From an uncultured Cetobacterium sp. (GTDB lineage: Bacteria; Fusobacteriota; Fusobacteriia; Fusobacteriales; Fusobacteriaceae), in the NCBI GenBank assembly GCA_949293295.1, contig CASFCG010000012.1:1-64000 (forward strand): a stretch of DNA of 64,000 nucleotides, read 5' to 3'. The translations under genes and the position numbers were made by a program. Below, piece after piece: positions 1 to 64,000 of the stretch. The notes under the pieces are model-generated. The model ran no database searches. It was not told where the DNA came from and saw nothing but the letters and a program-made list of their open reading frames with translations. The number at the start of each line of letters is the position of its first letter. Within the stretch, counting starts at the first letter, position 1.

Positions 1-1
1 A

Positions 2-1189
2 AAAGTGCCTAAGTTAAGATTTAAAGAGTTTAGTGATGAGTGGGAAGAGAAAAAGCTGGGGGAAATAAGTGAGGTTAAAGACGGAACACATGATTCTCCT
101 AAATATATTGAGGTTGGTTTTCCTTTGATAACTTCTAAAAATGTAAAAAAGGGAAAAGTAGATTTAAGTGAAGTAAATTATATTTCAAAAGAAGATTACG
201 ATAGTATAAATAGACGTTCTAAAGTGTCCAAAGGAGATATTTTAATGGGGATGATAGGAACGATAGGTAATTTAGCTATTGTTGATAAGGAAGATTTTGC
301 CATAAAAAATGTAGCTTTAATAAAAGAAAAAAAAGAATTAAAAAATATTTTTTTAATACAATTTTTAGAGAGCGATATTTTTAAGAAGAAAATAAGTTTA
401 TCAAATGAAGGAGGAACACAAAAATTTATTTCCTTGAAAAATATTAGAAACTTCACTTTTTTTATCCCGCAACTTCAGGAACAAGAGAAAATAGCAAACT
501 TTCTCTCTAGTGTAGATAAAAAAATCTCTCTAACAGAGGAAAAATTAGAACTGTTTAAAAAATATAAAAAGGGAGTTATGCAAAGGATTTTCTCACAAAA
601 ACTGAGATTTAAGGATGGTAATGGAAATAATTATCCAGAGTGGGAAGAGAAGAAGTTGGGGGAGATTATAAAAGAACATATTGAAAAAACAACTATAAAT
701 AATCAATATTCTATTTTATCTTCTACAAATAAAGGAATTGTATTACAAAATGATTATTTTAATAAACAAACAGCAAGTACAAACAATATTGGATATAAAA
801 TAGTTCCTAAAGATTATTTTACTTATCGTTCTATGAGTGATACAGGAGAATTTACATTTAATATTCAACATATTTTAGAGAAAGGAATAGTTTCTCCTGC
901 TTATCCTGTTTTTAATACTGATAGTGAAAATAAATTATTTATTTATTATTCTCTTAACTATAATAATTTTATTAAAGAACAAATTTTAACCTTAAAAGAA
1001 GGTGGGACTAGATATGCCTTAAGTTATAAAAAATTAGAAAATTTATTTATTTTTCTTCCAGTTTTAGAAGAACAACAAAAAATATCTGACTTCCTCTCTT
1101 CAATAGATAATAAAATAGAGAACATGGAAAAAGAACTTAAAGGATTAAAGAAGTTTAAAAAAGGGTTACTTCAACAGATGTTTATATAG
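2..1189 (+). CDS. hsdS: Type I restriction-modification specificity subunit HsdS, 5' partial
   Basis: The S subunit supplies DNA target recognition to a type I restriction-modification complex (HsdR/HsdM/HsdS). The protein has the usual two-fold layout: a target-recognition domain, a helical spacer (KKISLTEEKLELFKKYKKG, about residues 175-195), a second recognition domain, then a second spacer ending in KKGLLQQMF. Each half opens with the same EWEEKKLGEI segment. The reading frame is open at the left edge. A GTG at position 5 could serve as a start, but family members normally carry a few residues more, so the true start is probably outside the window. HsdM and HsdR are not visible and should lie to the left. 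The two half-repeats (38-66 and 638-666) are nearly identical in DNA. Family assignment is firm; the target sequence cannot be predicted. Confidence 0.93.
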   Translation, partial: KVPKLRFKEFSDEWEEKKLGEISEVKDGTHDSPKYIEVGFPLITSKNVKKGKVDLSEVNYISKEDYDSINRRSKVSKGDILMGMIGTIGNLAIVDKEDFAIKNVALIKEKKELKNIFLIQFLESDIFKKKISLSNEGGTQKFISLKNIRNFTFFIPQLQEQEKIANFLSSVDKKISLTEEKLELFKKYKKGVMQRIFSQKLRFKDGNGNNYPEWEEKKLGEIIKEHIEKTTINNQYSILSSTNKGIVLQNDYFNKQTASTNNIGYKIVPKDYFTYRSMSDTGEFTFNIQHILEKGIVSPAYPVFNTDSENKLFIYYSLNYNNFIKEQILTLKEGGTRYALSYKKLENLFIFLPVLEEQQKISDFLSSIDNKIENMEKELKGLKKFKKGLLQQMFI

Positions 1190-1290
1190 TAAAATCATTG
1201 ATTTCTTACTCTACCTCAACGTGGAAAGATTTTAAAAATTTATCAAATTTCACTAAATACTAAAAATAGCGTTGTTTTTTAGAATTATAT

Positions 1291-1320
1291 TTTACTTTTT
1301 CTTGTTATCTTGATTATATA
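1291..1320 (+). promoter_or_regulatory. Putative promoter of the addB-addA operon
   Basis: TTTACT at 1291-1296 and TATATA at 1315-1320 are separated by 18 bp and lie just upstream of the AddB-like gene. This is inference from sigma-70 consensus only. Confidence 0.4.
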
Positions 1321-1346
1321 TAAATAGCATGAGGAGACGAAGAGAG

Positions 1347-3860
1347 ATGAAATTTAAGTATGTTAGTTATGATAGTATGCTAATAGATGGAATAGAGAAA
1401 AATGCTGAAACAATCTATGTTTTTTCTGATTATACTTTGAAAAATGCTTTGAAAAAAAATATAAAAAAAAATATTTTTGAAGAGGAACCATTATATCTAA
1501 CTTTCGAAGAGTTTAAAGAGATGATATATAGAACGGATAAAGTTGTATTGACGGATATAAAAAGATATACAACTCTATATGATAGTTTGAAAAAAGAGTT
1601 TTTGAAATTAAATATGTCAAACTATTTTGAGAGCATTGAGTTTTCAAAACTTTTTTTTAACTATTTTGCAGAACTTAATAGAGCTATGATTTTGAGTAAA
1701 ATAAAAGTTGAAAAATGGCAAGAAAATTATTTAGAGATATTTTATACATTAAAGAAAGGTTATGATAAATATTTAAAAAAAATAAATGCTATTCCGAGTG
1801 ATTGGATTGAAAATATCGAGAATTTTAATATATCATTGATTAAAAATTATAAAAAGATTGTGTTTATTGATATAGTAAAATTTTCTAAATTAGATAAGGA
1901 GATAATAGGAAGATTAAGTACAAGTTTTGAGTTGGAATTTATATTACAAGGTGAGAAAGGTTTTTTTGATGAAGAGAGTTTAGAGATAAAAAAAGTGGTT
2001 CTTCCAAAAAAACAGAGGGTAAAATTTGAGATATTAGAAGTGAGAAATGAACTAGAACTGGCTATAAATGTTTTAAATATGCAGGAGAAAAAAAAGGGAA
2101 TAAGCAATATATATTCTCCTGAGAGTGAAACAAACATATATTATAAGCTTTTTCCAAATAATTTTATAAAATCTGGATTTTCAATTCTAAATGAAACAAA
2201 TTTTTATAAATTTTTGGTTGCTAAATATGAAGTAATAAAAGGAATTGACTCAAAAATAAAAGATTATATCTCAATAGAAAAATTTTTAGAGTTTACAAGA
2301 ATAGATATTGTCAGAGAGTATTATGAGTTGGGAAGAGAAGAGATAGAATATTTAAATGAGCTGGTTGAGGATGGAAATAGGTATATTGGTAATGAGAAAA
2401 ATGAAAAATTAGATAGGATATATCGAGAGATAATAAGAGTTTCAAAGTTTAAATTATTGGAGGAGTTTATAATATATTTTAATCATATTTTGGAACATCC
2501 GAAGATGTATGAAGATAGATATGAGGATTTCTATGAAAAGATTCAAGAGTATATGGGATATGCTAAGACAACAAAGCAACTTTTAACAAAAAGTTGTTTG
2601 AAAAATAAAGGGGATTTATTGAGGCTGATATTGCAATATTTCAATAACGTAGAGTTAAAGAGGATAGAGGATAATGAGAATAAATATCTTATAAAACCTT
2701 TAAGTAATGTGAAAGCAGTAAAAACAAAGGAAGCGATATTTATAAATATCTCAAATAAATATTTTTCTAAAAATAAAGATGGAATGTTCTTTCTGACAGA
2801 GCATCAAAAAAAAGAGTATGGTTTTATCAGTCTGGAAAAGGAAAGAGAGGTAGAAAAGTACAGATTTTATCAGGCTATTTTAAAAAATAAACAAAACATA
2901 ATTGTATATATAAAAAATGAGTTGACAGGAGAGAGAGAAAGCTCTCTATTAATGGAACTTTTAAACAGTTATAGTTATACAAAATTAGAAAATTCAATAT
3001 CATCTGAAATAGTTTTAAATTCAATTTTTGACTTAAAGACTCAGAAAGAGTTTTTAAAAAATAATATTTCTTTGCCAAAAAATAGAGAGGATTTTGGAAC
3101 AGAAATGAGATTGGGAGCGTATCAGTTTGAAGTCTTGAATAGCTGTTTTTATAGATATTATTTACAATATACTATTGGTTTAGAGACAAAAGAGATAAGT
3201 GAGATAGAGCCTATCTCGTCAAAGTTTTTAGGAGTATACATTCATAATGTATTTGAAAAGTTAACGAATAAGATGTGGAAAAAGGTACTAAATGGAGATT
3301 ATTTTATTGATGAGGAGGAGTTAGAAAAACTGCTCTATGATGAGTATAAAAAGAATAGAAAAAAAATACCATCTTCTCTAGAGATATATTTTTTAAATGT
3401 TATAATTCCGAAGTTTAAAAGAAATATTCTGATATTTTATAAAAAATTGGAAGAGGATTATGCGGACAAAAAAATCACAAGAATAGAGAGTGAAAAATCA
3501 AAGAAAAATGATATATTTTTTAGATATGATGATATAGATGTAAAGTTAAATGGAAGAGTTGATTTGATAGTTGAGACAGATATGGAAAAACACATATTTG
3601 ACTTCAAAACAGGTGGAAAAAATAAGACACAGTTGGATTTTTATTCCATTATGTTATATGGTGATGAGGAAGTAGCGAAAAAGACAATCTATAATGCATT
3701 TGATGGAAAGGATGAAAAGCTTGATAAGATAGAGTTGACAAAAGATGATTTAAAAGAAAGCTTGAAAAAGTTTTTTGAAGCAACATCTTATGAGTTAGCA
3801 GATAAGAAATCAAATTGTGGATATTGTAGATATGAAAATATTTGTCGAAAGGAGTTTTAA
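1347..3860 (+). CDS. addB: AddB-like PD-(D/E)XK nuclease / inactivated helicase subunit
   Basis: Likely the B subunit of an AddAB (RexAB) helicase-nuclease that resects double-strand DNA ends for RecA-dependent repair. The C-terminal part has a PD-(D/E)XK nuclease core (IFDFKTGG near residue 750). Four cysteines could bind the [4Fe-4S] cluster typical of AddB: one near residue 599 (NSCFYRY) and three at the C-terminus in CGYCRYENIC (824, 827, 833). The N-terminal half is diverged and shows no Walker A motif. At 837 residues it is shorter than Bacillus AddB (about 1160). The start at 1347 (MKFKYVSYD) is preferred over 1329, because 1329-1346 contains the purine-rich ribosome site GAGGAG. The AddA-like gene follows immediately. 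Family is secure from context; sequence divergence is high. Confidence 0.82.
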   Translation: MKFKYVSYDSMLIDGIEKNAETIYVFSDYTLKNALKKNIKKNIFEEEPLYLTFEEFKEMIYRTDKVVLTDIKRYTTLYDSLKKEFLKLNMSNYFESIEFSKLFFNYFAELNRAMILSKIKVEKWQENYLEIFYTLKKGYDKYLKKINAIPSDWIENIENFNISLIKNYKKIVFIDIVKFSKLDKEIIGRLSTSFELEFILQGEKGFFDEESLEIKKVVLPKKQRVKFEILEVRNELELAINVLNMQEKKKGISNIYSPESETNIYYKLFPNNFIKSGFSILNETNFYKFLVAKYEVIKGIDSKIKDYISIEKFLEFTRIDIVREYYELGREEIEYLNELVEDGNRYIGNEKNEKLDRIYREIIRVSKFKLLEEFIIYFNHILEHPKMYEDRYEDFYEKIQEYMGYAKTTKQLLTKSCLKNKGDLLRLILQYFNNVELKRIEDNENKYLIKPLSNVKAVKTKEAIFINISNKYFSKNKDGMFFLTEHQKKEYGFISLEKEREVEKYRFYQAILKNKQNIIVYIKNELTGERESSLLMELLNSYSYTKLENSISSEIVLNSIFDLKTQKEFLKNNISLPKNREDFGTEMRLGAYQFEVLNSCFYRYYLQYTIGLETKEISEIEPISSKFLGVYIHNVFEKLTNKMWKKVLNGDYFIDEEELEKLLYDEYKKNRKKIPSSLEIYFLNVIIPKFKRNILIFYKKLEEDYADKKITRIESEKSKKNDIFFRYDDIDVKLNGRVDLIVETDMEKHIFDFKTGGKNKTQLDFYSIMLYGDEEVAKKTIYNAFDGKDEKLDKIELTKDDLKESLKKFFEATSYELADKKSNCGYCRYENICRKEF

Positions 3861-3861
3861 A

Positions 3862-6800
3862 GTGAAAAGTTTAATATTGAAAGCGAGTGCAGGAACTGGG
3901 AAAACATATAGATTGTCTTTAGAATATATAGCTTCACTATTGAGTGGCGAGAGCTATAAAGATATAGTTGTAATGACTTTTACAATAAAGGCAACTACAG
4001 AGATAAAAGAAAGAGTTGTTAGTTTCCTAGAAGAGCTTAATTTTAACAAAAACTCTACACTTTATAGTTCGTTAAGACAACTATATCCAGAATTAGATTT
4101 AAGTGATGCTAGAGTGAAAAAAATATATGATGAGGTCAGTGAAAATAGAGAGAGATTGAGAATATATACTATAGATAGCTTTATAAATACCATATTTAAA
4201 ACTACTATAGCTCCATATCTCAAGATTTTTTCATATGAGATAGTGGACAGTAATAGTGAAGAAAATACAAAAATCCTTTTAAAATGTTTTGAGAGCATAC
4301 TAGAAAAAGCTGAGATTTTTGAAAAGTTTAGATTTTTTTTGGAAAATAAGACGGAGAGGCGTTTTGATAAATATATAAGTACAATAAAAAATCTAATTGA
4401 AAATAGGTGGAAAATCCATTTAATTTTGAGAAGGGAAGATTTAAAAAGTAGAGAGTTATTTGAAAATAATATGGATGTAGAAAATAAGGTTCTGTATATT
4501 ATAGAGACTTTTAAGGAGATAAGCAAAAAAAAGGGGAAACAAGAGGATATAGAATCATTTATGATAGGATTTGTAAAACGGATGATTCAAGTAAAAAGAG
4601 AAAAATGTAGAGAGTATCTAATTGAAAACTGGAAAGAGCTGTTGACGCTGAAAAAGCTTTATGATGGAAGAAGAATAAAAGGGAAATTTCAATTAGAAGT
4701 TTCCTTTGAAATAGAGGTATTGGATAGATTTTTAAATGATTTGAAAGAGTGGATTTCCAAAGAGATTTTTAATGAGAAAGTCTATCAGATAGAGAAAGAG
4801 AGTTTAAATTTTATTGAAAATCTGTATGAGATGTATGATAAAATAAAGGTGTTGACCAAAAAGATAACCCACTCTGATATAAGTAACTATGTCTTTGAAA
4901 ATCTTGAGAATGAAGAGCTAAATTTAATAAAAAATGGAGAGATAACAGAGTATTTTAAATCTATTTTTGATAGTAAAATTACTAATATTTTTATAGATGA
5001 GTTTCAAGATACGAGTATTGTTCAATGGAAGATTTTAAAGAATATTATGAAAGCATCCAAACGTATAATATGTGTTGGAGATGAAAAGCAAAGTATTTAT
5101 GGTTGGAGAGAGGGAGAAAAAGCTTTATTTGAAAATCTATCTCAAATTTTGGAAATAGAAGAGGAGAGCTTAAATGTATCGTATAGAAGTAAGAAAAATT
5201 TAATCTCTTTGACTAATAATATATTTTCAAATATATCCAGCCAAGACGGGATTGATTGGCAGTTTACAGAGACAGAGTGTAACTCAGATGAGGAGGGAGC
5301 TTATGAGATAATCAGTATGGAGGATAAAAAAGAGGAGGATTCTCTATCAATCATGATTTCTCATCTGAAAGAAAATTTTAAAGAAAACTATAGTGGAATT
5401 TGTATAATAGCAAGGACAAATAGGCAGTTACAAGAGATTTCTTCAAGATTGACAGAGGAGAAAATACCTCACATTTTAGAGAAAGAGAGTCCAATTATTG
5501 AGTATAGAGCTATAAAATCAATATATTTATTCATGAAATTTTTTGCAACTAAAGAGTTTTTTACACTTTTAGAATTTTTAAGAAGTGATTTGATTTATAT
5601 AACAAATGTTGACTTAAAACAATTAGTTAAAGAGAAAGACAAAGTTTTAGAATATATTTTTGATGAGATTGAAAATATAGAATTGGATAAAAAGTTGATA
5701 GATATCTTGAATAAAATAAAGTTTTTATTGTTAAAAGGAACCAAAAATAGAGATTTTATACTTGATTTTATAGAGCAGTTTGAGTTGTGTGCTTATTATC
5801 ACGATGAGATAGATTTGAAAAATATATTTAAATTTTATGAAATCTCAAAAAATTATGATGATATATTGGAGTTCTATGATGCTATTTCAAGGGATTCTAC
5901 TAGTGGGAAATATAAGCAGGAGAGATTGGAAAAGGTAAATGGAATAACTGTGATGACTATTCATAAATCTAAAGGTTTAGAGTTTGAAACTGTATATTTT
6001 TATTGCTCACCAACAGGAAGAAGAATGGATTCGAAGATGAAGTTATATGTGGATTTTGATGAAGAATATGAAAAGATTAAAAATTGGGTTTTAATAGACG
6101 AAAAATTTGAAAAAATATTGGAATATTTAGGAAAAAATTTTAATTTTTTGGAAAAAATGAATAAGAAGCAACAAGAAGAGGAGATAAATAATCTCTATGT
6201 TGCTTTAACGAGGGCTAAAAATAATTTAATTCTAGTTACGGATAAGATTTCAAGTATTTTAGGGGAGAGTTTGAAAGGATTAAAAGAGGCGAAGAACGGT
6301 GAGTTTAAATTAAAACAGTATGAGGAGCCAATCAAAATTGAGCTAAGAGAGGGAAGGGAGTTCAATTTAAGAGAGAAAGAGTTAAGAAATAAGGATTATG
6401 AGGTAAAGAAAATTGATATTGCTTTGGAAGAAAAAAGAGTTATAGGAAAGGCGATTCACTATTATTTGGAGTTTATAATATTTAATAGACCGGATGAACA
6501 TGTGATAGCAAGAGAAAAGACATTTTCAAAGTATGCTTCCTTAATTGGAAGTGAGAAATTAAAAAATTTGTTAGAAAGCGAAGAGTTTAAAACTATTTTT
6601 GAGAAAAATAGATTGATTTTTTCAAAGGAATGGGATTATATCTACCCAGAATATGAGATTTATTATGAGGGACAGTTAAAAAGATTGGATAGGCTAATGA
6701 TAAAAAAATCTAAAGCGAATAAAAAAGGAAGAGTTTTAATTGTAGATTATAAAACAGGAAAAATAGACCAAAATCAGCTTAATGGATATATACATTTAAT

Positions 6801-6891
6801 AAAAGAGCATATAGCGGAGATAGATGATATTAATAAATATGAGATTGAAGGGAAGTTTTTAGAAATAAAACTATTGAGAGGTGAAGAGTAA
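3862..6891 (+). CDS. addA: AddA-like UvrD-family helicase / exonuclease subunit
   Basis: Superfamily 1 helicase with a C-terminal RecB-type nuclease domain; motor and second nuclease of the AddAB end-resection complex. Visible motifs are Walker A ASAGTGKT (residues 8-15), Walker B IDEFQDT (about 376-382), motif III GDEKQSIYGWREGE, motif V TIHKSKGLEFE, motif VI VALTRAKNN, and the nuclease core VDYKTGK (about 961). The GTG at 3862 is chosen as start because AAAGGAG sits 7 bp upstream, inside the end of addB, and the Walker A then falls at the expected N-terminal position. An ATG at 3817 is in frame but would bury the start in addB. Length is 1009 residues, compared with about 1230 in Bacillus. 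The next gene overlaps the stop by 1 bp, so the four genes to 9363 are probably one transcript. Confidence 0.88.
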   Translation: MKSLILKASAGTGKTYRLSLEYIASLLSGESYKDIVVMTFTIKATTEIKERVVSFLEELNFNKNSTLYSSLRQLYPELDLSDARVKKIYDEVSENRERLRIYTIDSFINTIFKTTIAPYLKIFSYEIVDSNSEENTKILLKCFESILEKAEIFEKFRFFLENKTERRFDKYISTIKNLIENRWKIHLILRREDLKSRELFENNMDVENKVLYIIETFKEISKKKGKQEDIESFMIGFVKRMIQVKREKCREYLIENWKELLTLKKLYDGRRIKGKFQLEVSFEIEVLDRFLNDLKEWISKEIFNEKVYQIEKESLNFIENLYEMYDKIKVLTKKITHSDISNYVFENLENEELNLIKNGEITEYFKSIFDSKITNIFIDEFQDTSIVQWKILKNIMKASKRIICVGDEKQSIYGWREGEKALFENLSQILEIEEESLNVSYRSKKNLISLTNNIFSNISSQDGIDWQFTETECNSDEEGAYEIISMEDKKEEDSLSIMISHLKENFKENYSGICIIARTNRQLQEISSRLTEEKIPHILEKESPIIEYRAIKSIYLFMKFFATKEFFTLLEFLRSDLIYITNVDLKQLVKEKDKVLEYIFDEIENIELDKKLIDILNKIKFLLLKGTKNRDFILDFIEQFELCAYYHDEIDLKNIFKFYEISKNYDDILEFYDAISRDSTSGKYKQERLEKVNGITVMTIHKSKGLEFETVYFYCSPTGRRMDSKMKLYVDFDEEYEKIKNWVLIDEKFEKILEYLGKNFNFLEKMNKKQQEEEINNLYVALTRAKNNLILVTDKISSILGESLKGLKEAKNGEFKLKQYEEPIKIELREGREFNLREKELRNKDYEVKKIDIALEEKRVIGKAIHYYLEFIIFNRPDEHVIAREKTFSKYASLIGSEKLKNLLESEEFKTIFEKNRLIFSKEWDYIYPEYEIYYEGQLKRLDRLMIKKSKANKKGRVLIVDYKTGKIDQNQLNGYIHLIKEHIAEIDDINKYEIEGKFLEIKLLRGEE

Positions 6892-7865
6892 TGAAAAAAA
6901 TTGTTCTATCTGTTTTTATCTTATTGAAAATGATAATTTTAGCAGATGAAATTATTGTATATGGACCAGAAAGTATGAGATGGATTGGTATAGAGGGAAA
7001 TGAGATTTTTCATAAAAAAACAGGTCATAAAATAACATATATTCCTATTAATGGATTGACGGCGAGAGTAAAACTGGAAAGAAAAAGACCTAAAGCGGAT
7101 GTTATTGTCGGCGTAACAGATATAAATTATTTGGAGTTAAAAAGAGAGAATTTGATATATGGTTATAAGCCTGAGACCTACAAAAATATCTCAAATGATG
7201 ATTTTATAATTGATTCGGAGTGGAGTGTTACACCAATAGATTATGGAATGTTAGCTTTGAATTATAACTATGAGGTTTTAAAAAAGGAGCTGACAAGCTT
7301 TGAGGAGTTAAAAGAATATAAAAAGCAGTTTTTGGTACAGGACCCAAGAAGCTTCACAGGAGAGGGGTTTATGCTGTGGACAATTGCAGTTTATGGAGAT
7401 AGATGGTTGGAGTTTTGGAGGGGATTAAAAAATAGTATTTTGACAGTTTCACCAGGTTGGAGTGAGTCATTTGCCAAATTTTCAATAGGAGAGGGAAATA
7501 TAATGAGCGGTTACGCTTCGAGTTCGATATATTTTCATCAAGATGGAAATCAAAATAAATACAAAACTTATATCCCAGAAGAGGGAGGGTATATCTATTT
7601 AGAGGGAGCTTCATTGGTTAATAAAAAAGTAATAAAAAAAGGTGCTAAACAGTTCATGGATTTTATTTTGAGTGAAGAGTTTCAAAAACTTACTTTTGAG
7701 AAAAACTATATGTTTCCTGTTATAAGATTAGATGATGAAAAAAAATTCGATTATCTCCCAAAAGCAAAGAAAATTGTAAAATTCGATGCGGAGTATGTGA
7801 ATAAAAATTTAGATAAGTGGAGAAAAAGTTTGATTGAGGTTTTGAAATCAGATGAGAAAAAATAG
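6891..7865 (+). CDS. ABC transporter substrate-binding protein, thiamine (ThiB/TbpA)-like
   Basis: Periplasmic ligand-binding protein of an ABC importer. A signal peptide occupies about residues 1-19 (cleavage near ILADE). The body has segments typical of the ThiB branch of the iron/thiamine/putrescine binding-protein superfamily: IDYGMLALNYNYE, LVQDPRSFTGEGFMLWT and AVYGDRW. The related ferric-iron and spermidine binders share the fold, so thiamine is likely but not proven. It overlaps addA by 1 bp and its own 3' end overlaps the permease by 14 bp, indicating translational coupling. No ATPase (ThiQ) is encoded next to it. No TPP riboswitch is visible, as expected for a gene inside an operon. 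Confidence 0.75.
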   Translation: MKKIVLSVFILLKMIILADEIIVYGPESMRWIGIEGNEIFHKKTGHKITYIPINGLTARVKLERKRPKADVIVGVTDINYLELKRENLIYGYKPETYKNISNDDFIIDSEWSVTPIDYGMLALNYNYEVLKKELTSFEELKEYKKQFLVQDPRSFTGEGFMLWTIAVYGDRWLEFWRGLKNSILTVSPGWSESFAKFSIGEGNIMSGYASSSIYFHQDGNQNKYKTYIPEEGGYIYLEGASLVNKKVIKKGAKQFMDFILSEEFQKLTFEKNYMFPVIRLDDEKKFDYLPKAKKIVKFDAEYVNKNLDKWRKSLIEVLKSDEKK

Positions 7866-9363
7866 TATATTTGGATATATCTATCTTTTAATTTGGGGAG
7901 CGATTATTTTTATCTTTTGTAAAGATTTTTTTTATCTGGATGAAATAAAGAGGGTAGATTTTTTAGAGATTTTAAATCTATTGAAAATATCATTCAACCA
8001 AGCCATTACCTCTGTTATTTTTTCTATCTTTGTAGCATTGTTTCCGGCATACTATATCTCTTACACGGAGGGAAGATTAACAAAACTTTTGGAAAGCTTG
8101 TATTTTATACCTTTCTTTTTTCCAACTGTACCAACAATAATAGCGTTTACAATTATTTTTAATCTTCCCCATTTGAGGAACCTCAATATATTGTATAGCT
8201 TTAGTGGAATAATAATAGCTAATGTTTTCTATAATAGTCCAATAATTATGAAATATCTATCCAAGGGATTAAAAAGTATCTCAAAAGAGATAGTTGAAAC
8301 TGCTAGATTGGATGGAGCAAGTGATTTTTATATATTTTTAAAGATTAAGCTTCCTTTGATATCTTTGCAACTCTTTAGAGGAGCATTTATAGTCTTTATT
8401 TACTCATTTTTATCTTTTACAGTTGTTTTAGCACTGGGAGGAATAAAATATTCAAATTTTGAGGTTGAGATTGCCAATACTTTGACAAAAGATGGAGATT
8501 TTACAAAGGGTCTATTATTAGGTTTATTCCAGTTTTTCTTTATTCTGGGAATAAATATGTTGGAAAAAATTTTTCCTACATATGAGATAATGGAAAAGGG
8601 ATATCAGGAGAGATTAAATCCAATTTTTTCTTTCATATCTATTGTGTATTTAATATTTGAATATGGAGTTATTATTGTTGGGACTTTATATGGATTTTTT
8701 AATTACTATACAAATAGTTTTACATCAAAAAATTTCATAAAACTTTTTTCTGAGGAGTTAAATAGGGAGTTTCCAGTGATAAAGTCAATTTTTAATACCT
8801 TTCTTCTATCAAGCTTGGTACCAATACTAGTAATAGTTTTTGCATACATATTATTAAAAAACTATAACAGAATGATAGATATAATTGTTTTTTCAACAAT
8901 GGGAGTTTCAAGCTCTTTTTTAGGCGTAATATTGATATATTTGAATATAGTTTATGACATAAACATATATATAATTTTAGGATTAGGATATTTTTTGTTT
9001 CTTTTGCCTTTAGCTAATTCATTTATGTATCAATATATAAAGGGATTTCCAAAAGAGATATTAGAGTTGGCGGAAGTGGATGGACTAAACTCTTTTCAAA
9101 AATTTATCTATATAGAGTTTCCAATTTTAAAGAATATATTGATAACGACCTATTTTCAACTTTTTGCAATTATTTGGGGAGAGTTTACGATAGGTTATAC
9201 AATGCAAATAGGAACAGTTTTTCCAACTGTTTCGATAGTTAATTACGCACTTTATAGCAATAAGAAAATGTTGGAAGCAGGGGCTTTTGCCTCCTTAAAT
9301 ATTCTGATTATTTCTATATTATTTTTCATTTCATCAAATTTTGAAAATAGAGATGAAAAATAA
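7852..9363 (+). CDS. ABC transporter permease, ThiP-like, two fused permease domains
   Basis: Inner-membrane permease of 503 residues with about 12 hydrophobic segments arranged as two repeats. Each repeat has an EAA loop that docks on the ATPase: ETARLDGASDFYIFLKIKLP (about 149-168) and ELAEVDGLNSFQKFIYIEFP near residue 405. The fused two-permease architecture is that of ThiP and FbpB proteins and matches the preceding binding protein. The start overlaps the preceding gene. The partner ATPase must be encoded elsewhere, or an ATPase is shared with another importer. Substrate is inferred from the binding protein only. Confidence 0.8.
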   Translation: MRKNSIFGYIYLLIWGAIIFIFCKDFFYLDEIKRVDFLEILNLLKISFNQAITSVIFSIFVALFPAYYISYTEGRLTKLLESLYFIPFFFPTVPTIIAFTIIFNLPHLRNLNILYSFSGIIIANVFYNSPIIMKYLSKGLKSISKEIVETARLDGASDFYIFLKIKLPLISLQLFRGAFIVFIYSFLSFTVVLALGGIKYSNFEVEIANTLTKDGDFTKGLLLGLFQFFFILGINMLEKIFPTYEIMEKGYQERLNPIFSFISIVYLIFEYGVIIVGTLYGFFNYYTNSFTSKNFIKLFSEELNREFPVIKSIFNTFLLSSLVPILVIVFAYILLKNYNRMIDIIVFSTMGVSSSFLGVILIYLNIVYDINIYIILGLGYFLFLLPLANSFMYQYIKGFPKEILELAEVDGLNSFQKFIYIEFPILKNILITTYFQLFAIIWGEFTIGYTMQIGTVFPTVSIVNYALYSNKKMLEAGAFASLNILIISILFFISSNFENRDEK

Positions 9364-9372
9364 TTAAAAATA

Positions 9373-9381
9373 TGTTATAAT
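9373..9381 (+). promoter_or_regulatory. Extended -10 promoter element for the DUF308 gene
   Basis: TGTTATAAT (extended -10, TATAAT at 9376-9381) lies 40 bp before the gene start and no convincing -35 is present. This is inference from consensus. Confidence 0.4.
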
Positions 9382-9420
9382 CATGGCAGGGTTCAAAAAA
9401 GAAAAAAAGGAGGATTTTTT

Positions 9421-9945
9421 ATGCAGAAGTTATCATTTTCTTTTTTTATCATCGGAATCATCCTAGCATTTTTAGGAATGTGGGGGATTGTTAACCCACT
9501 GTTTTTTTCAAATTATTTGGTACAGGTATTTTCTTTATTTTTCTTAATTATTGGAATAAAAAATCTACTTAAGGTCAATGAAATGAGAAAAATGGGATTG
9601 AACTATGGTGTGTTTTTGTTTATGTCAATAATTGAGATTTTGTTTGGAGTAACACTGTTTTTAACACCGTTTTTAAGTCAAATATATCTTATTATTTATA
9701 TAGGAACTTTTATTTTAATAAAAGGGATATTGGTATTGCTTAATATTTTATTTCGATCGAAAATCTTCGACGGACTTTATAATGTTACAATTGGACAGGC
9801 TTTGATTGATATACTGTTTGGGGTGCTTTTAATAACTTTGCCTGTATTTTCACAACAATTAATAGCGTTAGGAATGGCGTGGTATTTTGTCTTTATGGGA
9901 ATTGATTTCTTGGTGGGAGGATATCAACTGAAAAAAGAGTCTTAA
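9421..9945 (+). CDS. DUF308 / HdeD-family membrane protein
   Basis: A 174-residue protein made almost entirely of six hydrophobic segments, with short loops, glycine-rich turns and the repeated pattern of DUF308 (HdeD-like) proteins. Examples are IIEILFGVTLFLTPF and ILFGVLLITLPVF. HdeD contributes to acid resistance in Escherichia coli, but most family members have no known role and none can be assigned here. A strong ribosome site (AAAGGAGGA) precedes the ATG. The gene has its own extended -10 element and ends at a clear terminator, so it is probably monocistronic. Confidence 0.75.
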   Translation: MQKLSFSFFIIGIILAFLGMWGIVNPLFFSNYLVQVFSLFFLIIGIKNLLKVNEMRKMGLNYGVFLFMSIIEILFGVTLFLTPFLSQIYLIIYIGTFILIKGILVLLNILFRSKIFDGLYNVTIGQALIDILFGVLLITLPVFSQQLIALGMAWYFVFMGIDFLVGGYQLKKES

Positions 9946-9966
9946 AAAAGTCAAATTAAGATTATA

Positions 9967-9996
9967 AAACCATCTGAGGTATCAGATGGTTTTTAT
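9967..9996 (+). terminator. Rho-independent terminator after the DUF308 gene
   Basis: Hairpin AAACCATCTGA-ggta-TCAGATGGTTT followed by a T-rich tract, 22 bp after the stop codon. Confidence 0.88.
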
Positions 9997-10072
9997 TTTT
10001 TAGGGAAGAAATATAATAGATTAATCTTAAAAAGGAACAAAATTAAATTTTCTATGATAAAACTATTGTAGT

Positions 10073-10236
10073 GTCCATTTAGGGTATACTCTATTTAGAC
10101 GCAAAAATTTATGAAAATTTAAAAATTTTTGTGTATAAAAAGAATAGTTTTAGAATAAAAAGCAAAAGTTTAGTTCGCTAAATTTTTGCTTTCTTTTTTA
10201 TTTTTTGTGTCTATTTGGGGTATACCCCAGATGGAC
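10073..10236. repeat. 164-bp palindrome-bounded element, copy A
   Basis: The element runs from one 28-bp palindrome (10073-10100, half site GTCCATTTAGGGTA) to another (10209-10236, half site GTCTATTTGGGGTA), both centred on GTATAC. The two ends are inverted copies of each other. The roughly 108-bp interior is AT-rich and holds a terminator-like hairpin (AGCAAAAGTTTAG-ttcg-CTAAATTTTTGCTT) followed by Ts. Copies of the same length occur at 23387 and 23847, and a partial one at the right edge (63909). No ORF is encoded. It could be a MITE, an invertible segment, or a double operator. Confidence 0.8.
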
Positions 10237-10334
10237 ATTTTTTTATTTCAGTGCTTATTATTACTGACTTTATAAAGTGTCTATAAATAAAAATAAAGAT
10301 TCGCCAAATAAAACTTTTTCATAATTTAAAAAGT

Positions 10335-10356
10335 CCTAGCCACCTTAGTGGCTAGG
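10335..10356 (+). promoter_or_regulatory. Conserved leader hairpin, CCTAGCCAC stem
   Basis: A 9-bp perfect stem CCTAGCCAC-ctta-GTGGCTAGG, followed some 10 nt later by a T run. The same position in the leader at 24108-24130 holds a stem of different sequence but similar size. Function is unknown; it may be a terminator insulating the downstream promoter. Confidence 0.55.
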
Positions 10357-10502
10357 CGTTGAGAAGTTTTTTTATATAGATTTTAGTTTTTTATGAAAAT
10401 TAAAAAAAGAAAAAAGTTAGAAACTGATGAAATTTTACTTTTTTAATTTGATTGAAAATGAGATTTAAAGTGAAACAGATAGAAAAATATATTTTTAAAA
10501 AA

Positions 10503-10533
10503 TTGGCTATCAAAAGTTTTTACTTTTTATAGA
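10503..10533 (+). promoter_or_regulatory. Putative promoter for the exported protein gene
   Basis: TTGGCT at 10503-10508 and TATAGA at 10528-10533 with a 19-bp spacer containing T runs. The inverted copy upstream of the 63579 gene has one T fewer and an 18-bp spacer. This is inference from consensus. Confidence 0.35.
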
Positions 10534-10567
10534 ATATATATTTTTAAAATTTTAGGAGGACTGCATT

Positions 10568-11320
10568 ATGAAAAAAATTTTATTAGGATTATTAGCTATG
10601 TCAGCTGTTTCTTTTGCTGCTCAAGTTAACTTAGGAGCGACTGCAACAGATGGAACAAATGTATTTCAAACGTTACAACAAGGGGCAATCTCATTATCTG
10701 GTAAAGTTACATCTGATGTACCTGTAATTAAATATGTTGTATATGCTTCTTCAGATAATGGAGCAACAAAAGAGGATGTTGTTCAATTAACTGATTTTGT
10801 AATCAACCACGATACATCATTAGCTGGATTTAAGGATGTTAACCCAAAAGTTTACGTAAAAAGAGTTACGGGAACAACAGGAGCAGAGGTAGCAGAGGAT
10901 TTAAATCCAACAGATGTGATAAATTTTAAAATAAGTTTAGATCCATCACAGCCTACAAGATTATCATCAGGTTGGTTGGCAACAAGTGCGTCATACTCTA
11001 TTTCTCCACTTCTTTTATTAGCAAAAGCGGATGTAGAAGCTGTAAGAGATGGCGCAAATGCGAAATTAGGAGGTACAGATATTCGGATTGAAGATAAAGA
11101 AAATGTTAAGCAAGGATTATTTACGGTAAGTGATGTAGGGTACTATGGTGGTGGAAAATTAGTTAAATTCACAGTTACAGAAAGTGGAATATTGGAAATT
11201 ACTAATGGAGATGTAAGCGAGGTTAGTTTAAGAAAGAATCAACTAGAAGCAATTAATGAGCAGTTTGCAGGAGGAAAAAATATCCCAGCAAATACTAAAA
11301 TCCTTGTAAAACTAGGTTAA
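10568..11320 (+). CDS. Exported pilin-like protein of unknown function, paralogue of 62845-63579
   Basis: A 250-residue protein with a clear signal peptide (MKKILLGLLAMSAVSFAA, cleavage after about residue 18). I do not recognise a named family. The mature protein is predicted to be beta-rich and ends in an alternating hydrophobic strand (NTKILVKLG), as fimbrial subunits often do. It is homologous, at low identity, to the product of 62845-63579: shared blocks are KYVVYAS/QYVVFAS, NPKVYVKRV/NPKLYVKRV and AGGKNIP/SGGKSIT. A strong ribosome site (TTTAGGAGGA) precedes the ATG. The upstream 0.5 kb is shared with the paralogue. It may be an alternative subunit for the pilus encoded at 39-51 kb, but that is speculation; a surface or periplasmic location is the safe statement. 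Confidence 0.7.
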   Translation: MKKILLGLLAMSAVSFAAQVNLGATATDGTNVFQTLQQGAISLSGKVTSDVPVIKYVVYASSDNGATKEDVVQLTDFVINHDTSLAGFKDVNPKVYVKRVTGTTGAEVAEDLNPTDVINFKISLDPSQPTRLSSGWLATSASYSISPLLLLAKADVEAVRDGANAKLGGTDIRIEDKENVKQGLFTVSDVGYYGGGKLVKFTVTESGILEITNGDVSEVSLRKNQLEAINEQFAGGKNIPANTKILVKLG

Positions 11321-11331
11321 TCTATTAATTT

Positions 11332-11360
11332 GAGGCTATAGATATTCTATAGCCTCTTTG
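11332..11360. terminator. Terminator between convergent genes
   Basis: A perfect 10-bp stem GAGGCTATAG-atatt-CTATAGCCTC followed by TTTGATTTT on the plus strand. It ends the exported-protein gene and could also serve the convergent permease gene. Confidence 0.85.
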
Positions 11361-11391
11361 ATTTTAATTATTAAAAACTTTATTTACAATT

Positions 11392-12687
11392 CTATAGCAT
11401 CAGATTTATAAATGCCAATATACCAACTATCCAAAGAACAGGAGATATCTCTTTCCATTTACCGCAAATTGTAAAACATATGATATATGATACAAATCCA
11501 AAACTCAAACCATCACCGATACTAGCTGTCAAGGGCATCATAATGATTGTTAAGAAAGAGGGTATTGCAAGTTTTAAATCTGAAAAATCAATATTCATTG
11601 TAACTTTAAATATAAATACTCCTACAAAGACCAAGGCTGGAGCTGTTGCATAACTTGGAATAACTTCAACTATTGGAGTGAATAACAGAGCTAACAAAAA
11701 GAAAAATGCTGTCACAACTGACGCTAATCCAGTTCTTGCTCCTACAGATATTCCAGCAGCGGACTCTGAAAATGAAGTAACTGTGCTTGTTCCCAGGATT
11801 GAGCCTATTAGTGTAGAACTCACATCAACAAATAGCATTCTCTTTAATCCCTCTCTTCTCTTTTCAACACTTATAGAATCCATATTTTCATAACAAGCCA
11901 TCATAAAACTTAGCGAGTTAAAAAGGTCTATAAACATAAATGAGAAGATAGTTCCAATTAGTGAAATCTTAAAAGCTCCTAATATATCTAGTTTCATAAA
12001 GATTGGTGCTATTGATGGAGGAGCTGAAATAACTGAAGTAGGCATTTTTACCAAACCAAGCAAAACTCCTGCTATCGATGTGATTATTATACTGATTAAA
12101 ATACCACCTTTTATCTTTTTTAATTCGAAAAATATCATTATTACAAGCCCTATTATACTAAGTATAGTAGCTGGTGAGAACTTTCCAATAGATACCAATG
12201 TCGCTTCATTTTTAACAATCAATCCCATATTTTTTAAACCTATAAATGCGATAAATAGACCTATTCCGGAGGTTGCTGCTGTTGATAATGTATCTGGAAT
12301 TGCATTTACAATTTTTTCTCGAATTCCTCCTAAAGTTAATAGAAAATAGAATATTCCAGAAAGAAAAACAACTCCCAATGCTTGTTCCCAAGAAAGTCCT
12401 TTTCCCAAAACCAGAGAATAGGCAAAAAATGTATTAAGTCCCATTCCAGGAGCCATGGCAAAAGGTGCATTTGCCCAAAATGCAGCTATAAGAGTTCCAA
12501 TAATTGTTGATAGACATGTTACTGTAAATAGTGCTCCTTTGTCCATTCCAGTACTAGATAAAACAGCTGGATTAACAAAGATGATATAGGACATTGTTAA
12601 AAATGTGACTGTCCCACCAATAACCTCTTTTCTTATGTTTGAATCATACTCTTCAATCTTAAAAAAACTGTTTAAAATAGCTTTCAC
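11392..12687 (-). CDS. NCS2-family purine permease (guanine/hypoxanthine type), copy 1
   Basis: A 431-residue inner-membrane permease of the AzgA/PbuG branch of the nucleobase-cation symporter 2 family, which imports guanine, hypoxanthine or adenine. Family signatures include GTVTFLTMSYIIFVNP near the N-terminus, APGMGLNTFFAYSL, SGIGLFIAFIGLKN, MFIDLFNSLSFMMACYE and GTSTVTSFSESAAGISVGAR. The start is a GTG (MKAILNS) behind GGGGAGG. A terminator separates it from the upstream permease paralogue, so it probably has its own promoter or depends on read-through. The two permeases are close paralogues from a tandem duplication. Exact substrate cannot be read from sequence. Confidence 0.92.
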   Translation of the reverse strand: MKAILNSFFKIEEYDSNIRKEVIGGTVTFLTMSYIIFVNPAVLSSTGMDKGALFTVTCLSTIIGTLIAAFWANAPFAMAPGMGLNTFFAYSLVLGKGLSWEQALGVVFLSGIFYFLLTLGGIREKIVNAIPDTLSTAATSGIGLFIAFIGLKNMGLIVKNEATLVSIGKFSPATILSIIGLVIMIFFELKKIKGGILISIIITSIAGVLLGLVKMPTSVISAPPSIAPIFMKLDILGAFKISLIGTIFSFMFIDLFNSLSFMMACYENMDSISVEKRREGLKRMLFVDVSSTLIGSILGTSTVTSFSESAAGISVGARTGLASVVTAFFFLLALLFTPIVEVIPSYATAPALVFVGVFIFKVTMNIDFSDLKLAIPSFLTIIMMPLTASIGDGLSFGFVSYIICFTICGKWKEISPVLWIVGILAFINLML

Positions 12688-12743
12688 AAAATAATCCTCC
12701 CCTATATTTTAATAAACTTTCTTCTCATAAAACTGATAAAAAA

Positions 12744-12769
12744 GCTCTATACTTATAGAAGTTTAGAGC
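12744..12769 (-). terminator. Terminator between the two permease genes
   Basis: On the minus strand: GCTCTA-AACTTCTATAAGTA-TAGAGC followed by TTTTTT. It lies just after the stop of the 12781-14079 gene and before the second permease. Confidence 0.8.
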
Positions 12770-12780
12770 AAATAAATATG

Positions 12781-14079
12781 TTATATAAGAAGATTTATTG
12801 TTGCCAATATTCCTATAAACCACAATGTTGGATTAATCTTTTTTATTTCACCAGCTATTAAATGACATATAATGTACGAGATAAAACCAAAACTCAATCC
12901 GATACTTATACTGTAAGTTAAAGGCATCATGATGATTGTTAAAAAAGATGGAACAGCTATTTTTAAATCTGTAAAATCAATATTTGACGTAAATTTAAAC
13001 ATAAATATTCCAACAAAAACTAGAGCTGGTGCTGAAGCAAAAGATGGAACAGCCCCTATTAATGGTGTAAAAGGTAAAGCTAATAAGAATAATCCACCTG
13101 TTACCAATGAAGCTAGCCCAGTTCTTGCTCCGGATGATATTCCGGCAGCTGATTCTGCAAAAGATGTAACTGTACTTGTTCCTAAAACCGCTCCTATTAA
13201 TGTTGATGAAACATCCACTTGTAACATCCTTTTTAATCCTTTTCTTTTGTCCTCTTCGCTCACAGAGTCCATATTTTTATAACACGCCATCATAAAACTT
13301 AAAGAATCGAACAAATCTATAAACATAAATGAAAAGATTGCTCCAATTAAAGAGATTTTTAATGCTCGTAATATATCCAATTTCATAAAGATTGGTGCTA
13401 TCGATGGAGGAGCTGAGATGATTGATGTAGGCATTTGAACCAATCCCAAGAAAATACCGATTATTGTAGTAGCTACAATACTTATCAACATTCCACCTTT
13501 TATTTTTTTTAGTTCACAAAATACCATTATAATTAAACCTATTACACTTAACGTTGTTGTTGGTGTAAACTCTCCAATCGATACAAGAGTTGCATTGTTT
13601 CCGACGATTAGATTCATATTTTTTAGACCTATAAATGCAATAAATAGACCTATTCCAGATGTTGCAGCAACAGATATCTCACTCGGAATTGCATTAGCAA
13701 TCTTTTCTCTGATACCACCCAATGTTAAAAGAAGAAAAAATAGACCAGAAATAAAAACAACCCCTAGAGCTTCTTGCCAAGTTACACCTTTTCCTAATAC
13801 CAGAGAGTAAGTAAAGAAAGCGTTAAGTCCCATCCCAGGAGCTAAAGCGAAAGGTGCGTTCGCCCAAAATGCAGCAATAAAAGTCCCTATTGCAGTAGCT
13901 AGACACGTTGTTGTAATCAATGCTCCTTTGTCCATTCCAGCAGCTGACAGAACAGAAGGATTAACAAAAATGATATAGGACATTGTCAAAAATGTAACAA
14001 CTCCTCCCATAACCTCCTTTCTGATGCTACTGTTATGCTTCTCGATTTTAAAAAAACTGTTTAGTGTAGAAATCATCAC
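12781..14079 (-). CDS. NCS2-family purine permease (guanine/hypoxanthine type), copy 2
   Basis: A 432-residue paralogue of the preceding permease with the same signatures: APGMGLNAFFTYSL, SGIGLFIAFIGLKNMN, MFIDLFDSLSFMMACYK and GTSTVTSFAESAAGISSGAR. It lies 16 bp downstream of the amidohydrolase gene and is the second gene of the riboswitch-controlled transcript. The import of a purine base would therefore be coupled to the deaminase-type enzyme and shut off by guanine or hypoxanthine. The ORF begins with GTG-ATG behind AAGGAGAG; either codon may be used. Confidence 0.92.
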   Translation of the reverse strand: MMISTLNSFFKIEKHNSSIRKEVMGGVVTFLTMSYIIFVNPSVLSAAGMDKGALITTTCLATAIGTFIAAFWANAPFALAPGMGLNAFFTYSLVLGKGVTWQEALGVVFISGLFFLLLTLGGIREKIANAIPSEISVAATSGIGLFIAFIGLKNMNLIVGNNATLVSIGEFTPTTTLSVIGLIIMVFCELKKIKGGMLISIVATTIIGIFLGLVQMPTSIISAPPSIAPIFMKLDILRALKISLIGAIFSFMFIDLFDSLSFMMACYKNMDSVSEEDKRKGLKRMLQVDVSSTLIGAVLGTSTVTSFAESAAGISSGARTGLASLVTGGLFLLALPFTPLIGAVPSFASAPALVFVGIFMFKFTSNIDFTDLKIAVPSFLTIIMMPLTYSISIGLSFGFISYIICHLIAGEIKKINPTLWFIGILATINLLI

Positions 14080-14095
14080 AAAATCTCTCCTTTAT

Positions 14096-15466
14096 TTATT
14101 TTATATCTATAACAGGAAATCTTTTTGAAATTTTTAAATCTATCTCCTGTTTTATAACTTCAGAGCTTTTTTTTATTTTTTCAAATAACTCGCTCTCATT
14201 TAAAAATAAAATTTTTCTATCTTTCATCAACCATTTTCCATCACACATTGTGGCTTCTATATTTTCACTAGACATTGAGTAAACAATATTTCCAACCACA
14301 TCATAGATTGGCAATGAATGTATTGTATCAAAATTTAATACAATTAAATCAGCTTTTTTTCCGACTTCTAGAGTTCCAATTTCGTTTTCTAAAAGAGCAG
14401 ATTTTGCTCCAAATATTGTTGCCATCTCCAGCACTTGTTCAGCAGGAACAACCTTTGGATTTAATGTACGTCCCTTATGTATCAATGAGGTCAAATATAT
14501 CTCTCGCATCATATCCATTCTGTTATTTGAGGGAGCTCCATCCGTTCCAATTGAGACGGTAATTCCCTTTTCTAGCATCTCTGGAATTGGTGCAAATCCT
14601 AATACAACTTTCATTGCTGCTCCTGGATTATGGGAGATTTTTACATCATATTTTTTGATTAATTCAATATCTTTATCATCCAACCAAACAGAATGGACAG
14701 CTAATAGATTTTTATCCAATACACCTAAATTATTCAGGTGTTGAACAGTGGAGAAACCAGTTTTATTTTTTACAAACTCATTTTCTTGTGAAATTTCAGC
14801 TACATGCATGTGAATTCCTGTATTTAATTCATCAGCTATTTTTTTTGTTTTCTGTATCAACTCATCAGAAACATTAAATATAGTTCTTAATCCGAACCAT
14901 ATCTTTATTCTTTCGTTTGCACTATTATTATATTTTTCAAAAAGCTCTTTTTGTTTTTCTATCTCTTCATCTGCGGAATTACTCCAATTTTCTGGCAGGG
15001 ATTCACCACTATCCATAACAGATTTTGTCAAAATAGCTCTCATTCCACTTTTTTTAACCGCTTCTACCATTCCCTCTACACATTGTCCACCAGCCTCTAA
15101 AAACGTTGTTGTTCCAGATTTTATAAGCTCTACACAACAAGCCAATGAAGAAAGATAAGATTTTTCAAAATCGAAATTACTCTCATACGGCCAAACTCTT
15201 TCTCTTAACCAAGTGAGTAAAGTTACATCATCAGCTATTCCACGTCCTAATTGTTGGGAAAGATGCACATGAGTGTTTATAAATCCTGGTAGAATAATTT
15301 TTCCCTTGGCATTGAATATTTCAATATTATCGTCTAATAAGTTTTCTTCAATTTTGCCAACAGCTTTTATTAAGTTGTTTTCAATCAAAATCGACCCATT
15401 TCTAAATATCTCTCTATTACTATTCATAGAGATAATGTATGCATTTTTTATTAAAATTTGGCTCAT
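14096..15466 (-). CDS. Amidohydrolase, MTA/SAH-deaminase or guanine-deaminase-like
   Basis: A 456-residue metal-dependent hydrolase of the amidohydrolase superfamily. Ligands are visible: HVHLSQ (HxH), HMHVAE, AVHSVW and the catalytic Asp in IGTDGAPSNN. The segment TWLRERVWPYES and overall length resemble 5-methylthioadenosine/S-adenosylhomocysteine deaminases and the related SsnA and guanine deaminases. It probably deaminates a purine base or nucleoside. The setting supports this: it is the first gene behind a guanine-type riboswitch and is followed by purine permeases. The start is ATG behind GGAGGGG, and the terminator of the riboswitch ends just 20 nt upstream. Exact substrate is uncertain. 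Confidence 0.85.
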   Translation of the reverse strand: MSQILIKNAYIISMNSNREIFRNGSILIENNLIKAVGKIEENLLDDNIEIFNAKGKIILPGFINTHVHLSQQLGRGIADDVTLLTWLRERVWPYESNFDFEKSYLSSLACCVELIKSGTTTFLEAGGQCVEGMVEAVKKSGMRAILTKSVMDSGESLPENWSNSADEEIEKQKELFEKYNNSANERIKIWFGLRTIFNVSDELIQKTKKIADELNTGIHMHVAEISQENEFVKNKTGFSTVQHLNNLGVLDKNLLAVHSVWLDDKDIELIKKYDVKISHNPGAAMKVVLGFAPIPEMLEKGITVSIGTDGAPSNNRMDMMREIYLTSLIHKGRTLNPKVVPAEQVLEMATIFGAKSALLENEIGTLEVGKKADLIVLNFDTIHSLPIYDVVGNIVYSMSSENIEATMCDGKWLMKDRKILFLNESELFEKIKKSSEVIKQEIDLKISKRFPVIDIK

Positions 15467-15485
15467 AACCCCTCCAAAACAAAAA

Positions 15486-15518
15486 GATGTAAATTCTAAA
15501 ATGGATAGAATTTACATC
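15486..15518 (-). terminator. Riboswitch expression-platform terminator
   Basis: On the minus strand, a 13-bp perfect stem GATGTAAATTCTA-tccattt-TAGAATTTACATC is followed by TTTTTGTTTTG, between the purine aptamer and the amidohydrolase ribosome site. Ligand binding would favour this hairpin and stop transcription. Confidence 0.88.
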
Positions 15519-15548
15519 TGTCATTAATCACAAAATAACATTATAGTT

Positions 15549-15624
15549 TACTCTACCCATAGCGTCCCTATTTACGGTTAGGACGTAGAAACTATTGGAC
15601 CATATTACCAAAAATATATGAGTA
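15549..15624 (-). promoter_or_regulatory. Purine riboswitch aptamer, guanine class
   Basis: Read on the minus strand, the aptamer has P1 (TACTC with GAGTA), the J1/2 segment ATATAT, the L2 segment AATATGG, the J2/3 core AGTTTCTAC, the L3 segment CCGTAAA and the J3/1 core CTATG. All are diagnostic of the purine riboswitch. The specificity position that pairs with the ligand is C (CTATG, not TTATG), which in studied members gives guanine/hypoxanthine rather than adenine binding. A terminator follows, so it is predicted to be an OFF switch for the amidohydrolase-permease operon. Confidence 0.92.
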
Positions 15625-15642
15625 TCTATTTACTTTTCTCAA

Positions 15643-15671
15643 ATTATATCATTGTTTCTTGTAAAATTCAA
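15643..15671 (-). promoter_or_regulatory. Promoter of the riboswitch operon
   Basis: On the minus strand TTGAAT (15666-15671) and TATAAT (15643-15648) are spaced 17 bp, just upstream of the aptamer. Confidence 0.75.
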
Positions 15672-15793
15672 ATAATATTTTTTAGAGAGAAAAGAGAGTA
15701 AAAAAAGTATATGAAAAGTTAATTTTCTTACTTAATCAATTTATGATAAAGTTTTTAAGAGGAAGAGGATTGATAAAATAAATTAATAATCAC

Positions 15794-15823
15794 TTGAATT
15801 TTATCAACCATCTAATATATAAT
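15794..15823 (+). promoter_or_regulatory. Promoter of the TrmN6-like gene
   Basis: TTGAAT at 15794-15799 and TATAAT at 15818-15823 with an 18-bp spacer, 25 bp before the start codon. Confidence 0.6.
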
Positions 15824-15848
15824 TCAGATAGTTGAATAGGAGGGTTTT

Positions 15849-16598
15849 ATGAAATTAAGTGAAAATGAGGTTATTAACAAACTTTTAAACAAAGATTTAA
15901 AAATTATACAACGCCCAGATTATTTTAATTTTTCTCTGGATACACTGTTAATATCAAATTTTGTTTCTTTGGTAAGAGGAACTAAAAAAATATTGGATTT
16001 AGGTACTGGAAATGGTGTTATTCCTCTTTTTTTGTCTCAACGTACAGATGCTAAGATTGTTGGGATAGAGATACAGAAAATCTCTTATGAGTTAGCTTTG
16101 AAAAATATAAAGATAAATAATTTAGAGGAGCAAATAGAGATAATAAATGATGATATGAAGAATTGGAAAAACCACTTTGAATTAGGTTCTCAGGACTTGA
16201 TTGTCTCTAATCCACCATTTTTTAAAGTTTGTGGAAATGAAAAACAGCTGAATGAACTTAATCAACTTGCAGTTGCACGACATGAGATAGCTATTGATTT
16301 AGAATCTTTAATCTCTATAGCTTCATTACTTTTGAAAGATAAAGGATATTTTGCTTTAGTACACCGTCCAGAAAGATTTATGGAGATATTAGAACTATTG
16401 AAAAAATATAGATTTTCTCCTAAGAGAGTTCAATTTTGCTATACTAAAATAAATAAATCTGCAAAAATAGTATTAATTGAAGCGATAAAAAATGGAAACA
16501 GTTTTCTTGAGGTTCTACCGCCTTTGATTTGTCATGATTCCAATGGAGCGTATAGTCAAGAGGTCTTAAAAATGTTTGATAATTTTACAAAAGAGTAA
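15849..16598 (+). CDS. TrmN6-like tRNA1(Val) (adenine37-N6)-methyltransferase
   Basis: A 249-residue class I SAM-dependent methyltransferase. Motif I is LDLGTGNGVIPLF (about residues 46-58) and the amino-methyltransferase catalytic motif is SNPPFF (about 119-124), as in enzymes methylating exocyclic amino groups of adenine or guanine. The preceding QRPDYFNFSLDTLLIS segment and the length match the TrmN6/YfiC family, which modifies A37 of tRNA-Val. Some members have other nucleic-acid targets, so the substrate is likely rather than certain. The ATG has a strong ribosome site (AGGAGGG). It is a single-gene unit between divergent or convergent neighbours. Confidence 0.85.
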   Translation: MKLSENEVINKLLNKDLKIIQRPDYFNFSLDTLLISNFVSLVRGTKKILDLGTGNGVIPLFLSQRTDAKIVGIEIQKISYELALKNIKINNLEEQIEIINDDMKNWKNHFELGSQDLIVSNPPFFKVCGNEKQLNELNQLAVARHEIAIDLESLISIASLLLKDKGYFALVHRPERFMEILELLKKYRFSPKRVQFCYTKINKSAKIVLIEAIKNGNSFLEVLPPLICHDSNGAYSQEVLKMFDNFTKE

Positions 16599-16666
16599 AC
16601 AGATATTGAAGTTTCTTATGATGAATGAAATCTTTATCAACTGTGAAGTTTTCTAGATGTAAAAAA

Positions 16667-16695
16667 AGCTAAAGAGATAAAAAATCTCTTCAGCT
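16667..16695 (-). terminator. Terminator downstream of ilvA
   Basis: On the minus strand AGCTGAAGAGAT-ttttt-ATCTCTTTAGCT is followed by TTTTTTTAC. On the plus strand there is no T run. It ends ilvA about 150 bp after the stop. The region 16696-16845 also holds a small TCACCT/AGGTGA hairpin and nothing else evident. Confidence 0.75.
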
Positions 16696-16845
16696 AAATT
16701 AAGAAATCCCTCACCTCTATAGGTGATGCAACGAATACTTTATTGTCTTTTGGAAAACAATAGAGCAGTATAACTCTATTAAAAACTTTGGAAAGTAAAT
16801 ATAGAGGTCAAGATAAGAAAATTTCAGTTGTGAATACTCATCTCT

Positions 16846-18054
16846 TTAGTATGGAGAATACCCTAACTCTTCTAAGCTTCTTTTTATTTCATTTTTATGT
16901 TCCTCTCCAAAACACTCTAAAACAAATGTGGCTTCTTGTGAAGTTATACCTATATTAGGAGTATATAAGGTTTGATTTACAGATAAAATATTAGCATTCA
17001 GCTCACAAATTTTTGATACAACTTTAGACATCTCTCCAACCTTATCTGCTAGCTCTATTGAGAAAGAGTATCTTCTTCCCTCTAGTAATAATGCTTTATT
17101 TAGAACTCTTTCAATAAGATTTATATCTATGTTACCACCAGAGATTACAGCACAAATTTTTTTGTCTTTTTCTTTTATTTTATTGGATAGGATAGCAGCA
17201 AGTGGTGTTGCTCCTGCTCCTTCTGCGACAACTTTACTTTTTTCCATTAGAAAGAGAATTGCTTTAGCAATCTCATCTTCTGTTACTGTTATAATTTCAT
17301 CCACATACTCTTTAGCGATTTTAAATGTTTCAGTCCCAACTTTTCTAACAGCTATACCATCAGCAATAGTAGGTTTACTACTGATTTCATAGACCTCTTT
17401 TTTTAATAAGGCTTCATTCATGGAGGCTGCGTTTGCTGATTCAATTCCAATAATTTTAGTATTTGGTTTTAGAGATTTAATAGCTTTTGCAATTCCAGCA
17501 ATAATACCACCGCCACCAATGGGAACCAGTACGATATCTACATCTGGGATATCCTCCAAAATCTCAAGCCCAATGGTTCCTTGACCAGCTATGACATATT
17601 TATCATCAAATGGATGTAAAAATGTTGCTCCTGTTTGTTTTTGAATTTCACAAGCTTTTTTGTATGCGTCATCATAAACGGTTCCTTCCAATATAACTTC
17701 AGCACCATAACTTCTCGTTGCAGCTATCTTAGCTAATGGAGCAGTAGCTGGCATAACAATGGTAGCTTTTATTCCTTTGGCAGCAGCCCCCAAAGCAACC
17801 CCTTGAGCATGATTTCCAGCAGATGAAGCTATAACACCAGCTTTCTTCTCTTCATCAGAGAGATTAGCAATTTTGTTTAGAGCTCCTCTTATTTTAAAAG
17901 AACCTGTTTTTTGAAGATTTTCAAGTTTAAAAAATATGGTATTTCCAGTCAAATCCTTTAAAGTGGGACATTCAACTACTGGAGTCCTTTTCAACAGATT
18001 TTTAATTTTTTCATTAGCTGTAAGAATATCTTGAAGAGTTAAAGTTGTTTCCAT
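16846..18054 (-). CDS. ilvA: Threonine ammonia-lyase (threonine dehydratase)
   Basis: PLP enzyme converting L-threonine to 2-oxobutyrate and ammonia, cytoplasmic. The PLP lysine is K54 in GSFKIRG. Other signatures are SSAGNHAQGVALGA and the phosphate-binding loop PIGGGGIIAGIA. A C-terminal ACT-like regulatory domain begins near residue 325 (RYSFSIELADKVGEM). With 402 residues it resembles the shorter single-ACT threonine dehydratases (TdcB-like or short IlvA) rather than the roughly 510-residue biosynthetic IlvA. It may serve isoleucine synthesis or amino-acid fermentation, and the latter fits a fusobacterial lifestyle. The start ATG is behind AGGAGGT, 35 bp after the aroB-gppA fusion, so the two are probably co-transcribed. 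Confidence 0.92.
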   Translation of the reverse strand: METTLTLQDILTANEKIKNLLKRTPVVECPTLKDLTGNTIFFKLENLQKTGSFKIRGALNKIANLSDEEKKAGVIASSAGNHAQGVALGAAAKGIKATIVMPATAPLAKIAATRSYGAEVILEGTVYDDAYKKACEIQKQTGATFLHPFDDKYVIAGQGTIGLEILEDIPDVDIVLVPIGGGGIIAGIAKAIKSLKPNTKIIGIESANAASMNEALLKKEVYEISSKPTIADGIAVRKVGTETFKIAKEYVDEIITVTEDEIAKAILFLMEKSKVVAEGAGATPLAAILSNKIKEKDKKICAVISGGNIDINLIERVLNKALLLEGRRYSFSIELADKVGEMSKVVSKICELNANILSVNQTLYTPNIGITSQEATFVLECFGEEHKNEIKRSLEELGYSPY

Positions 18055-18089
18055 AATAGATACCTCCTAATATATAATTATTGATGTTT

Positions 18090-20072
18090 CTATATGTTCA
18101 GCACCATTGCTCCGTCTAAATTGTCTATGGTTGATACTGTAATCTCATGTTTTTCGAGTTTCTCTAACATTATCAAAAGGATTAAAGTACCAGAGATGAT
18201 AAGGTCTGCTCTATTCTCTTCTAAACCGACAATTTTTTTCCTTTCCTCTATCTCTTTACTTAGGTATAGTTTTAGATTTTTTTCTAATATTTCCTTTGTT
18301 AGAATGAAATTATGTATCTCTTTTTCAATGAAGTTAGGGAGTTGTTTAGCGACACTTACATTTGTTGTAACAGTTCCAGCCACGCCAATTATTTTGAAAC
18401 TTTCTTTTGAAAATCTTGTTAACTCTTCAAAAAATCCCCTTAAATAGTTTTGAGCAGAAGCCAACGTTTCATCTGTGTAGGTTTCGTTTTCGAAGAACAT
18501 CTCTTTTAGTTTCACTACACCGATGGGGAAGCTTTTCACATAGCTTATCTCAGTGGCATCTCCGAAAGTTATCTCAGTGCTTCCTCCTCCCACATCAAGA
18601 GTCGCTATTTTTCCAAAGTTTTGAATGTTGTTCGCGTTAAAACTTAATTTTGCCTCCATCTCTCCTGATATTATCAGAATATCTATATTAAGTTCATCCT
18701 TTATTTTTTGAACAAATGTAGTTCCATTTTTAGCTTCTCTTGTCGCCGATGTAGCGAACGCGACTATTTCAGTTACTCCCATTGAGATAGCTTTTTGTTT
18801 AAATTTTTTCATTACTTCATAAGTTATATTCATTGATTCCTTGGAAAGCTCTCCAGTTATATTTATATTTTTAGCGAGTCGAGAGACAGCCAACTCCTTG
18901 TGTAAAGGTCTTATAGTTCTTAAAATATTATCTTTTTTTTCAACCTCAGCGATGTACAATCTACAAGAGTTCGAACCTATATCAATCACAGCTTTTAAAT
19001 ATCTTTGTTTAAATTGTGAGTTTGTTTGGATAATCAAGGCTTGCTCTATGGCAAGTGACTTTAGTTCCCCCTCTTTTTTTATTACAAAATTTATTTTTTC
19101 TTCACTATTTTTCTTATCTTTTCTCATTTTCTCTATTAAAAGATTATTTTCAATATATACAGGGGTTGAATCAATATTATAAAGCTCGAAAAGCTCTTTT
19201 ACCTGATTGAGCTGATTTTTTGAGATATATCCTAAATTATGAGACAAGTTTAATTCAAATATAACTCCCTTTGCAACAGCTATTCCATGAGGTATACCAG
19301 TGTAGTTGTATAGATTTTCTAGAGCATGAGCATAGGTATGCCCTAAATTTAAACAAACTCTTTTTCCATTACTCTCACAGAAATCATTTTCTACAAACTC
19401 TTTTTTTATTTTGCATGATTCATAAATCATTTCAACAATCTTATCTTCATTTAGGTTTGATATCTCCACAAAATATCTCTTTAAAAAGTTAAAATAATCA
19501 GGATTTTTTAATAATAGAGAGTGTTTTATTACTTCACACATTCCAGATTTAAACTCCTCTTTTGGGAGAGTTTTTAGAAAGGTTATATCTATTAAGACTT
19601 TCTTTGGATTGTTGAAAAAACCAAGCAGATTTTTACCTTTTTCGTGATTTACGGCTACTTTTCCTCCAATACTAGCATCAACTTGAGCTAAAAGAGAGGT
19701 AGGAACTTGAATAAAATCAATTCCTCGCATGTAGATAGATGCAACAAATCCTCCAATATCACAGATAACTCCACCACCAATTGAGATAATTAAAGATTTT
19801 CTAGAGAAATTTAGTTTTATCATATAATCTATTATCTCTGTTGCAGTAGAGAGAGTTTTATACTTCTCACCGTCTTCAATTTCAAAAAAATAGATTTTAG
19901 AATTATCCATAAATTTATTGATAATATTATCGTAAAGCTTCGCAATAGTTTTATTAGTTAAAATTAAGACCTTATCGTAATTAGTTATATCATTTGATAG
20001 TGTTTCAAAAATATTTTTTCCTATAATAATATCATATTTGAAGTTTCTATCTTTTATCTCCAATTTTCTCAT
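18090..20072 (-). CDS. Fused 3-dehydroquinate synthase (AroB) and Ppx/GppA phosphatase
   Basis: One continuous frame joins two enzymes. Residues 1 to about 345 are an AroB domain, the second step of the shikimate pathway: NAD-binding ISIGGGVICDIGGF, PTSLLAQVDASIGGK, and zinc ligands in EVIKHS and LGHTYAHALE. From about residue 350 the protein is an exopolyphosphatase/pppGpp phosphatase (ASKHA fold): AVIDIGSNSCRLY, FATSATREAKN, ISGEMEAKLSF and LDVGGGSTEI. Each half is close to the length of a stand-alone domain, although the Ppx part lacks the C-terminal HD region of long GppA. The start is placed at the ATG at 20072 (MRKLEIK) behind AAAAGGGG; an in-frame TTG 18 bp upstream overlaps that ribosome site. 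Linking aromatic synthesis with phosphate/alarmone turnover is odd, and co-regulation or a scaffold role is speculative. Confidence 0.9.
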   Translation of the reverse strand: MRKLEIKDRNFKYDIIIGKNIFETLSNDITNYDKVLILTNKTIAKLYDNIINKFMDNSKIYFFEIEDGEKYKTLSTATEIIDYMIKLNFSRKSLIISIGGGVICDIGGFVASIYMRGIDFIQVPTSLLAQVDASIGGKVAVNHEKGKNLLGFFNNPKKVLIDITFLKTLPKEEFKSGMCEVIKHSLLLKNPDYFNFLKRYFVEISNLNEDKIVEMIYESCKIKKEFVENDFCESNGKRVCLNLGHTYAHALENLYNYTGIPHGIAVAKGVIFELNLSHNLGYISKNQLNQVKELFELYNIDSTPVYIENNLLIEKMRKDKKNSEEKINFVIKKEGELKSLAIEQALIIQTNSQFKQRYLKAVIDIGSNSCRLYIAEVEKKDNILRTIRPLHKELAVSRLAKNINITGELSKESMNITYEVMKKFKQKAISMGVTEIVAFATSATREAKNGTTFVQKIKDELNIDILIISGEMEAKLSFNANNIQNFGKIATLDVGGGSTEITFGDATEISYVKSFPIGVVKLKEMFFENETYTDETLASAQNYLRGFFEELTRFSKESFKIIGVAGTVTTNVSVAKQLPNFIEKEIHNFILTKEILEKNLKLYLSKEIEERKKIVGLEENRADLIISGTLILLIMLEKLEKHEITVSTIDNLDGAMVLNI

Positions 20073-20167
20073 ATAAACGCCCCTTTTCAAGATTGCATTT
20101 TGGTTTTCATTAGTATTCTAACATGTTTTTCTGTTCAAATAAAGAGTATTTTTAGATAACTGTTATA

Positions 20168-20196
20168 TTGTTTTTTAGTGAGTAAAGTGATATAAT
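20168..20196 (+). promoter_or_regulatory. Promoter of the methyltransferase gene
   Basis: TTGTTT at 20168-20173 and TATAAT at 20191-20196 with a 17-bp spacer. Transcription would start near 20203, which argues against the ATG at 20219 and for the start at 20297. Confidence 0.65.
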
Positions 20197-20296
20197 CAGA
20201 TATATATTTTATAGAAAAATGAGAGTAATTGTTTTTAGTTTAGTGATTACATTAAAGATGATAGAAAAATACATTTTTAACAAAGAGAGGGAAAAA

Positions 20297-20848
20297 ATGG
20301 TTTTTTTAAGAGAGTTTTTAAGAAATAGAAAGCAGATAGGTTCTGTTATTCCAAGTTCAAATAGATTAACAAAAGCTATGGTAAATCAAATAGATTATAA
20401 GAAAGCTAAAGTAATTGTGGAGTTGGGAGCAGGACTGGGGACTTTTACGGATTTATTAGTGGAGAAGATAGGTAATGAAACAGTATTGATTGTGGTAGAG
20501 ATAAATGATAATTTTTTTGAGATTTTAAAAAAGAGATTTGAGAATAGAAGTAATATAATTATTGTAAAGGATAGTGCAGAAAATTTGGACAAAATACTAG
20601 ATAAATTAAATTATGAGAAAGCTGATTTCGTGATATCAGGACTTCCTTTTTTAAATTTTTCAAAGGAGCTGAGAGAAAAGATATTTAAAGTTGTATCCAA
20701 TTCAATAAATTGTAATTTTATTTTGTTTCAATACACAAGAATATTGGAGAGCGAGCTTTTACAATATTATAATCTTGTTGAGAGAGAAAAAATATATTTT
20801 AATATACCTCCCGCAAATGTGTATGTCCTAGAAAAGCTATTGTCTTAG
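20297..20848 (+). CDS. SAM-dependent methyltransferase, phospholipid N-methyltransferase / KsgA-like
   Basis: A 183-residue class I methyltransferase. Features are FLREFLRNRKQIGSVIPSS at the N-terminus, motif I VELGAGLGTFTDLL, acidic motif II VVEIND, and a motif IV region SGLPFLNF. The FLR...IGSVIPSS opening and SGLPF motif match bacterial phosphatidylethanolamine N-methyltransferase-type (PmtA-like) proteins, which are relatives of the rRNA dimethyladenosine transferases. A lipid substrate is therefore plausible but unproven. The start at 20297 is preferred to an in-frame ATG at 20219, because GAGAGGG lies at proper spacing and the family motif begins there. Confidence 0.72.
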   Translation: MVFLREFLRNRKQIGSVIPSSNRLTKAMVNQIDYKKAKVIVELGAGLGTFTDLLVEKIGNETVLIVVEINDNFFEILKKRFENRSNIIIVKDSAENLDKILDKLNYEKADFVISGLPFLNFSKELREKIFKVVSNSINCNFILFQYTRILESELLQYYNLVEREKIYFNIPPANVYVLEKLLS

Positions 20849-21002
20849 TAAAATATAGATAATGGAGCTGAATCCATAATAGGGAATCTACTACACGTTG
20901 AGTGGAAAAGTATATTGATATTGGAATGATAAGAGTGTATATTATTTTATATGAAATGCTATAAAAGTAAAATTATACAGAGATTAAAAAGCAAAAATAA
21001 AT

Positions 21003-21032
21003 AACTATGGTATCTAGATATCATAGTTTTTT
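21003..21032 (+). terminator. Hairpin with T run before the ABC-F gene
   Basis: AACTATGGTATCTAGATATCATAGTT folds as an 11-bp stem with one wobble and a CTAG loop, followed by TTTT then G. It may terminate the methyltransferase transcript or act as a leader attenuator of the ABC-F gene, whose start is 37 bp further on. Confidence 0.75.
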
Positions 21033-21068
21033 GGTGTTAAGATTAATATTTTAATAAAAGGAGTAAAG

Positions 21069-22982
21069 ATGGCATTATTGACAGTAAACAAAATATATAA
21101 GAGCTTCGCAGGAGAACCATTATTGAAAAATATTAGTTTTTCTATAGATGAGAAAGATAAAATAGGATTAATAGGAGTGAATGGGGCTGGGAAGTCTACT
21201 CTGATAAAAATAGTTTTAGGATTGGAGGAGTTTGATTTAAATCCAGATAATGGGCAATATGGGGAGGTTGCAAAAAAATCAGAATTAAAAATAGGGTATC
21301 TATCTCAGAATATAAATTTAAATCCAGAAAATACTATTTTTCAAGAGTTAATGCTTGTTTTTTCAAATTTGATAGAGGATTACGAAGAGATAAAAAAATT
21401 GAACGAATTAGTTGCAAAAGATTTAGAGAATTTTGATGTTCATATGGAAAAGTTAGCTGAGATAAGTAGTAGATATGAACAACAGAATGGATATGCAGTG
21501 GAGTATAAAATAAAGACGGTTTTGATAGGATTAGGAATACAGGAGGAGTTATGGAATGAACAGATAAAAAATCTTTCAGGAGGGCAAAAATCAAGAGTAG
21601 CTTTGGCGAAGAACCTTTTAGAGGAACCAGAGCTTTTAATATTGGATGAGCCTACAAACCATCTTGATTTAATAGGGATAGATTGGCTAGAAAAATTTTT
21701 AAAAGAGTACAATAAAGCTTTTATTGTGATTTCGCATGACAGATATTTTTTAGATAATGTAACAAATAGGATTTTTGAAATAGAGGGAAAAACTTTAAAA
21801 AGCTATAAAGGGAATTTTTCAGATTATGTGCTTCAAAAAGAGATATATCTGTCAGGAGCCATGAAATCTTTTGAAAAAGAGCAAGAAAAGATAAAAAAAA
21901 TGGAGGAGTTTGTCAGAAAATATAAGGCGGGTCAAAAATCCAAACAAGCTAGAGGAAGGCAGAAATTACTCGATAGAATGGAGAGGATGGAAAATCCTGT
22001 AGTTACAACCAGAAAAATTAGATTGAAATTTGAAATAGAAGTAGCTAGTGTAGATAGGGTTTTAGAGGTAAATAGATTAAGTAAAAATTACAATGGAAAA
22101 ACAATTTTTAATGATATAGATATGAAGCTATTTAAAGGGGATAGAGTTGGTATTATTGGAAAAAATGGTGTTGGAAAGTCGACTCTTCTGAAAATAATTA
22201 ATGGATTAGAAAAACAAAATAGTGGAGAGTTTAAAATAGGAGAGAGGGTAAAAATAGGTTATTACGACCAAAATCATCAAGGATTAACGTCGGATTATAC
22301 TATTTTAGAAGAGCTTCTGTATAGTTTTGATTTAAGTGAAGAGGAAGCAAGAACAGTAGCAGGGGGCTTTTTATTTAGCAATGATGATATAAACAAGAGA
22401 ATATCAAGTTTATCTGGTGGAGAGAAAGCGAGAGTGGCTTTTATGAAGTTAATACTTGAAAAACCTAATTTTTTAATATTGGATGAACCTACAAACCACC
22501 TTGATATCTACTCTAGAGAGATTTTAGAGGAAGCTTTAGAGGGATACGAGGGGACTTTGTTGGTGGTATCTCATGACAGACATTTTTTAGAAAGTACAGT
22601 TAACAAGATATATGAGATAGAGCATTTTAAAGCTAAAATGTTTGATGGAGATTATGATAGTTATATTTCACGAAAAAAGGAGAAAAAGGAAAGAATTGAG
22701 GGGAAATATTTGAGTTATGAGGAGCAAAAAAGAAATAGAAACAGAATATCTTCTCTTGAAAAGAAATATAGAAGTTTAGAAGAGAAAATTGAAAAACTAG
22801 AGAATGAGAAAAGTGAATTAGAAAAAAATTATGAAAAAGCTGGAGAGAAAAATAATATAGATGAGTTAATGGAGCTACAAGAAAAGATACAGAACAAAGA
22901 TAATGAGATTTTATTTACAATGGAAGAATGGGAGAAAGTCAATCAAGAGATACAACTTATGGAGGGAAGATGTGAAAACTAG
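21069..22982 (+). CDS. ABC-F ATPase (translation factor / ribosome-protection family)
   Basis: A cytosolic 637-residue ABC-F protein with two ATP-binding domains and no membrane segments. Domain 1 has Walker A GVNGAGKST (about 36-44), signature LSGGQKSR and Walker B LLILDEPTNHLDL. Domain 2 has GKNGVGKST (about 360), LSGGEKAR and FLILDEPTNHLDI. A basic linker (KYKAGQKSKQARGRQK) joins the domains and would contact the ribosome. The C-terminal 100 residues form a charged coiled coil (LEKKYRSLEEKIEKLENEK), as in Uup/YdiF-type proteins. ABC-F members clear or re-engage stalled ribosomes, and some give antibiotic resistance. This one looks like a housekeeping YdiF/Uup relative. It carries its own terminator downstream. 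Confidence 0.92.
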   Translation: MALLTVNKIYKSFAGEPLLKNISFSIDEKDKIGLIGVNGAGKSTLIKIVLGLEEFDLNPDNGQYGEVAKKSELKIGYLSQNINLNPENTIFQELMLVFSNLIEDYEEIKKLNELVAKDLENFDVHMEKLAEISSRYEQQNGYAVEYKIKTVLIGLGIQEELWNEQIKNLSGGQKSRVALAKNLLEEPELLILDEPTNHLDLIGIDWLEKFLKEYNKAFIVISHDRYFLDNVTNRIFEIEGKTLKSYKGNFSDYVLQKEIYLSGAMKSFEKEQEKIKKMEEFVRKYKAGQKSKQARGRQKLLDRMERMENPVVTTRKIRLKFEIEVASVDRVLEVNRLSKNYNGKTIFNDIDMKLFKGDRVGIIGKNGVGKSTLLKIINGLEKQNSGEFKIGERVKIGYYDQNHQGLTSDYTILEELLYSFDLSEEEARTVAGGFLFSNDDINKRISSLSGGEKARVAFMKLILEKPNFLILDEPTNHLDIYSREILEEALEGYEGTLLVVSHDRHFLESTVNKIYEIEHFKAKMFDGDYDSYISRKKEKKERIEGKYLSYEEQKRNRNRISSLEKKYRSLEEKIEKLENEKSELEKNYEKAGEKNNIDELMELQEKIQNKDNEILFTMEEWEKVNQEIQLMEGRCEN

Positions 22983-23132
22983 GAGGAGATGTAGAGAAAT
23001 TAAACCTGAATAACTGCTCCTATAATACTTTTACCCTTTTCTTGTTTCTTTGTTTGTTATGTTTTAATTTAGTTTTTATAAATGTTTAAATGTTTATTTT
23101 TTATTATCCTCAATTTTATAATCTTTTTTCTA

Positions 23133-23160
23133 GATTGGAACTGATGTTCCAGTCTTTTAT
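23133..23160 (+). terminator. Terminator after the ABC-F gene
   Basis: GATTGGAAC-tgat-GTTCCAGTC (one wobble) followed by TTTTATTTTA. Confidence 0.8.
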
Positions 23161-23386
23161 TTTAACATGTATAAAAAATGGAATATTATAAAGTTTACGT
23201 TTCTTAGTGAAAAAAATATGGAGAAAGCCAGAGTAATAAAGTAATAATAAAAGCTGAGTACAAGAAGTGTTATAACAAACAAAGCATAATGAAAATATGT
23301 AAATTAGGATGTTTTAGATAAAAAATAATCACATATAATCCTAAAAAGGAAGAAAAATAGAAAAAATTTAGTATAATTCTCCTGAG

Positions 23387-23550
23387 GTCTATTTAGGGTA
23401 TACCCTAAATAGACACAAAAAATCATAGGCGTCAAAAAATTTTTCTGAATAAAATGATTAAATTTTGTGATATTTCTACACTTTTTACGCTGAAAAAATT
23501 TTAAAAAGCCTTATATTTTTCTGTTTGAATAGAGTATACTTCAAATAGAC
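23387..23550. repeat. 164-bp palindrome-bounded element, copy B
   Basis: The left end is a perfect 28-bp palindrome (23387-23414, half site GTCTATTTAGGGTA). The right end is an imperfect copy (23523-23550) centred on GTATAC. The interior is AT-rich and diverged from copy A. After the right end it shares ATTTTTTT and GTGTCTA landmarks with copies A and D. No ORF. It sits in the long non-coding stretch 22983-24220, ahead of the surface-protein operon. Confidence 0.75.
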
Positions 23551-23846
23551 ATTTTTTTGTTTTAAGTATTGATTTTATTGAGATTGTGAGGTGTCTACTA
23601 CGTAAACAATAGAAATATATAGGCGGTTTGAAGAATAGATATATAAGGTAGAGAAAATAAGGAAAATAGAGGATTTTTCTATAAAAAGATTTTAATCTAA
23701 AAAACAAAAAAGCAGATATAAAAAATATTTTAGAGATTACTGATTGAAAAAATAGATATTTTATGATAAAATATTTATGAAATTAGCGGATGATTTTGTC
23801 TGTAAAAGGAAAAATAAAAAATTTTTTTTGATAGAATATCCGACGT

Positions 23847-24009
23847 GTCTATTTAGGGTATACCCCAAATAGACATAAAAAAAGCAACGAATTTTGAAAA
23901 AATATGAACAAAATCTTTGCTTTATATTCTAATTTTATATTATTTTTACAGTTTTTTTTGAAATGGTTCAATATTTTTTTAGTCTCAATAGAGCATACCC
24001 TAAATAGAC
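23847..24009. repeat. 163-bp palindrome-bounded element, copy C
   Basis: The left palindrome is 23847-23874 (GTCTATTTAGGGTA then TACCCCAAATAGAC). The right end is 23982-24009, imperfect and centred on GCATAC. The interior has an imperfect AAAGCAA...TTTGCTTT pairing, as in copy A. It is located about 210 bp before the start of the autotransporter/OmpA gene. The remaining DNA of 22983-24220 outside copies B and C shows only the ABC-F terminator and the hairpin at 24108. Confidence 0.75.
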
Positions 24010-24107
24010 ATTTTTTTATTTAAAGCCTTAAATTTAGGTACTTCTTGAGATAAAAAAAGGTTAGAATTTTGTAACAAAGCCCAAACCAATTTTTTATTAA
24101 TTACAAA

Positions 24108-24130
24108 CCCGGTTATCTAGAGTAGCCGGG
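24108..24130 (+). promoter_or_regulatory. Leader hairpin, CCCGGTTA stem
   Basis: CCCGGTTA-tctagag-TAGCCGGG, an 8-bp stem with one U-G pair, placed between repeat copy C and the coding region exactly as the CCTAGCCAC hairpin is placed at 10335. The differing but paired sequence suggests the structure is conserved. Role unknown. Confidence 0.55.
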
Positions 24131-24220
24131 CAGTAGAGGACTTTTATTACGAAGGTATGAAAAAAGATGAAGAACAAAAATATTAAAAAGTGTGAAAATG
24201 AAAGTTTTATGGGGGAGTTT

Positions 24221-25741
24221 ATGAAAAATATGAAGAGTTGTTGTAAAATGAATAAGTTTTTTTTATCAGGATTTTTGTTTATTTGTTGTAATCTATTTTC
24301 TTTTGGAATGGAGAAGAGTGATTTGAAAACTTCAGGTAGTTTATCATCAGATTTAATGGATTTGTGTTTTAATAATCCGTATTCTTATATGGGAGAGTTA
24401 AGTGAAAATTATATGAAAGCTATAGAGGAAAATCTGACATACTTGACAATAGTACCGAAAAAATATGATTTATCTTTACAGTTAAAGCTTTTATATCCAA
24501 ATGAAGAGATAAAAACCTCTTATTCTTTAAGTGAGAGAAATAAGATTAAATCGAAAGCTAGTGGTGCGATGCTAGGTTTTGAATATGGTTTGACAGATAA
24601 TAGTTCTCTTGGATTGGCTATAGCTGGAATAACAGATGAGGTTTCTTTTCCAAACAGAACAGAACTTACTTCAAATGCTGGATATGTTGGAGTTTTTGGG
24701 AGAACGAGAATAGAGAATGTAAAGTTGATGCTAGGAGCTGGGTATTTATACAATGGTTTGGATGGGGCTAGAGTTTCAAACAACTCTGTTTTAAAGTCAA
24801 GTTCAAATTATGACGTGATGGCGTATAACGTTTTCGCGGAGGCAAGATATCAGTTTCAGATTTTGAACATAGGAAAGATAGAACCTAAAATAAGAGGAAG
24901 TTACTATGGAATCTATCAAAAATCTATTTCTGAGAATGGTGGAGCTTTTGCGGTTGATATAGATAAGAAAGATTTTAATACTGGAGATATAAGAGCTGGC
25001 GTGGATTTTATAAATGAAAATATATGGGAGAATGGCGGAAAAACAAGTCATATTTTCTCTTTAGAGTTTATAACTACGTTTGGAAAGAATGAAAATTTAG
25101 TAGGGTATAAGACAGGTGACAGAGTAAATAGTTTTAACATCCCATTAGTAAAAGGTGCAGAATTTTTAGGAAAAGCAAGTTATGCGATAGAGATAGAGCA
25201 ATCAAACGGGATGAATTATATGTTAAAAGCGACTTTCGAAGCTGGAGAGGACAACTTAAATTATAGATTTACTGCTGGGGTAGGTTATAAGTTTGCTACT
25301 TATACAGAGAGTGTATCAGAGCCAGTGGTAGAGGAAGAACCGGTAATTGAAGAGGAACCAGTTGTGCCAGAGGTAGTAGAACCAGTAGAAATAAAGAGAT
25401 ATACCTTGAATACAAATTTTGGAATTAACAAAGTTAGTTTAAGAAAAGAGGATAAGGAGAAAATAAAAACTATTGCTGATGAGATTAATGAGAGAAATAA
25501 AGATGTTGTAATAGCGATAGTAGGACATACAGATAGTACAGGAAAATTAAAATATAATATTAACTTATCTAAGAAAAGAGCTGAGGTAGTAGGAAAATAC
25601 TTGAAATCTTTATTAAATGAGGATGCGTTTGATGTAGTGATGGAGATGGAGGGAAAAGGACCTAATGAGCCAATAGCATCAAATGCGACTAGAGAAGGAA
25701 GAGCAAAAAATAGAAGAGTTGAGGTAAGAATATTTGAATAA
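24221..25741 (+). CDS. Autotransporter-type beta-barrel fused to OmpA peptidoglycan-binding domain
   Basis: A 506-residue outer-membrane protein. The signal peptide covers about residues 1-28 (FFLSGFLFICCNLFSFG). Residues roughly 50-360 look like an autotransporter-type barrel, with repeated amphipathic strands rich in Gly and Tyr (MLGFEYGLTDNSSLGLAIAG, YVGVFGRTRIENVKLMLGAG). A proline/glutamate hinge (VEEEPVIEEEPVVPEV, about 368-388) leads to a C-terminal OmpA domain with IVGHTDSTG, NLSKKRAEVV and REGRAKNRRVEV, which binds peptidoglycan non-covalently. The start at 24221 is chosen because GGGGGAG precedes it ideally and the signal peptide is then of normal length; an ATG at 24167 has no good ribosome site. 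It is the first gene of a run through TpsB and TpsA. It probably ties the outer membrane to the wall. Confidence 0.85.
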   Translation: MKNMKSCCKMNKFFLSGFLFICCNLFSFGMEKSDLKTSGSLSSDLMDLCFNNPYSYMGELSENYMKAIEENLTYLTIVPKKYDLSLQLKLLYPNEEIKTSYSLSERNKIKSKASGAMLGFEYGLTDNSSLGLAIAGITDEVSFPNRTELTSNAGYVGVFGRTRIENVKLMLGAGYLYNGLDGARVSNNSVLKSSSNYDVMAYNVFAEARYQFQILNIGKIEPKIRGSYYGIYQKSISENGGAFAVDIDKKDFNTGDIRAGVDFINENIWENGGKTSHIFSLEFITTFGKNENLVGYKTGDRVNSFNIPLVKGAEFLGKASYAIEIEQSNGMNYMLKATFEAGEDNLNYRFTAGVGYKFATYTESVSEPVVEEEPVIEEEPVVPEVVEPVEIKRYTLNTNFGINKVSLRKEDKEKIKTIADEINERNKDVVIAIVGHTDSTGKLKYNINLSKKRAEVVGKYLKSLLNEDAFDVVMEMEGKGPNEPIASNATREGRAKNRRVEVRIFE

Positions 25742-25777
25742 ACTTTAATAGATACTAATGAAAGAAGAGGTTTTTAG

Positions 25778-26719
25778 ATGAGGATGATAAAACAGATAGT
25801 TGTTTTATTTCTCTTAGTTGTAGGTAGTAGTTTTGCATCAGAGGAAAAAGAGAGAATAAATTTAAATTATGAGTTGAAAATTGGTATTACACCGATGAAA
25901 TGGTATGGCGGGAAAAGATACTCTGAGAGATATAAAGTACCTATTGACTATGGACTTGAGATATATCATCAAGGAAAGATATACAGTTTAGGTGTAGGAG
26001 TAGAGGGAAAAATAGAGGATGAGTATGAATTTATAGATGGATTGGATGAGATTTACACCTATTATGTTGTTGGAAAAAGAAAAATAGGACATTATTACTC
26101 TCTTGTATTTAGAGCTGGAGGAGCCTCTCCAATCAATTATAAGCCAAGTTATTATGGTGCATTTGGTATAGAAAAAAGGATTGGAAGTTTAAATATACAA
26201 CTATTGGGAGAGATACTTAGATTAAAGGACAAAAAAGATGATAAAAAATATCCAATGATTGGATTGAAGCTTGGGTATGTATTCGGAAAATCTTTTGAAG
26301 AGTCTGAATTAAAACCACCAGTTGAGACACCAGCACCGGAGATAGAGAGAGCACCTGAGGCTATAGAAAAAGAGGAGATAGCTAGTGGGTATGTTGCTTA
26401 TCAAACTGAGTTGAATGAGAGAAATAGAGAGAGAGTTAAGAAGTTTGTTGAAAAAATAAATCAGGATGAAAGAAGCGGAGTTTTAGAGCTAAGAGCATAT
26501 TCTGACGATACTGGAAGCGAAAAGTTAAATGTAGAATTGGCAGAGATGAGGTTAGAGAGTGTGGTAGAGGAGCTTGAGACAAGTGGTTTAGATGAGAATA
26601 AAGAGATAAAGAAAATAGACCCTGTAGAGACAATAAAGACAGAGTATAAATTCGACAATGATAGTTTAGTAAATAGAGAAGCAAATAGAAGAATAGAAGC
26701 GACTTTTATAGCGGATTAG
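25778..26719 (+). CDS. OmpA-like exported protein with short barrel
   Basis: A 313-residue protein with signal peptide (residues 1-20, VVGSSFASE). The middle portion (about 25-175) has beta-strand patterns typical of a small outer-membrane barrel (YSLGVGVEGKI, YSLVFRAGGAS, IGLKLGYVFGK). A proline-rich hinge follows (PPVETPAPEIERAPEA). The C-terminal 110 residues are a diverged OmpA-like domain: LELRAYSDDTGSEKLNVELA and NREANRRIEATF retain the general pattern, but the usual GHTD is replaced by AYSDD, so peptidoglycan binding may be altered. It lies 36 bp after the previous gene and 58 bp before TpsB. It may assist TpsB or stabilise the envelope near it. Confidence 0.75.
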   Translation: MRMIKQIVVLFLLVVGSSFASEEKERINLNYELKIGITPMKWYGGKRYSERYKVPIDYGLEIYHQGKIYSLGVGVEGKIEDEYEFIDGLDEIYTYYVVGKRKIGHYYSLVFRAGGASPINYKPSYYGAFGIEKRIGSLNIQLLGEILRLKDKKDDKKYPMIGLKLGYVFGKSFEESELKPPVETPAPEIERAPEAIEKEEIASGYVAYQTELNERNRERVKKFVEKINQDERSGVLELRAYSDDTGSEKLNVELAEMRLESVVEELETSGLDENKEIKKIDPVETIKTEYKFDNDSLVNREANRRIEATFIAD

Positions 26720-26777
26720 AAAAAATGGGAGGGGTACTAGTTTTGTAGGAATATTTGAAATATGAAAGGAAAGTAAA

Positions 26778-28460
26778 ATGAAAAGATTATTTTTAGTTCT
26801 AGGAGTTAGTTCATATGTCTTTGCAGCTAGAGACCCATTTAAACAGATTGAGGAAACACAAAGATTATTGGAGTTAAGGAAACAACAAGAGTATATAAAT
26901 AAACAGTTGGAATATCCGGATAAAGCTACGACTGTACAGGAAAAAGAGGAGAAAATAGATATTCCAGAAGGAGAAAAATATAAGTTTAATACTATTGAAG
27001 TTCTGACGCCGGATGGAAAGCCAGTGAGAAAGAGAGCGATAAAAAAGATAGTCTCTAAATATCTGACCGAAGAGTTGGGAAAAAAAGAGATATATGAACT
27101 TCTTTCGGAACTGTCCAATTATTATTTAAAAAAAGGTTATATGACAACGCTGGTAACGATAAAATCGGGAAATGTAAAAAAAGGAGAGTTGATTTATGAG
27201 GTTAAAGAGGGAAGATTAAGGGATATAAACTATCTCGATAGGAAGAAGACAGCTCTAGAAAATTTGAAAATCGGCATGGCATTTCCGACCTCAAAGGGGA
27301 AGTTATTGACAACGCAGGATATGGATCAGGGGCTGGAGAATATGAATATAGGTGGAAATAACAATGTGACAGAGGTTACTCCAACTGAGGAATATGGATA
27401 TTCAGACATCATAATAGAGGAGAGCTACAGAGCAACCGGTTTTGGAATGGGAATTGACAATAGTGGAACAGAGGACAAAGGGGTTGCTAAATTAAATGTA
27501 AATTTTTCACAAGATAATATTCTCGGAATAAATGACAACTTGTCTTTAAACTACATAGAGAGACTTAGTAAAAATAGAGAGGAAGATAAAGAATCAAACT
27601 ATGATATAGGTTACTCGTTATCATTGGGATATTGGAATCTAAGTTATGGTTATAACTTGGGGGATAATGTGAACACCACTAAGAGTGATTTAGGAGCCTA
27701 TGTATCGAAGAGCAAGAGTGAAAAACATAAATTTAAGTTAAAAAGGGTTCTTTATAGAAGTAAAGTTACAAAAACAACATTTAATACTGAACTTATATTG
27801 AAGAATAACTATAACAGCTTCAATGGAATTACTTTGAGTGTAAATACAAAAAAATATACGACTTTTAAAGTTGGAATTGACCACACGACAAAATTATTTG
27901 GTGGAACTACTTTTGGAATGATTGAGTATGAAAGAGGTGTTCCGTGGTTTGGAGGACAGGGAGACCCTAAGGTTCTGCCGCCAGGAGCATATAAAAATGA
28001 GTATAACAAGATTAATTTCAGTTTGGACTGGCGAAGAATGTTTTCTATTGTAACTCAGCAACTCCAGTATGGTTTAAAGATAGGAGGAGCCTATTCGGAT
28101 GATAGGTTACTGTCTGCAAATCAGTTCACAATGGGGGATGAGTATACGGTAAGAGGATTCAAAGAGAGTTCAGTTGCAGGAAATAAGGGAATATATATGA
28201 ACAATACATTGAGTTATATGTGGTCAGAGGATATGAATAGGTTTGTTAAAATGTTCACGCCGTTTATAGGTTTTGATATGGGAGTTTCAAGGGATATGGA
28301 CCTTCCAACATCGGATTTTATAATGGGAATGGCGATAGGACTTAAGTTTTATATATATGGATTGAGTGGAAGTATTACATATGGAATTCCGTTAAAATGG
28401 GCGGATGGGATGCCAAAAGAGGACAATCCAGTCTATTTAAATTTTAGCTATAACATGTAA
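26778..28460 (+). CDS. TpsB outer-membrane transporter (FhaC/ShlB family)
   Basis: A 560-residue two-partner-secretion pore that exports the adjacent TpsA. The signal peptide spans residues 1-17 (GVSSYVFAA). An N-terminal charged helix follows (IEETQRLLELRKQQEYINK), then POTRA domains (about 70-215; KYKFNTIEVLTPDGK, LSNYYLKKGYMTTLVTIK) and a 16-strand barrel. The strongly conserved loop-6 motif region is GDEYTVRGFKESSVAGNKGI near residue 455. The VRGF motif is the family hallmark. The C-terminus ends in a typical barrel strand (PVYLNFSYNM). Its position directly before the TpsA gene makes the pairing clear. A second TpsB lies at 60990-62642. Confidence 0.95.
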   Translation: MKRLFLVLGVSSYVFAARDPFKQIEETQRLLELRKQQEYINKQLEYPDKATTVQEKEEKIDIPEGEKYKFNTIEVLTPDGKPVRKRAIKKIVSKYLTEELGKKEIYELLSELSNYYLKKGYMTTLVTIKSGNVKKGELIYEVKEGRLRDINYLDRKKTALENLKIGMAFPTSKGKLLTTQDMDQGLENMNIGGNNNVTEVTPTEEYGYSDIIIEESYRATGFGMGIDNSGTEDKGVAKLNVNFSQDNILGINDNLSLNYIERLSKNREEDKESNYDIGYSLSLGYWNLSYGYNLGDNVNTTKSDLGAYVSKSKSEKHKFKLKRVLYRSKVTKTTFNTELILKNNYNSFNGITLSVNTKKYTTFKVGIDHTTKLFGGTTFGMIEYERGVPWFGGQGDPKVLPPGAYKNEYNKINFSLDWRRMFSIVTQQLQYGLKIGGAYSDDRLLSANQFTMGDEYTVRGFKESSVAGNKGIYMNNTLSYMWSEDMNRFVKMFTPFIGFDMGVSRDMDLPTSDFIMGMAIGLKFYIYGLSGSITYGIPLKWADGMPKEDNPVYLNFSYNM

Positions 28461-28518
28461 TTTTAGTTATAGATTTTAGGGGTAATGATATAAGAATAGA
28501 GGAAAGGGGGAAGATTTT

Positions 28519-31500
28519 ATGAATTATTTTAAGTTGAATGAAAAAATGCTGAAACACAACTTAAAGAATAGGCGAAGTATAACGTTGAGTTTAATTGTAG
28601 CTTATTTAATTACGGGAGAGATAGGTGAATTTTTGGATTTTGAGATTCTGGCTAGGGACTTAAGACCGAGAAAAAATAATGTAATCAATGTCGCTCCAGG
28701 GCAGAATGGTCTTAACACAAGTAAAAGTGAGAATGGAAAGGATGTAGTAAACATAGTAAAACCAAATCAAGGTGGAATTTCTCATAATAAGTTTATTGAT
28801 TTAAGTGTTGGAACAGATGGGCTTATCTTCAACAACAATGCAACTGATACAGGATACAGTTCATCACTTGGAGGGATAGTATCATTTAACCCTAACTTAA
28901 AAGGTGGAAATGCTGCCAACGCAATTTTAAATGAGGTAACAGGGTCTCAGACAACGATAGGCGGGATGGTAGAGGTTGCAGGAACAAAAGCGGATTTTAT
29001 CGTAGCGAATGAGAATGGGATAACAATAAATGGAGGAGGATTTATTAACACAAGTGGCGTAACGCTGACAACAGGTAGACCAACTGTTAATAATTCGACA
29101 ATAAATTTTGATGTAACAAAAGGTAATATCACTGTTGGAGAGGGAGGAGTTGGAACATCAGGAGACTATTTCAATTTAATCTCTCAAACAATAGACCTTC
29201 AAGGGCAGATAGCAAAAGCACAGTATGAAGGGAACAACACAGATCCAAATATAACATTATTGGCTGGGCAAAATAGAGCCACAGTGAAGAATGGTCAAGT
29301 TACATCATATGAAAGAATTGGAAATGAAAAGGCGAGTGCTGACCAAAAATATGGAATTACAGCGACAGGGTTAGGTTCAATGTATGGACAAAATATCAGA
29401 TTGATAAGTACAACAGAAGGTGTCGGAGTAAGACATGAAGGGATAGTATCCTCAAGTAAAGATATCAGTATTAATAGTGCAGGGGATATCGAAGTAGGGC
29501 ACCTTTATGCTGATAAAACTATTAATATTGAAGCAGGAAATGATTTTAAAACAATAGATGGAACTCATAAAGTGGAGAACAGGGATGAACAGAATACAAT
29601 AGGAGCCACTGATGTAAGCATAAAAGCGGACAATAAAGTTGAGTTAAATACGGATGTTCAAGCTAAACAAACAATGAATGTAACTGGTAAAGATGTTGTA
29701 AATAAAGGTGTTTTAAAAGCTGGGGAAAATGAAGGGGCAGGAAATTTAAAGATTAATGCTGGGAATTTGATAAATGACAGTGTGATAACTTCAGGAAAAG
29801 ATTTAGAGATAACAGCAGAAAATGTAACAAACCAAGCGGATGCTACAGTTGTAGCAACTGGGAATATACAAGTAACAACGGATAAAAACTTATTAAATAA
29901 AGGGATTTTGAGTGCTGGAAAAGATATGAGTTTGAAAGCCGAAACTTTAGATAATGAGGGGAAAATAACTTCAGGTGATATGTTGAATATAAGTGCTGAA
30001 ACACTTAATTCCGTACTAGCTTCAGAGGAAGCGTTGAAAGAATTTGCACAGATAGCAGATAAATATAGTCCTCAAGCGTTTGATAAAGCAACAGATGAGA
30101 AAAAAAGATTGGAAGAACTTTTGAAAACTGAAACAAACCCGGTGAAAAGAGCTGAATTACAAGGAAAAATACAAGAGCAACAAAAGATAATTGAGGAACA
30201 AAATGGGTATAAAGCAAAAATCATGGCTATTAAAGACCTGAGTTATATTACAACAAAGGGACTAAATGTTGACGGAAAAACAATAAATATTGGTGCACTT
30301 TCTTCTGTAGGCGAGAGTGGAACGATTAAAGGAGAGAACGTCAATTTAGAAAATATGACGGTAATTGGAGATTTATCTGTTACAGGAAATAATTTTACTG
30401 GAACTGGATTGAATATAGGACAAGATTTTTCGGCAAATATAGATGAATTTTTTAAAACTTTACAGAATTTTGAAGTAGGGAAAAATGCTACGATTAATGC
30501 TGGAAGTGTTGATATGTCTGGAGAAACGAAAACAGGAGAAGGCTTAGAGATAAATGCTTCTGGGATAGTTTTTGACGGTAAAGTTACTGTTGGTAGTGAT
30601 TTGACAATCAACAGAGATGGAAAACTTCAAGATGTAGACATAACAAATAAAAGTAACTTGGGAATAAGTGGAACCACTAATATAAATGCTAACAAGTTGG
30701 ATAACCAAAACTCTATTAATAGTACTGGAGGATTGGTTCTTAATGTAGATAGTGTTGCAAATAAAGAGGGAGCAACATTAGGAGGACGAGGAGATATAAA
30801 TATTAAAGGTACAACCTTTGATAATGCTGGAAAGATTACTGCAGGAAGTAATTTTGAGATAGAGGGTAAGAATGTAGGTAACAGTGGTGAGGTAAACGCA
30901 GTTGGAACTTTTGATGTGATTTTAAATGATGGATTATTCACTAATAGTGGATATATTGAGGGAGTTGGAGGAGTAACTCTTACCGGAAGTGGAACAGCTC
31001 AAAATGAAAAGGATGGAGAGCTTAAATCTGGTACAAAGATTGATGTGACAGGAAAAGATATGGTTTTCTACAATAAAGGGAAACTTACTTCCGCCAGTGG
31101 TATCACAATAGATATAAAAGATCTTTTCAGCGATGGTAATATGACCGCTATTGGAGATATTGATATAATAGTTGAACAGTTTTTACAAAATAAAAGTGCA
31201 CAATTAGTTGGAGAAACTATCGATATAACAGCAAATAAAGTTCAGGTTGCAGGAACTGTTGGAGCTCAAAATACTACTGGTATCAACATAGTTGGTAAAA
31301 ATGAAGTGCTTCTTAATGGTGCGAAATTCACTTCTAATAAGACAGATATAGATAGTGATACTGGTATAACAATTGATAAGAGAAATCAGTTTTTTGGAAA
31401 GGCAGAGATAGAAGCTAAAGAGGATTTAGTAAATAAAGGGATGCTTTTGGCAAGGGATAATCTACTTATAGTTGCAAAAAATATTATCAATGAAGTAGCT

Positions 31501-34500
31501 ACTACAATATATTCTAATGCGGATTTAGTATTGGAAGCGACAGAAAAAATCTGGAATAAACTTAAAGCTTCAATTATCGCTCAAGGTAGTATGACTTTAA
31601 CAGCTGAAAGTTTGACAAATGATGCTGGAACAATACAAGCTAAAAAAGATATAACTATAAACGCCAACACTGTAGAGAATAGAAGTAGAGTGGAGGGAGA
31701 AGGTTATAAGGTAACTGGAGAGCAATATGTAGGTAAGGCAGAAGGTTGGAGTTGGAAAGCAGGCTTTGATATGTATCATAAAGTAGAAATATGGCTTCCT
31801 AAGATTGAAGTGGATTTAAGAGTAGAGGATAAAGCGACAATTGTAACTCAAGGAAATCTTACAATAAACGGTAAAGATGGTAAGGGTTCAAAATCTAAAG
31901 TTACAAATACTGCTGGGATGATGTCAGGTAATGGGAATGTAATAATAACAGGGGATTTGAGAAATGAGACTGGATATACTGAGATGACAGTTGAAAAATA
32001 TTTATCATTAGTTAAAGTTAAACTTAGTTGGGAAACTAAAACCTTAGGAGCTGGACTTCATCTAAATGGGGGTACTAATTATGAAGGTTCTCTTCTTGGT
32101 GCAATGAGTACAGCTGGGAATAGACTTGGAGATGATAATTGTAAAGGTTACACAAAAGCCTTAAAACAACTAGCAGATAAGAATCCAGAGTTAAAAAGAG
32201 TATTAAATGTTGTATTAGGACCAGATTGGATGACTTACAATGTGGTACCGGTTGGGAAAATGGATGTAAGTAGCAAGATTCCTTTTTATGCAACAAATGG
32301 AAATGCACAGATAGCTGCAGGTAAAAACTTTAATCATTCAGGCGGAGTACTTGAAAACTTAGGAGGAGAAACTAATTCTGGAAAAACAACAGATATAACT
32401 ATTGGTGGTCATACTGTAGAAGGGTCTGTAGCAGATTTAGATATTAAGTTTAAAAATCCAAATGAGGTATTGGAAACTGACTCAATTAAGATTGTAAATA
32501 AACCAGAGATTCAAACTGGAGTAGTAACGATTATCATAGATGGGGAAGAAGTAAAAATTGATTCCTCTATGGGAACAGGAGGTTCAATAGCTGCAGCGGG
32601 AACTATTAGCTCAATTATCTTTATCGATATACCTCAAGGAAATAGTGGGATTTTTATAAAAAATGAGCCTGATCCGAATAAAAATATTAATCATCTTTTT
32701 GGAGACAATGTCGGATTTATGGACCAGGATGACTATATCAACTCAGGAAAATTCTTTGAGGATATGGGATACAATCCAGATAAGCCTACAACAGTTATTG
32801 GAGATAGTGCATATCAAAAACAACTTATAGAGAAAACAATTCAACAGGGATTAAACTATACGGGTAGTGTTTCTTACGATAATATGAGAGAGATGTTGAA
32901 TGCAGCAACAGAGGCTCAAAAAGAGTTAGGACTGGAAGTAGGAAAACCTCTTACGGCTGAACAGATAAATAATCTAGAGAAAGATATTATCTGGTATGTT
33001 GAGATGGAGGTTGAGGTAGATGGAGAGAAACACACAGTTTTAGTGCCTCAAGTGTATTTTGGAAAAGAATCAAGAGTTAAGATAGCTAACTCTGGAAAAT
33101 ATGATGTGGCAACAGGTTCCATAATAAAAGCTGAAGGAAATGTTACAATTGATGCTACAAATGTTGTAAACTCAACGGGAAGTATAACAGCTGGAACTGG
33201 AGCAGGCGGAGGAAGTGTAATAATTGTATCTGAAAAGGATATAATAAATAACAGTAATGCCAATGTTCCTGGGGGTATTCAAGCAAGTAACGGTGGACAT
33301 GTTGCTTTGAATGCAAAAAATGACATTATAATGAAAGGTGGTAATGTAAAAGCGGATGTTGTTATCGTTGATGCTGGAAACGATATTGAGATTGTAAGTG
33401 GTGTTACAAGTGACGAAGATGGAGACCAAGTAATAAAAAATGCTGCTGGAATAATTGCGGAAAGTGGAATGGTAATAAACGCGGGTAACGATTTTACAAT
33501 GAAAGGTGGAGTACTACAGGCAAATGGACATCATGTAGAGGAGCCAGTGTCAGAGGAAACAGTTTCAGATTCAACTGATGGAGTAGAAACAGAGAACAAG
33601 GCAGAAACAAAAGAGCCAGAAGTAGTAAAAGATGTAGATTATTATAAAAATCTTATATTTAAAGCAGGAAAAAAAGGACCTACAGATACTGAAAAAGATG
33701 GTGCAGAGTTATTAGAAGAGTTAGGTGCAAAAGCTGGAGAGGTCAATATCACAGCTAAGGGAAATGTAAATATAGGAGATTTAAATCTAGTACAAAGTAG
33801 TGCGACTGGCGATATAAAAGAGATGATAAAACAAGAGAAAGAGCAAAATAATGGTGTTGCAAGAGAGGATTGGACATCTGGTTATACAGAAACTGTTACA
33901 TCAGTATCGACAGGTAGCGTATTAAAAGGTGAAAGTATAGTAATCAAATCAGATAAAAATGTAACAATCCAAGGAAGTAATTTGATATCTGAAAACAATG
34001 AGGATAAGAGTAAAGCAAGCAATGGAATATCAATTGAAGCCGGAGAGAATGTAGAGATACTAGATGGAAAAGATCTGACACAAGTGTATGAAGAGAAGAT
34101 TATGAATCAGGTTATTGGATACGAAAAAGAAACGACTGAGATAAAAGGAGCATTTTCAAAAGGTTCGAATATTGTGTCGATGGGAGATATAGACATAAAA
34201 GCTAACAAAGGAAATGTCAAAGTTGTTGGAAGTAATCTGGCGTCATTGGGAGATGTTTCGATGGATGCAGCTGGTGATATCAAATTTGAAGCTGGAAAAA
34301 ATGAAGTGGAACAACACTATGAGAAATATACATCAGGAATTGTAAGTAGTAGTGCTGAAGCTGGATTATCAGGACAATACGGAGAAAACTTTAAAAATGT
34401 TGTCGCTGGTGGAAAAGGAAAACTACAACAGGACGACCTTGCAAGAACAGAGGTTACAATTGGAACAAGCCATTTTTCACAACATGATAAATCTACAACT

Positions 34501-37500
34501 TGGACAGAATCAAATCTATCTGGAAACAATATATCTATTAATGCTGGAAATACAGCTGATATCGGTGGAGTAAATATGACCGCCTCAGAAAATCTTGCAA
34601 TTAAAGCTAAAAAAGTTGAAACATCAAAATATGTGGATGAACATGAAAGTGAAACAAAAGAGAGCAGTACAGGACTTAAATTGTGGGCAGCAGGTCAGAG
34701 TGCGGCAGCAAGCTGGGGAAATCTTGGAATAGAAGCTGCAAATAGAGCGGAAAATGCAGTAGGTGCAGTTGGAGACCAAATTGGATTAGTTGGTGCACAA
34801 GTTGTAGGAGCTGCGATGAATACAGTTCTGGGAGATGCAATAACTGGAAGTGCGGGAGTCTCTTTTGTTCAAACAAATAACTGGAGCAAAACAAAAACTT
34901 CAGAGGAGAACACAATAGAGTTAACAGCTAAAAATATTAGTATTACAGCCACAGAGAGTGATATCAACTTAGCTGGTGTTAAAATGAAAGCTGGACACAC
35001 AACTGGAAATAAAGTAAAAGATAAAGACGGAAATGAGGTTGATGAGTGGGTTAACGATGGAAGTATCAGTTTGGATGCTGCAAAAGATATAAATATAACA
35101 GCTGCTAAGAAAACAGAGGAAAGTTCATTCACTAGTAATAGTTTTGAACTAGGAGTTAATGGGTATGCAGGAGTTGGTCTGACAGGTGGAGGAGTCTCAG
35201 TAGGGGCTTCAGTAAATAATAGCTATGCTTGGGGAGATAGTAGCTCATTAACTCATACAAATAGTGAGATAGTTGGAGGAAATATTGCTCTTAAATCTGG
35301 AGGAGACACAAATATTAAAGGTGGAAATGTCAATGGAGATAATGTAAATCTTGATATTGGTGGAAGTCTAAATATAGAAACAGTAAAAGATAAGAAAACC
35401 TCAACTAGTAAAGATGTAAATTTCGGAGCTAGTGTGAGTGTTGGTGTGGATACAATGGGACCTGTTGGAGGAGGAGTTAACGTTGGTTATGGTAATACTT
35501 GGGAAGATAGTGAGTTAATTGGGCAACAAAGTGGAATCATTGCTAATGGTAGCTTAAATGGAACAGTAAAAGGTGATATGAACTTAACAGGAGGAGCTAT
35601 TGGTTCAACGAAAGGAGAAGGAAGTTTAGCTGTTGGAGGAAAAGTTAATGTTAAAGATGTAGTTGCAAATGAGAAAACTGGTGGAGGTTCTGGAGGAGTC
35701 TCTGTCGGAGGAGGAGCTGGAGGAGCTAACTTGGGAATCTATGGAAGTGTAGCTGACCAGTTAGATAGAGATACAACAGCTAAAGCAACTATCGGAGGAA
35801 TAACAATAACAGGAACAGATGGTTCGATAAAAGATTTACCATCAGGAGTAAATACAGACCTAGAAAATAGTCTGACAACAGATACGCATAAAAAAATGAA
35901 AGGCGGAAACTTCGGATTTGGAGCTCCAGTGACTAAGAAAGGAGTAACAGGAACAGCAGCTAACATAAAGAACAATGCGAAAAAAGTTACAACAAAAGAT
36001 GGATGGAAACAAACAGGACAGCAATTTAAAAACCTAGGTTCAAAAGACTACTACAAAGAGGTAGGACAAGGAATCAAAGGAGGATTCAAAAAGGCTGGAC
36101 ATGATATTGCAAGTACACCAGGAAAAGTAAAAGACATAACAGTTAAAGCAGCAGAAGGAATAAAAGATGGAGCAGTTGCTGTAGGTGGAGCAATAAAGAG
36201 TGGTGCAAGCAGCTTCAAAGATAAAATCCAAAATGGAGTAGGAAACTTAAAAGATAAGTTACATAAAAATAATTCAAGTTCAGATAATATGGAGATATCA
36301 TCACCAACAAATGTAAAGCATGTTGGACATGTTGGAACTGATGGTGGATTTGGAGAAGTTAATAATATGGTTAATGGTAACAATTCAGTATCAAGTAAAC
36401 CAACATCAGGAGCTGATTCGGATGTACCAGCGCCAAACAAACCAGTAAGTGATACAACAGATGGAAAAAAAGTAACAATAGATACAAGTAAAAATGTGAA
36501 AATTGAATATGACTCTAATGAGCCAGTACGAGGAAATATAACTACTTCAGGGGCAGAATACAATCCTTCAGCGTCTAAATCTAACGAAAATTACGTTGGC
36601 GATTCATATAATGAAGGATACGGTTCATATTATCCTTCAGCGTCTAAATCTAACGAAAATTACGTTGGCGATTCATATTATGATGGAGGTAAAATTCCAA
36701 CATATGGAGATTCGGAATATTATGCTTCGGGTTCTTATAAAGAGTATCTGGATAGATATTATCCAAATAAATCAAATGGTACTTCTAGCGATGGGTTTAC
36801 AAATGGATTTATAGGCGAAAATTATAATGGAGATCTAGACAGTTCTCTTTTAAATGGTTATCTTGCACCGATACCAAATAGAGGATCAGATTTTGTAGAT
36901 GGAGGAATATACTATAGACCATCTGATGGAGTAAGTAACAATAAACCGGCTTATATAATATATGATAAAGACGGAAATGAGTACTATTTAAGTGGTGCTA
37001 CTTTTGACCCTTATACGAAAGAGTTAATTGATGCACAATATTACCCAACTGGACATAAACGACCACAGAACACAGGCTCAGATTATATAACACCGTCAAA
37101 ACCAACATATGATGATTCATATGAGACATCAAGACCTAATAAACCAGTAGACACTGATTCAGATGATTCAGCAGTGAGACCAAATAGACCAGTGGATGAC
37201 GATTCAGATACTGTAGTAAGACCAGATGATGATAGAGAAAATGACGATGAAGAGGATATTGATCCAATTAGGAGACCTAATAGACCTATTCATAATAGAC
37301 CAGCTAAGAATCAAGCGCCAGAGATTCCAAAAAGACCTGTTGTAAAACCAACAGTAAGTGGAGGATATCTGGATGTAGACCAAGAATTAGGAGAGGTATA
37401 TGATGAAATAGATAAAAATAAAAAACCAACAGTAGATCCTGGAGATAACGATTTCTCAGGTTCATTAGAAGGTGGACAAGGAAAACCAAACCTTCCAGCT

Positions 37501-37659
37501 CCAGGAGGAGAAAAAGCTGTAAATGGAGATGTGGCATCAGCGAAAGCAAAAGAACTTAGTGGAGAGAAAAAAGAACAGATAAAAGATGAATTAACATCAT
37601 TCTTTAGTTCTTTAAAAGCGAAGTTCCAAAATAAAGACAAGACAAAAGATACGAAATAG
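28519..37659 (+). CDS. TpsA exoprotein, filamentous-haemagglutinin-like adhesin (3046 aa)
   Basis: Giant secreted beta-helical protein exported by the preceding TpsB. It has an extended signal region (residues 1-50, hydrophobic core TLSLIVAYLITGEIG). The TPS domain (about 50-300) carries the diagnostic VSFNPNL (about 121) and VANENGITINGGGF (about 163). Hundreds of haemagglutinin-type beta-helix coils follow (KNVTIQGSN, SVDMSGETKTGE). An alanine-rich region lies near 2050-2130 (AASWGNLGIEAANRAENAVG). The tail from about residue 2600 is non-helical, with Ser/Asn/Tyr, then Asp/Pro-rich RPNRPVDDDSD, ending in a charged KAKELSGEKKEQIKDEL helix. I find no VENN motif, toxin-like tail or immunity gene, so an adhesin or biofilm protein is more likely than CdiA. 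A 69-bp-period in-frame repeat is at 36563-36678. Confidence 0.93.
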   Translation: MNYFKLNEKMLKHNLKNRRSITLSLIVAYLITGEIGEFLDFEILARDLRPRKNNVINVAPGQNGLNTSKSENGKDVVNIVKPNQGGISHNKFIDLSVGTDGLIFNNNATDTGYSSSLGGIVSFNPNLKGGNAANAILNEVTGSQTTIGGMVEVAGTKADFIVANENGITINGGGFINTSGVTLTTGRPTVNNSTINFDVTKGNITVGEGGVGTSGDYFNLISQTIDLQGQIAKAQYEGNNTDPNITLLAGQNRATVKNGQVTSYERIGNEKASADQKYGITATGLGSMYGQNIRLISTTEGVGVRHEGIVSSSKDISINSAGDIEVGHLYADKTINIEAGNDFKTIDGTHKVENRDEQNTIGATDVSIKADNKVELNTDVQAKQTMNVTGKDVVNKGVLKAGENEGAGNLKINAGNLINDSVITSGKDLEITAENVTNQADATVVATGNIQVTTDKNLLNKGILSAGKDMSLKAETLDNEGKITSGDMLNISAETLNSVLASEEALKEFAQIADKYSPQAFDKATDEKKRLEELLKTETNPVKRAELQGKIQEQQKIIEEQNGYKAKIMAIKDLSYITTKGLNVDGKTINIGALSSVGESGTIKGENVNLENMTVIGDLSVTGNNFTGTGLNIGQDFSANIDEFFKTLQNFEVGKNATINAGSVDMSGETKTGEGLEINASGIVFDGKVTVGSDLTINRDGKLQDVDITNKSNLGISGTTNINANKLDNQNSINSTGGLVLNVDSVANKEGATLGGRGDINIKGTTFDNAGKITAGSNFEIEGKNVGNSGEVNAVGTFDVILNDGLFTNSGYIEGVGGVTLTGSGTAQNEKDGELKSGTKIDVTGKDMVFYNKGKLTSASGITIDIKDLFSDGNMTAIGDIDIIVEQFLQNKSAQLVGETIDITANKVQVAGTVGAQNTTGINIVGKNEVLLNGAKFTSNKTDIDSDTGITIDKRNQFFGKAEIEAKEDLVNKGMLLARDNLLIVAKNIINEVATTIYSNADLVLEATEKIWNKLKASIIAQGSMTLTAESLTNDAGTIQAKKDITINANTVENRSRVEGEGYKVTGEQYVGKAEGWSWKAGFDMYHKVEIWLPKIEVDLRVEDKATIVTQGNLTINGKDGKGSKSKVTNTAGMMSGNGNVIITGDLRNETGYTEMTVEKYLSLVKVKLSWETKTLGAGLHLNGGTNYEGSLLGAMSTAGNRLGDDNCKGYTKALKQLADKNPELKRVLNVVLGPDWMTYNVVPVGKMDVSSKIPFYATNGNAQIAAGKNFNHSGGVLENLGGETNSGKTTDITIGGHTVEGSVADLDIKFKNPNEVLETDSIKIVNKPEIQTGVVTIIIDGEEVKIDSSMGTGGSIAAAGTISSIIFIDIPQGNSGIFIKNEPDPNKNINHLFGDNVGFMDQDDYINSGKFFEDMGYNPDKPTTVIGDSAYQKQLIEKTIQQGLNYTGSVSYDNMREMLNAATEAQKELGLEVGKPLTAEQINNLEKDIIWYVEMEVEVDGEKHTVLVPQVYFGKESRVKIANSGKYDVATGSIIKAEGNVTIDATNVVNSTGSITAGTGAGGGSVIIVSEKDIINNSNANVPGGIQASNGGHVALNAKNDIIMKGGNVKADVVIVDAGNDIEIVSGVTSDEDGDQVIKNAAGIIAESGMVINAGNDFTMKGGVLQANGHHVEEPVSEETVSDSTDGVETENKAETKEPEVVKDVDYYKNLIFKAGKKGPTDTEKDGAELLEELGAKAGEVNITAKGNVNIGDLNLVQSSATGDIKEMIKQEKEQNNGVAREDWTSGYTETVTSVSTGSVLKGESIVIKSDKNVTIQGSNLISENNEDKSKASNGISIEAGENVEILDGKDLTQVYEEKIMNQVIGYEKETTEIKGAFSKGSNIVSMGDIDIKANKGNVKVVGSNLASLGDVSMDAAGDIKFEAGKNEVEQHYEKYTSGIVSSSAEAGLSGQYGENFKNVVAGGKGKLQQDDLARTEVTIGTSHFSQHDKSTTWTESNLSGNNISINAGNTADIGGVNMTASENLAIKAKKVETSKYVDEHESETKESSTGLKLWAAGQSAAASWGNLGIEAANRAENAVGAVGDQIGLVGAQVVGAAMNTVLGDAITGSAGVSFVQTNNWSKTKTSEENTIELTAKNISITATESDINLAGVKMKAGHTTGNKVKDKDGNEVDEWVNDGSISLDAAKDINITAAKKTEESSFTSNSFELGVNGYAGVGLTGGGVSVGASVNNSYAWGDSSSLTHTNSEIVGGNIALKSGGDTNIKGGNVNGDNVNLDIGGSLNIETVKDKKTSTSKDVNFGASVSVGVDTMGPVGGGVNVGYGNTWEDSELIGQQSGIIANGSLNGTVKGDMNLTGGAIGSTKGEGSLAVGGKVNVKDVVANEKTGGGSGGVSVGGGAGGANLGIYGSVADQLDRDTTAKATIGGITITGTDGSIKDLPSGVNTDLENSLTTDTHKKMKGGNFGFGAPVTKKGVTGTAANIKNNAKKVTTKDGWKQTGQQFKNLGSKDYYKEVGQGIKGGFKKAGHDIASTPGKVKDITVKAAEGIKDGAVAVGGAIKSGASSFKDKIQNGVGNLKDKLHKNNSSSDNMEISSPTNVKHVGHVGTDGGFGEVNNMVNGNNSVSSKPTSGADSDVPAPNKPVSDTTDGKKVTIDTSKNVKIEYDSNEPVRGNITTSGAEYNPSASKSNENYVGDSYNEGYGSYYPSASKSNENYVGDSYYDGGKIPTYGDSEYYASGSYKEYLDRYYPNKSNGTSSDGFTNGFIGENYNGDLDSSLLNGYLAPIPNRGSDFVDGGIYYRPSDGVSNNKPAYIIYDKDGNEYYLSGATFDPYTKELIDAQYYPTGHKRPQNTGSDYITPSKPTYDDSYETSRPNKPVDTDSDDSAVRPNRPVDDDSDTVVRPDDDRENDDEEDIDPIRRPNRPIHNRPAKNQAPEIPKRPVVKPTVSGGYLDVDQELGEVYDEIDKNKKPTVDPGDNDFSGSLEGGQGKPNLPAPGGEKAVNGDVASAKAKELSGEKKEQIKDELTSFFSSLKAKFQNKDKTKDTK
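36563..36678 (+). repeat. In-frame direct repeat in the tpsA tail
   Basis: Two identical 47-bp copies (36563-36609 and 36632-36678) with a 69-bp period, encoding PSASKSNENYVGDSY twice. The period is a multiple of three, so gain or loss would keep the frame. Confidence 0.9.
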
Positions 37660-37670
37660 AGATTAAAGCT

Positions 37671-37716
37671 GTATATCCTTGAATAATCGAGGATATACGC
37701 TCCCCGCTTGGGGGAG
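37671..37716 (+). terminator. Two tandem hairpins after tpsA
   Basis: The first is GTATATCCTTG-aataat-CGAGGATATAC (37671-37698). The second is CTCCCC-gcttg-GGGGAG (37700-37716). Neither is followed by a T run, so they may mark a factor-dependent end or an RNA-stabilising structure rather than a classic intrinsic terminator. The remaining DNA to 37860 shows nothing recognisable. Confidence 0.55.
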
Positions 37717-37863
37717 TGCATAAATAAAGGAGTATCAATTCAGTAAAAATAGTAAGAGTTTTGAGGCACTAAGAAATTATTAGAAGTTTTGTGTTGTGAA
37801 AGATTATAAGAGGTTATGAAAAATAGATATAGAGATTTGGAAACTAGAAAATAGTAAGATTAC

Positions 37864-37886
37864 AAGGAGGAAGCTATAAAAATAGC
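37864..37886 (+). promoter_or_regulatory. Ribosome binding site followed by a small hairpin
   Basis: AAGGAGG (37864-37870) is 24 nt from the ATG at 37895, too far for normal use. A GCTAT-aaaa-ATAGC stem-loop (37873-37886) lies between them and would shorten the effective spacing to about 10 nt. In-frame stops exclude an earlier start. Confidence 0.45.
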
Positions 37887-37894
37887 ATAGATTA

Positions 37895-39085
37895 ATGGAT
37901 ATTAAAGATTATAGATATGTGTTGATTCCAAATATTTTAGAAAAATTTAGATGCTCAATGTGTGGTGAATGTTGTGAAAGTAAGTGGAGAATAGATATTG
38001 ATGAGAAATCCTATCAAGCAGTAAAGGAAAGATTGGAAGAGAATAAAGAGGATGTGTCAACATATATAGAGCAGAATGAAAATGGAAACTATGTAGTCAA
38101 ATTCGACGGCAAATATTGTAAATTTATCACAGATGATATAAAATGCAGGATTCATAGAGATTTTGGATGGGAGTGTTTGAGTGATACTTGTAAAATTTAT
38201 CCAAGAAATATGAGGCTGACAAGTAGAGGAATGGAAATAGGATTAGGATTTTCCTGTGGCTCAGTGGCAAAACTTTTACTTACGGATGAAAAAGTAAGTA
38301 TAAAAAAAATAAAAAAAGAGGATTATTTCTTTATGACTCCAAGAGATATTTCTTTTATAATTCCAGAAAACAATCTTAAAACAGCTGTGAACTCAAGATA
38401 TTATGAGGTAGAGGAGATGGCAATTGAGATTTTAAATCAAGAGAAAGATTTATTTACTAAATTAAGCTATCTAGAAAGAATATTAGCTGGTTTGGAGAAT
38501 GTAGCAGATGTTAGGGAGTGCAATTTTAAAGAGGTTATTGAGGGACTGGATGATTTTACAATAGAAAATCCATATACAGAGGAATATTTGGTAGATGAGA
38601 TTATAAAGGCTATTATGAAGAAATCAGAAAGAAGTGAGTCAGTGGCGGAATATTATAGAAGTCTTTTAAAGATAACATCTCTGAGTGGAGATATAAAGAA
38701 AGATAGAAAGTTTTTGAGCTGGTCAGGATATAATCTATATTCAGAAAGATTAAAAGAGTTAAAAGCATTGTGGAATAGCAAATGGGATAAGATTCTTCAA
38801 AGATATTTTCAATGTTACATCTTCAATAAGGAGATATATGATAATTCAGAGTATTTTATGTTTAAAACCACGATTTCAATGGTTATGATAAAACTTAGAA
38901 TGCTTTTAACTATAAAGTATTTGGGAAGAGAACTGACAGAGGATGAGGTAATAGCTGCGATAAAGGGTTATGAGAATGATTTTTCACATGATGGAGATTA
39001 TTTTTCAGAGTATTACAAACAAAAATATGAGAATAAAGAGGATATAAAAGAGGCAACAAGGAAACTGTTACTGATGTTCAAGTAA
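37895..39085 (+). CDS. FliB-family lysine N-methylase with N-terminal Cys cluster
   Basis: A 396-residue cytoplasmic protein. The N-terminus has a Cys cluster of the YkgJ/FliB type: FRCSMCGECCES (about residues 19-30), then C in KYCKF, C in KCRIHRD and ECLSDTCKIYPR (about 95-106). A conserved FSCGSVAKLLL follows, then a helical C-terminal domain. This arrangement is that of flagellin lysine-N-methylases (FliB), which methylate surface lysines of flagellin in Salmonella using a metal/Fe-S centre and SAM. No flagellar genes are seen here. It lies between a TpsA adhesin and the pilus operon, so those exported proteins are candidate substrates. The function in this organism is inference. Confidence 0.78.
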   Translation: MDIKDYRYVLIPNILEKFRCSMCGECCESKWRIDIDEKSYQAVKERLEENKEDVSTYIEQNENGNYVVKFDGKYCKFITDDIKCRIHRDFGWECLSDTCKIYPRNMRLTSRGMEIGLGFSCGSVAKLLLTDEKVSIKKIKKEDYFFMTPRDISFIIPENNLKTAVNSRYYEVEEMAIEILNQEKDLFTKLSYLERILAGLENVADVRECNFKEVIEGLDDFTIENPYTEEYLVDEIIKAIMKKSERSESVAEYYRSLLKITSLSGDIKKDRKFLSWSGYNLYSERLKELKALWNSKWDKILQRYFQCYIFNKEIYDNSEYFMFKTTISMVMIKLRMLLTIKYLGRELTEDEVIAAIKGYENDFSHDGDYFSEYYKQKYENKEDIKEATRKLLLMFK

Positions 39086-39285
39086 TTAAAATGAAATGGA
39101 ATAAGATGAGAGAGATTTTTCAATTTTTAATACTGAAACGAAATTTTAGAATATCACAGAAAGAGATATAAGAATTAATGGTATTTAAAAAAGTGAGATT
39201 TTAATGAATATTCTTATCATAGAAGAGAAAATCAGGTTGAGGAAGAAAAAACAATAGCTAGAGATGAAAAAAGGGAGGTGAGAGA

Positions 39286-39714
39286 ATGAAGATAAAAGCC
39301 AGAATGATGGGAGATAGAATGAATATAAATAATATGCTTTTATCGCCGACTAATCTTCAACTGACAACGAAAGTGTATTGTGAGCAGTTTCCAGTAAAAA
39401 AAAGCGTAGGTATAATGACTATTTTGGATGATTTTGAAGAGAAAGATAATTGCTTTCAGGTTGTATTAAAAAATTCTAAGGAACAAGAGCTAGGGAGAGG
39501 TTCAAAGTTTAGAACTCATTATTTGACTTTAGAAAGAGAAGGAATTGTGATTTATAACGTAAATGATATTACTTTCGAGAGTAAGGATGATTTCTATATA
39601 GTGGAGCTTTGGAATGAGGATGAGATTTTAGATAGGTATAAGTTAGAGTGTTGTGCTGAAATCTATGATGTGTATATGAATTTGTTGCCAAAAGGTAGAG
39701 TTTCATTGATATAG
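39286..39714 (+). CDS. Conserved-looking cytoplasmic protein of unknown function
   Basis: A 142-residue protein without signal peptide or membrane segments. It starts behind a near-perfect ribosome site (AGGGAGGTGA) and stops 26 bp before the chaperone gene, so it opens the pilus operon. The predicted fold is mostly beta (VGIMTILDDFEE, FQVVLKNSKEQELG, DFYIVELWNEDEILDRYKLE). The VELWNEDEILDRYKLE pattern is loosely like small beta-sandwich DUF6941-type proteins, but I do not claim membership. A role in regulating the operon or assisting FliB is a guess from position only. The 200 bp before it (39086-39285) hold no recognisable feature. Confidence 0.6.
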   Translation: MKIKARMMGDRMNINNMLLSPTNLQLTTKVYCEQFPVKKSVGIMTILDDFEEKDNCFQVVLKNSKEQELGRGSKFRTHYLTLEREGIVIYNVNDITFESKDDFYIVELWNEDEILDRYKLECCAEIYDVYMNLLPKGRVSLI

Positions 39715-39740
39715 AGGAATTAACTCATAAGGAGAAAGAG

Positions 39741-40490
39741 ATGAGATTAAAAAAATGGATATTTAGTATGTTTTTAGTTCTTACGGGACTTATATATGCT
39801 ATTGAAATAGAAAATCTTGATTTTAATGAGAGATTAGATGCTGAAGGGTATAACGAGGTCGCTTTGATAAATAAAACAACAGAGAAACAGATGTACAGAG
39901 TAAGTATCGGAAAAGGTAAAAAAAATGATGGTTCAAAATATGTGGAGGTACAACCAAAAGTAATAACTGTTATGCCATTGAGTAAAGCTAAAGTAAAACT
40001 ATTTGGAGTAGCACCACAAACAGCAGAAAAAGGAGAGTATGACTTTTTCTTTAAGGTAACACCGATATCAATTCCAGTGTTAGCAAAAAAATCAGACGGG
40101 AAACTTGTCACATCAGCTACGACAATAAATGTTGCACCAGAGGTTAGAATGTATGGTTATGTGGGAGAGGTTGATTTCCAAAAGGAGATAAAATTCAGAG
40201 GTGTAAAGTTCACAAAATCAGAGGATAAAAAGTCAGTGTTTTTTGAAGCTCAGATGGAGAATACGAGCTATGCAACTATAGATTTTGGAATAGCTTTTTA
40301 CAATGGAACAGATAAATATCTAACAAGTACTAGATTGGGAACATTAAAAGCTGGTGAAAGAAAGAGAGTAAAAGTGAAAGTGCCGAATGTAAGCGGTATT
40401 GACACTGTAAAAAGAATAGACCTTTATAGATTTGGACCAGAGGGTATGAAAGTATATAAAGTGGCAAGAGAGAAAGATGGATGGCAATAG
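39741..40490 (+). CDS. Periplasmic pilus chaperone, PapD-like, two domains
   Basis: A 249-residue periplasmic protein with signal peptide (FLVLTGLIYAIE, cleavage about residue 21). The N-terminal immunoglobulin-like domain shows the chaperone pattern: beta strand VALINKTTEKQMYRVSI, then VQPKVITVMPLSKAKVKLF (the P-rich strand preceding G1) and GEYDFFFKVTPISIPV, comparable to the DREslFWLNVrnIP region of PapD. A second Ig-like domain follows (VFFEAQMENTSYATIDFGIA, ERKRVKVKVP). Such chaperones donate a beta strand to unfolded pilins and deliver them to the usher. The pilin and usher genes follow directly, which makes the assignment strong despite low expected sequence identity to enterobacterial chaperones. 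Confidence 0.78.
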   Translation: MRLKKWIFSMFLVLTGLIYAIEIENLDFNERLDAEGYNEVALINKTTEKQMYRVSIGKGKKNDGSKYVEVQPKVITVMPLSKAKVKLFGVAPQTAEKGEYDFFFKVTPISIPVLAKKSDGKLVTSATTINVAPEVRMYGYVGEVDFQKEIKFRGVKFTKSEDKKSVFFEAQMENTSYATIDFGIAFYNGTDKYLTSTRLGTLKAGERKRVKVKVPNVSGIDTVKRIDLYRFGPEGMKVYKVAREKDGWQ

Positions 40491-40555
40491 TTTTTAAGTG
40501 AAAGAGATTTAGAGAAAAAAGTGTTATAAGTTAAAGATAAAAGACAGACGTGAGA

Positions 40556-40585
40556 ACTGGGAGTAACAAAAATAGTTATCCCAGT
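40556..40585 (+). promoter_or_regulatory. Hairpin between chaperone and pilin genes
   Basis: ACTGGGAGTAAC-aaaaata-GTTATCCCAGT forms an 11-bp stem with one bulge and no T run. It lies 65 bp after the chaperone stop, in the 314-bp gap before the pilin. It may be an RNA processing or stabilising element. The rest of the gap is AT-rich, with no clear promoter seen. Confidence 0.5.
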
Positions 40586-40804
40586 AAAAATAAAGAGAGA
40601 TAATAGATAAAGATAATAATAATTGAAAAGGGCATATTATTGGGAGAATAGAAACAAGGATAGGCTGTGAAAAAATCCGTGGAAAAAATAGTTGTATGAT
40701 TTATAAAAGTTGATTGGATAGTGAATTTAGAAATTGAGGTTGATATTAACTGAGTGAAAGCTCATTAATATATAAAAAATTATAAATTTAGGAGGATTTT
40801 CATT

Positions 40805-41350
40805 ATGAAAAAATTATTTTTAGTAACAGCATTAGCAACATTAGCAACAACAGCATTTGGAGCGACAGGACAAGTAATTGAGGAAATGAAAGCAGCAGGA
40901 GCAACATCAGCAAATATCCCAATAACTGTAGAAGGAAAAGTAATAAGTAATACAGTAGACAGATTAGTAGTTACATTTGATAACTCAGATACACCAAACG
41001 GAACAGCATTCAGATTTATATTACCAGATGCAGTTTTTGAAGAAACAGTAAAAGCAACAGCAAAGTATACAGCCAAAGTAATAGATGGAACAACTGGAGT
41101 ATCGAAAGAAGCAAAAATCTATGGGGGATTATCACAAAATGGAGCACCTGTAGCGGCAAATGCAACATCAATAGTACTTACTGATGGGTCAATAGCTTAT
41201 GATATTACAGGGATTTCACTAACAGCACCAGCAGCAAAATCAGCAGACCCAGTAACAGGAAATTTAAATGTTACATTAACAGCACCAACAGGAACAGCAG
41301 GGTCATACTCAGATAATAGTGTATCATTAAAAATATCAGCAGAAAAATAA
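40805..41350 (+). CDS. Candidate major pilin subunit
   Basis: A 181-residue exported protein with signal peptide (VTALATLATTAFG, cleavage about residue 19). The mature N-terminus has an alternating hydrophobic strand (ANIPITVEGKVIS) suited to donor-strand exchange. The C-terminus ends in a strand typical of fimbrial subunits (YSDNSVSLKISAEK). The composition is rich in Ala, Thr and Val and poor in aromatic residues, and no cysteine occurs in the mature part. Codons are strikingly uniform (GCA, ACA, GTA), which fits very high expression. The ribosome site TTTAGGAGGA is strong. It is flanked by hairpins and sits between chaperone and usher, the usual place for a major subunit. No database match was made; assignment rests on architecture and context. 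Confidence 0.75.
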   Translation: MKKLFLVTALATLATTAFGATGQVIEEMKAAGATSANIPITVEGKVISNTVDRLVVTFDNSDTPNGTAFRFILPDAVFEETVKATAKYTAKVIDGTTGVSKEAKIYGGLSQNGAPVAANATSIVLTDGSIAYDITGISLTAPAAKSADPVTGNLNVTLTAPTGTAGSYSDNSVSLKISAEK

Positions 41351-41381
41351 TATATTTCTTTGTACTTGAAATAAAAACAAG

Positions 41382-41412
41382 AGGTAGAGGAATTTTTCTC
41401 TCTACCTTTCCT
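41382..41412 (+). terminator. Partial terminator between pilin and usher genes
   Basis: AGGTAGAG-gaatttttct-CTCTACCT followed by TTCCTT. A weak T tract suggests read-through, which would give much pilin and less usher. Confidence 0.7.
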
Positions 41413-41535
41413 TGAAAAATAAATTTATTAACTCGGATGGAGGAGCGGAGAGCTTAATATTTTTTATTCTAATATTGGTATAAAAAAGCTCCTGTTTTAA
41501 GTTAATAGAATTATAAAATTATGGGGAGAATGTGC

Positions 41536-44199
41536 ATGAAGAGAAAAATAATATTAATATTTTTTATAAATCTAATACTTCTTTTTGCACAAGAGCAAGA
41601 GCTTGAATTGCAGAAATTAAAAGATCTAAAAGAGCAGAATTTGATTTCTGAAGAAGATTATGAGATTTTGAAAAATGATTTATTGGGAATATCAAATGAG
41701 AGATTATCATATTATAGTTTATCAATAAATTCAAAACTTGTTTCAAGAAAGTATAAAATAATAAATGAAAATGGAAAAACTTATTTTCCAATAAAAGAGT
41801 TCTTTGATTATATAGGATTCGTGAATTATGAAGAGAAAGATAAAAGATTAGTAGTATATTTAGGGAATAGTCTGACAAAAAGAGAGATTGACTTAGAAAA
41901 AGATGGATTATATAGGGATGGTGTGCTATACATAAGCGAAGAGAGTTTTAAAAAGATATTTTTAAGCTATTTTGAGATGAATAAACAGGATAGGAAACTG
42001 TTTGTTAGACTTGCTTTTGACACGCCAAAAGAGATAGAAGCACTTGTTCTTGCAACTCAGGAAAAACTGAATTACGAGAAGGATGAAGATGTTTATATAT
42101 ACAACTCTAAAAGAGGTTTGTTTGATTTAGGTTATGCTAAGTTTAATTTCTCACAAAATTTTTCAAAAACAGCTGGAGAGGATAAGTATAAAGCTGATTG
42201 GAGCTCATCAATAGGATATCAAGGTGGATTGCTATACGGGGAGATATCTTTAGACTATGATATCAAAAATAATGAACTTGGAAACATCAGTTTGAAATAT
42301 ACTGATATTTGGAAGTATCATAGTTTGGATATAGTTTCATCGAGATATGGAAAGGGTAGAGCTTTTGGTATTAATTTTTATAAGGATAAGAGTTTCTATG
42401 ATGATGGTGGAGAGATAGTTATCAGTAGAGATGTTCCTATTGGAAGTAGAGTAGAACTTATATATTTGGGACAGGTAATAGAGATACAAGATGAAACAGA
42501 TGGAAAGGTAAGTTTTAAAAATCCATTGATTAGAACAGACCAAACCTACACTTTAAAAATCTATACTCCAGATGGAAAGATTACAGAGAGTGAGATAAAA
42601 ACAACGGATAACTACAATCAACAAAAAAGGCATGAGGTAGAATATAAGCTATCAGTAAATGAAAATAAAAGTTATGATAGATTTAATATAGATGCTAACG
42701 TCTACTATGGTCTTACAGACAACTTGACAATGGGAGTTTCATACGGAAGAATGCCGACTGAATTGACCTCAATGGAAGGAAAAAATAAAGTTGAATATTT
42801 GAATACAGTTGGAGCGAATTTGACCTATGCTGGAAACATTTATTCCTTGGCTTATACACTTAATGCGGGAGGAAATTTTACTTTAGATGATAAAGAGATT
42901 CCAGTTGCCTCTGAAACGGGAACGAAAAAGGTATCTACACTTGATAGCTATAATTATAACTATTTAATGCAATTGAATTATAGATGGTTTAAGTTTATAT
43001 ATCAATATAATGGATATGGAGAGTTTTTTGAACAGGAGGATGCTCACAGTATTGAGGCACAGTACTCCACAAGTTATCTGACTTTAGGTTACAGTTGGGA
43101 TAAAACAAATTACAGGATAAAGGGAAGAAAGAGCGAAGTAAACTCAGATGCGACGCTAAATCTTAATTATAGTTGGAACTCATTCCTATTTAACTTTGGA
43201 ACAACTTATGATATAGAGAATGAGAAACAGGGAAATTATACAGCAAGTATCTATTATAGTGGTTGGCAAAACTTTACAGTAAGATTAGAGGGAATTTTGT
43301 CAGATGATGCAAAAACATATGAGACAAAATTATCGTTGTACAATAGTAACTATGGTGGATTGTTTAATTTCAGTGGTGATATCTCCTATTCGAATGTAAA
43401 TAAAGAGAGGTTCACTTTGACAGCTAATTTAAAACTTAGAGATTGGTTGAATATCGGAAACTCATTTGATGATAAAGGGTCAGCAAGCCATACAATCGGT
43501 GTCAACAAGGTTATTGATTTGAGAAATCCACTGGCAAATATTGATAGTTCAAGCAGTTCAAGGGTAAAAGTTGTAACTTTCGTAGATGAAAATAATAATG
43601 ATAAGTTTGACTTTGGTGAAGAGGTATTGCCAGGTGTAACAGTTGGATTATCTGATATGACAGGAACCACTGATGAGAATGGAACATGTATGTTCTACGG
43701 TATTGCAAATGCTATTGAATATGATTTGAAAGTGGTTGTTAAAAAACCATCATTAACGGTTGGAAATAAGAGATTAAAAGTAAAAAGTAGTTTCACTTCA
43801 ACGGTTGAAGCATATGTTCCGATAAAACCTCTTCTATCTTTGTCGGGATATGTTGAGATTGACGAGCAACTTGGATTGGTTGGAGATGAGAGAGTGGAGT
43901 TCTTAAATAACTTGATTGTTGAACTTAAAGATTTAAATGGTAAAGTTATTGAAACAACTGTTCCAGATAATGAAGGTATATTTGAGATGAGTGGACTTTT
44001 CCCAAGTGATTATTATGTAGAGGTTACATATGTTGGAACAAAATATGAGCTAAAATCAATCAAAAAACAAGTTGAATTATACTATTCTAAGATTGATAAC
44101 AGAAATAAAATCACGTTAAAGGTTGGAAATAGTTTTGCTATTGAGATACCAGATAAACGAATGGCAAAAAGAATGGCGAAAGCAGGAGGTGCTGAATGA
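41536..44199 (+). CDS. Outer-membrane usher of a divergent chaperone-usher pilus
   Basis: An 887-residue outer-membrane protein with signal peptide (ILIFFINLILLFAQ). The mature N-terminus begins with a SHOCT-like helical pair (LKDLKEQNLISEEDYEILKN). An usher-like N-terminal domain follows (about 60-150; YFPIKEFFDYIGFVNYEE, YISEESFKKIFLSYF). A barrel of about 190-680 contains the most telling segment near 298-350, DVPIGSRVELIYLGQVIEIQ and FKNPLIRTDQTYTLKIYTPDG, the conserved usher pattern of a Gly/Pro turn, vector-like strand and tyrosine-rich closing strand. From about 684 two carboxypeptidase-regulatory/CnaB-like sandwich domains follow (FVDENNNDKFDFGEEVLPG), as in CS1-type ushers. The start at 41536 (MKRKII) has GGGGAGA at 6 bp; the ATG at 41521 lies upstream of that site. 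The gene overlaps the next by 4 bp. Confidence 0.8.
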   Translation: MKRKIILIFFINLILLFAQEQELELQKLKDLKEQNLISEEDYEILKNDLLGISNERLSYYSLSINSKLVSRKYKIINENGKTYFPIKEFFDYIGFVNYEEKDKRLVVYLGNSLTKREIDLEKDGLYRDGVLYISEESFKKIFLSYFEMNKQDRKLFVRLAFDTPKEIEALVLATQEKLNYEKDEDVYIYNSKRGLFDLGYAKFNFSQNFSKTAGEDKYKADWSSSIGYQGGLLYGEISLDYDIKNNELGNISLKYTDIWKYHSLDIVSSRYGKGRAFGINFYKDKSFYDDGGEIVISRDVPIGSRVELIYLGQVIEIQDETDGKVSFKNPLIRTDQTYTLKIYTPDGKITESEIKTTDNYNQQKRHEVEYKLSVNENKSYDRFNIDANVYYGLTDNLTMGVSYGRMPTELTSMEGKNKVEYLNTVGANLTYAGNIYSLAYTLNAGGNFTLDDKEIPVASETGTKKVSTLDSYNYNYLMQLNYRWFKFIYQYNGYGEFFEQEDAHSIEAQYSTSYLTLGYSWDKTNYRIKGRKSEVNSDATLNLNYSWNSFLFNFGTTYDIENEKQGNYTASIYYSGWQNFTVRLEGILSDDAKTYETKLSLYNSNYGGLFNFSGDISYSNVNKERFTLTANLKLRDWLNIGNSFDDKGSASHTIGVNKVIDLRNPLANIDSSSSSRVKVVTFVDENNNDKFDFGEEVLPGVTVGLSDMTGTTDENGTCMFYGIANAIEYDLKVVVKKPSLTVGNKRLKVKSSFTSTVEAYVPIKPLLSLSGYVEIDEQLGLVGDERVEFLNNLIVELKDLNGKVIETTVPDNEGIFEMSGLFPSDYYVEVTYVGTKYELKSIKKQVELYYSKIDNRNKITLKVGNSFAIEIPDKRMAKRMAKAGGAE

Positions 44200-44807
44200 A
44201 AAGAGTGATAATATGTTTATTGATGCTTACTACTCTTTTGTTTTCTGCTGATGATGGGAATAGCTCTGCCAATAATGGAAATAGCAATGGAAGTGGGATA
44301 GAGTTGACACCACCTATCCCATTGCCACCAGAATTGACGAATCCAGAAACTAAAGATGATTACACAATCCCAGAGATAAAAAAGGAGAGAGTTCCAAATC
44401 TAGAGGGAAATGAACTGAGATATCTAGAGCACACTTATACAGTTATGATGGAATCGAAAGTTGATTTATACATACCACTTGAGGTTATAACAGATATAGA
44501 TATTGATGCTACAGTTATAGGAAAACAAGTGAAAGAGATACCTTTTGAGATAGAGCTTAATAGGACACCGGAGAAAAAAGATTACTACTCTATCAAATAT
44601 AGTGAGAGTGTGATAGATATTGATAATGACGGAAAACCAGATACGTATATTCACTCACCTAAATATGTCAACGAAAGAATAGTTAAAGATAACTATGTAA
44701 AGATATATGGAGAGAATATATCTAAGGCAGGAAAACATACAAAGGATGTTTATATAACTGTTGAGGTTGGAGATACAGCAGAAACAACAGAAAAAAAAGA
44801 TAAATAA
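44196..44807 (+). CDS. Exported minor pilus subunit candidate, DxDxDG motif
   Basis: A 203-residue protein with signal peptide (LLMLTTLLFSADD). After a low-complexity Ser/Asn/Gly and Pro segment (about 20-50), the protein is beta-rich. It contains DIDNDGKPD (about 147-155), a calcium-binding-type loop, and ends with HTKDVYITVEV, a strand typical of subunit C-termini, followed by a charged tail. The gene starts within the usher stop (ATGA overlap), behind AGGAGGT. I do not recognise a named family. A role as minor subunit or adaptor is inferred from operon position and the strand pattern. Confidence 0.62.
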   Translation: MKRVIICLLMLTTLLFSADDGNSSANNGNSNGSGIELTPPIPLPPELTNPETKDDYTIPEIKKERVPNLEGNELRYLEHTYTVMMESKVDLYIPLEVITDIDIDATVIGKQVKEIPFEIELNRTPEKKDYYSIKYSESVIDIDNDGKPDTYIHSPKYVNERIVKDNYVKIYGENISKAGKHTKDVYITVEVGDTAETTEKKDK

Positions 44808-44818
44808 GGAGATGAGTT

Positions 44819-45313
44819 ATGAGAGTTTTAATTCTATTTTTAACTATTATCATCACGAATCTATCCTATTCTGCTCTTAGATTGAAAATTATAGAACCAA
44901 TCAGGTTTGGTGAAGTGGATATAAAGGCGGTTGGAGACAGCGTTGTTGGTCAGGGAGCTATAGAGATATTTTCTGATGATCTGGAGAACGATAAGGACAA
45001 AAAATTTATCTTTAGATTTCCTAAAAAAGGCTTGATGACAAATAAAAAAAGATGGGTAGAGATAGAGAAGTATATCATGAAAGATAGTGATAAGGAGTTT
45101 AAACTTACTAGAGATAAAAAGATTGTGAAAATCTACGCTCTGATAAAAAGGTCGAGTTTAAATAGTCAGTTGATATCAGGTGATGATTTACAAGGGGAGT
45201 ATATCGGATATGTTCCAATTGTGGTAGAACAGTATGGAAAACCTATAATAGTGGATAATTCTTCTGAGTCTGATGAGAAAAAGCCAGAAACGGAAGTTAA
45301 GGAGAGCAAATGA
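44819..45313 (+). CDS. Exported minor pilin-like protein
   Basis: A 164-residue protein with signal peptide (ILFLTIIITNLSYSA, cleavage about residue 20). The mature N-terminus LRLKIIEPIRFGEVDIKAVG with later QGAIEIFSDDL and GEYIGYVPIVVEQYG is the pattern of several fimbrial-subunit families: first strand with a FG motif, and last strands GxYxGxxxVxV. A charged, disordered tail (SSESDEKKPETEVKESK) follows. It has its own GGAG ribosome site, 12 bp after the previous stop, and its end overlaps the LysM gene by 4 bp. Minor subunit is the best reading; an accessory assembly factor is possible. Confidence 0.65.
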   Translation: MRVLILFLTIIITNLSYSALRLKIIEPIRFGEVDIKAVGDSVVGQGAIEIFSDDLENDKDKKFIFRFPKKGLMTNKKRWVEIEKYIMKDSDKEFKLTRDKKIVKIYALIKRSSLNSQLISGDDLQGEYIGYVPIVVEQYGKPIIVDNSSESDEKKPETEVKESK

Positions 45314-46119
45314 AAAGGATATTGTTTAGTTATTTTATAATAGTGTCGCTTGTTTATTCACAGATATTGGAAGCAGATATAATGGAGAAGGATAATAAAC
45401 TTAGAATAAAGATAAGACCAGCTAATAAAAATGAGGCTTTATCAGCTGAAATAGATGAAGCACCAGTGCCGAAAGTGGAGGAAAAACCAAAGTTTATAAA
45501 ATATATAGTTTCAAAAGGTGATACTCTGATGGGAATAGCACGAAGATATAAAGATGCCTATGATAATAGTGAGTCTTTGGCAAGTGTTGTGAATCAAATC
45601 TACTCGGATAACCCAGAGATGAGAAAAGGGACAACTCTTGAGATAGGACAGGTAATAGATATAAGAGTTCTGGTTAGTGGTAGAGAGGAATCAGAGAGTA
45701 GTAGGTCAAGTTTGAAAAAGTATATAGTGCAAAGAGGAGATACACTATTTAAGATAGCACAGAGATTTAAGAGTGGTTATGAGAATAGTGAATCTTTAGC
45801 AAGTGTAGTAAAACAAATCTACCTAGACAACCCGGAGATAAGAAAAGGAAGTTATCTGAGAATAGGACAGGTGGTAGATGTAAGAGTTTCAGCTGATAAT
45901 GAAAATGAGTTTGAAAATAGTAAATTAAGTTTTAAAAAATATGTAGTACGAAGAGGAGATACTCTATTTAGGATAGCTCGAAGATTTAGAGATAACTATC
46001 CAAACCTTACAGAAACAGCTGATATAGTAGAACAGATAAAACAGGATAATCTGTGGAAAAGGGATTTTAATACACTTGAGCCTGGTGAGATATTAAATAT
46101 TAAAGATGATGTAAGATGA
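45310..46119 (+). CDS. Periplasmic protein with three LysM-type domains
   Basis: A 269-residue protein with signal peptide (ILFSYFIIVSLVYSQ). Three consecutive repeats of about 57 residues start with YIVSKGDTLMGIARRYK (about 74), YIVQRGDTLFKIAQRFK (about 139) and YVVRRGDTLFRIARRFR (about 212). Each ends in a GQV/GEI xxI strand. This is LysM with an insertion of about 13 residues (NSESLASVVNQIYSD) between helix 1 and helix 2. LysM binds peptidoglycan glycan chains. The gene overlaps both neighbours by 4 bp, so it is an integral part of the pilus operon. An anchoring or positioning role for the usher or pilus base is inferred; enterobacterial chaperone-usher operons do not usually carry one. 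Confidence 0.85.
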   Translation: MKRILFSYFIIVSLVYSQILEADIMEKDNKLRIKIRPANKNEALSAEIDEAPVPKVEEKPKFIKYIVSKGDTLMGIARRYKDAYDNSESLASVVNQIYSDNPEMRKGTTLEIGQVIDIRVLVSGREESESSRSSLKKYIVQRGDTLFKIAQRFKSGYENSESLASVVKQIYLDNPEIRKGSYLRIGQVVDVRVSADNENEFENSKLSFKKYVVRRGDTLFRIARRFRDNYPNLTETADIVEQIKQDNLWKRDFNTLEPGEILNIKDDVR

Positions 46120-46529
46120 GAAAACTATATGTGGTAATATTTATTCTAATGAGCATGAGAGTATGGGGATATATAAATATCTATCCGGCAGAGTTTGATA
46201 AGGATATAACTCACGGAGCTGATGGAAAGTTTAGATTGTATAATAGGTTGAATAAACCTGTTAAATATAGAATCTATCTTGAAGAAGAGAGTGAGAAAAA
46301 TAGTATGTTGGATTGGATAGAGATATATCCCACTACCATCTTTTTAAAGCCCCTAGAATCAAAAGAGATAAAAATCTTAATTACGCCCAAAAAGGGTGCA
46401 AAAGATGGAGATTATAGTGCTAGGTTGGTTGTAAAACAGATAAATATACCGAGAGAGATGAAAGAGAAAAAAGTGAATTTTTTAACGATATTAAAGCTAA
46501 AGTTAAAAGGGCGGATAAAAAATAAATAG
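46116..46529 (+). CDS. Single-domain PapD-like chaperone
   Basis: A 137-residue protein with signal peptide (VIFILMSMRVWGY). The mature part is a single immunoglobulin-like domain: INIYPAEFDKDI, FRLYNRLNKPVKYRIYLEEE, IEIYPTTIFLKPLESKEIKI and GDYSARLVVKQI. The order of strands and the P-x-L-x-P-x-x-S/K step match the first domain of pilus chaperones, but the second domain is absent; the tail is short and basic (LKLKLKGRIKNK). The tail could remain as a tether or bind acidic partners. It overlaps the LysM gene by 4 bp. It may be specific for the large adhesin encoded next. Confidence 0.7.
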   Translation: MRKLYVVIFILMSMRVWGYINIYPAEFDKDITHGADGKFRLYNRLNKPVKYRIYLEEESEKNSMLDWIEIYPTTIFLKPLESKEIKILITPKKGAKDGDYSARLVVKQINIPREMKEKKVNFLTILKLKLKGRIKNK

Positions 46530-46556
46530 TAAGGGGGAGAATCTCTCTTACTTTTT
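46528..46556 (+). terminator. Attenuator-like hairpin before the adhesin gene
   Basis: AGTAAGGGGG-agaat-CTCTCTTACT (10-bp stem with two G-U pairs) followed by TTTTT. It begins at the stop codon of the single-domain chaperone and lies 22 bp before the next start. Partial termination here would lower adhesin level. Confidence 0.7.
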
Positions 46557-46574
46557 CATAAGGAGAAAGGATTT

Positions 46575-49500
46575 ATGAAAAAAGTAAAAACGAAGATTGT
46601 TTTGTTTTTTTTAGTTTTAAATTGTGTCTTTCTATTTGCTGGAGCGGATGAAGTACCAAATACTTTAATAACAGAGAATCCAGAGAGAGAAGTAAAAACA
46701 ATAAAGGCTCCTAAGAATAGAGAGAGTGCAAAGATGAGCATAAAAGTAAACAAAGTTGATATAAAAAAGATAAAGCCAATTTCAAGGTCGAAGAGAAAAA
46801 ATCAAACTGTTTATAGAATTGATAATGATAAGTCAAGTGGGATAGAGACTAAGAGTGTAGTGGATGAAAAGATAGTAGTAGCAAAAGATTTAGAGACTTT
46901 AGAGAGATTGACTGATAAAAATCTGAATATTAAAACGTTAAAAGAGTTGATTACAAGTAGGGTACTGGAGAAAGAGGGCTACAAAGAGATAAAGGTAGAT
47001 ACAAGTGAGCCTGTTTATATAGGAATATTCAGAAATGGAGAATTAACAGGTGTTATTCAGGGTACTACCCCCCCCGGTATTGAAGTTACTGTAAAAGGTA
47101 CATATGGTTATACTCAAACACTGCAGTATCTTGAATTAGGAGGAGGAGAAAGAACATTTCAAACAAGCATAAAGACTGATTATTCGTTATCAGGTTACGA
47201 CGGTGCTTATGCAGAGCCTAATGATCCTGATAGATATCTACCTAGAGGTTTTTATGATGGATGGGAGGAGCTCAGAATATATGAGCTTGAGGATGTTGAG
47301 CGTCCTAAACTCTTTAGTCAACTAACATCTATGAATAAACTTCCACCGATGAAACTTGTATGGGAAGCTCCTAATAATGTAGCTACTCTATTAGGGATTA
47401 CGCCAGATGATTTTTGGCAAGAAAAGTTAGTAGTACCGAAAGTTTATACAGTAAAAGGACCTTTTGTGTTAAATTTTACCAAGTTTACAGCAGAGGTTGA
47501 GTTTACGATAGACAACGTAAATGGGAATTCAATTGCTAATTTTACAAATATAAAGTTGAATGCACCCTATGAAAAGGAGGCTTATATCGGCACAGTGGTA
47601 ACAACTGCATATGGGGATAATGGTCAATTCAATGGAGAGGACCTTCCTTTTTTTAGACATTATAGTCAGTTGTTTTTAAAGTTAACAAAGGATGAGCAAG
47701 CACCGCAAAATACCGGGAAAATAAGTGTTCCTGCAACATTTCAAAATATGATAAATTTTTTGTCTGGTGCGGAGCTTGTACATAAGGTAACAGTTACTAA
47801 TTTGGAAAAGGTCATGATGTTACCAGACTCTCCGACTTCATCTTTAGAGTTCTCTTTACTTAGAGATGAGGGGGAGGGGATTTATAGAATGGAAAATTAT
47901 TGGGATGTTTTTGCAGGAGGAATGAGTACTGCGGATGGCTGGGAAATAGATCCGTTGAGCAAGATTTGGATGAAAACAGAGTATAATGCCAATACTGATA
48001 TAATAAAGACATCTTTTAAGGTAGATCCAAATGATATAAAATGGGGCGGAAAAGGTACAAAGAATGGACGATATTTGTTTCAAGCTGCATTACCTGAGCA
48101 AAGTTTGAGTGGCGCAACAGCACAACAATTTAGAGAGCATAAAATAGTTCCAGTTATATCAAATGTCTATATTCAGTCGAATGGTGGGTGGCGACGGCCT
48201 GTAGATATAAATACAAGAAGTATTAATTATCCTACTGGTGTAACGGTGTATCATCCAGCTTATGAACCAAGATTGGATGCATTATTTGAAAATGATACTA
48301 ACAAAACAGCCCCAGAGGTAATATACATTCCAGTGGAAAAGGAAGGTGAAATGACTTATACAGATAGAGTTCCATATATGATAAATGGAAAATATCCGGG
48401 TTCCACTTCTCTATTCAGTAATGGTTTAAAAGTTGTGCCTCTAGTTTATGATGGTGGAATGATAAGCAGTAGTGCTAAATATTATGGTTCTGATGGAAGT
48501 TATCCTAATTTTAATGTTAAATTGGATTCTTCAAAACTTGGAGGTACAAAAAAAGTAGAAGATGTAATAGTGGATTGGAATGTAGAAACTGGAGATAGAC
48601 GAATAACTGCAACTGGGTTAGAAGCTCCTATGAAAGCAACACCTTCCTATATACCATCCCCTTATGTATTACCGAGTCAGATGTATGATCTGATAACATC
48701 AATAGCTGGTGGGATAAGATTTATGGTAATTCCAACAAATACTGCGTTTTCTGAACCTAAAGTTTACTTTTTTCACTATCCAGAAGAATCTCTGTCTGCT
48801 GAAGGAGATATAACTATTACGCATAGAACCAAACCGCATAAAATAACAATTGATACCTATGGTAAATCAGGAGGTATGGCGTCGTACGTAGATAAAGGAA
48901 ACTATACGATAACTATATCTGATAAATCGGGAGGAAGGGGGAGTGTAACTATTCCTGTTAATTCTTCTGAAGCTAAAAGCGTTAAAAATGATGGACTTAA
49001 TAAATATGGAATAACAGTGCGTACTAATAGTACTACTGGTGGTATGGTAAATGAAATAGAGTTAGTTTGGGATGGAGTGACAGCCTCTCCAGCAGAGGGG
49101 TATGATTATGAAATAAAAACTACATATGACCTTCACGCACTTTCTGATACCGGTCTTGTTGGGCAAAAATACAAAGATTTTACAATTTATAATAAAACTG
49201 GGACAATCAGGGGAAAATTATACTTAAAAGAATCAGGATTAAGCCTTATACCTGGTTATGATAAAATAATTCTTCCAGATATGGTACAAGGGGAAACAAT
49301 AGATTTTAATGCAGTAGTTGGAATTAGGGTAGGTACGACTGGTATGGAGGTCAGTGGAAAATTACAAAGCCCTACAGGAGCAATAACATTAAATGGAAAA
49401 GCTGGTGCTGGAGAAAATGAAAAAATATTTTTGACAAATATGAATGCACGAAAGCATACTAGTGGATTTTGGGGGAATTATGAAGAGGAAATTCATGAAT

Positions 49501-49679
49501 ACTTTTCTGATAAACGTTACTTTACAATTACAGGAACAGCAAAAACTCAATCAGATACAGTTCCAGGCAACTATAGAGGGGAAATATTGATGGATCTTGA
49601 AATTAAAGAGTATACGAGCGTGCCGGGATCACTACCAACAATACCAGGACTTCCATCAACAATAGGAGGAAAAAAATGA
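46575..49679 (+). CDS. Large exported protein, candidate pilus-tip adhesin (1034 aa)
   Basis: A 1034-residue protein with signal peptide (IVLFFLVLNCVFLFAGA). After a basic linker (about 30-130), the protein is beta-rich, with many short Gly/Asn/Pro turns and no recognised domain. The C-terminal 150 residues resemble a subunit domain: an alternating strand LPDMVQGETIDFNAVVGIRV and a terminal GNYRGEILMDLEIKEY before a short Pro/Gly tail. A two-part protein (large receptor-binding part plus C-terminal pilin domain) is the expected layout of a tip adhesin. It follows a single-domain chaperone and overlaps another by 4 bp. A run of eight Cs at 47068-47075 within codons 165-167 could allow frameshift switching. 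No family could be named. Confidence 0.68.
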   Translation: MKKVKTKIVLFFLVLNCVFLFAGADEVPNTLITENPEREVKTIKAPKNRESAKMSIKVNKVDIKKIKPISRSKRKNQTVYRIDNDKSSGIETKSVVDEKIVVAKDLETLERLTDKNLNIKTLKELITSRVLEKEGYKEIKVDTSEPVYIGIFRNGELTGVIQGTTPPGIEVTVKGTYGYTQTLQYLELGGGERTFQTSIKTDYSLSGYDGAYAEPNDPDRYLPRGFYDGWEELRIYELEDVERPKLFSQLTSMNKLPPMKLVWEAPNNVATLLGITPDDFWQEKLVVPKVYTVKGPFVLNFTKFTAEVEFTIDNVNGNSIANFTNIKLNAPYEKEAYIGTVVTTAYGDNGQFNGEDLPFFRHYSQLFLKLTKDEQAPQNTGKISVPATFQNMINFLSGAELVHKVTVTNLEKVMMLPDSPTSSLEFSLLRDEGEGIYRMENYWDVFAGGMSTADGWEIDPLSKIWMKTEYNANTDIIKTSFKVDPNDIKWGGKGTKNGRYLFQAALPEQSLSGATAQQFREHKIVPVISNVYIQSNGGWRRPVDINTRSINYPTGVTVYHPAYEPRLDALFENDTNKTAPEVIYIPVEKEGEMTYTDRVPYMINGKYPGSTSLFSNGLKVVPLVYDGGMISSSAKYYGSDGSYPNFNVKLDSSKLGGTKKVEDVIVDWNVETGDRRITATGLEAPMKATPSYIPSPYVLPSQMYDLITSIAGGIRFMVIPTNTAFSEPKVYFFHYPEESLSAEGDITITHRTKPHKITIDTYGKSGGMASYVDKGNYTITISDKSGGRGSVTIPVNSSEAKSVKNDGLNKYGITVRTNSTTGGMVNEIELVWDGVTASPAEGYDYEIKTTYDLHALSDTGLVGQKYKDFTIYNKTGTIRGKLYLKESGLSLIPGYDKIILPDMVQGETIDFNAVVGIRVGTTGMEVSGKLQSPTGAITLNGKAGAGENEKIFLTNMNARKHTSGFWGNYEEEIHEYFSDKRYFTITGTAKTQSDTVPGNYRGEILMDLEIKEYTSVPGSLPTIPGLPSTIGGKK
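47068..47075 (+). repeat. Poly-C8 tract inside the adhesin gene
   Basis: Eight consecutive Cs within codons ACC-CCC-CCC of a very AT-rich genome. Frame is open in this copy. Confidence 0.95.
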
Positions 49680-50080
49680 AGAGATTGATACTGTATTTTT
49701 TAAGTGTAACAGTTGTTTTTTCCTTTGAGATTGATGAGTTAAAGTTTAATAAGGAGATGAAAGTCGGAGAGACAGCGGAAAAAATTTTTAAATTGACAAA
49801 TAATAATCCAGATAGGACGGTAAGTTATAATTTAAGGATAGAGGGAGATAGGAATGTAAAAGTATCTCCCGCGAAGATAGTTTTAAAAAAGTTTGAAAGC
49901 GGGTATTACAGTATAAAAGCAACAGGAAAAAGAAAAGGAACCCATCATTATAAATTGATTGTAGAGGAGGGAGACATTATACCAGATAAGAAAGAGGAGA
50001 TTAAAAAGAGTAATAAAACTGGGGGTAGTATTACTTTGAAGAGAAGAGTAGCCATAGAACAAAAGTATAAGGTAAACTAA
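49676..50080 (+). CDS. Second single-domain PapD-like chaperone
   Basis: A 134-residue protein with signal peptide (LYFLSVTVVFSFE). The mature region is one immunoglobulin-like domain: IDELKFNKEMKVGETAEKIF, KLTNNNPDRTVSYNLRIEGD, VSPAKIVLKKFESGYYSIKA and HHYKLIVEE, followed by a basic tail. It is shorter than the 46116 protein and more diverged, but keeps the strand order N-domain, P-x-x-V/I-x-L. It overlaps the adhesin gene by 4 bp, which suggests it handles that product. No second domain is present. It could alternatively be a small accessory subunit. Confidence 0.62.
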   Translation: MKRLILYFLSVTVVFSFEIDELKFNKEMKVGETAEKIFKLTNNNPDRTVSYNLRIEGDRNVKVSPAKIVLKKFESGYYSIKATGKRKGTHHYKLIVEEGDIIPDKKEEIKKSNKTGGSITLKRRVAIEQKYKVN

Positions 50081-50103
50081 ATGTTTTAAAAAAGGAGTCT
50101 ATA

Positions 50104-51792
50104 ATGAAGAGAATAATAACAACAGTTTTATTTATGATTGTGTTTGTAACGGGATGTTTTAATAAGCAGGATAATAAAGATGTAGCATTTAAAGTAAATG
50201 ATAAAGTTGTGAAACTAAAAACTGTTCAAACAGCTTTGGTAAAGGGAAAAGATATTTATGTAAAATCTTATGGAGCACAACTGTTTGACCCAAATGTTGT
50301 TTATCCTATAACATTGGATGGGATTATCGGAAGTGAACTGTTGGTTGAACTTGCTGAAAAATCGGTAAAAAAATCTTTTGACAGTGAGTTGAATACTCAG
50401 TTAGGAAAGATAAAAGAGAGATTGGGAGGAGAGAAACAGTTTAATGAGTTTTTAACAGCACAAGGATATACATTGGATTCATTGAAAGATGAGTTGAGAA
50501 GAAACCTGATGATACAGGAGTATTATAGAACTCTTTTAGCAAGTATAACTGTAACAGAACAAGAGGTAGCAAAAAATTATAGTGATAACAAAGCTTATTT
50601 CAAAGATAAAACGTTAGCTCAAGTTAAAAATCAGATAGTAGAAGCATTAAAACAAAAGAGATTGAATGAAGTTATAGAATTAAAATTGGCAGAAGCTAAG
50701 AAGAATGCGAAAATAACATCTGTTAATGAGGAGATAAAATCTTTCCTACCAGCAGTAGCTTTTACTTATGAGGGAGTACAAGTGTCAAACGTTGAGTATG
50801 ATAATGTGATTTTAGAAACATTGGGAGCACTACAGAAAAAAGATTTGAATGAGGCTAAAAAAATAGCTAAATCAAAAATAGAAAGAGATATAAAATCTGT
50901 AGTTATGTTTGAAAAAATGGGAGTAAAAGTAAATAAACTACTTCCATTAAAAAAGCAGATTAAGTTAGCAGTACCTCAGATTTATACAACTTTTTATAAT
51001 CAGGTAAAAGTTACAGATGAGCAGTTGAATGCATATTTTGAAAGAAATAGAGCAAGATATGATATACCACAAAATGTAGATGTAGACTTGGCAATACTAA
51101 ATGTTAAACCTAGTGCTGACGATAGAAAAGTAGCTAAAAATAAGGCTACTAAAGTTCTAAAAGAGACTACACCAAAGAATTTTGCGGAGATGGCTAAAAA
51201 ATACTCTGATTCACCAAATGGAAAAGATGGTGGAAAAATTGCTCCATTCAAAAAAGGAAGCATGGTAAAGAGTTTTGATGAAGCAGCGTTTACGGGAGAG
51301 ATTGGGAAAGTCTATCCAAAAGTTATTGAGACAGAGTATGGAAATCATATTCTTTATATCCAAGATAGAAAAAATGATGTTGTGGTAGCTAGTCAGATAT
51401 TGATTGAACCGAAAGCTTCAAAAGTTACTACAGATAGAGCTGTAAAAAATGTGAAAAAATATGTGGCTGATTTAAAAGCTAAAAAAGTTACTTTTGATGG
51501 ATTGAAAAAATTGAATCCAGATATAACTGTTATTGGAAGAGTAGATAGAATAAATGCAAATACAAGTCGATTACAAAAGGATTTTGTGAAAAAATTGTTA
51601 TCTGCTAAAGTTGGAGAGGTTGGATATTTTACAGGGGAATATAATAACTATTTTATCTATAAAAAAATAAAAAACGTTCCATTTACAAAAGCTGTTCTTA
51701 GCCAAATTAAAGGAAAAGTTGAAGAGGATTATAGAAATGAAATGGTTATGAGAAAATTTAGGGCTCTTCAAGCAAGTATAGATAAAAAGTAA
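50104..51792 (+). CDS. Parvulin-type peptidyl-prolyl isomerase lipoprotein (SurA/PrsA-like)
   Basis: A 562-residue lipoprotein: lipobox VTGC with Cys18 after MKRIITTVLFMIVF. The N-terminal chaperone region (about 30-310) is helical and SurA_N-like (QFNEFLTAQGYTLDSLKDEL). A PpiC/parvulin rotamase domain lies at about 320-430 with FAEMAKKYSDSPNGKDGGKI and ETEYGNHILYIQDR, and a helical C-terminal part follows. It would act at the periplasmic face of a membrane as a folding factor for exported outer-membrane or surface proteins. The gene starts 23 bp after the pilus operon and is the last gene before a strong terminator, so it is probably co-transcribed and helps fold usher or subunits. Confidence 0.85.
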   Translation: MKRIITTVLFMIVFVTGCFNKQDNKDVAFKVNDKVVKLKTVQTALVKGKDIYVKSYGAQLFDPNVVYPITLDGIIGSELLVELAEKSVKKSFDSELNTQLGKIKERLGGEKQFNEFLTAQGYTLDSLKDELRRNLMIQEYYRTLLASITVTEQEVAKNYSDNKAYFKDKTLAQVKNQIVEALKQKRLNEVIELKLAEAKKNAKITSVNEEIKSFLPAVAFTYEGVQVSNVEYDNVILETLGALQKKDLNEAKKIAKSKIERDIKSVVMFEKMGVKVNKLLPLKKQIKLAVPQIYTTFYNQVKVTDEQLNAYFERNRARYDIPQNVDVDLAILNVKPSADDRKVAKNKATKVLKETTPKNFAEMAKKYSDSPNGKDGGKIAPFKKGSMVKSFDEAAFTGEIGKVYPKVIETEYGNHILYIQDRKNDVVVASQILIEPKASKVTTDRAVKNVKKYVADLKAKKVTFDGLKKLNPDITVIGRVDRINANTSRLQKDFVKKLLSAKVGEVGYFTGEYNNYFIYKKIKNVPFTKAVLSQIKGKVEEDYRNEMVMRKFRALQASIDKK

Positions 51793-51803
51793 AATAGAAT
51801 AGA

Positions 51804-51825
51804 GGCTATTGTATTTTTAATAGCC
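51804..51825 (+). terminator. First hairpin after the parvulin gene
   Basis: GGCTATT-gtattttt-AATAGCC, just after the stop codon at 51792. Confidence 0.55.
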
Positions 51826-51830
51826 CATAT

Positions 51831-51859
51831 AAAAAGTGCTGAAATTTTCAGCACTTTTC
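51831..51859. terminator. Bidirectional terminator overlapping a coding end
   Basis: AAAAAGTGCTGAA-att-TTCAGCACTTTT. T runs occur on both strands, and the right arm includes the last codons and stop of the convergent O-methyltransferase gene (stop ends at 51848). Confidence 0.9.
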
Positions 51860-52489
51860 TCTTTTATATACCAACCCTATACCATCTCCAAATGGAAGTA
51901 AAACAAAATTATAATTATCATATAGATGGTCGATAAACCCATCCAACTTTCTCACAATTGTTTTAAATCTTTTTGGATACTCTTTATATAGATATCCTCT
52001 AAACATAATATTATCAATAAATATAACTCCATTCTCCTTTAATAATCTGTATGCATTATCAAAAAAATCTCTGTATTGACCTTTAGAGGCGTCTATAAAA
52101 ACAAAATCATATATCTCGTTTAGATTTTTTAGAACTTCGCTTGCGTCCCCTAATATAGCATTGACTCTTTTTTCAATACCCATTTTTCTAAAATTTTCGA
52201 GAGCGATATGATATCTTTTTTCATCAATCTCTATCGTTGTTAAATCTCCACCGTTTTTATCAAGTATCTTAGCTATCAAACCTCCAGAATACCCGATTGC
52301 GGTTCCAATCTCTAGAACTTTCTTGACATTATAACTTTCAATTAAAAATTCGAGATATTTTGCAACCTCTTTTGTGATAATTGGAATATTATTTTCTTTT
52401 GCAAATTGTTCTATCTGTAATATTGTAAAATCTTTCTCTTTAATCTTTTTCAATATATACTCATTTGCCTCTTTTAACTCTTCTAACAT
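51848..52489 (-). CDS. Class I O-methyltransferase (CCoAOMT-like family)
   Basis: A 213-residue SAM-dependent O-methyltransferase of the family-3 (caffeoyl-CoA OMT-like/YrrM) type. Motif I is VLEIGTAIGYSGGLIAK (about 56-72), motif II TIEIDEKRYHIALENF, then LGDASEVL and FVFIDASKGQYRDFFD with the metal-binding acidic residues, and FIDNIMFRGYL. Bacterial members such as YrrM/TrmR modify hydroxyuridine in tRNA (5-methoxyuridine), so a tRNA target is possible. It lies 3 bp downstream of the rsmB gene, in one operon with it. Confidence 0.85.
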   Translation of the reverse strand: MLEELKEANEYILKKIKEKDFTILQIEQFAKENNIPIITKEVAKYLEFLIESYNVKKVLEIGTAIGYSGGLIAKILDKNGGDLTTIEIDEKRYHIALENFRKMGIEKRVNAILGDASEVLKNLNEIYDFVFIDASKGQYRDFFDNAYRLLKENGVIFIDNIMFRGYLYKEYPKRFKTIVRKLDGFIDHLYDNYNFVLLPFGDGIGLVYKREKC

Positions 52490-52492
52490 CTA

Positions 52493-53791
52493 TTAAAAAT
52501 CCTTTCTAAGCTTTATTATATAAAAATTATCTAAAATATCCTCTGTAAAGTCAATTAAAAAACCGCCAAATCTATCAAATTGACCGGATATATTTTCTGG
52601 AATCTCTATTTTTATAACAGAGAAATTTTTATTTTTATTCAAAAACTTTTCGATATTATCAGTATTCTCTTTTTTAAAAATTGTACAAGTGCTATAGATT
52701 AACTCTCCACCAATTTTTAAACACTCAGAGACACTCTCCAATATTTCGAGTTGTAGATTTGCAAGTTCTTCCACGTTGGTAATATCTTTATTGTATAATG
52801 CTTCTGGCTTTTTTCTTAAAACACCAAAACCACTACATGGGACATCCACAAGAATTTTATCAAATTTTATTCCTTGTTCTTTTAGATTTCTGGCATCAAG
52901 TTTTTTGGTTAATACATTTGATACACCTAATTTTTTCATATTTTCATCAATTAGTTTTATTTTATGTTCATGGATGTCTAAAGAATAGATTTTTCCAGTA
53001 TTTTTCATTAATTCAGCCAACACTGCTGTTTTGCTTCCAGGGGCACTACAACAATCTACTATGACCTCATTCTCTTTTGGATTTAATAGTTTTCCAGCTA
53101 GATATGATGCACCATCTTGCACAACTATTTTTCCATCCTTGAACTCATCTGTATATAATATTACGCCAGAATCAATGTAATAGATTGTGTCAATCCTCTT
53201 TATAATTTTTATCTTCATTTTTTTTAAAAGTTCTTCAAACTCATCACAACTATATTTTAATCTATTCACTCTAACACTCATACAAGGAATTTTTTTCAAA
53301 GATTTTAAGAAAATCTCTGTTTTTTCTTTGTACTCTTCAGAAATCATCTCATAAAACCATTTAGGATAGGAATAGAGAATATCCAATCTTTTTTTATCTC
53401 TCAACTCATTTATCTCATTTTCTTTATCTCTTAGATATCCTCTAATAACTCCATTTATAAATCTTCCAACCTGAATCCCATATTTTTTTTTAGCTAATTC
53501 TGTTGCCTCCCAAACAACACCTTTATAATCACTTTTCATGAAGCTGATTTGATAAAAAGAGATTTTCAGTAGATTTTTTAGCCAATTTTTTTTGATAGTT
53601 TTAGTTCTTTTTTCAATCTGGTATTCAAGAAATATATTATTTCTAATTACGCCGTAAAAAACCTCTGTGATAAAACCTCTTTCCGACTTATTTAATAAAT
53701 TCTTATGAAAATACTCATTTAATAATATATTTGAATATTTTCCTTTTTCAAGTTCATCCAATAATGAAATAACTCTTTGTTTTATATTCAA
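52493..53791 (-). CDS. rsmB: 16S rRNA (cytosine967-C5)-methyltransferase
   Basis: A 432-residue RsmB/Fmu protein: an N-terminal NusB-like RNA-binding domain (about 1-135; GFITEVFYGVIRNN, NGVIRGYLRDKEN) and a C-terminal m5C methyltransferase domain. SAM motif VDCCSAPGSKTAVLAEL lies near 240. The two catalytic cysteines are in VDVPCSGFGVLRKKPE and IYSTCTIFKKENTDNI. The enzyme methylates C967 (E. coli numbering) of 16S rRNA. Length and domain order are standard. The start ATG has no strong ribosome site visible. Confidence 0.94.
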   Translation of the reverse strand: MNIKQRVISLLDELEKGKYSNILLNEYFHKNLLNKSERGFITEVFYGVIRNNIFLEYQIEKRTKTIKKNWLKNLLKISFYQISFMKSDYKGVVWEATELAKKKYGIQVGRFINGVIRGYLRDKENEINELRDKKRLDILYSYPKWFYEMISEEYKEKTEIFLKSLKKIPCMSVRVNRLKYSCDEFEELLKKMKIKIIKRIDTIYYIDSGVILYTDEFKDGKIVVQDGASYLAGKLLNPKENEVIVDCCSAPGSKTAVLAELMKNTGKIYSLDIHEHKIKLIDENMKKLGVSNVLTKKLDARNLKEQGIKFDKILVDVPCSGFGVLRKKPEALYNKDITNVEELANLQLEILESVSECLKIGGELIYSTCTIFKKENTDNIEKFLNKNKNFSVIKIEIPENISGQFDRFGGFLIDFTEDILDNFYIIKLRKDF

Positions 53792-53897
53792 ATTAAATCA
53801 CCTAACTTATTTGTTATTCACTAATTCTAATATTTTCCTATTTTTGAAATTAGCAAAAAATCATATCAAAAACTTTATAGAGTAGTGAGCCAACTGT

Positions 53898-54881
53898 TTA
53901 TATTATCTTATATAGTTCATCACTTTCAGGTGGTGCTATATCCTCATAGTTTTCATTAATTTTTAGTATTTTTCTATTTTCTGAAATAAAACATCCAATA
54001 TCAAAAACTTTTATATTCTCTTTATTTAGCTTTTCAACTAAGGAGATTACATTCTCTTTATCAACTATGATAATCATTGTACCACTTGAAATAAGTCTTA
54101 AAGGGTTGATTTTATAGTGAGATGTAATGGCTTCAACCTCTTCAGGAATATGGATTTTATCAAAATCTATCTCTATTCCTAGATTATAGTAGTGACTTAT
54201 CTCCCATAAAGCACCTAGCAATCCGCCTTCAGTTACATCATGCATGTTTTTACACAAATCTTTAGCGATAAGCCCTTCCTTTAAGACACTTATTTTATTC
54301 AAGAGATTTTTAGCTTTATTTAAAAGATTAAGCGGTATAAATTTTCGTAATTCATCTTCCTTTTCAGTTGCAATGATACCCGTGCCCTCTATTCCAATCC
54401 CCTTTGTTATTAGAATTCTATCTCCAGCTTCAACTTTACTTTTCATGTTAAATTGTTCTTTTTCTCCAACTCCTATAATAGTGGATGAGATTATAACTCT
54501 GTTTACAGCTTCAGTTACCTCGGTATGTCCTCCTAAAATTGTTATTCCCAATTTGTCAGCTTCTTTTTGAGCATCTATCATTATTTGGGAAATTTCAAAT
54601 TCTTTTATCTCCGGAGGAAGCAGGAGAGTCAACATAATTCCAAGAGGTTTGATTCCTGCTGTGGCGATATCATTACAGTTTATATTGATAGCCAATCTTC
54701 CTATATCTTTAGTTGCTCCAGTAATAGGGTCACTTGAGAGATAGATGATATTTTTGTCAAGCTCTATAGCGGAACAATCATTTCCTATTGCTCCAGTTGA
54801 CAAAACTTTTTTATTTTTACAATTTAAATTTTTTAAAACTAATTTTTCCAAATCTGATATATTTAGTTTACCTATTTTCAT
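53898..54881 (-). CDS. AIR synthase-like ATP-binding protein (HypE/ThiL/SelD superfamily)
   Basis: A 327-residue PurM-superfamily protein: N-terminal AIRS domain with GAIGNDCSAIELD and LAININCNDIATAGIKPL, then LGGHTEVTEAVNR, and C-terminal AIRS_C with MHDVTEGGLLGALWEISH. It resembles HypE-type and AIR-synthase-related proteins, which bind ATP and transfer or dehydrate small groups. The specific C-terminal cysteine of true HypE (PRIC) is absent; the tail reads APPESDELYKII. No hydrogenase genes are present nearby. A kinase or AIR-synthase-related role of unknown substrate is the safe call. A Fur-like sequence lies 35 bp upstream. Confidence 0.78.
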   Translation of the reverse strand: MKIGKLNISDLEKLVLKNLNCKNKKVLSTGAIGNDCSAIELDKNIIYLSSDPITGATKDIGRLAININCNDIATAGIKPLGIMLTLLLPPEIKEFEISQIMIDAQKEADKLGITILGGHTEVTEAVNRVIISSTIIGVGEKEQFNMKSKVEAGDRILITKGIGIEGTGIIATEKEDELRKFIPLNLLNKAKNLLNKISVLKEGLIAKDLCKNMHDVTEGGLLGALWEISHYYNLGIEIDFDKIHIPEEVEAITSHYKINPLRLISSGTMIIIVDKENVISLVEKLNKENIKVFDIGCFISENRKILKINENYEDIAPPESDELYKII

Positions 54882-54916
54882 AACTCTCCTTAAGATTTAT
54901 AATTATAATATATTAC

Positions 54917-54928
54917 GATAATCATTAT
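54917..54928. promoter_or_regulatory. Possible Fur box
   Basis: GATAATCATTAT, a 12-bp exact match to part of the classical 19-bp Fur consensus, with weaker agreement beside it. It lies 36 bp upstream of the AIR-synthase-like gene. Confidence 0.3.
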
Positions 54929-55118
54929 AAAAATATTCCGTTGTTTTATTATACATTGTTTTTTATTAAAAAACAACATTCTAAAAGAGTATATAAATAA
55001 TCAGATAATATAGAGAGTAGTTGAAATTTTAAAAGTTTGCAAACAGACAATTTACTAAAAAATTTGTCTTTGTAAAAATAAAAAAAAGGAGCCATAAACC
55101 CCTAATAATCTCTATCAA

Positions 55119-55193
55119 TGGCTGGGATGGCTGGATTCGAACCAACGCATGACGGAGTCAAAGTCCGTTGCCTTACCGCTTGGCGACATCCCA
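55119..55193 (-). tRNA. tRNA-Gln (anticodon TTG), CCA encoded
   Basis: A 75-nt gene. The acceptor stem TGGGATG pairs with CATCCCA, followed by discriminator G and encoded CCA. The D arm is GCCAAGCGG...GGC, the anticodon stem CGGACT-TTG-ACTCCG gives UUG, and the T arm has GGTTCGAATCC. It stands alone between protein genes. A weak downstream hairpin (55088-55102) followed by T8 on the minus strand may end the transcript. Confidence 0.95.
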
Positions 55194-55204
55194 ACGACTT
55201 TCTA

Positions 55205-55233
55205 AGTATATCATTCATTTAAAAATTTGTCAA
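55205..55233 (-). promoter_or_regulatory. Promoter of tRNA-Gln
   Basis: Minus strand: TTGACA (55228-55233), 17-bp spacer, TATACT (55205-55210), close to the sigma-70 optimum and 12 bp before the mature tRNA. Confidence 0.88.
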
Positions 55234-55309
55234 CTAATTTTTTTATTTTTTTAAACCCAATGAATCTGAATAGATTGAACAAAGATTTTTACTTCAATTT
55301 TTTTGATTT

Positions 55310-56368
55310 CTAGTTTTCTCTATTTTCTTGGTTATTATCTTTAGATAAATTGTGGTAATAGGTATTGTCTTTTCTCATTTTTTTATTTTTTATAAAGTTT
55401 TTTATGAATGTTATTCCAGCGCTTACCGAGATAATAAGTAATAGACCTATTATTGTTCCAAAAACTCGATTCATATAGTAGCTTAAAGGGGTTATTTCCT
55501 CTTTTATGTTGACCATTATAAACAGAAACACAACTCCTCCAGTAGTGGGAGAAACTTGGATAAAATTTTCTACAAATATTACGATTAAAACTACTCCTAC
55601 GCCAATCCAAAAGGGTTCATGTAGATTAAAATAGAAAAAAATAATTGCGACTATTCCTCCAAATATTGTACTTAATAGTCTCTCTTTCGAATTGTGTAAA
55701 ATTTTCTTTAAATCTATGTGAAAAGTCATTATTGAGGCTAGAGCTGAATAGTAAAGTGTATATTTCGTAAAATATCTGGAGTTTCCATCTCTATTCATGT
55801 AAGACACAATAAAATAAACTATTATTACCGCAATTCCTGAACTTGTAGCTTTTTCTATAAGAGAATGAATATTCTTTTTTTCTGTTATATCCGTTTTTTT
55901 TATTTCTTTTTTCAGAAGTCTATTATAAAGAGTTATAATCAAAGAGATTATAAGAGCTCCTACCATTGTTGCCAAAACTCTTTCCTCTACATATACTTGA
56001 GGATTTTTTTTTGAATCAATATTTAACATTATATAGGTCAACACGATACAACCGACGGAGGCGGGGATATTTAATAAAAACTCTGAAATAATACAGATTA
56101 ACATTAAACCTATCAAATAGAAAAACATGTTTTCTTGAAATCCACTATATACAATAATACAAGCTATTATACCTCCACAGATAGTAGCAATAGTTCTTTC
56201 TAGAGCTTGCTTTCGTGTTTTGGAATCATTTAAATTTATTACGGTTAAAGAAACTATACCAGCAAAAAACTCTGGTACCCCAATTAATCTACATATTATT
56301 ATTGATATAATCACAGAAACGCCAACTATAAATGATTTTTCTAATGTCTTTATTAAGTTATCTTTCAT
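55310..56368 (-). CDS. FUSC / aromatic-acid-exporter-like membrane protein
   Basis: A 352-residue inner-membrane protein with two repeats of about six hydrophobic segments. Each repeat has the FUSC-type motif of strand-loop residues: KTRKQALERTIATICGGIIA and NSKERLLSTIFGGIVAIIFF, with ERVLATMVGALI and NRVFGTIIGLLLI later in each half. Similar proteins (ArAE, DUF939, FUSC) are exporters of small aromatic acids or are of unknown substrate. The ATG is behind TAGGAGAAA. It is transcribed divergently from the DUF969 gene, sharing a 408-bp intergenic region (56369-56776) in which only the plus-strand promoter is clear. Confidence 0.75.
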   Translation of the reverse strand: MKDNLIKTLEKSFIVGVSVIISIIICRLIGVPEFFAGIVSLTVINLNDSKTRKQALERTIATICGGIIACIIVYSGFQENMFFYLIGLMLICIISEFLLNIPASVGCIVLTYIMLNIDSKKNPQVYVEERVLATMVGALIISLIITLYNRLLKKEIKKTDITEKKNIHSLIEKATSSGIAVIIVYFIVSYMNRDGNSRYFTKYTLYYSALASIMTFHIDLKKILHNSKERLLSTIFGGIVAIIFFYFNLHEPFWIGVGVVLIVIFVENFIQVSPTTGGVVFLFIMVNIKEEITPLSYYMNRVFGTIIGLLLIISVSAGITFIKNFIKNKKMRKDNTYYHNLSKDNNQENREN

Positions 56369-56689
56369 GATTTTCTCCTATTTTATTTCCATTTCTATCA
56401 TATTGTAAATATGTTTTTTTCTTTTTTCAACTATTTTATTAAAATATTCTGATTTTGATAAAAAAATAAGCTAAAGCATAAAATATAAATTTATAGTTAA
56501 AATAGTAAATTAAACTGTTTTCACTTAGTAGATTTTATTTAGTTGGCATGACCTATATTTTAATTTTTATATGAAATATATTGAGAATTATGGGTAAAAG
56601 TTGAGTGCATAATATTAGTAAAATAGAGATTATTATTTGAACAGGAGGATTTATTTTTTTTGTAATTATAGAAAATTTATTGAAAAATA

Positions 56690-56718
56690 TTTACAATTAT
56701 CTAGTACAATTGTATAAT
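56690..56718 (+). promoter_or_regulatory. Promoter of the DUF969-DUF979-pcp operon
   Basis: TTTACA at 56690-56695, 17-bp spacer, TATAAT at 56713-56718, about 60 bp before the first start codon. A second TATAAT lies near 56734. Confidence 0.7.
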
Positions 56719-56776
56719 ATATCTGGTATAATTATATTACACAGGAAGCAAAAGATAATGAAGGAGTGAAATAGTT

Positions 56777-57463
56777 ATGGAGTTAATAGGTATACTGATA
56801 ATAATAGCTGGATTTGCTATGAAACTAGATACAATAGCTGTAGTGGTTGTAGCGGGAATAGCTACTGGATTAGTAGCAGATATGAGTATAGGAGATATAT
56901 TAAGAACTTTAGGAGAGGGATTTATGGCTAATAGGGCTACTTGTCTCTTTATGCTGACAGTTCCGATAATAGGTTTGTGCGAGAGGTATGGGTTAAAAGC
57001 CAAAGCAGGAGAGCTTATTAAACAGGCAAGAGGGGTATCTGTAGGAGTATTGCTTAGTGGGTATGCCTTTATAAGAGAGATAACTATAGCTATGGGTGTT
57101 ACATTGGGAGGACATCCACAATTTGTTAGACCTTTGGTAAGTCCAATGGCAGAGAGTACCGCAGTTACTAAGTATGGAAATCTAGATGATAAAGATATAG
57201 ATAAAGTGAAAGCTTATTCGGCAGCATCAGACAATATAGGTAATTTTTTTGGACAAAATATTTTTATGGCTAATGCAGGAATACTTTTAATAGCTTCCAC
57301 ACTAGAGAGTTTAGGTATAAATGTAGATACTCTACAATTGGCAAAAGTGGCTATACCAGTAGGGGTAATAGCATTGATATTATGGACGATTCGAACTATC
57401 TTATTGGACAGAAAATTAAAGAGAAAATATGGTTTTAGAAATAGTGCAGGAGGTACGATGTAA
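56777..57463 (+). CDS. DUF969 family membrane protein
   Basis: A 228-residue integral membrane protein with about six hydrophobic segments (GILIIIAGFAMKLDTIAVVV, IFMANAGILLIASTLESLG). The segment GYAFIREITIAMGVTLGGHP followed by SPMAESTAVTKYG is typical of DUF969. Members are almost always encoded with DUF979 and pyroglutamyl peptidase, so the pair is thought to transport a substrate or product of that peptidase, perhaps 5-oxoproline; this is inference from gene order. The ribosome site GAAGGAG precedes the ATG. It overlaps the DUF979 gene by 1 bp. Confidence 0.88.
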   Translation: MELIGILIIIAGFAMKLDTIAVVVVAGIATGLVADMSIGDILRTLGEGFMANRATCLFMLTVPIIGLCERYGLKAKAGELIKQARGVSVGVLLSGYAFIREITIAMGVTLGGHPQFVRPLVSPMAESTAVTKYGNLDDKDIDKVKAYSAASDNIGNFFGQNIFMANAGILLIASTLESLGINVDTLQLAKVAIPVGVIALILWTIRTILLDRKLKRKYGFRNSAGGTM

Positions 57464-58392
57464 TGAATGTGGCACAGATTTCAAATAATCTATTAGAGAT
57501 ATTTTATATGATGATAGGGTTATATATGGGAATTACAATGATATTTACTCTAAAAGATAGAAATCATAAGACAAGAATAGGAACGGCGTTGTTCTGGGGG
57601 ATACTTACCGTAATATTTATATTTGGTAAACTTATACCAAGCGAGGTAATAGGAGCTTCAATAATTGTAATAGCTATTTTATCCGCAACTAAACAGATAA
57701 ATGTAGGAACAATAAAACAATTAGATGAAACATTTACAAACTTAAAAGCAAAACAACTGGGTTTAAAAATATTTATACCATCTTTGTCAATAGCAATAAT
57801 AGCTATGTTAATAGCGACTTTTACTAACTTTTCAGGAACAGTAGCTATAGGGATATCAGCAACAGTAACAATAGTTTTGACGTTTGTGATAACTAAAGCA
57901 AAGCCGATGGAGTACATAGAGGATAGCAGCAGAATGTATCAAACGATGGGTTCTTTCACAATACTTCCTCAATTGTTAGCATCTTTAGGTGTACTATTCA
58001 CAGTGGCAGGGGTTGGAAATAAAATATCTTCGATAATATCAGGAATTGTACCGTCTGGAAATATACTTGTAGGAGTTGTAGCTTATTGTTTGGGAATGGC
58101 AATATTTACTATGATAATGGGAAATGCATTTGCAGCGTTTTCTGTTATAACAGTAGGCGTGGGTGTACCGTTTGTATTTTCACAAGGTGGGAATCCAGTA
58201 GTTTGCTCACTTCTTGCATTAACAGCGGGTTATTGTGGAACACTATTAACGCCAATGGCTGCAAATTTTAATATGTTACCGTCAACGCTACTTGAGTTAA
58301 AAGATAAAAATGCAGTGATAAAAGCCCAAGCACCAGTGGCAGTTGTATTGCTATTGATACATATATTTTTAATGTATACTTTAGGATTTTAA
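57463..58392 (+). CDS. DUF979 family membrane protein
   Basis: A 309-residue integral membrane protein with about nine hydrophobic segments (IATFTNFSGTVAIGISATVT, MGNAFAAFSVITVGVGVPF, LTAGYCGTLLTPMAANFNML). The last segments are well-conserved features of DUF979. It is the partner of DUF969: the start overlaps the previous stop by 1 bp and the pcp gene follows after 32 bp. The pair may form a single transporter or channel split into two proteins. Confidence 0.88.
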   Translation: MNVAQISNNLLEIFYMMIGLYMGITMIFTLKDRNHKTRIGTALFWGILTVIFIFGKLIPSEVIGASIIVIAILSATKQINVGTIKQLDETFTNLKAKQLGLKIFIPSLSIAIIAMLIATFTNFSGTVAIGISATVTIVLTFVITKAKPMEYIEDSSRMYQTMGSFTILPQLLASLGVLFTVAGVGNKISSIISGIVPSGNILVGVVAYCLGMAIFTMIMGNAFAAFSVITVGVGVPFVFSQGGNPVVCSLLALTAGYCGTLLTPMAANFNMLPSTLLELKDKNAVIKAQAPVAVVLLLIHIFLMYTLGF

Positions 58393-58424
58393 TCAAAAAA
58401 TTAGTATGAATTGGAGGTTATTTA

Positions 58425-59066
58425 ATGAAAATATTATTAACAGGGTTTGAGCCATTTGGAGGAGAGCCAGTAAATCCAGCAGAAGAGGCTGTGAAAAGAG
58501 TAAGAGATAATATAAATGGAGCTGAAGTGATAAAAATAACTATACCTACAGTTCAAACTAAGTCAGTTGAAGTTATAGAAGAAGCAATAAAACTTCATAA
58601 TCCGGATGTAGTAGTATCTGTGGGGCAAGCAGGTGGAAGATACGATATAACTCCGGAGAGAGTTGCTATAAACATAGATGATTTTAGAATTCCAGATAAT
58701 GAGGGAAATCAGCCAATAGATGAGACAATAAAAGAGGATGGGAAAAATGCGTATTTTTCTAATTTACCTTTGAAAGCCATGATAAAACATATGAATGATA
58801 ATGGAGTACCAGCAAGTCTATCAAATACCGCTGGAACTTTTGTGTGCAATCACGTGATGTATGGAATATTGTATATGATAGATAAAAAGTATCCTAATAT
58901 AAAAGGTGGATTTATACATATCCCATATATGACTTCTCAAATTATGGAGAAGAAAAATACACCTTTTATGTCGTTGGATGAGATAGTAAAAGGATTAGAG
59001 TTTGCTTTGGAAGCATGTGTTTTATATAGTGAAGATGTAAAAGCAGTTGGTGGAGAGATTAACTAA
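58425..59066 (+). CDS. pcp: Pyroglutamyl-peptidase I
   Basis: A 213-residue cytosolic cysteine peptidase (family C15) that removes N-terminal pyroglutamate from peptides. The signature [13 protein letters not shown] is at residues 6-18. The catalytic triad is visible: Glu in [17 protein letters not shown] (about 82), Cys in [13 protein letters not shown] (about 144) and His in GGFIHIPY (about 168). Length is normal. The ribosome site TTGGAGG precedes the ATG. It is the third gene of the DUF969-DUF979 operon. Confidence 0.96.
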
Positions 59067-59587
59067 TAAAAATATGAATCCTTTTCTTTATAGGAGTTTG
59101 AGAGAAGATTTTTTACTATAGTGAATAATTAAAAGAAAATATGAGTTATAAAAAATATCTGGCAATCATTTCAGAGAAAGGGAGAGAATTATACTAAATA
59201 ATCTGATTATAAGTTTACCATAAAAGCTATTAGTGAAATGGAAAGATTTACGAATGAAAATAATTCAAGGAATAAATGATTGTAGAGATATTTGGACAAA
59301 TAAGAAAGATGTTCAAATATATGGATTTTAAGAGTAAAGCAAAGTATATTCTAAAGATAATTGGAAAAGTTATATACTGGATAATATAAAATAATGAGTT
59401 TAAAAGAGTATCAAAACATTATTTTTTGAATAAAAGTATATTAAAATGATTATACAGAGAATAAATGAGATAGTATAGAAAGATATTAGAATGTCAAGAA
59501 AGTAAGCTGAGATAGACCAATGATGGGGGGATTGTTGGTTTACCTCAGCTTTAAAAATTTAAATATGTTTATAGAAAGTTTTTTATG
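59067..59587. other. Non-coding stretch of 521 bp
   Basis: No ORF with a ribosome site or recognisable product is seen on either strand. Only the hairpin at 59504-59551 stands out. Confidence 0.6.
59504..59551. ncRNA. Long hairpin with six-G (or six-C) loop
   Basis: Outer stem AAGCTGAG/CTCAGCTT, inner stem ACCAATGAT/ATTGTTGGT (two wobbles), loop GGGGGG on the plus strand or CCCCCC on the minus strand. No strong T run follows on either strand, so terminator function is unclear; a small RNA or repeat is possible. Confidence 0.4.
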
Positions 59588-59908
59588 TTAAATAGTTTTA
59601 ACATCATAATATTTCGTTTTAAATTCATGTTTAAGTTTCATTTTTTCAGTTTTCAACTTAGATTTTATAGTATATTTTTCTAAATTTAATTTCTCAACAT
59701 TTTTAAAGTTTGGATTTGGTTTAGCCATCTCTTTCATTAGAGCAAGTTTATTCTCTTGTAGCTCAATTCTATATTTATTAAGGATAGGATGAGTTTTCAT
59801 CATCTGTTTATACTCATGTTTATGGATATCTTTAGGTTTCCAATCTTTCGCGGAACTAACAGTGGCTAAACTTAAGACTAAAAGTGAAACAGTAAACAGT
59901 TTTTTCAT
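59588..59908 (-). CDS. Small periplasmic helical protein, Spy/CpxP/ZraP-like
   Basis: A 106-residue protein with a signal peptide (VSLLVLSLATVSSA, cleavage about residue 20). The mature part is highly charged and helical, with the spaced pattern LQENKLALMKEMAKPNPNFK and VEKLNLEKYTIKSKLKTEKM, similar in layout to the Spy/CpxP and ZraP-like periplasmic stress proteins, though the LTxxQ motif itself is not present. It starts behind AGGAGGAG. It may be an envelope-stress or metal-linked chaperone; this is inference from length and composition. Confidence 0.6.
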   Translation of the reverse strand: MKKLFTVSLLVLSLATVSSAKDWKPKDIHKHEYKQMMKTHPILNKYRIELQENKLALMKEMAKPNPNFKNVEKLNLEKYTIKSKLKTEKMKLKHEFKTKYYDVKTI

Positions 59909-60162
59909 AAATATCTCCTCCTAGTTAATAGATTAAAGGTTTAAAACTTTATGATGTAATATTAACAGAAGTTTGTGGCATGATTATGTCAAAAAATTTT
60001 AAAGAGATTTTAATCTGATAAGGATTTATTAACGTGATAGAATTATCTAATTCTAAAGATGTAACAATTAGTATGAAAGTTGATAAAAAAGATAAAGTTA
60101 AGCCGGATAAATCATTGCCCCATAAATAATTTTTATGGTAAGAGGAGAAAATAAAAAAAGAG

Positions 60163-60186
60163 TTCAGGTAGAATTAATTACCTGAA
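60163..60186 (-). terminator. Terminator of the SDR gene
   Basis: Minus strand: TTCAGGTA-attaattc-TACCTGAA followed by CTCTTTTTTTATTTT. Confidence 0.85.
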
Positions 60187-60204
60187 GAATAGATTTTGTC
60201 AGTA

Positions 60205-60891
60205 TTATTTTCGTTTAATCATATGTTTTTGAGGTTGTAACGTTATATCTGTAATAACTACCTCTTTAGGTTGAGATAGAATATAAAGAACCGCATTGGC
60301 TACAGTTTCAGGAGTTAGATAACTTAATTTTTCCTCTGCTTCACAAAAATTAAGATTATCATAAAAAGGTGTTTTGGTTATATCTGGATGAATAGTAATG
60401 ACTTTGACTCCAGTTTTTCTCACTTCATCAAACAATCCTCTTGAAAAATGGGATAAGCCAGCTTTTGTGGCGGAATAGGCACAACCAAATACACTTGATT
60501 TTTTTGCAGTAATAGAGGAGATATTTATAATTATTCCATCTCTTTTTTTCAATTCTCTTAATAAAAGGTGTGATAACAGTATTGGAGCTTCTAAATTTAA
60601 AGAGATTAACTCATGAAGTTTTTTTGTATTAATCTCCTCATGCGGTCCAAAATATCCAATTCCGGCGGAGTTTATTAGTATTTCAACACCTCTATTTTTA
60701 ATTTTTTTTGATAATTGTTCAATCTCGTTTAGTTTAGTTAAATCACACTCTATCCTTTCAAAATTATCTTTAAAATCTATCTTTGAAAAATTACGCCCAA
60801 TCCCTATAACATAAAATCCATGTTTAATTAAGAGCTTTGTTATAGCTTTTCCAATTCCTGAAGTAGCACCAGTAACAATAACTTTTTTCAT
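60205..60891 (-). CDS. Short-chain dehydrogenase/reductase
   Basis: A 228-residue classical SDR: NAD(P)-binding VTGATSGIGKAI (residues 5-16), NSAGIGYFG (about 82-90), catalytic Ser in INISSITAKKS and the YxxxK motif YSATKAGLSHFSRGL, then HPDITKTPF. An Arg in GIGRNFSK after the second strand hints at NADP preference. Substrate cannot be predicted. The start ATG is behind AGAGAGG. The upstream gap to 60989 contains little beyond the promoter region. Confidence 0.9.
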   Translation of the reverse strand: MKKVIVTGATSGIGKAITKLLIKHGFYVIGIGRNFSKIDFKDNFERIECDLTKLNEIEQLSKKIKNRGVEILINSAGIGYFGPHEEINTKKLHELISLNLEAPILLSHLLLRELKKRDGIIINISSITAKKSSVFGCAYSATKAGLSHFSRGLFDEVRKTGVKVITIHPDITKTPFYDNLNFCEAEEKLSYLTPETVANAVLYILSQPKEVVITDITLQPQKHMIKRK

Positions 60892-60989
60892 ACAAAAACC
60901 TCTCTTTTATTATTTAACAATATTATATCATAATTAACTTAACGAGCAAGAGGCTAAACGATTCAGTGATATGATAAATCTTTTAGCTT

Positions 60990-62642
60990 TTAAAAACTAT
61001 AACTAAAACTTGCATAAACTTCATGTGAGTTTTTCTTCACGTATTTTGCCGAGGATATAGCTTTAGAATAGGTAATACTACCTGTTATTCCTTTAAAAAA
61101 CAAACGTAGTCCAATTGAAACTCCGCTCATATCTCCAGTAGCATCGTAGATTGTTTTGTAATTATTTCTAGCCATTCCAATATCGTAAGCTACAAAAGGT
61201 TCTAATATCTTATAGTTATAACTTAGCTCGTTTCTAATATAGATTCCACTATCTCCCATGATAGAGTTTTCCTTGAATCCTCTAACTGTTGTATCATCTC
61301 CTATTCCTATTTTTTCAGATGGATATAATATATCATCACTATATTGCCCGCCTAGAGAGAAACGATAAGAAAAATTTTGTTCTTTTATTTTAAATGGTCT
61401 GTACCAGCTTAAATCCAATACATATTTTGAATATTGAGCTTTTGGCTCATCCTCAACTCCTTTATCTCTTTTTGCTCCAAACCATTTAACTCCTTTATAG
61501 TATCCTATATTTGTATGAAGAATTCCTTTCCATAGTTTTTGTTCTAAAGTTAGCTCAGTTCTGAATATGGTAGTTCTTCTTGAACTAGTTATAAGTTTTA
61601 CATTTTCAATATAATTTTTAGTTTCTTTAAGAGTTAAATTGATTGCTAAACTGAGTTTTTTATTACTATCTCGTGTTAGAACTCTACTCGCTCTATAGTT
61701 GGTATTTCTTGATATCCCGTTTGTCTTATAGAGTCTATTAAGCCCATAAACATCTATAAAATATTCTGATTGCTCCTGTTTTACAGAAAAATTCCAGTAT
61801 TTAAATGGTATCTTATAATGAAAAAAGAAATTAGAACCATAGTTTCCTTTTTTCTTTCCCAATTTTGTCTGATAACCACCAGATAAACTTTCATTAAAGC
61901 CTATTATATCAGAGATAGTGAGTTCTGCTTTAACTCTATCAACTCCTGTTATTTTTTGACCTAAATTGTTATAGTTTATAGTTCCGGATATCTTTTTATG
62001 CTTTTTATTTTCTATCTCAACAATTGTTTTTCCTATCTCTGTTCCTGGAATAAGATTAAACTTTGCATTATTTGATGAAACACTATTAATATTATCAATC
62101 CCTTGGTCTAAATCTTTGATATTTATAATATCTCCCTCTTTTGAGGGAAAGGAGGAAAATCGCTTTATATTGTCCGTGTAACTTTTATTTTTAAAAATTA
62201 TTTTTTCTATTTTTCCTTCTAATATCCTTATTTTTACAACTCCATTTTTAATATCTGAGTCATACATATCTATTTTTACTCTTGTGGCAATATAACCTTT
62301 TTTTAGATAAAGATTCTCAATCTCTTTCATTAGATTTAAAATATTGTTACCACCTCTTTTTCCGATGTATGACTTTGCAAGAGATTCAATCTCTTTTTCT
62401 TTTAGGGCGAAGTTTCCTTCAAAAATTATTTTCTTTATCGGAGTTCCTTTTTCTTTTTCACTCTCTTCAATCTCATTTAAAGGAGTATCTTTTCTATCTT
62501 TTTTCGTCCTGTACTCCTCTTGTAATTCACGGATTTTTTCCTCCTTTTCCCTTCTTCTTTCTAGATTTAGTTCTGTAGATGGCAGCCTTATTGCAAAAGA
62601 AAATTTTGTCAAAAGGATTAATATACAAATAGCATTTCTCAT
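60990..62642 (-). CDS. Second TpsB transporter (FhaC/ShlB family), no adjacent TpsA
   Basis: A 550-residue outer-membrane TpsB protein with signal peptide (CILILLTKFSFA). A charged helix follows (LERRREKEEKIRELQEEYR), then POTRA domains (PIKKIIFEGNFALKEKEIE; IENLYLKKGYIATRVKIDMY) and a barrel with the hallmark GIGDDTTVRGFKENSIMGDSG near residue 441. It is clearly related to the protein at 26778 but divergent. No TpsA-type exoprotein is encoded beside it; the next gene upstream on this strand (62845-63579) makes a small exported protein without a TPS domain and is separated by a terminator. Its partner may be outside the window, or it may serve the 3046-residue TpsA. Confidence 0.93.
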   Translation of the reverse strand: MRNAICILILLTKFSFAIRLPSTELNLERRREKEEKIRELQEEYRTKKDRKDTPLNEIEESEKEKGTPIKKIIFEGNFALKEKEIESLAKSYIGKRGGNNILNLMKEIENLYLKKGYIATRVKIDMYDSDIKNGVVKIRILEGKIEKIIFKNKSYTDNIKRFSSFPSKEGDIINIKDLDQGIDNINSVSSNNAKFNLIPGTEIGKTIVEIENKKHKKISGTINYNNLGQKITGVDRVKAELTISDIIGFNESLSGGYQTKLGKKKGNYGSNFFFHYKIPFKYWNFSVKQEQSEYFIDVYGLNRLYKTNGISRNTNYRASRVLTRDSNKKLSLAINLTLKETKNYIENVKLITSSRRTTIFRTELTLEQKLWKGILHTNIGYYKGVKWFGAKRDKGVEDEPKAQYSKYVLDLSWYRPFKIKEQNFSYRFSLGGQYSDDILYPSEKIGIGDDTTVRGFKENSIMGDSGIYIRNELSYNYKILEPFVAYDIGMARNNYKTIYDATGDMSGVSIGLRLFFKGITGSITYSKAISSAKYVKKNSHEVYASFSYSF

Positions 62643-62804
62643 ATTTCTACCTCGTTTTGTATTATTATCATACTTTTTTTTGTTTTTTTAATCTTATAAA
62701 TAGATTATATTACTATTTTCTATGATAAGTCAATTATTTTAATTCAAATATAAAAATTCAAATTTTTTATTTTTGAGAGTTATAAAGCAATTTAAAAATA
62801 AAGA

Positions 62805-62836
62805 AAAAACTGTTAAGAGAGCTCTTAACAGTTTTT
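62805..62836. terminator. Strong bidirectional terminator
   Basis: AAAAACTGTTAAGAG-ag-CTCTTAACAGTTTTT, a 15-bp perfect stem, 9 bp after the stop of the minus-strand exported protein gene. Confidence 0.9.
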
Positions 62837-62844
62837 AATATAAA

Positions 62845-63579
62845 TTAAGCATTAACAGTTACTAAAATTCTAACGTTCGTAATAGATTTTCCTCCAGAGA
62901 AAGCAGTATTTATAGAATTTACCTCAGAGTCTGATAAAGAAGTTCCAATTGCCCAAGGACCAGGTTCAACTCCTATCTCTAAAACTCCACTTGTATTTGA
63001 GAAAAATTTAATTCCATTTCCTACTCTGTAAGCAACTTCAATTTTCGCACCAGTAAGCACTCCATATGCTTTATTAATCTGGATAGTAGGATGTTGAGAA
63101 TTTACAACTTTAAGAATATCTTCAAGTGTTGAATCAGCTAATAGAGCAGTTGCTTCATATGTTATCCCTTCATTTACTCCCCAATAATTTTGGTTGTATG
63201 CTGTTCTTGAGGCTTCTAATTGAACTTTAAACTTAACTACATCTGTATCTAGTAATTCATCTGTTCCATTTTTAGCGGCATTAACTCTTTTTACATATAA
63301 CTTTGGATTTGTGTCAGAGAATACAGCTTCTACTGGTTTTTTAGAAAGAATGAAATTTGATAAATCTAATGTTTCACCTGTTCCATCATAAATTCCAGTT
63401 GTAGAAGCAAAAACAACATATTGCACTTGAGGAACAGTTGATGTAATAGTTCCGTTAACAGTAATAGCTCCAGTTTGCCCAGTCATCCAAGTATTAGTTT
63501 CATTATTTGGTGTAGCTAAATCGATAGCAGAAAAAGCTAAAGTTGATACAGCTGCCAAACCTAATAAAATTTTCTTCAT
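62845..63579 (-). CDS. Exported pilin-like protein, paralogue of 10568-11320
   Basis: A 244-residue exported protein with signal peptide (MKKILLGLAAVSTLAFSA, cleavage about residue 18). The mature protein begins with an alternating strand (GAITVNGTITSTVPQVQYVV), has NPKLYVKRVN, and ends with SITNVRILVTVNA, a final beta strand as in fimbrial subunits. Homology to the 10568 product is low overall but collinear, and the first codons and 0.5 kb upstream are nearly identical in DNA. The ribosome site TTTAGGAGGA is shared. Function unknown; a surface subunit exchanged or expressed alternately with its paralogue is a hypothesis. Confidence 0.7.
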   Translation of the reverse strand: MKKILLGLAAVSTLAFSAIDLATPNNETNTWMTGQTGAITVNGTITSTVPQVQYVVFASTTGIYDGTGETLDLSNFILSKKPVEAVFSDTNPKLYVKRVNAAKNGTDELLDTDVVKFKVQLEASRTAYNQNYWGVNEGITYEATALLADSTLEDILKVVNSQHPTIQINKAYGVLTGAKIEVAYRVGNGIKFFSNTSGVLEIGVEPGPWAIGTSLSDSEVNSINTAFSGGKSITNVRILVTVNA

Positions 63580-64000
63580 AATAAAATCCTCCTAAAATTT
63601 TAAAAATATATATTCTATAAAAGTAAAAACTTTTGATAGCCAATTTTTTTAAATATATTTTTTTATCTGTTTCACTTTCAAATCTCATTTTCAATCAGAT
63701 TAAAAAAGTAAAATTTCATCAGTTTCTAACTTTTTTCTTTTTTTAATTTTCATAAAAAACTAAAATTTATTAAAAAACTCTCTCAATGCCTAGCCACTGA
63801 GGTGGCTAAGGCTTTTTAAATTGTGAAAAAGTTTTATTTGGCGAATCTTTATTTTTATCTGTAGACACTTTATAAAATCAATAATAATAAGCACTGAAAT
63901 AAAAAAATGTCCATTTGGGGTATACCCCAAATAGACACAAAAAATAAAAAATAAAGCAAAAATCTAGCGAACTAAACTTTTGCTTTTTAATCTAAAACTA
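63559..64000 (-). repeat. Long inverted repeat, right copy (runs off the window)
   Basis: Reverse-complement counterpart of 10073-10588. It includes the first codons, the promoter-like TTGGCT/TATAGA (18-bp spacer here), a CCTTAGCCACC hairpin (63789-63811) and a palindrome. Divergence is by point changes and 1-bp indels only. Confidence 0.85.
63909..64000. repeat. Palindrome-bounded element, copy D, truncated by the window edge
   Basis: The palindrome at 63909-63936 (half site GTCCATTTGGGGTA) and the start of the interior (AAAGCAAAAATCTAGCGAAC) match copy A in reverse orientation. The other end is expected near position 64072. Confidence 0.75.

Follow-up and report, generated by a model that had tools for sequence, protein, structure and literature searches.

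What a FliB-type lysine methylase would modify in a bacterium without flagellin is the question raised by one gene in a 64,000-nucleotide stretch of DNA from an uncultured Cetobacterium sp. (the window; genome G000). To our knowledge, FliB has been named and understood only as a modifier of flagellin. The gene (37,895–39,085, plus strand, as for all features below unless stated) encodes a protein of 396 amino acids that scores 135.2 bits (E 3.9e-39) against the NCBIfam equivalog NF038110 (Lys_methyl_FliB, flagellin lysine-N-methylase; curated cut-off 85 bits) and aligns to positions 1–371 of the 373 in that model. This full-length match bears out the family assignment made in an earlier sequence-only reading of the locus. 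Pfam and NCBIfam scans returned one family besides FliB, the CxxCxxCC putative zinc/iron-chelating proteins (PF03692), which matches the N-terminal part of the protein at 26.8 bits (cut-off 23 bits); the CX2CX2CC spacing of the window protein fits this general model, but the protein has about 290 further residues and matches FliB over its full length. It is predicted to be cytosolic. With its confident structure model (pLDDT 86), Foldseek returned nothing below E 1 and a second structural search gave a best Z score of 3.5, none of the listed matches being a solved structural relative; a PDB sequence search likewise found no credible match. A terminator scan of 37,400–39,900 detected none and was not informative.

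The sequence-only reading had also described the region as devoid of flagellar genes. For flagellin, the flagellar gene that was searched for, this holds genome-wide: PF00669 was not found in G000 (82.8% complete), nor in the three other genomes that encode a FliB of this type (G019, G026 and G028). As no flagellin was found in the genome, we claim for this ORF membership of the FliB superfamily and not the name flagellin methylase. Fusobacteriota are usually regarded as a non-motile phylum; six of its genomes (G039, G040, G045, G046, G062 and G063) contain flagellin genes, up to nine each.

The [4Fe-4S] motif CX4CX3CC, defined in Salmonella FliB (PMC8598068), is present in all 23 relatives with which the cysteines were compared (FliB proteins from Clostridium, Paenibacillus, Enterobacterales, Photobacterium and others). 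The two motifs that had first pointed to FliB, CSMCGECCES (residues 20–29) and CKIYPR (residues 99–104; 38,189–38,206), are both there, but the spacing of the first is not the canonical one: the cluster C20-SM-C23-GE-C26-C27 (37,952–37,975), aligned with canonical relatives, reads CX2CX2CC, and a two-residue deletion common to all four clade members has removed the aligned second cysteine. C23 is a nearby substitute in the window protein, and this site is serine in the other three. Seven of the eight cysteines invariant among the 23 relatives are retained, including C75, C84, C99 and C121, which are invariant in 27 of 27 aligned sequences. W31, I33, I35, D36, G91, P103 and R104 are invariant alongside these seven (C99, P103 and R104 also throughout a 25-sequence alignment, A3), and the otherwise invariant G30 has been lost. 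The altered motif could modify or abolish the activity.

The four proteins, which come from a survey of 98 Fusobacteriota genomes, are mutually 46–65% identical, and each exceeds the NF038110 cut-off. They form a monophyletic group (support 100/100) on a very long stem branch of 2.8 changes per column; since several other branches of the tree are also long, the place of the clade within the FliB family is unsure. The phylum has a fifth FliB (in G046), which is canonical in type and encoded in a genome that has flagellin genes and lacks the partner gene described below. A single-sequence search of genome contigs with the window FliB gave no matches, an alignment-based contig search recovered 23 distant FliB loci and no close-clade members, and a plasmid search yielded only two distant enterobacterial matches. 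We take the clade to be real and diverged, with a new partner that is always present and a particular adhesin locus.

The partner is p142 (39,286–39,714), which encodes 142 amino acids and is the gene immediately after fliB in each of the four carriers. A profile search of the 98 Fusobacteriota genomes found p142 in these four and in none of the other 94. The sequence-only reading, whose account of the ORFs omitted p142, had placed fliB between tpsA and a pilus operon; that order is correct, but p142 intervenes and fliB does not directly adjoin the pilus genes. A Pfam scan assigned p142 to no family. Its AlphaFold model is an Ig-like beta sandwich (pLDDT 75.7), no signal peptide was seen at its N-terminus and the protein is predicted to be cytosolic. 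The matches from a fold search were all generic beta sandwiches (best 6oe6, Z 8.0), and for this reason we draw no function from them. A plasmid search for p142 found none. A role for fliB-p142 as a TpsA/CDI immunity pair was considered and rejected, as the pair is conserved while the C-termini of TpsA differ, and it is unlinked from TpsA in G019.

The adhesin locus is a two-partner-secretion (TPS) block upstream of fliB. Its first conserved gene (25,778–26,719) encodes an OmpA-like protein of 313 amino acids with a weak, below-cut-off match to PF00691; orthologues with 45–47% identity occur, among 61 Fusobacteriaceae, only in G019, G026 and G028 besides the window genome. The outer-membrane secretion pore TpsB follows (26,778–28,460; 560 amino acids), with PF03865 (ShlB, 260 bits), PF08479 and PF17287, two of its domains being POTRA domains. 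A gap of 58 bases separates it from an ORF of 3046 amino acids (28,519–37,659) that encodes the TpsA exoprotein, a filamentous adhesin, and a large TpsA after a TpsB with these domains identifies a TPS locus. This close class of TpsB (58–61% identity) is found in the same four of the 61 Fusobacteriaceae, and all remaining matches are at most 34% identical. The N-terminal 300 residues of TpsA are 56–60% identical to those of the other three carriers, and phmmer aligns the window TpsA with that of G028 at 1144 bits. A genomic association beyond the window strain, on which the sequence-only reading had made its proposal depend, therefore exists: fliB-p142, this TpsB class and the OmpA-like gene share the same four genomes of 61.

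Gene order varies among the carriers. In G028 the OmpA-like gene is followed by chaperone-usher pilus genes, tpsB, tpsA, a WG-repeat protein gene, fliB, p142, an Rrf2-type regulator and a second tpsA, a set that appears operon-like because the WG-repeat gene and fliB overlap. G026 has a similar layout, except that tpsA is followed by an extra 617-residue ORF and p142 by a glycosyltransferase-like gene; in its available sequence (L010, L049 and L062) the module TpsA and the usher are each split into several ORFs. The WG-repeat protein (PF14903; L008 8571–9902 and L010 10,621–11,976) lies between TpsA and fliB in G028 and G026 and follows TpsA in G019; the window has no similar ORF, and has no pilus genes between the OmpA-like gene and tpsB. 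In G019 the OmpA-pilus-TpsB-TpsA-WG block lies at 739–761 kb of contig C3 and fliB-p142 at 1222 kb, so that about 460 kb separates two loci that are both retained. Physical linkage explains the association in the other three genomes, which leaves G019 as the only independent case of co-occurrence. Were the TPS block distributed randomly, a genome carrying an unlinked fliB-p142 pair would have the block as well with a probability of about 3 in 60, and we regard this co-retention as suggestive but not as proof. The window genome comprises 1.175 Mb at 83% completeness, yet has retained the module; other genomes of its genus span 1.7–3.1 Mb, all but one being at least 2.1 Mb. A second TpsB in the window (60,990–62,642, minus strand) is 31% identical to the first and has no large TpsA ORF beside it there.

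Given that flagellin is absent and that the clade occurs only in genomes encoding a giant secreted adhesin of this one type, the adhesin is probably the new target of the enzyme. Our leading reading, to which we give a little under an even chance, is that a FliB-family lysine methylase has been redirected from flagellin to TpsA with p142 as its partner. FliB would act in the cytosol with SAM and an Fe–S cluster held by C20, C26 and C27 plus, in the window strain, C23 or another conserved cysteine. Many lysines of unfolded or partly folded TpsA would be methylated ahead of Sec export, and the methylated protein would then be secreted through TpsB. Like FliS in the Salmonella model, the small Ig-like p142 could serve as a dedicated cytosolic partner, holding or presenting the substrate, and the methylated adhesin would be more hydrophobic. 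Salmonella FliB, a SAM-dependent lysine methyltransferase, needs a [4Fe-4S] cluster and acts in the cytosol, ahead of export, with no sequence consensus (PMC8598068), and methylation of flagellin increases surface hydrophobicity and adhesion (PMC7181671). The module TpsAs show no lysine enrichment, with 8.4–8.9% (three TpsAs adjoining the module TpsB and the N-terminal piece from G026) against about 7.7–10.1% in TpsAs beside other TpsBs.

The sequence-only reading had named the pilin, an adhesin or TpsA as possible substrates. A non-flagellin surface protein fits the evidence, and the gene content of the carriers favours TpsA over pilin as the candidate. It seems quite unlikely to us that the neighbouring operons supply the substrate instead, as a chaperone-usher pilin or some other surface protein. 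In G019, G026 and G028, tpsB is immediately preceded by a chaperone-usher operon, which there co-occurs with fliB nearly as well as the TPS genes do; another (39,741–50,080) lies downstream of p142 in the window, and the OmpA-like gene co-occurs with fliB as perfectly as TpsB does. However, the usher beside TpsB, although 54–55% conserved across those three genomes, is without a close counterpart in G000, and the window operon is of a different chaperone-usher type. Homologues of the window usher occur in 35 of the 98 Fusobacteriota genomes, mostly without fliB. Given this distribution and the difference in type, the neighbouring pilus is a poor guide to the substrate, and we rejected it as a conserved partner of fliB and place it outside the conserved module. 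The window pilin also contains a mere 12 lysines. The usher-like protein of the window (41,521–44,199) matched no Pfam usher model.

FliB and p142 could also form a self-contained pair, with p142 as substrate or second subunit and with a cytosolic target unrelated to the adhesin; both proteins look cytosolic, and p142 is the strictest partner, being adjacent in four of four genomes even where the TPS block is elsewhere. We consider this unlikely, as the pair was never seen without the TpsBA class in our sample and p142, with only two invariant lysines, would be a poor target for multi-lysine methylation. The very long stem branch and the loss of both the aligned second cysteine and G30 would be expected if the protein were a divergent Fe–S or metal-binding relative no longer active as a methylase, but seven cysteines and seven further invariant residues have been kept at only 46–65% identity and the curated equivalog cut-off is passed in all four genomes, which makes such a loss rather improbable. 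TPS loci are often variable islands, and fliB-p142 could be passenger cargo of one, with no functional tie to TpsA, as the varying gene order might suggest; the co-retention of unlinked loci in G019 and the exact match of presence and absence across 61 genomes argue against this, and we hold it to be quite unlikely.

The proposed methylation of TpsA has parallels in two known systems. The window protein resembles Salmonella FliB, as captured by NF038110, in its full-length match, cysteine-rich N-terminal cluster, four downstream cysteines and predicted cytosolic location, but differs in the two-residue deletion with the missing aligned second cysteine, in a genome without flagellin, and in the constant p142 partner and the link to two-partner secretion. 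Multi-lysine methylation of a giant surface adhesin would be shared with KmtA and with the rickettsial outer-membrane PKMTs, which act on AtaA and OmpB, respectively. KmtA, a different methyltransferase, methylates more than 130 lysines on the adhesin AtaA (PMC11784438). The targets of these enzymes are autotransporters, whereas the candidate here is a TPS exoprotein, and they are set apart by their description as AdoMet-binding PKMTs, with FliB unmentioned as a relative (PMC11784438). In the open-access library searched, we found no paper on FliB in Fusobacterium and none on lysine methylation of any two-partner-secretion protein. A FliB clade with a rebuilt Fe–S site that methylates a TPS adhesin before export with the help of the dedicated adaptor p142 would be unprecedented on two counts, as an Fe–S lysine methylase with a non-flagellar surface protein as its substrate and as a case of lysine methylation in two-partner secretion; this full account is tentative, and somewhat less probable than an even chance.

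Should a TPS adhesin prove to be the substrate of this clade, pre-export methylation of lysines on surface proteins would be a more general route for tuning adhesion, with two or more enzyme families performing it. The three-cysteine and four-cysteine clusters in close homologues provide a natural contrast that could help to probe the proposed radical-type methyl transfer. In many genomes without flagella, at least 14 Clostridiaceae among them, the automatic annotation "flagellin lysine-N-methylase" would also be a misnomer. The Fusobacteriota clade is not the only case of FliB without flagellin: of 187 Clostridiaceae genomes, 103 encode FliB (up to seven copies), and flagellin is missing from 14 of the 103. 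Clostridiaceae have no outer membrane, so the FliB targets in the flagellin-less members must differ. In several Clostridiaceae (for example L018, L025, L028, L031 and L034), FliB occupies comparable chromosomal positions, with the same two genes downstream of it.

What the first reader, a model, noticed from the sequence alone, without database searches (positions are those of the whole stretch)
39286..51792. Complete divergent chaperone-usher pilus operon in a fusobacterial genome
Seen: genes read in one direction, mostly overlapping or separated by under 50 bp, with larger gaps (about 185-315 bp) only on either side of the pilin gene. They encode a two-domain chaperone (39741), a secreted pilin-like protein (40805), an 887-residue outer-membrane protein with an usher-type P-x-G-S-x-V-E-L segment and C-terminal CnaB-like domains (41536), two small exported beta proteins, a LysM protein, two single-domain chaperones, a 1034-residue exported protein and a parvulin lipoprotein. 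Known: chaperone-usher systems of this order are described mainly in Proteobacteria and a few other phyla. Inference: this is a distinct clade of the pathway, with its own accessory parts, that would be missed by ordinary similarity searches.
Basis: partly seen in the sequence, partly recalled or inferred. Interest (0 to 1): 0.9.

Follow-up and report, generated by a model that had tools for sequence, protein, structure and literature searches.

The report
Hidden chaperone-usher pilus in fusobacteria
A fusobacterial genome carries a full set of genes for building chaperone-usher hair-like adhesive fibres, a machine that reviews say the best-known fusobacterium lacks, and its key pore protein belongs to a family of usher relatives that standard databases file under other names in several bacterial groups.

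Summary
The observation and its core interpretation hold. The 887-residue protein is an usher. Its AlphaFold2 model (pLDDT 79.6) has FimD and PapC chains as its first 18 PDB fold matches (best E 7e-25). Its clade's profile matches a Proteobacterial usher-like family (99.5%, E 3e-23), which matches E. coli ushers (95.2%). A FhaC control barrel fails (2% or less). The chaperones are PapD relatives, X1 (44196) folds like a chaperone-usher pilin, and homologues of the 1034-residue protein end in a pilin-type DUF4402 domain.

The operon is 39741-50080. The 39286 gene belongs to a separate conserved pair (with 37895), and the parvulin is an extra paralogue linked only here. The 'CnaB-like' tail corresponds to the usher's ordinary C-terminal domains.

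Related ushers occur in 35 of 98 fusobacterial genomes, all in one family; 22 carry the window's clade. New features are two kinds of 'half-chaperone', which lost the C-terminal domain at least twice, and a recurrent LysM protein. Related usher-like genes on Proteobacterial plasmids are annotated 'carboxypeptidase regulatory-like' or 'SdrD B-like', and Pfam's Usher model misses all six tested. The major pilin is inferred, not shown. New variant of a known pathway.

The parts
39741..40490 (+). Two-domain PapD-like periplasmic chaperone (CHAP1)
   Evidence: Signal peptide; family profile vs E. coli chaperones 86.6%, vs E. coli plus a Polaromonas chaperone 96.0%; PapD_N matched by 3 of 21 relatives in A3 and over cut-off in the own genome's second cluster
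40805..41350 (+). Major pilin candidate (pil4 family)
   Evidence: Signal peptide, place between chaperone and usher in every pil4-type locus, tandem copies in L055, C-terminal G-x-[YF]-x-D-x-x-V-x-[LI]-x-[IV] ending. No Pfam match; no profile link to SCPU/DUF4402 pilins once signal peptides are removed (1.2%), but a link to the pil7 pilins (90.3%)
41378..41414 (+). Hairpin just after the pilin gene, proposed partial terminator
   Evidence: Folding (z only -1.2 here); hairpins of unrelated sequence follow the pilin gene in 10 of 11 comparable gaps
41536..44199 (+). Usher, 887 aa: SHOCT-like helical start (aa 24-50), N-terminal domain (about 57-160), barrel (about 200-661), two C-terminal beta domains (about 672-775 and 780-870)
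   Evidence: AlphaFold2 model and Foldseek; profile chain; Pfam SdrD_B/CarboxypepD_reg on the tail only
42394..42615 (+). Plug-like insert of the usher (about aa 287-360) with the conserved P-[IL]-G-S-[RK]-[VA]-E-L segment
   Evidence: Strand order in the model; segment conserved in alignment A1
44196..44807 (+). X1: minor pilin subunit with a DxDxDGxxD (calcium-type) loop
   Evidence: Core pLDDT above 90; Foldseek matches almost all chaperone-usher pilins (FimA, SafA, FimG, PapE, CsuE), best E 0.036, probability 0.99; after the usher in nearly all window-clade loci
44819..45313 (+). X2: second small exported subunit, probably a pilin too
   Evidence: Conserved in nearly all window-clade loci; strand-like ending GEYxGYxPIxVxxY; pilin fold not tested
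45310..46119 (+). Exported protein with three LysM (peptidoglycan-binding) domains
   Evidence: Pfam LysM 82.8 bits; one- to four-LysM proteins in the same place in other loci and in the own genome's second cluster
46116..46529 (+). Half-chaperone A: chaperone N-terminal domain only
   Evidence: Nested in the clade of two-domain second chaperones (support 98/93 and 95/89)
46575..49679 (+). 1034-aa tip adhesin candidate with a C-terminal pilin-like domain
   Evidence: Homologue in L054 has DUF4402 at its C-terminus, 35.3 bits (cut-off 25.2), with weaker matches in others; C-terminal profile vs SCPU/DUF4402 pilins 95.9%, E 5e-9; window copy alone has no Pfam match
49676..50080 (+). Half-chaperone B: chaperone N-terminal domain only
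   Evidence: Own clade of seven half-chaperones, support 100/100; next to or within one gene of the adhesin in most half-chaperone loci
50104..51792 (+). Parvulin (PPIase) lipoprotein; perhaps co-transcribed, not a conserved part
   Evidence: Rotamase and SurA_N matches; extra paralogue, housekeeping copy at G000:C22
51832..51858 (.). Bidirectional terminator-like hairpin
   Evidence: z -5.2

Best explanation
This is a complete chaperone-usher operon. Pilin, minor subunits and adhesin enter the periplasm by Sec. The two-domain chaperone (39741) lends each subunit a strand and delivers it to the usher (41536), a plugged outer-membrane barrel with N- and C-terminal periplasmic domains. Subunits are joined there by donor-strand exchange and secreted as a thin adhesive fibre, with the 1034-residue protein probably at the tip and X1 (and X2) as minor subunits. 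The two half-chaperones keep the chaperone's subunit-binding domain but lack the second domain, so they probably hold particular subunits, most likely the adhesin, without presenting them. The LysM protein probably ties the assembly to peptidoglycan. Shown by computation: usher fold and homology, PapD homology, X1 pilin fold, DUF4402 domain at the end of adhesin homologues, conserved gene order, independent loss of the chaperone C-domain. Inferred: fibre formation, tip position, the roles of half-chaperones and LysM protein, and the pilin identity of 40805.
For: Usher: Foldseek ranks 1-18 are FimD/PapC chains, best E 6.8e-25. Profiles: window clade vs other fusobacterial ushers 100%, E 8e-72; vs Proteobacterial DUF4402-linked usher-like proteins 99.5%, E 3e-23, and those vs E. 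coli ushers 95.2%, E 3e-8; FhaC control 2% or less. A homologue hit at E 1.6e-17 (G059) scores over Pfam's Usher cut-off. Chaperones: PapD_N over cut-off beside the own genome's second usher and in 19 of 98 genomes. X1 fold search. Adhesin C-terminal DUF4402. Conserved order. SCPU/DUF4402 pilins in the sister fusobacterial loci.
Against: The major pilin candidate has no direct family match and was not modelled. The window clade alone does not match E. coli ushers (2.2%); the link goes through intermediates and through structure. By DSSP I count 25 long barrel strands, not exactly 24. X1's Foldseek E-values are modest (0.036). No expression or microscopy data. The residue lined up by eye with PapD Lys112 is not conserved in this family (alignment A3).
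Confidence: 0.92

Rival explanations
1. An usher-chaperone machine that exports a short surface fibrillum or a single large adhesin rather than a long pilus, with 40805 as a minor or non-polymerising subunit.
For: The 1034-residue exported protein is far larger than usual tip adhesins, related loci encode proteins of over 2000 residues in that place, and the pilin candidate has no direct family match.
Against: Separate pilin-like genes in nearly all loci, four tandem pilin-like genes in L055, hairpin after the pilin gene in 10 of 11 gaps, and X1 folds like a polymerising pilin.
Confidence: 0.2
2. The 887-residue protein is some other large outer-membrane barrel (LptD-like, TonB-dependent receptor or TpsB) with adhesin-like tail domains, and the neighbours are unrelated Ig-fold proteins.
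For: Pfam sees only SdrD_B/CarboxypepD_reg in it; LptD and TonB receptors appear lower in the fold search.
Against: They rank below all 18 usher chains by many orders of magnitude (E about 1e-6 vs 1e-25); FhaC-family profile gives 2% or less; it sits with PapD homologues and pilin-type proteins in every locus.
Confidence: 0.03
3. The operon is degenerate in this reduced genome and no longer makes a fibre.
For: The assembly is small (1.18 Mb at 83% completeness; relatives mostly 2.1-3.1 Mb), and a second cluster in the same genome (C16) has its usher split into two reading frames.
Against: All reading frames in the window operon are intact, mostly overlapping or closely spaced, and of normal length.
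Confidence: 0.07

Closest known systems
DUF4402-linked usher-like loci on Proteobacterial plasmids (Polaromonas, Novosphingobium, Sphingopyxis, Pseudoalteromonas), annotated as carboxypeptidase regulatory-like, SdrD B-like or hypothetical proteins
   Same: Same usher family (99.5%, E 3e-23), chaperone just upstream, DUF4402 subunits in most, SdrD_B-type tail, missed by Pfam's Usher model
   Different: No counterpart of X1, X2, the half-chaperones or the LysM protein is annotated in them; two Pseudoalteromonas loci carry SPOR domains instead
Archaic (sigma) chaperone-usher pili such as Csu and CupE
   Same: Pilins of sister fusobacterial loci match SCPU over cut-off and DUF4402; wide spread outside gamma-Proteobacteria is typical of the archaic class (PMC4654587, PMC10104325)
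   Different: No Csu-type usher was available for comparison; usher not recognised by Pfam; extra components; the published range names Proteobacteria, Cyanobacteria and Deinococcus-Thermus, not Fusobacteriota
Classical chaperone-usher pili (Fim, Pap)
   Same: Usher fold, two-domain PapD-like chaperone, donor-strand type subunits
   Different: Very low sequence similarity (11% in the structure alignment), no PapC_N or PapC_C match, no cysteine pair in the pilin candidate

Membership tests
Chaperone-usher pathway | Outer-membrane usher: large plugged barrel with N-terminal and C-terminal periplasmic domains | tested here: met
   Model and fold search, 901 aligned columns to FimD; profile chain. 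Strand count 25 by DSSP, not exactly 24
Chaperone-usher pathway | Two-domain PapD-like periplasmic chaperone | tested here: met
   Profile 96.0%; PapD_N over cut-off in close paralogues. No structure model made
Chaperone-usher pathway | Chaperone anchoring residues equivalent to PapD Arg8 and Lys112 | tested here: inconclusive
   By-eye reading of alignment A3: a KRID/ERLD arginine is common; the Lys112 position is not conserved
Chaperone-usher pathway | Subunits with an incomplete Ig fold and N-terminal extension | tested here: inconclusive
   Met by fold for X1 and by DUF4402 in adhesin homologues; not shown for the pilin candidate 40805 or for X2
Chaperone-usher pathway | Chaperone, usher and subunits in one operon | tested here: met
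Chaperone-usher pathway | Donor-strand exchange and usher-dependent fibre on the surface | not testable with these tools
   Needs experiment
Pfam Usher PF00577 | Match over the curated cut-off | tested here: not met
   No window-clade usher matches in 98 genomes; FimD scores 761 bits with the same model
Archaic (sigma) class | SCPU-type pilins | tested here: inconclusive
   Met in sister fusobacterial loci, not in the window's own pilin
Archaic (sigma) class | Usher groups with Csu/CupE ushers in a tree | not tested

The most novel reading that the evidence does not exclude
The fusobacterial ushers and the misannotated Proteobacterial 'carboxypeptidase regulatory-like/SdrD B-like' proteins form an unrecognised usher class, present in at least two phyla and missed by the standard Usher model. 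In Fusobacteriaceae it has twice evolved stand-alone chaperone N-domains that work without docking to the usher.
Probability: 0.55. Interest if true: 0.75.

Novelty: new variant of a known kind. Interest (0 to 1): 0.62.

Why it matters
Recent reviews still say that Fusobacterium nucleatum has no chaperone/usher pathway (PMC12940168, PMC13432900, citing a 2005 survey), and published ranges of the pathway do not name Fusobacteriota (PMC4654587). Here related ushers appear in 35 of 98 fusobacterial species genomes, all in one family, so a whole adhesin system has been overlooked in a phylum known for adhesion. The half-chaperones make a mechanistic question testable: what does a pilus chaperone do without the C-terminal domain? 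The misfiled Proteobacterial relatives suggest that usher counts in genome surveys are too low.

Tried and rejected
Direct PDB searches with the usher and chaperone profiles found no pilus proteins. Window-clade ushers vs E. coli ushers directly: no signal. Pilin-pilin profile hits partly reflected shared signal peptides; after trimming them the window pilin family keeps a link to the pil7 pilins (90%) but not to the SCPU/DUF4402 pilins. X1 and X2 have no profile link to any pilin; X1 was settled by structure. The genome-contig scan gave only Fusobacteriaceae plus one Saprospiraceae tail-domain hit, but its seed patterns are narrow, so it does not bound the range. Attempts to reach a Csu-type usher failed; I did not fetch a known plant-pathogen megaplasmid as a yardstick. 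A role for the parvulin and the 39286 gene in the pathway was considered and set aside.
Full report
Observation. From 39741 to 50080 they run in one direction with gaps of -4 to +45 bp, except 314 and 185 bp around the pilin gene. A terminator-like hairpin at 51832-51858 ends the unit.

What standard searches see. Pfam and NCBIfam find no usher, PapD or pilin in any window protein. The usher shows only SdrD_B/CarboxypepD_reg in its tail.

The usher. Homologues occur in 35 of 98 fusobacterial genomes, all in the window's family; 22 have the window's clade and 13 only a more distant one. One distant homologue (G059, E 1.6e-17) itself passes Pfam's Usher cut-off. Profile comparison gives window clade to distant clade 100% (E 8e-72), distant clade to E. 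coli ushers 96.9% (E 2e-10), and a FhaC control 2% or less. Six proteins from Proteobacterial plasmids link both ways: window clade 99.5% (E 3e-23) and E. coli ushers 95.2% (E 3e-8). The AlphaFold2 model has mean pLDDT 79.6. It shows an N-terminal beta domain, a linker helix, six long strands, a plug-like insert, about 19 further long strands (my DSSP count totals 25, close to the 24 expected), and two C-terminal beta domains. The first 18 PDB matches are FimD or PapC chains, best E 6.8e-25 with 901 aligned columns. The 'CnaB-like' domains therefore occupy the place of the normal C-terminal domains of an usher. A SHOCT-like helical segment before the N-terminal domain is extra.

The chaperones. 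The own genome's second cluster (C16) has a PapD_N match over cut-off directly before its usher, whose gene is split into two frames. The two-domain fusobacterial chaperones match E. coli chaperones at 86.6%, and at 96.0% when a Polaromonas chaperone is added. The proteins at 46116 and 49676 contain only the N-terminal domain, ending after the last strand of that domain. A tree of N-domains puts 46116 and its relatives inside the clade of second, two-domain chaperones (98/93 and 95/89), and 49676 in a separate clade of seven half-chaperones (100/100), so the second domain was lost at least twice. The 49676 type lies next to or within one gene of the adhesin in most of these loci.

The subunits. 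X1 was modelled. Its core is confident (pLDDT above 90) and its fold matches are almost all chaperone-usher pilins, from FimA and SafA to PapE and CsuE (E 0.036 at best, probability up to 0.99). Homologues of the 1034-residue protein carry a DUF4402 domain at the C-terminus, 35.3 bits in L054 against a cut-off of 25.2, and the aligned C-terminal regions match SCPU/DUF4402 pilins at 95.9%. That is the layout of a two-domain tip adhesin. In sister fusobacterial loci the pilins match SCPU over cut-off, and one (L042) matches DUF4402 over cut-off. The window's own pilin candidate is supported by position, signal peptide, tandem copies in L055, its C-terminal ending and the hairpin behind it (10 of 11 comparable gaps), but by no direct match. 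The hairpin in the window is itself weak (z -1.2).

Accessory parts. A LysM protein follows X2 here, in several other loci and in the second cluster. In many other loci a WG-repeat protein sits beside half-chaperone A, and in L063 the two are fused; the window lacks it. The parvulin is an extra lipoprotein copy; the housekeeping copy is on another contig. The 39286 gene travels with 37895, alone or behind FhaB, not with ushers.

A wider hidden family. A Polaromonas plasmid gene found through a distant fusobacterial usher sits behind DUF4402 genes and a gene annotated as a pilus chaperone, yet is annotated as carboxypeptidase-like. Its relatives in Polaromonas, Novosphingobium, Sphingopyxis and Pseudoalteromonas are annotated likewise or as hypothetical. 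None of the six tested matches Pfam's Usher, while FimD scores 761 bits with the same model. In a quick tree, fusobacterial ushers form one group (100), the window clade a subgroup (100), the Proteobacterial ones another group (99) and the E. coli ushers a fourth (89); long branches make the deep order uncertain. No paper in the library mentions DUF4402, and reviews from 2026 state that F. nucleatum lacks chaperone/usher pathways (PMC12940168, PMC13432900).

Mechanism. From established knowledge of the pathway: Sec export, strand donation by the chaperone, delivery to the usher, donor-strand exchange, secretion of a fibre with the adhesin first. The parts for each step are present. The half-chaperones lack the second chaperone domain, which in known systems takes part in docking to the usher (own knowledge), so I infer holding rather than delivery. 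The LysM protein suggests fixing the base to peptidoglycan; SPOR domains in the two Pseudoalteromonas relatives hint at the same need.

Verdict. It is a divergent chaperone-usher operon, a new variant of a known kind, with a fair chance of belonging to an unrecognised usher class.

Noticed in passing
L091, L104-L108 (Proteobacterial plasmids): Usher-like genes beside chaperone and mostly DUF4402 genes are annotated carboxypeptidase regulatory-like, SdrD B-like or hypothetical and are missed by PF00577.
   Followed up: yes
L105:5938-9126 and L107:3407-3892, 8709-9347: In two Pseudoalteromonas loci a SPOR domain is fused to the usher or encoded beside it, paralleling the LysM protein of the fusobacterial operons.
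   Followed up: partly
window 26778-37659; L057:8201-18000; L062:10428-18999: A two-partner secretion pair (FhaC/FhaB) lies near the operon; in two sister loci it follows the usher directly.
   Followed up: partly
window 37895-39714: A CxxCxxCC-domain protein and a 142-aa protein form a conserved pair seen behind FhaB or alone in other genomes.
   Followed up: partly
L051 (G000:C16:58000-77000), 6233-15313: Second chaperone-usher cluster of the same genome; the usher is split in two frames and X1 is shortened and altered at its end, so it is decayed or carries assembly errors.
   Followed up: partly
window 40555-40587: Strong hairpin between chaperone and pilin genes without a T run (fold z -4.8); role unknown.
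   Followed up: no
window 44600-44660 (X1): X1 carries an invariant DxDxDGxxDT loop of calcium-binding type in all homologues aligned.
   Followed up: no
L063:11258-12730: Half-chaperone A fused to WG repeats; in other loci the two are neighbouring genes.
   Followed up: partly
L069:11231-17112: Sister-clade locus with alternating chaperone and SCPU-type pilin genes in several pairs.
   Followed up: no
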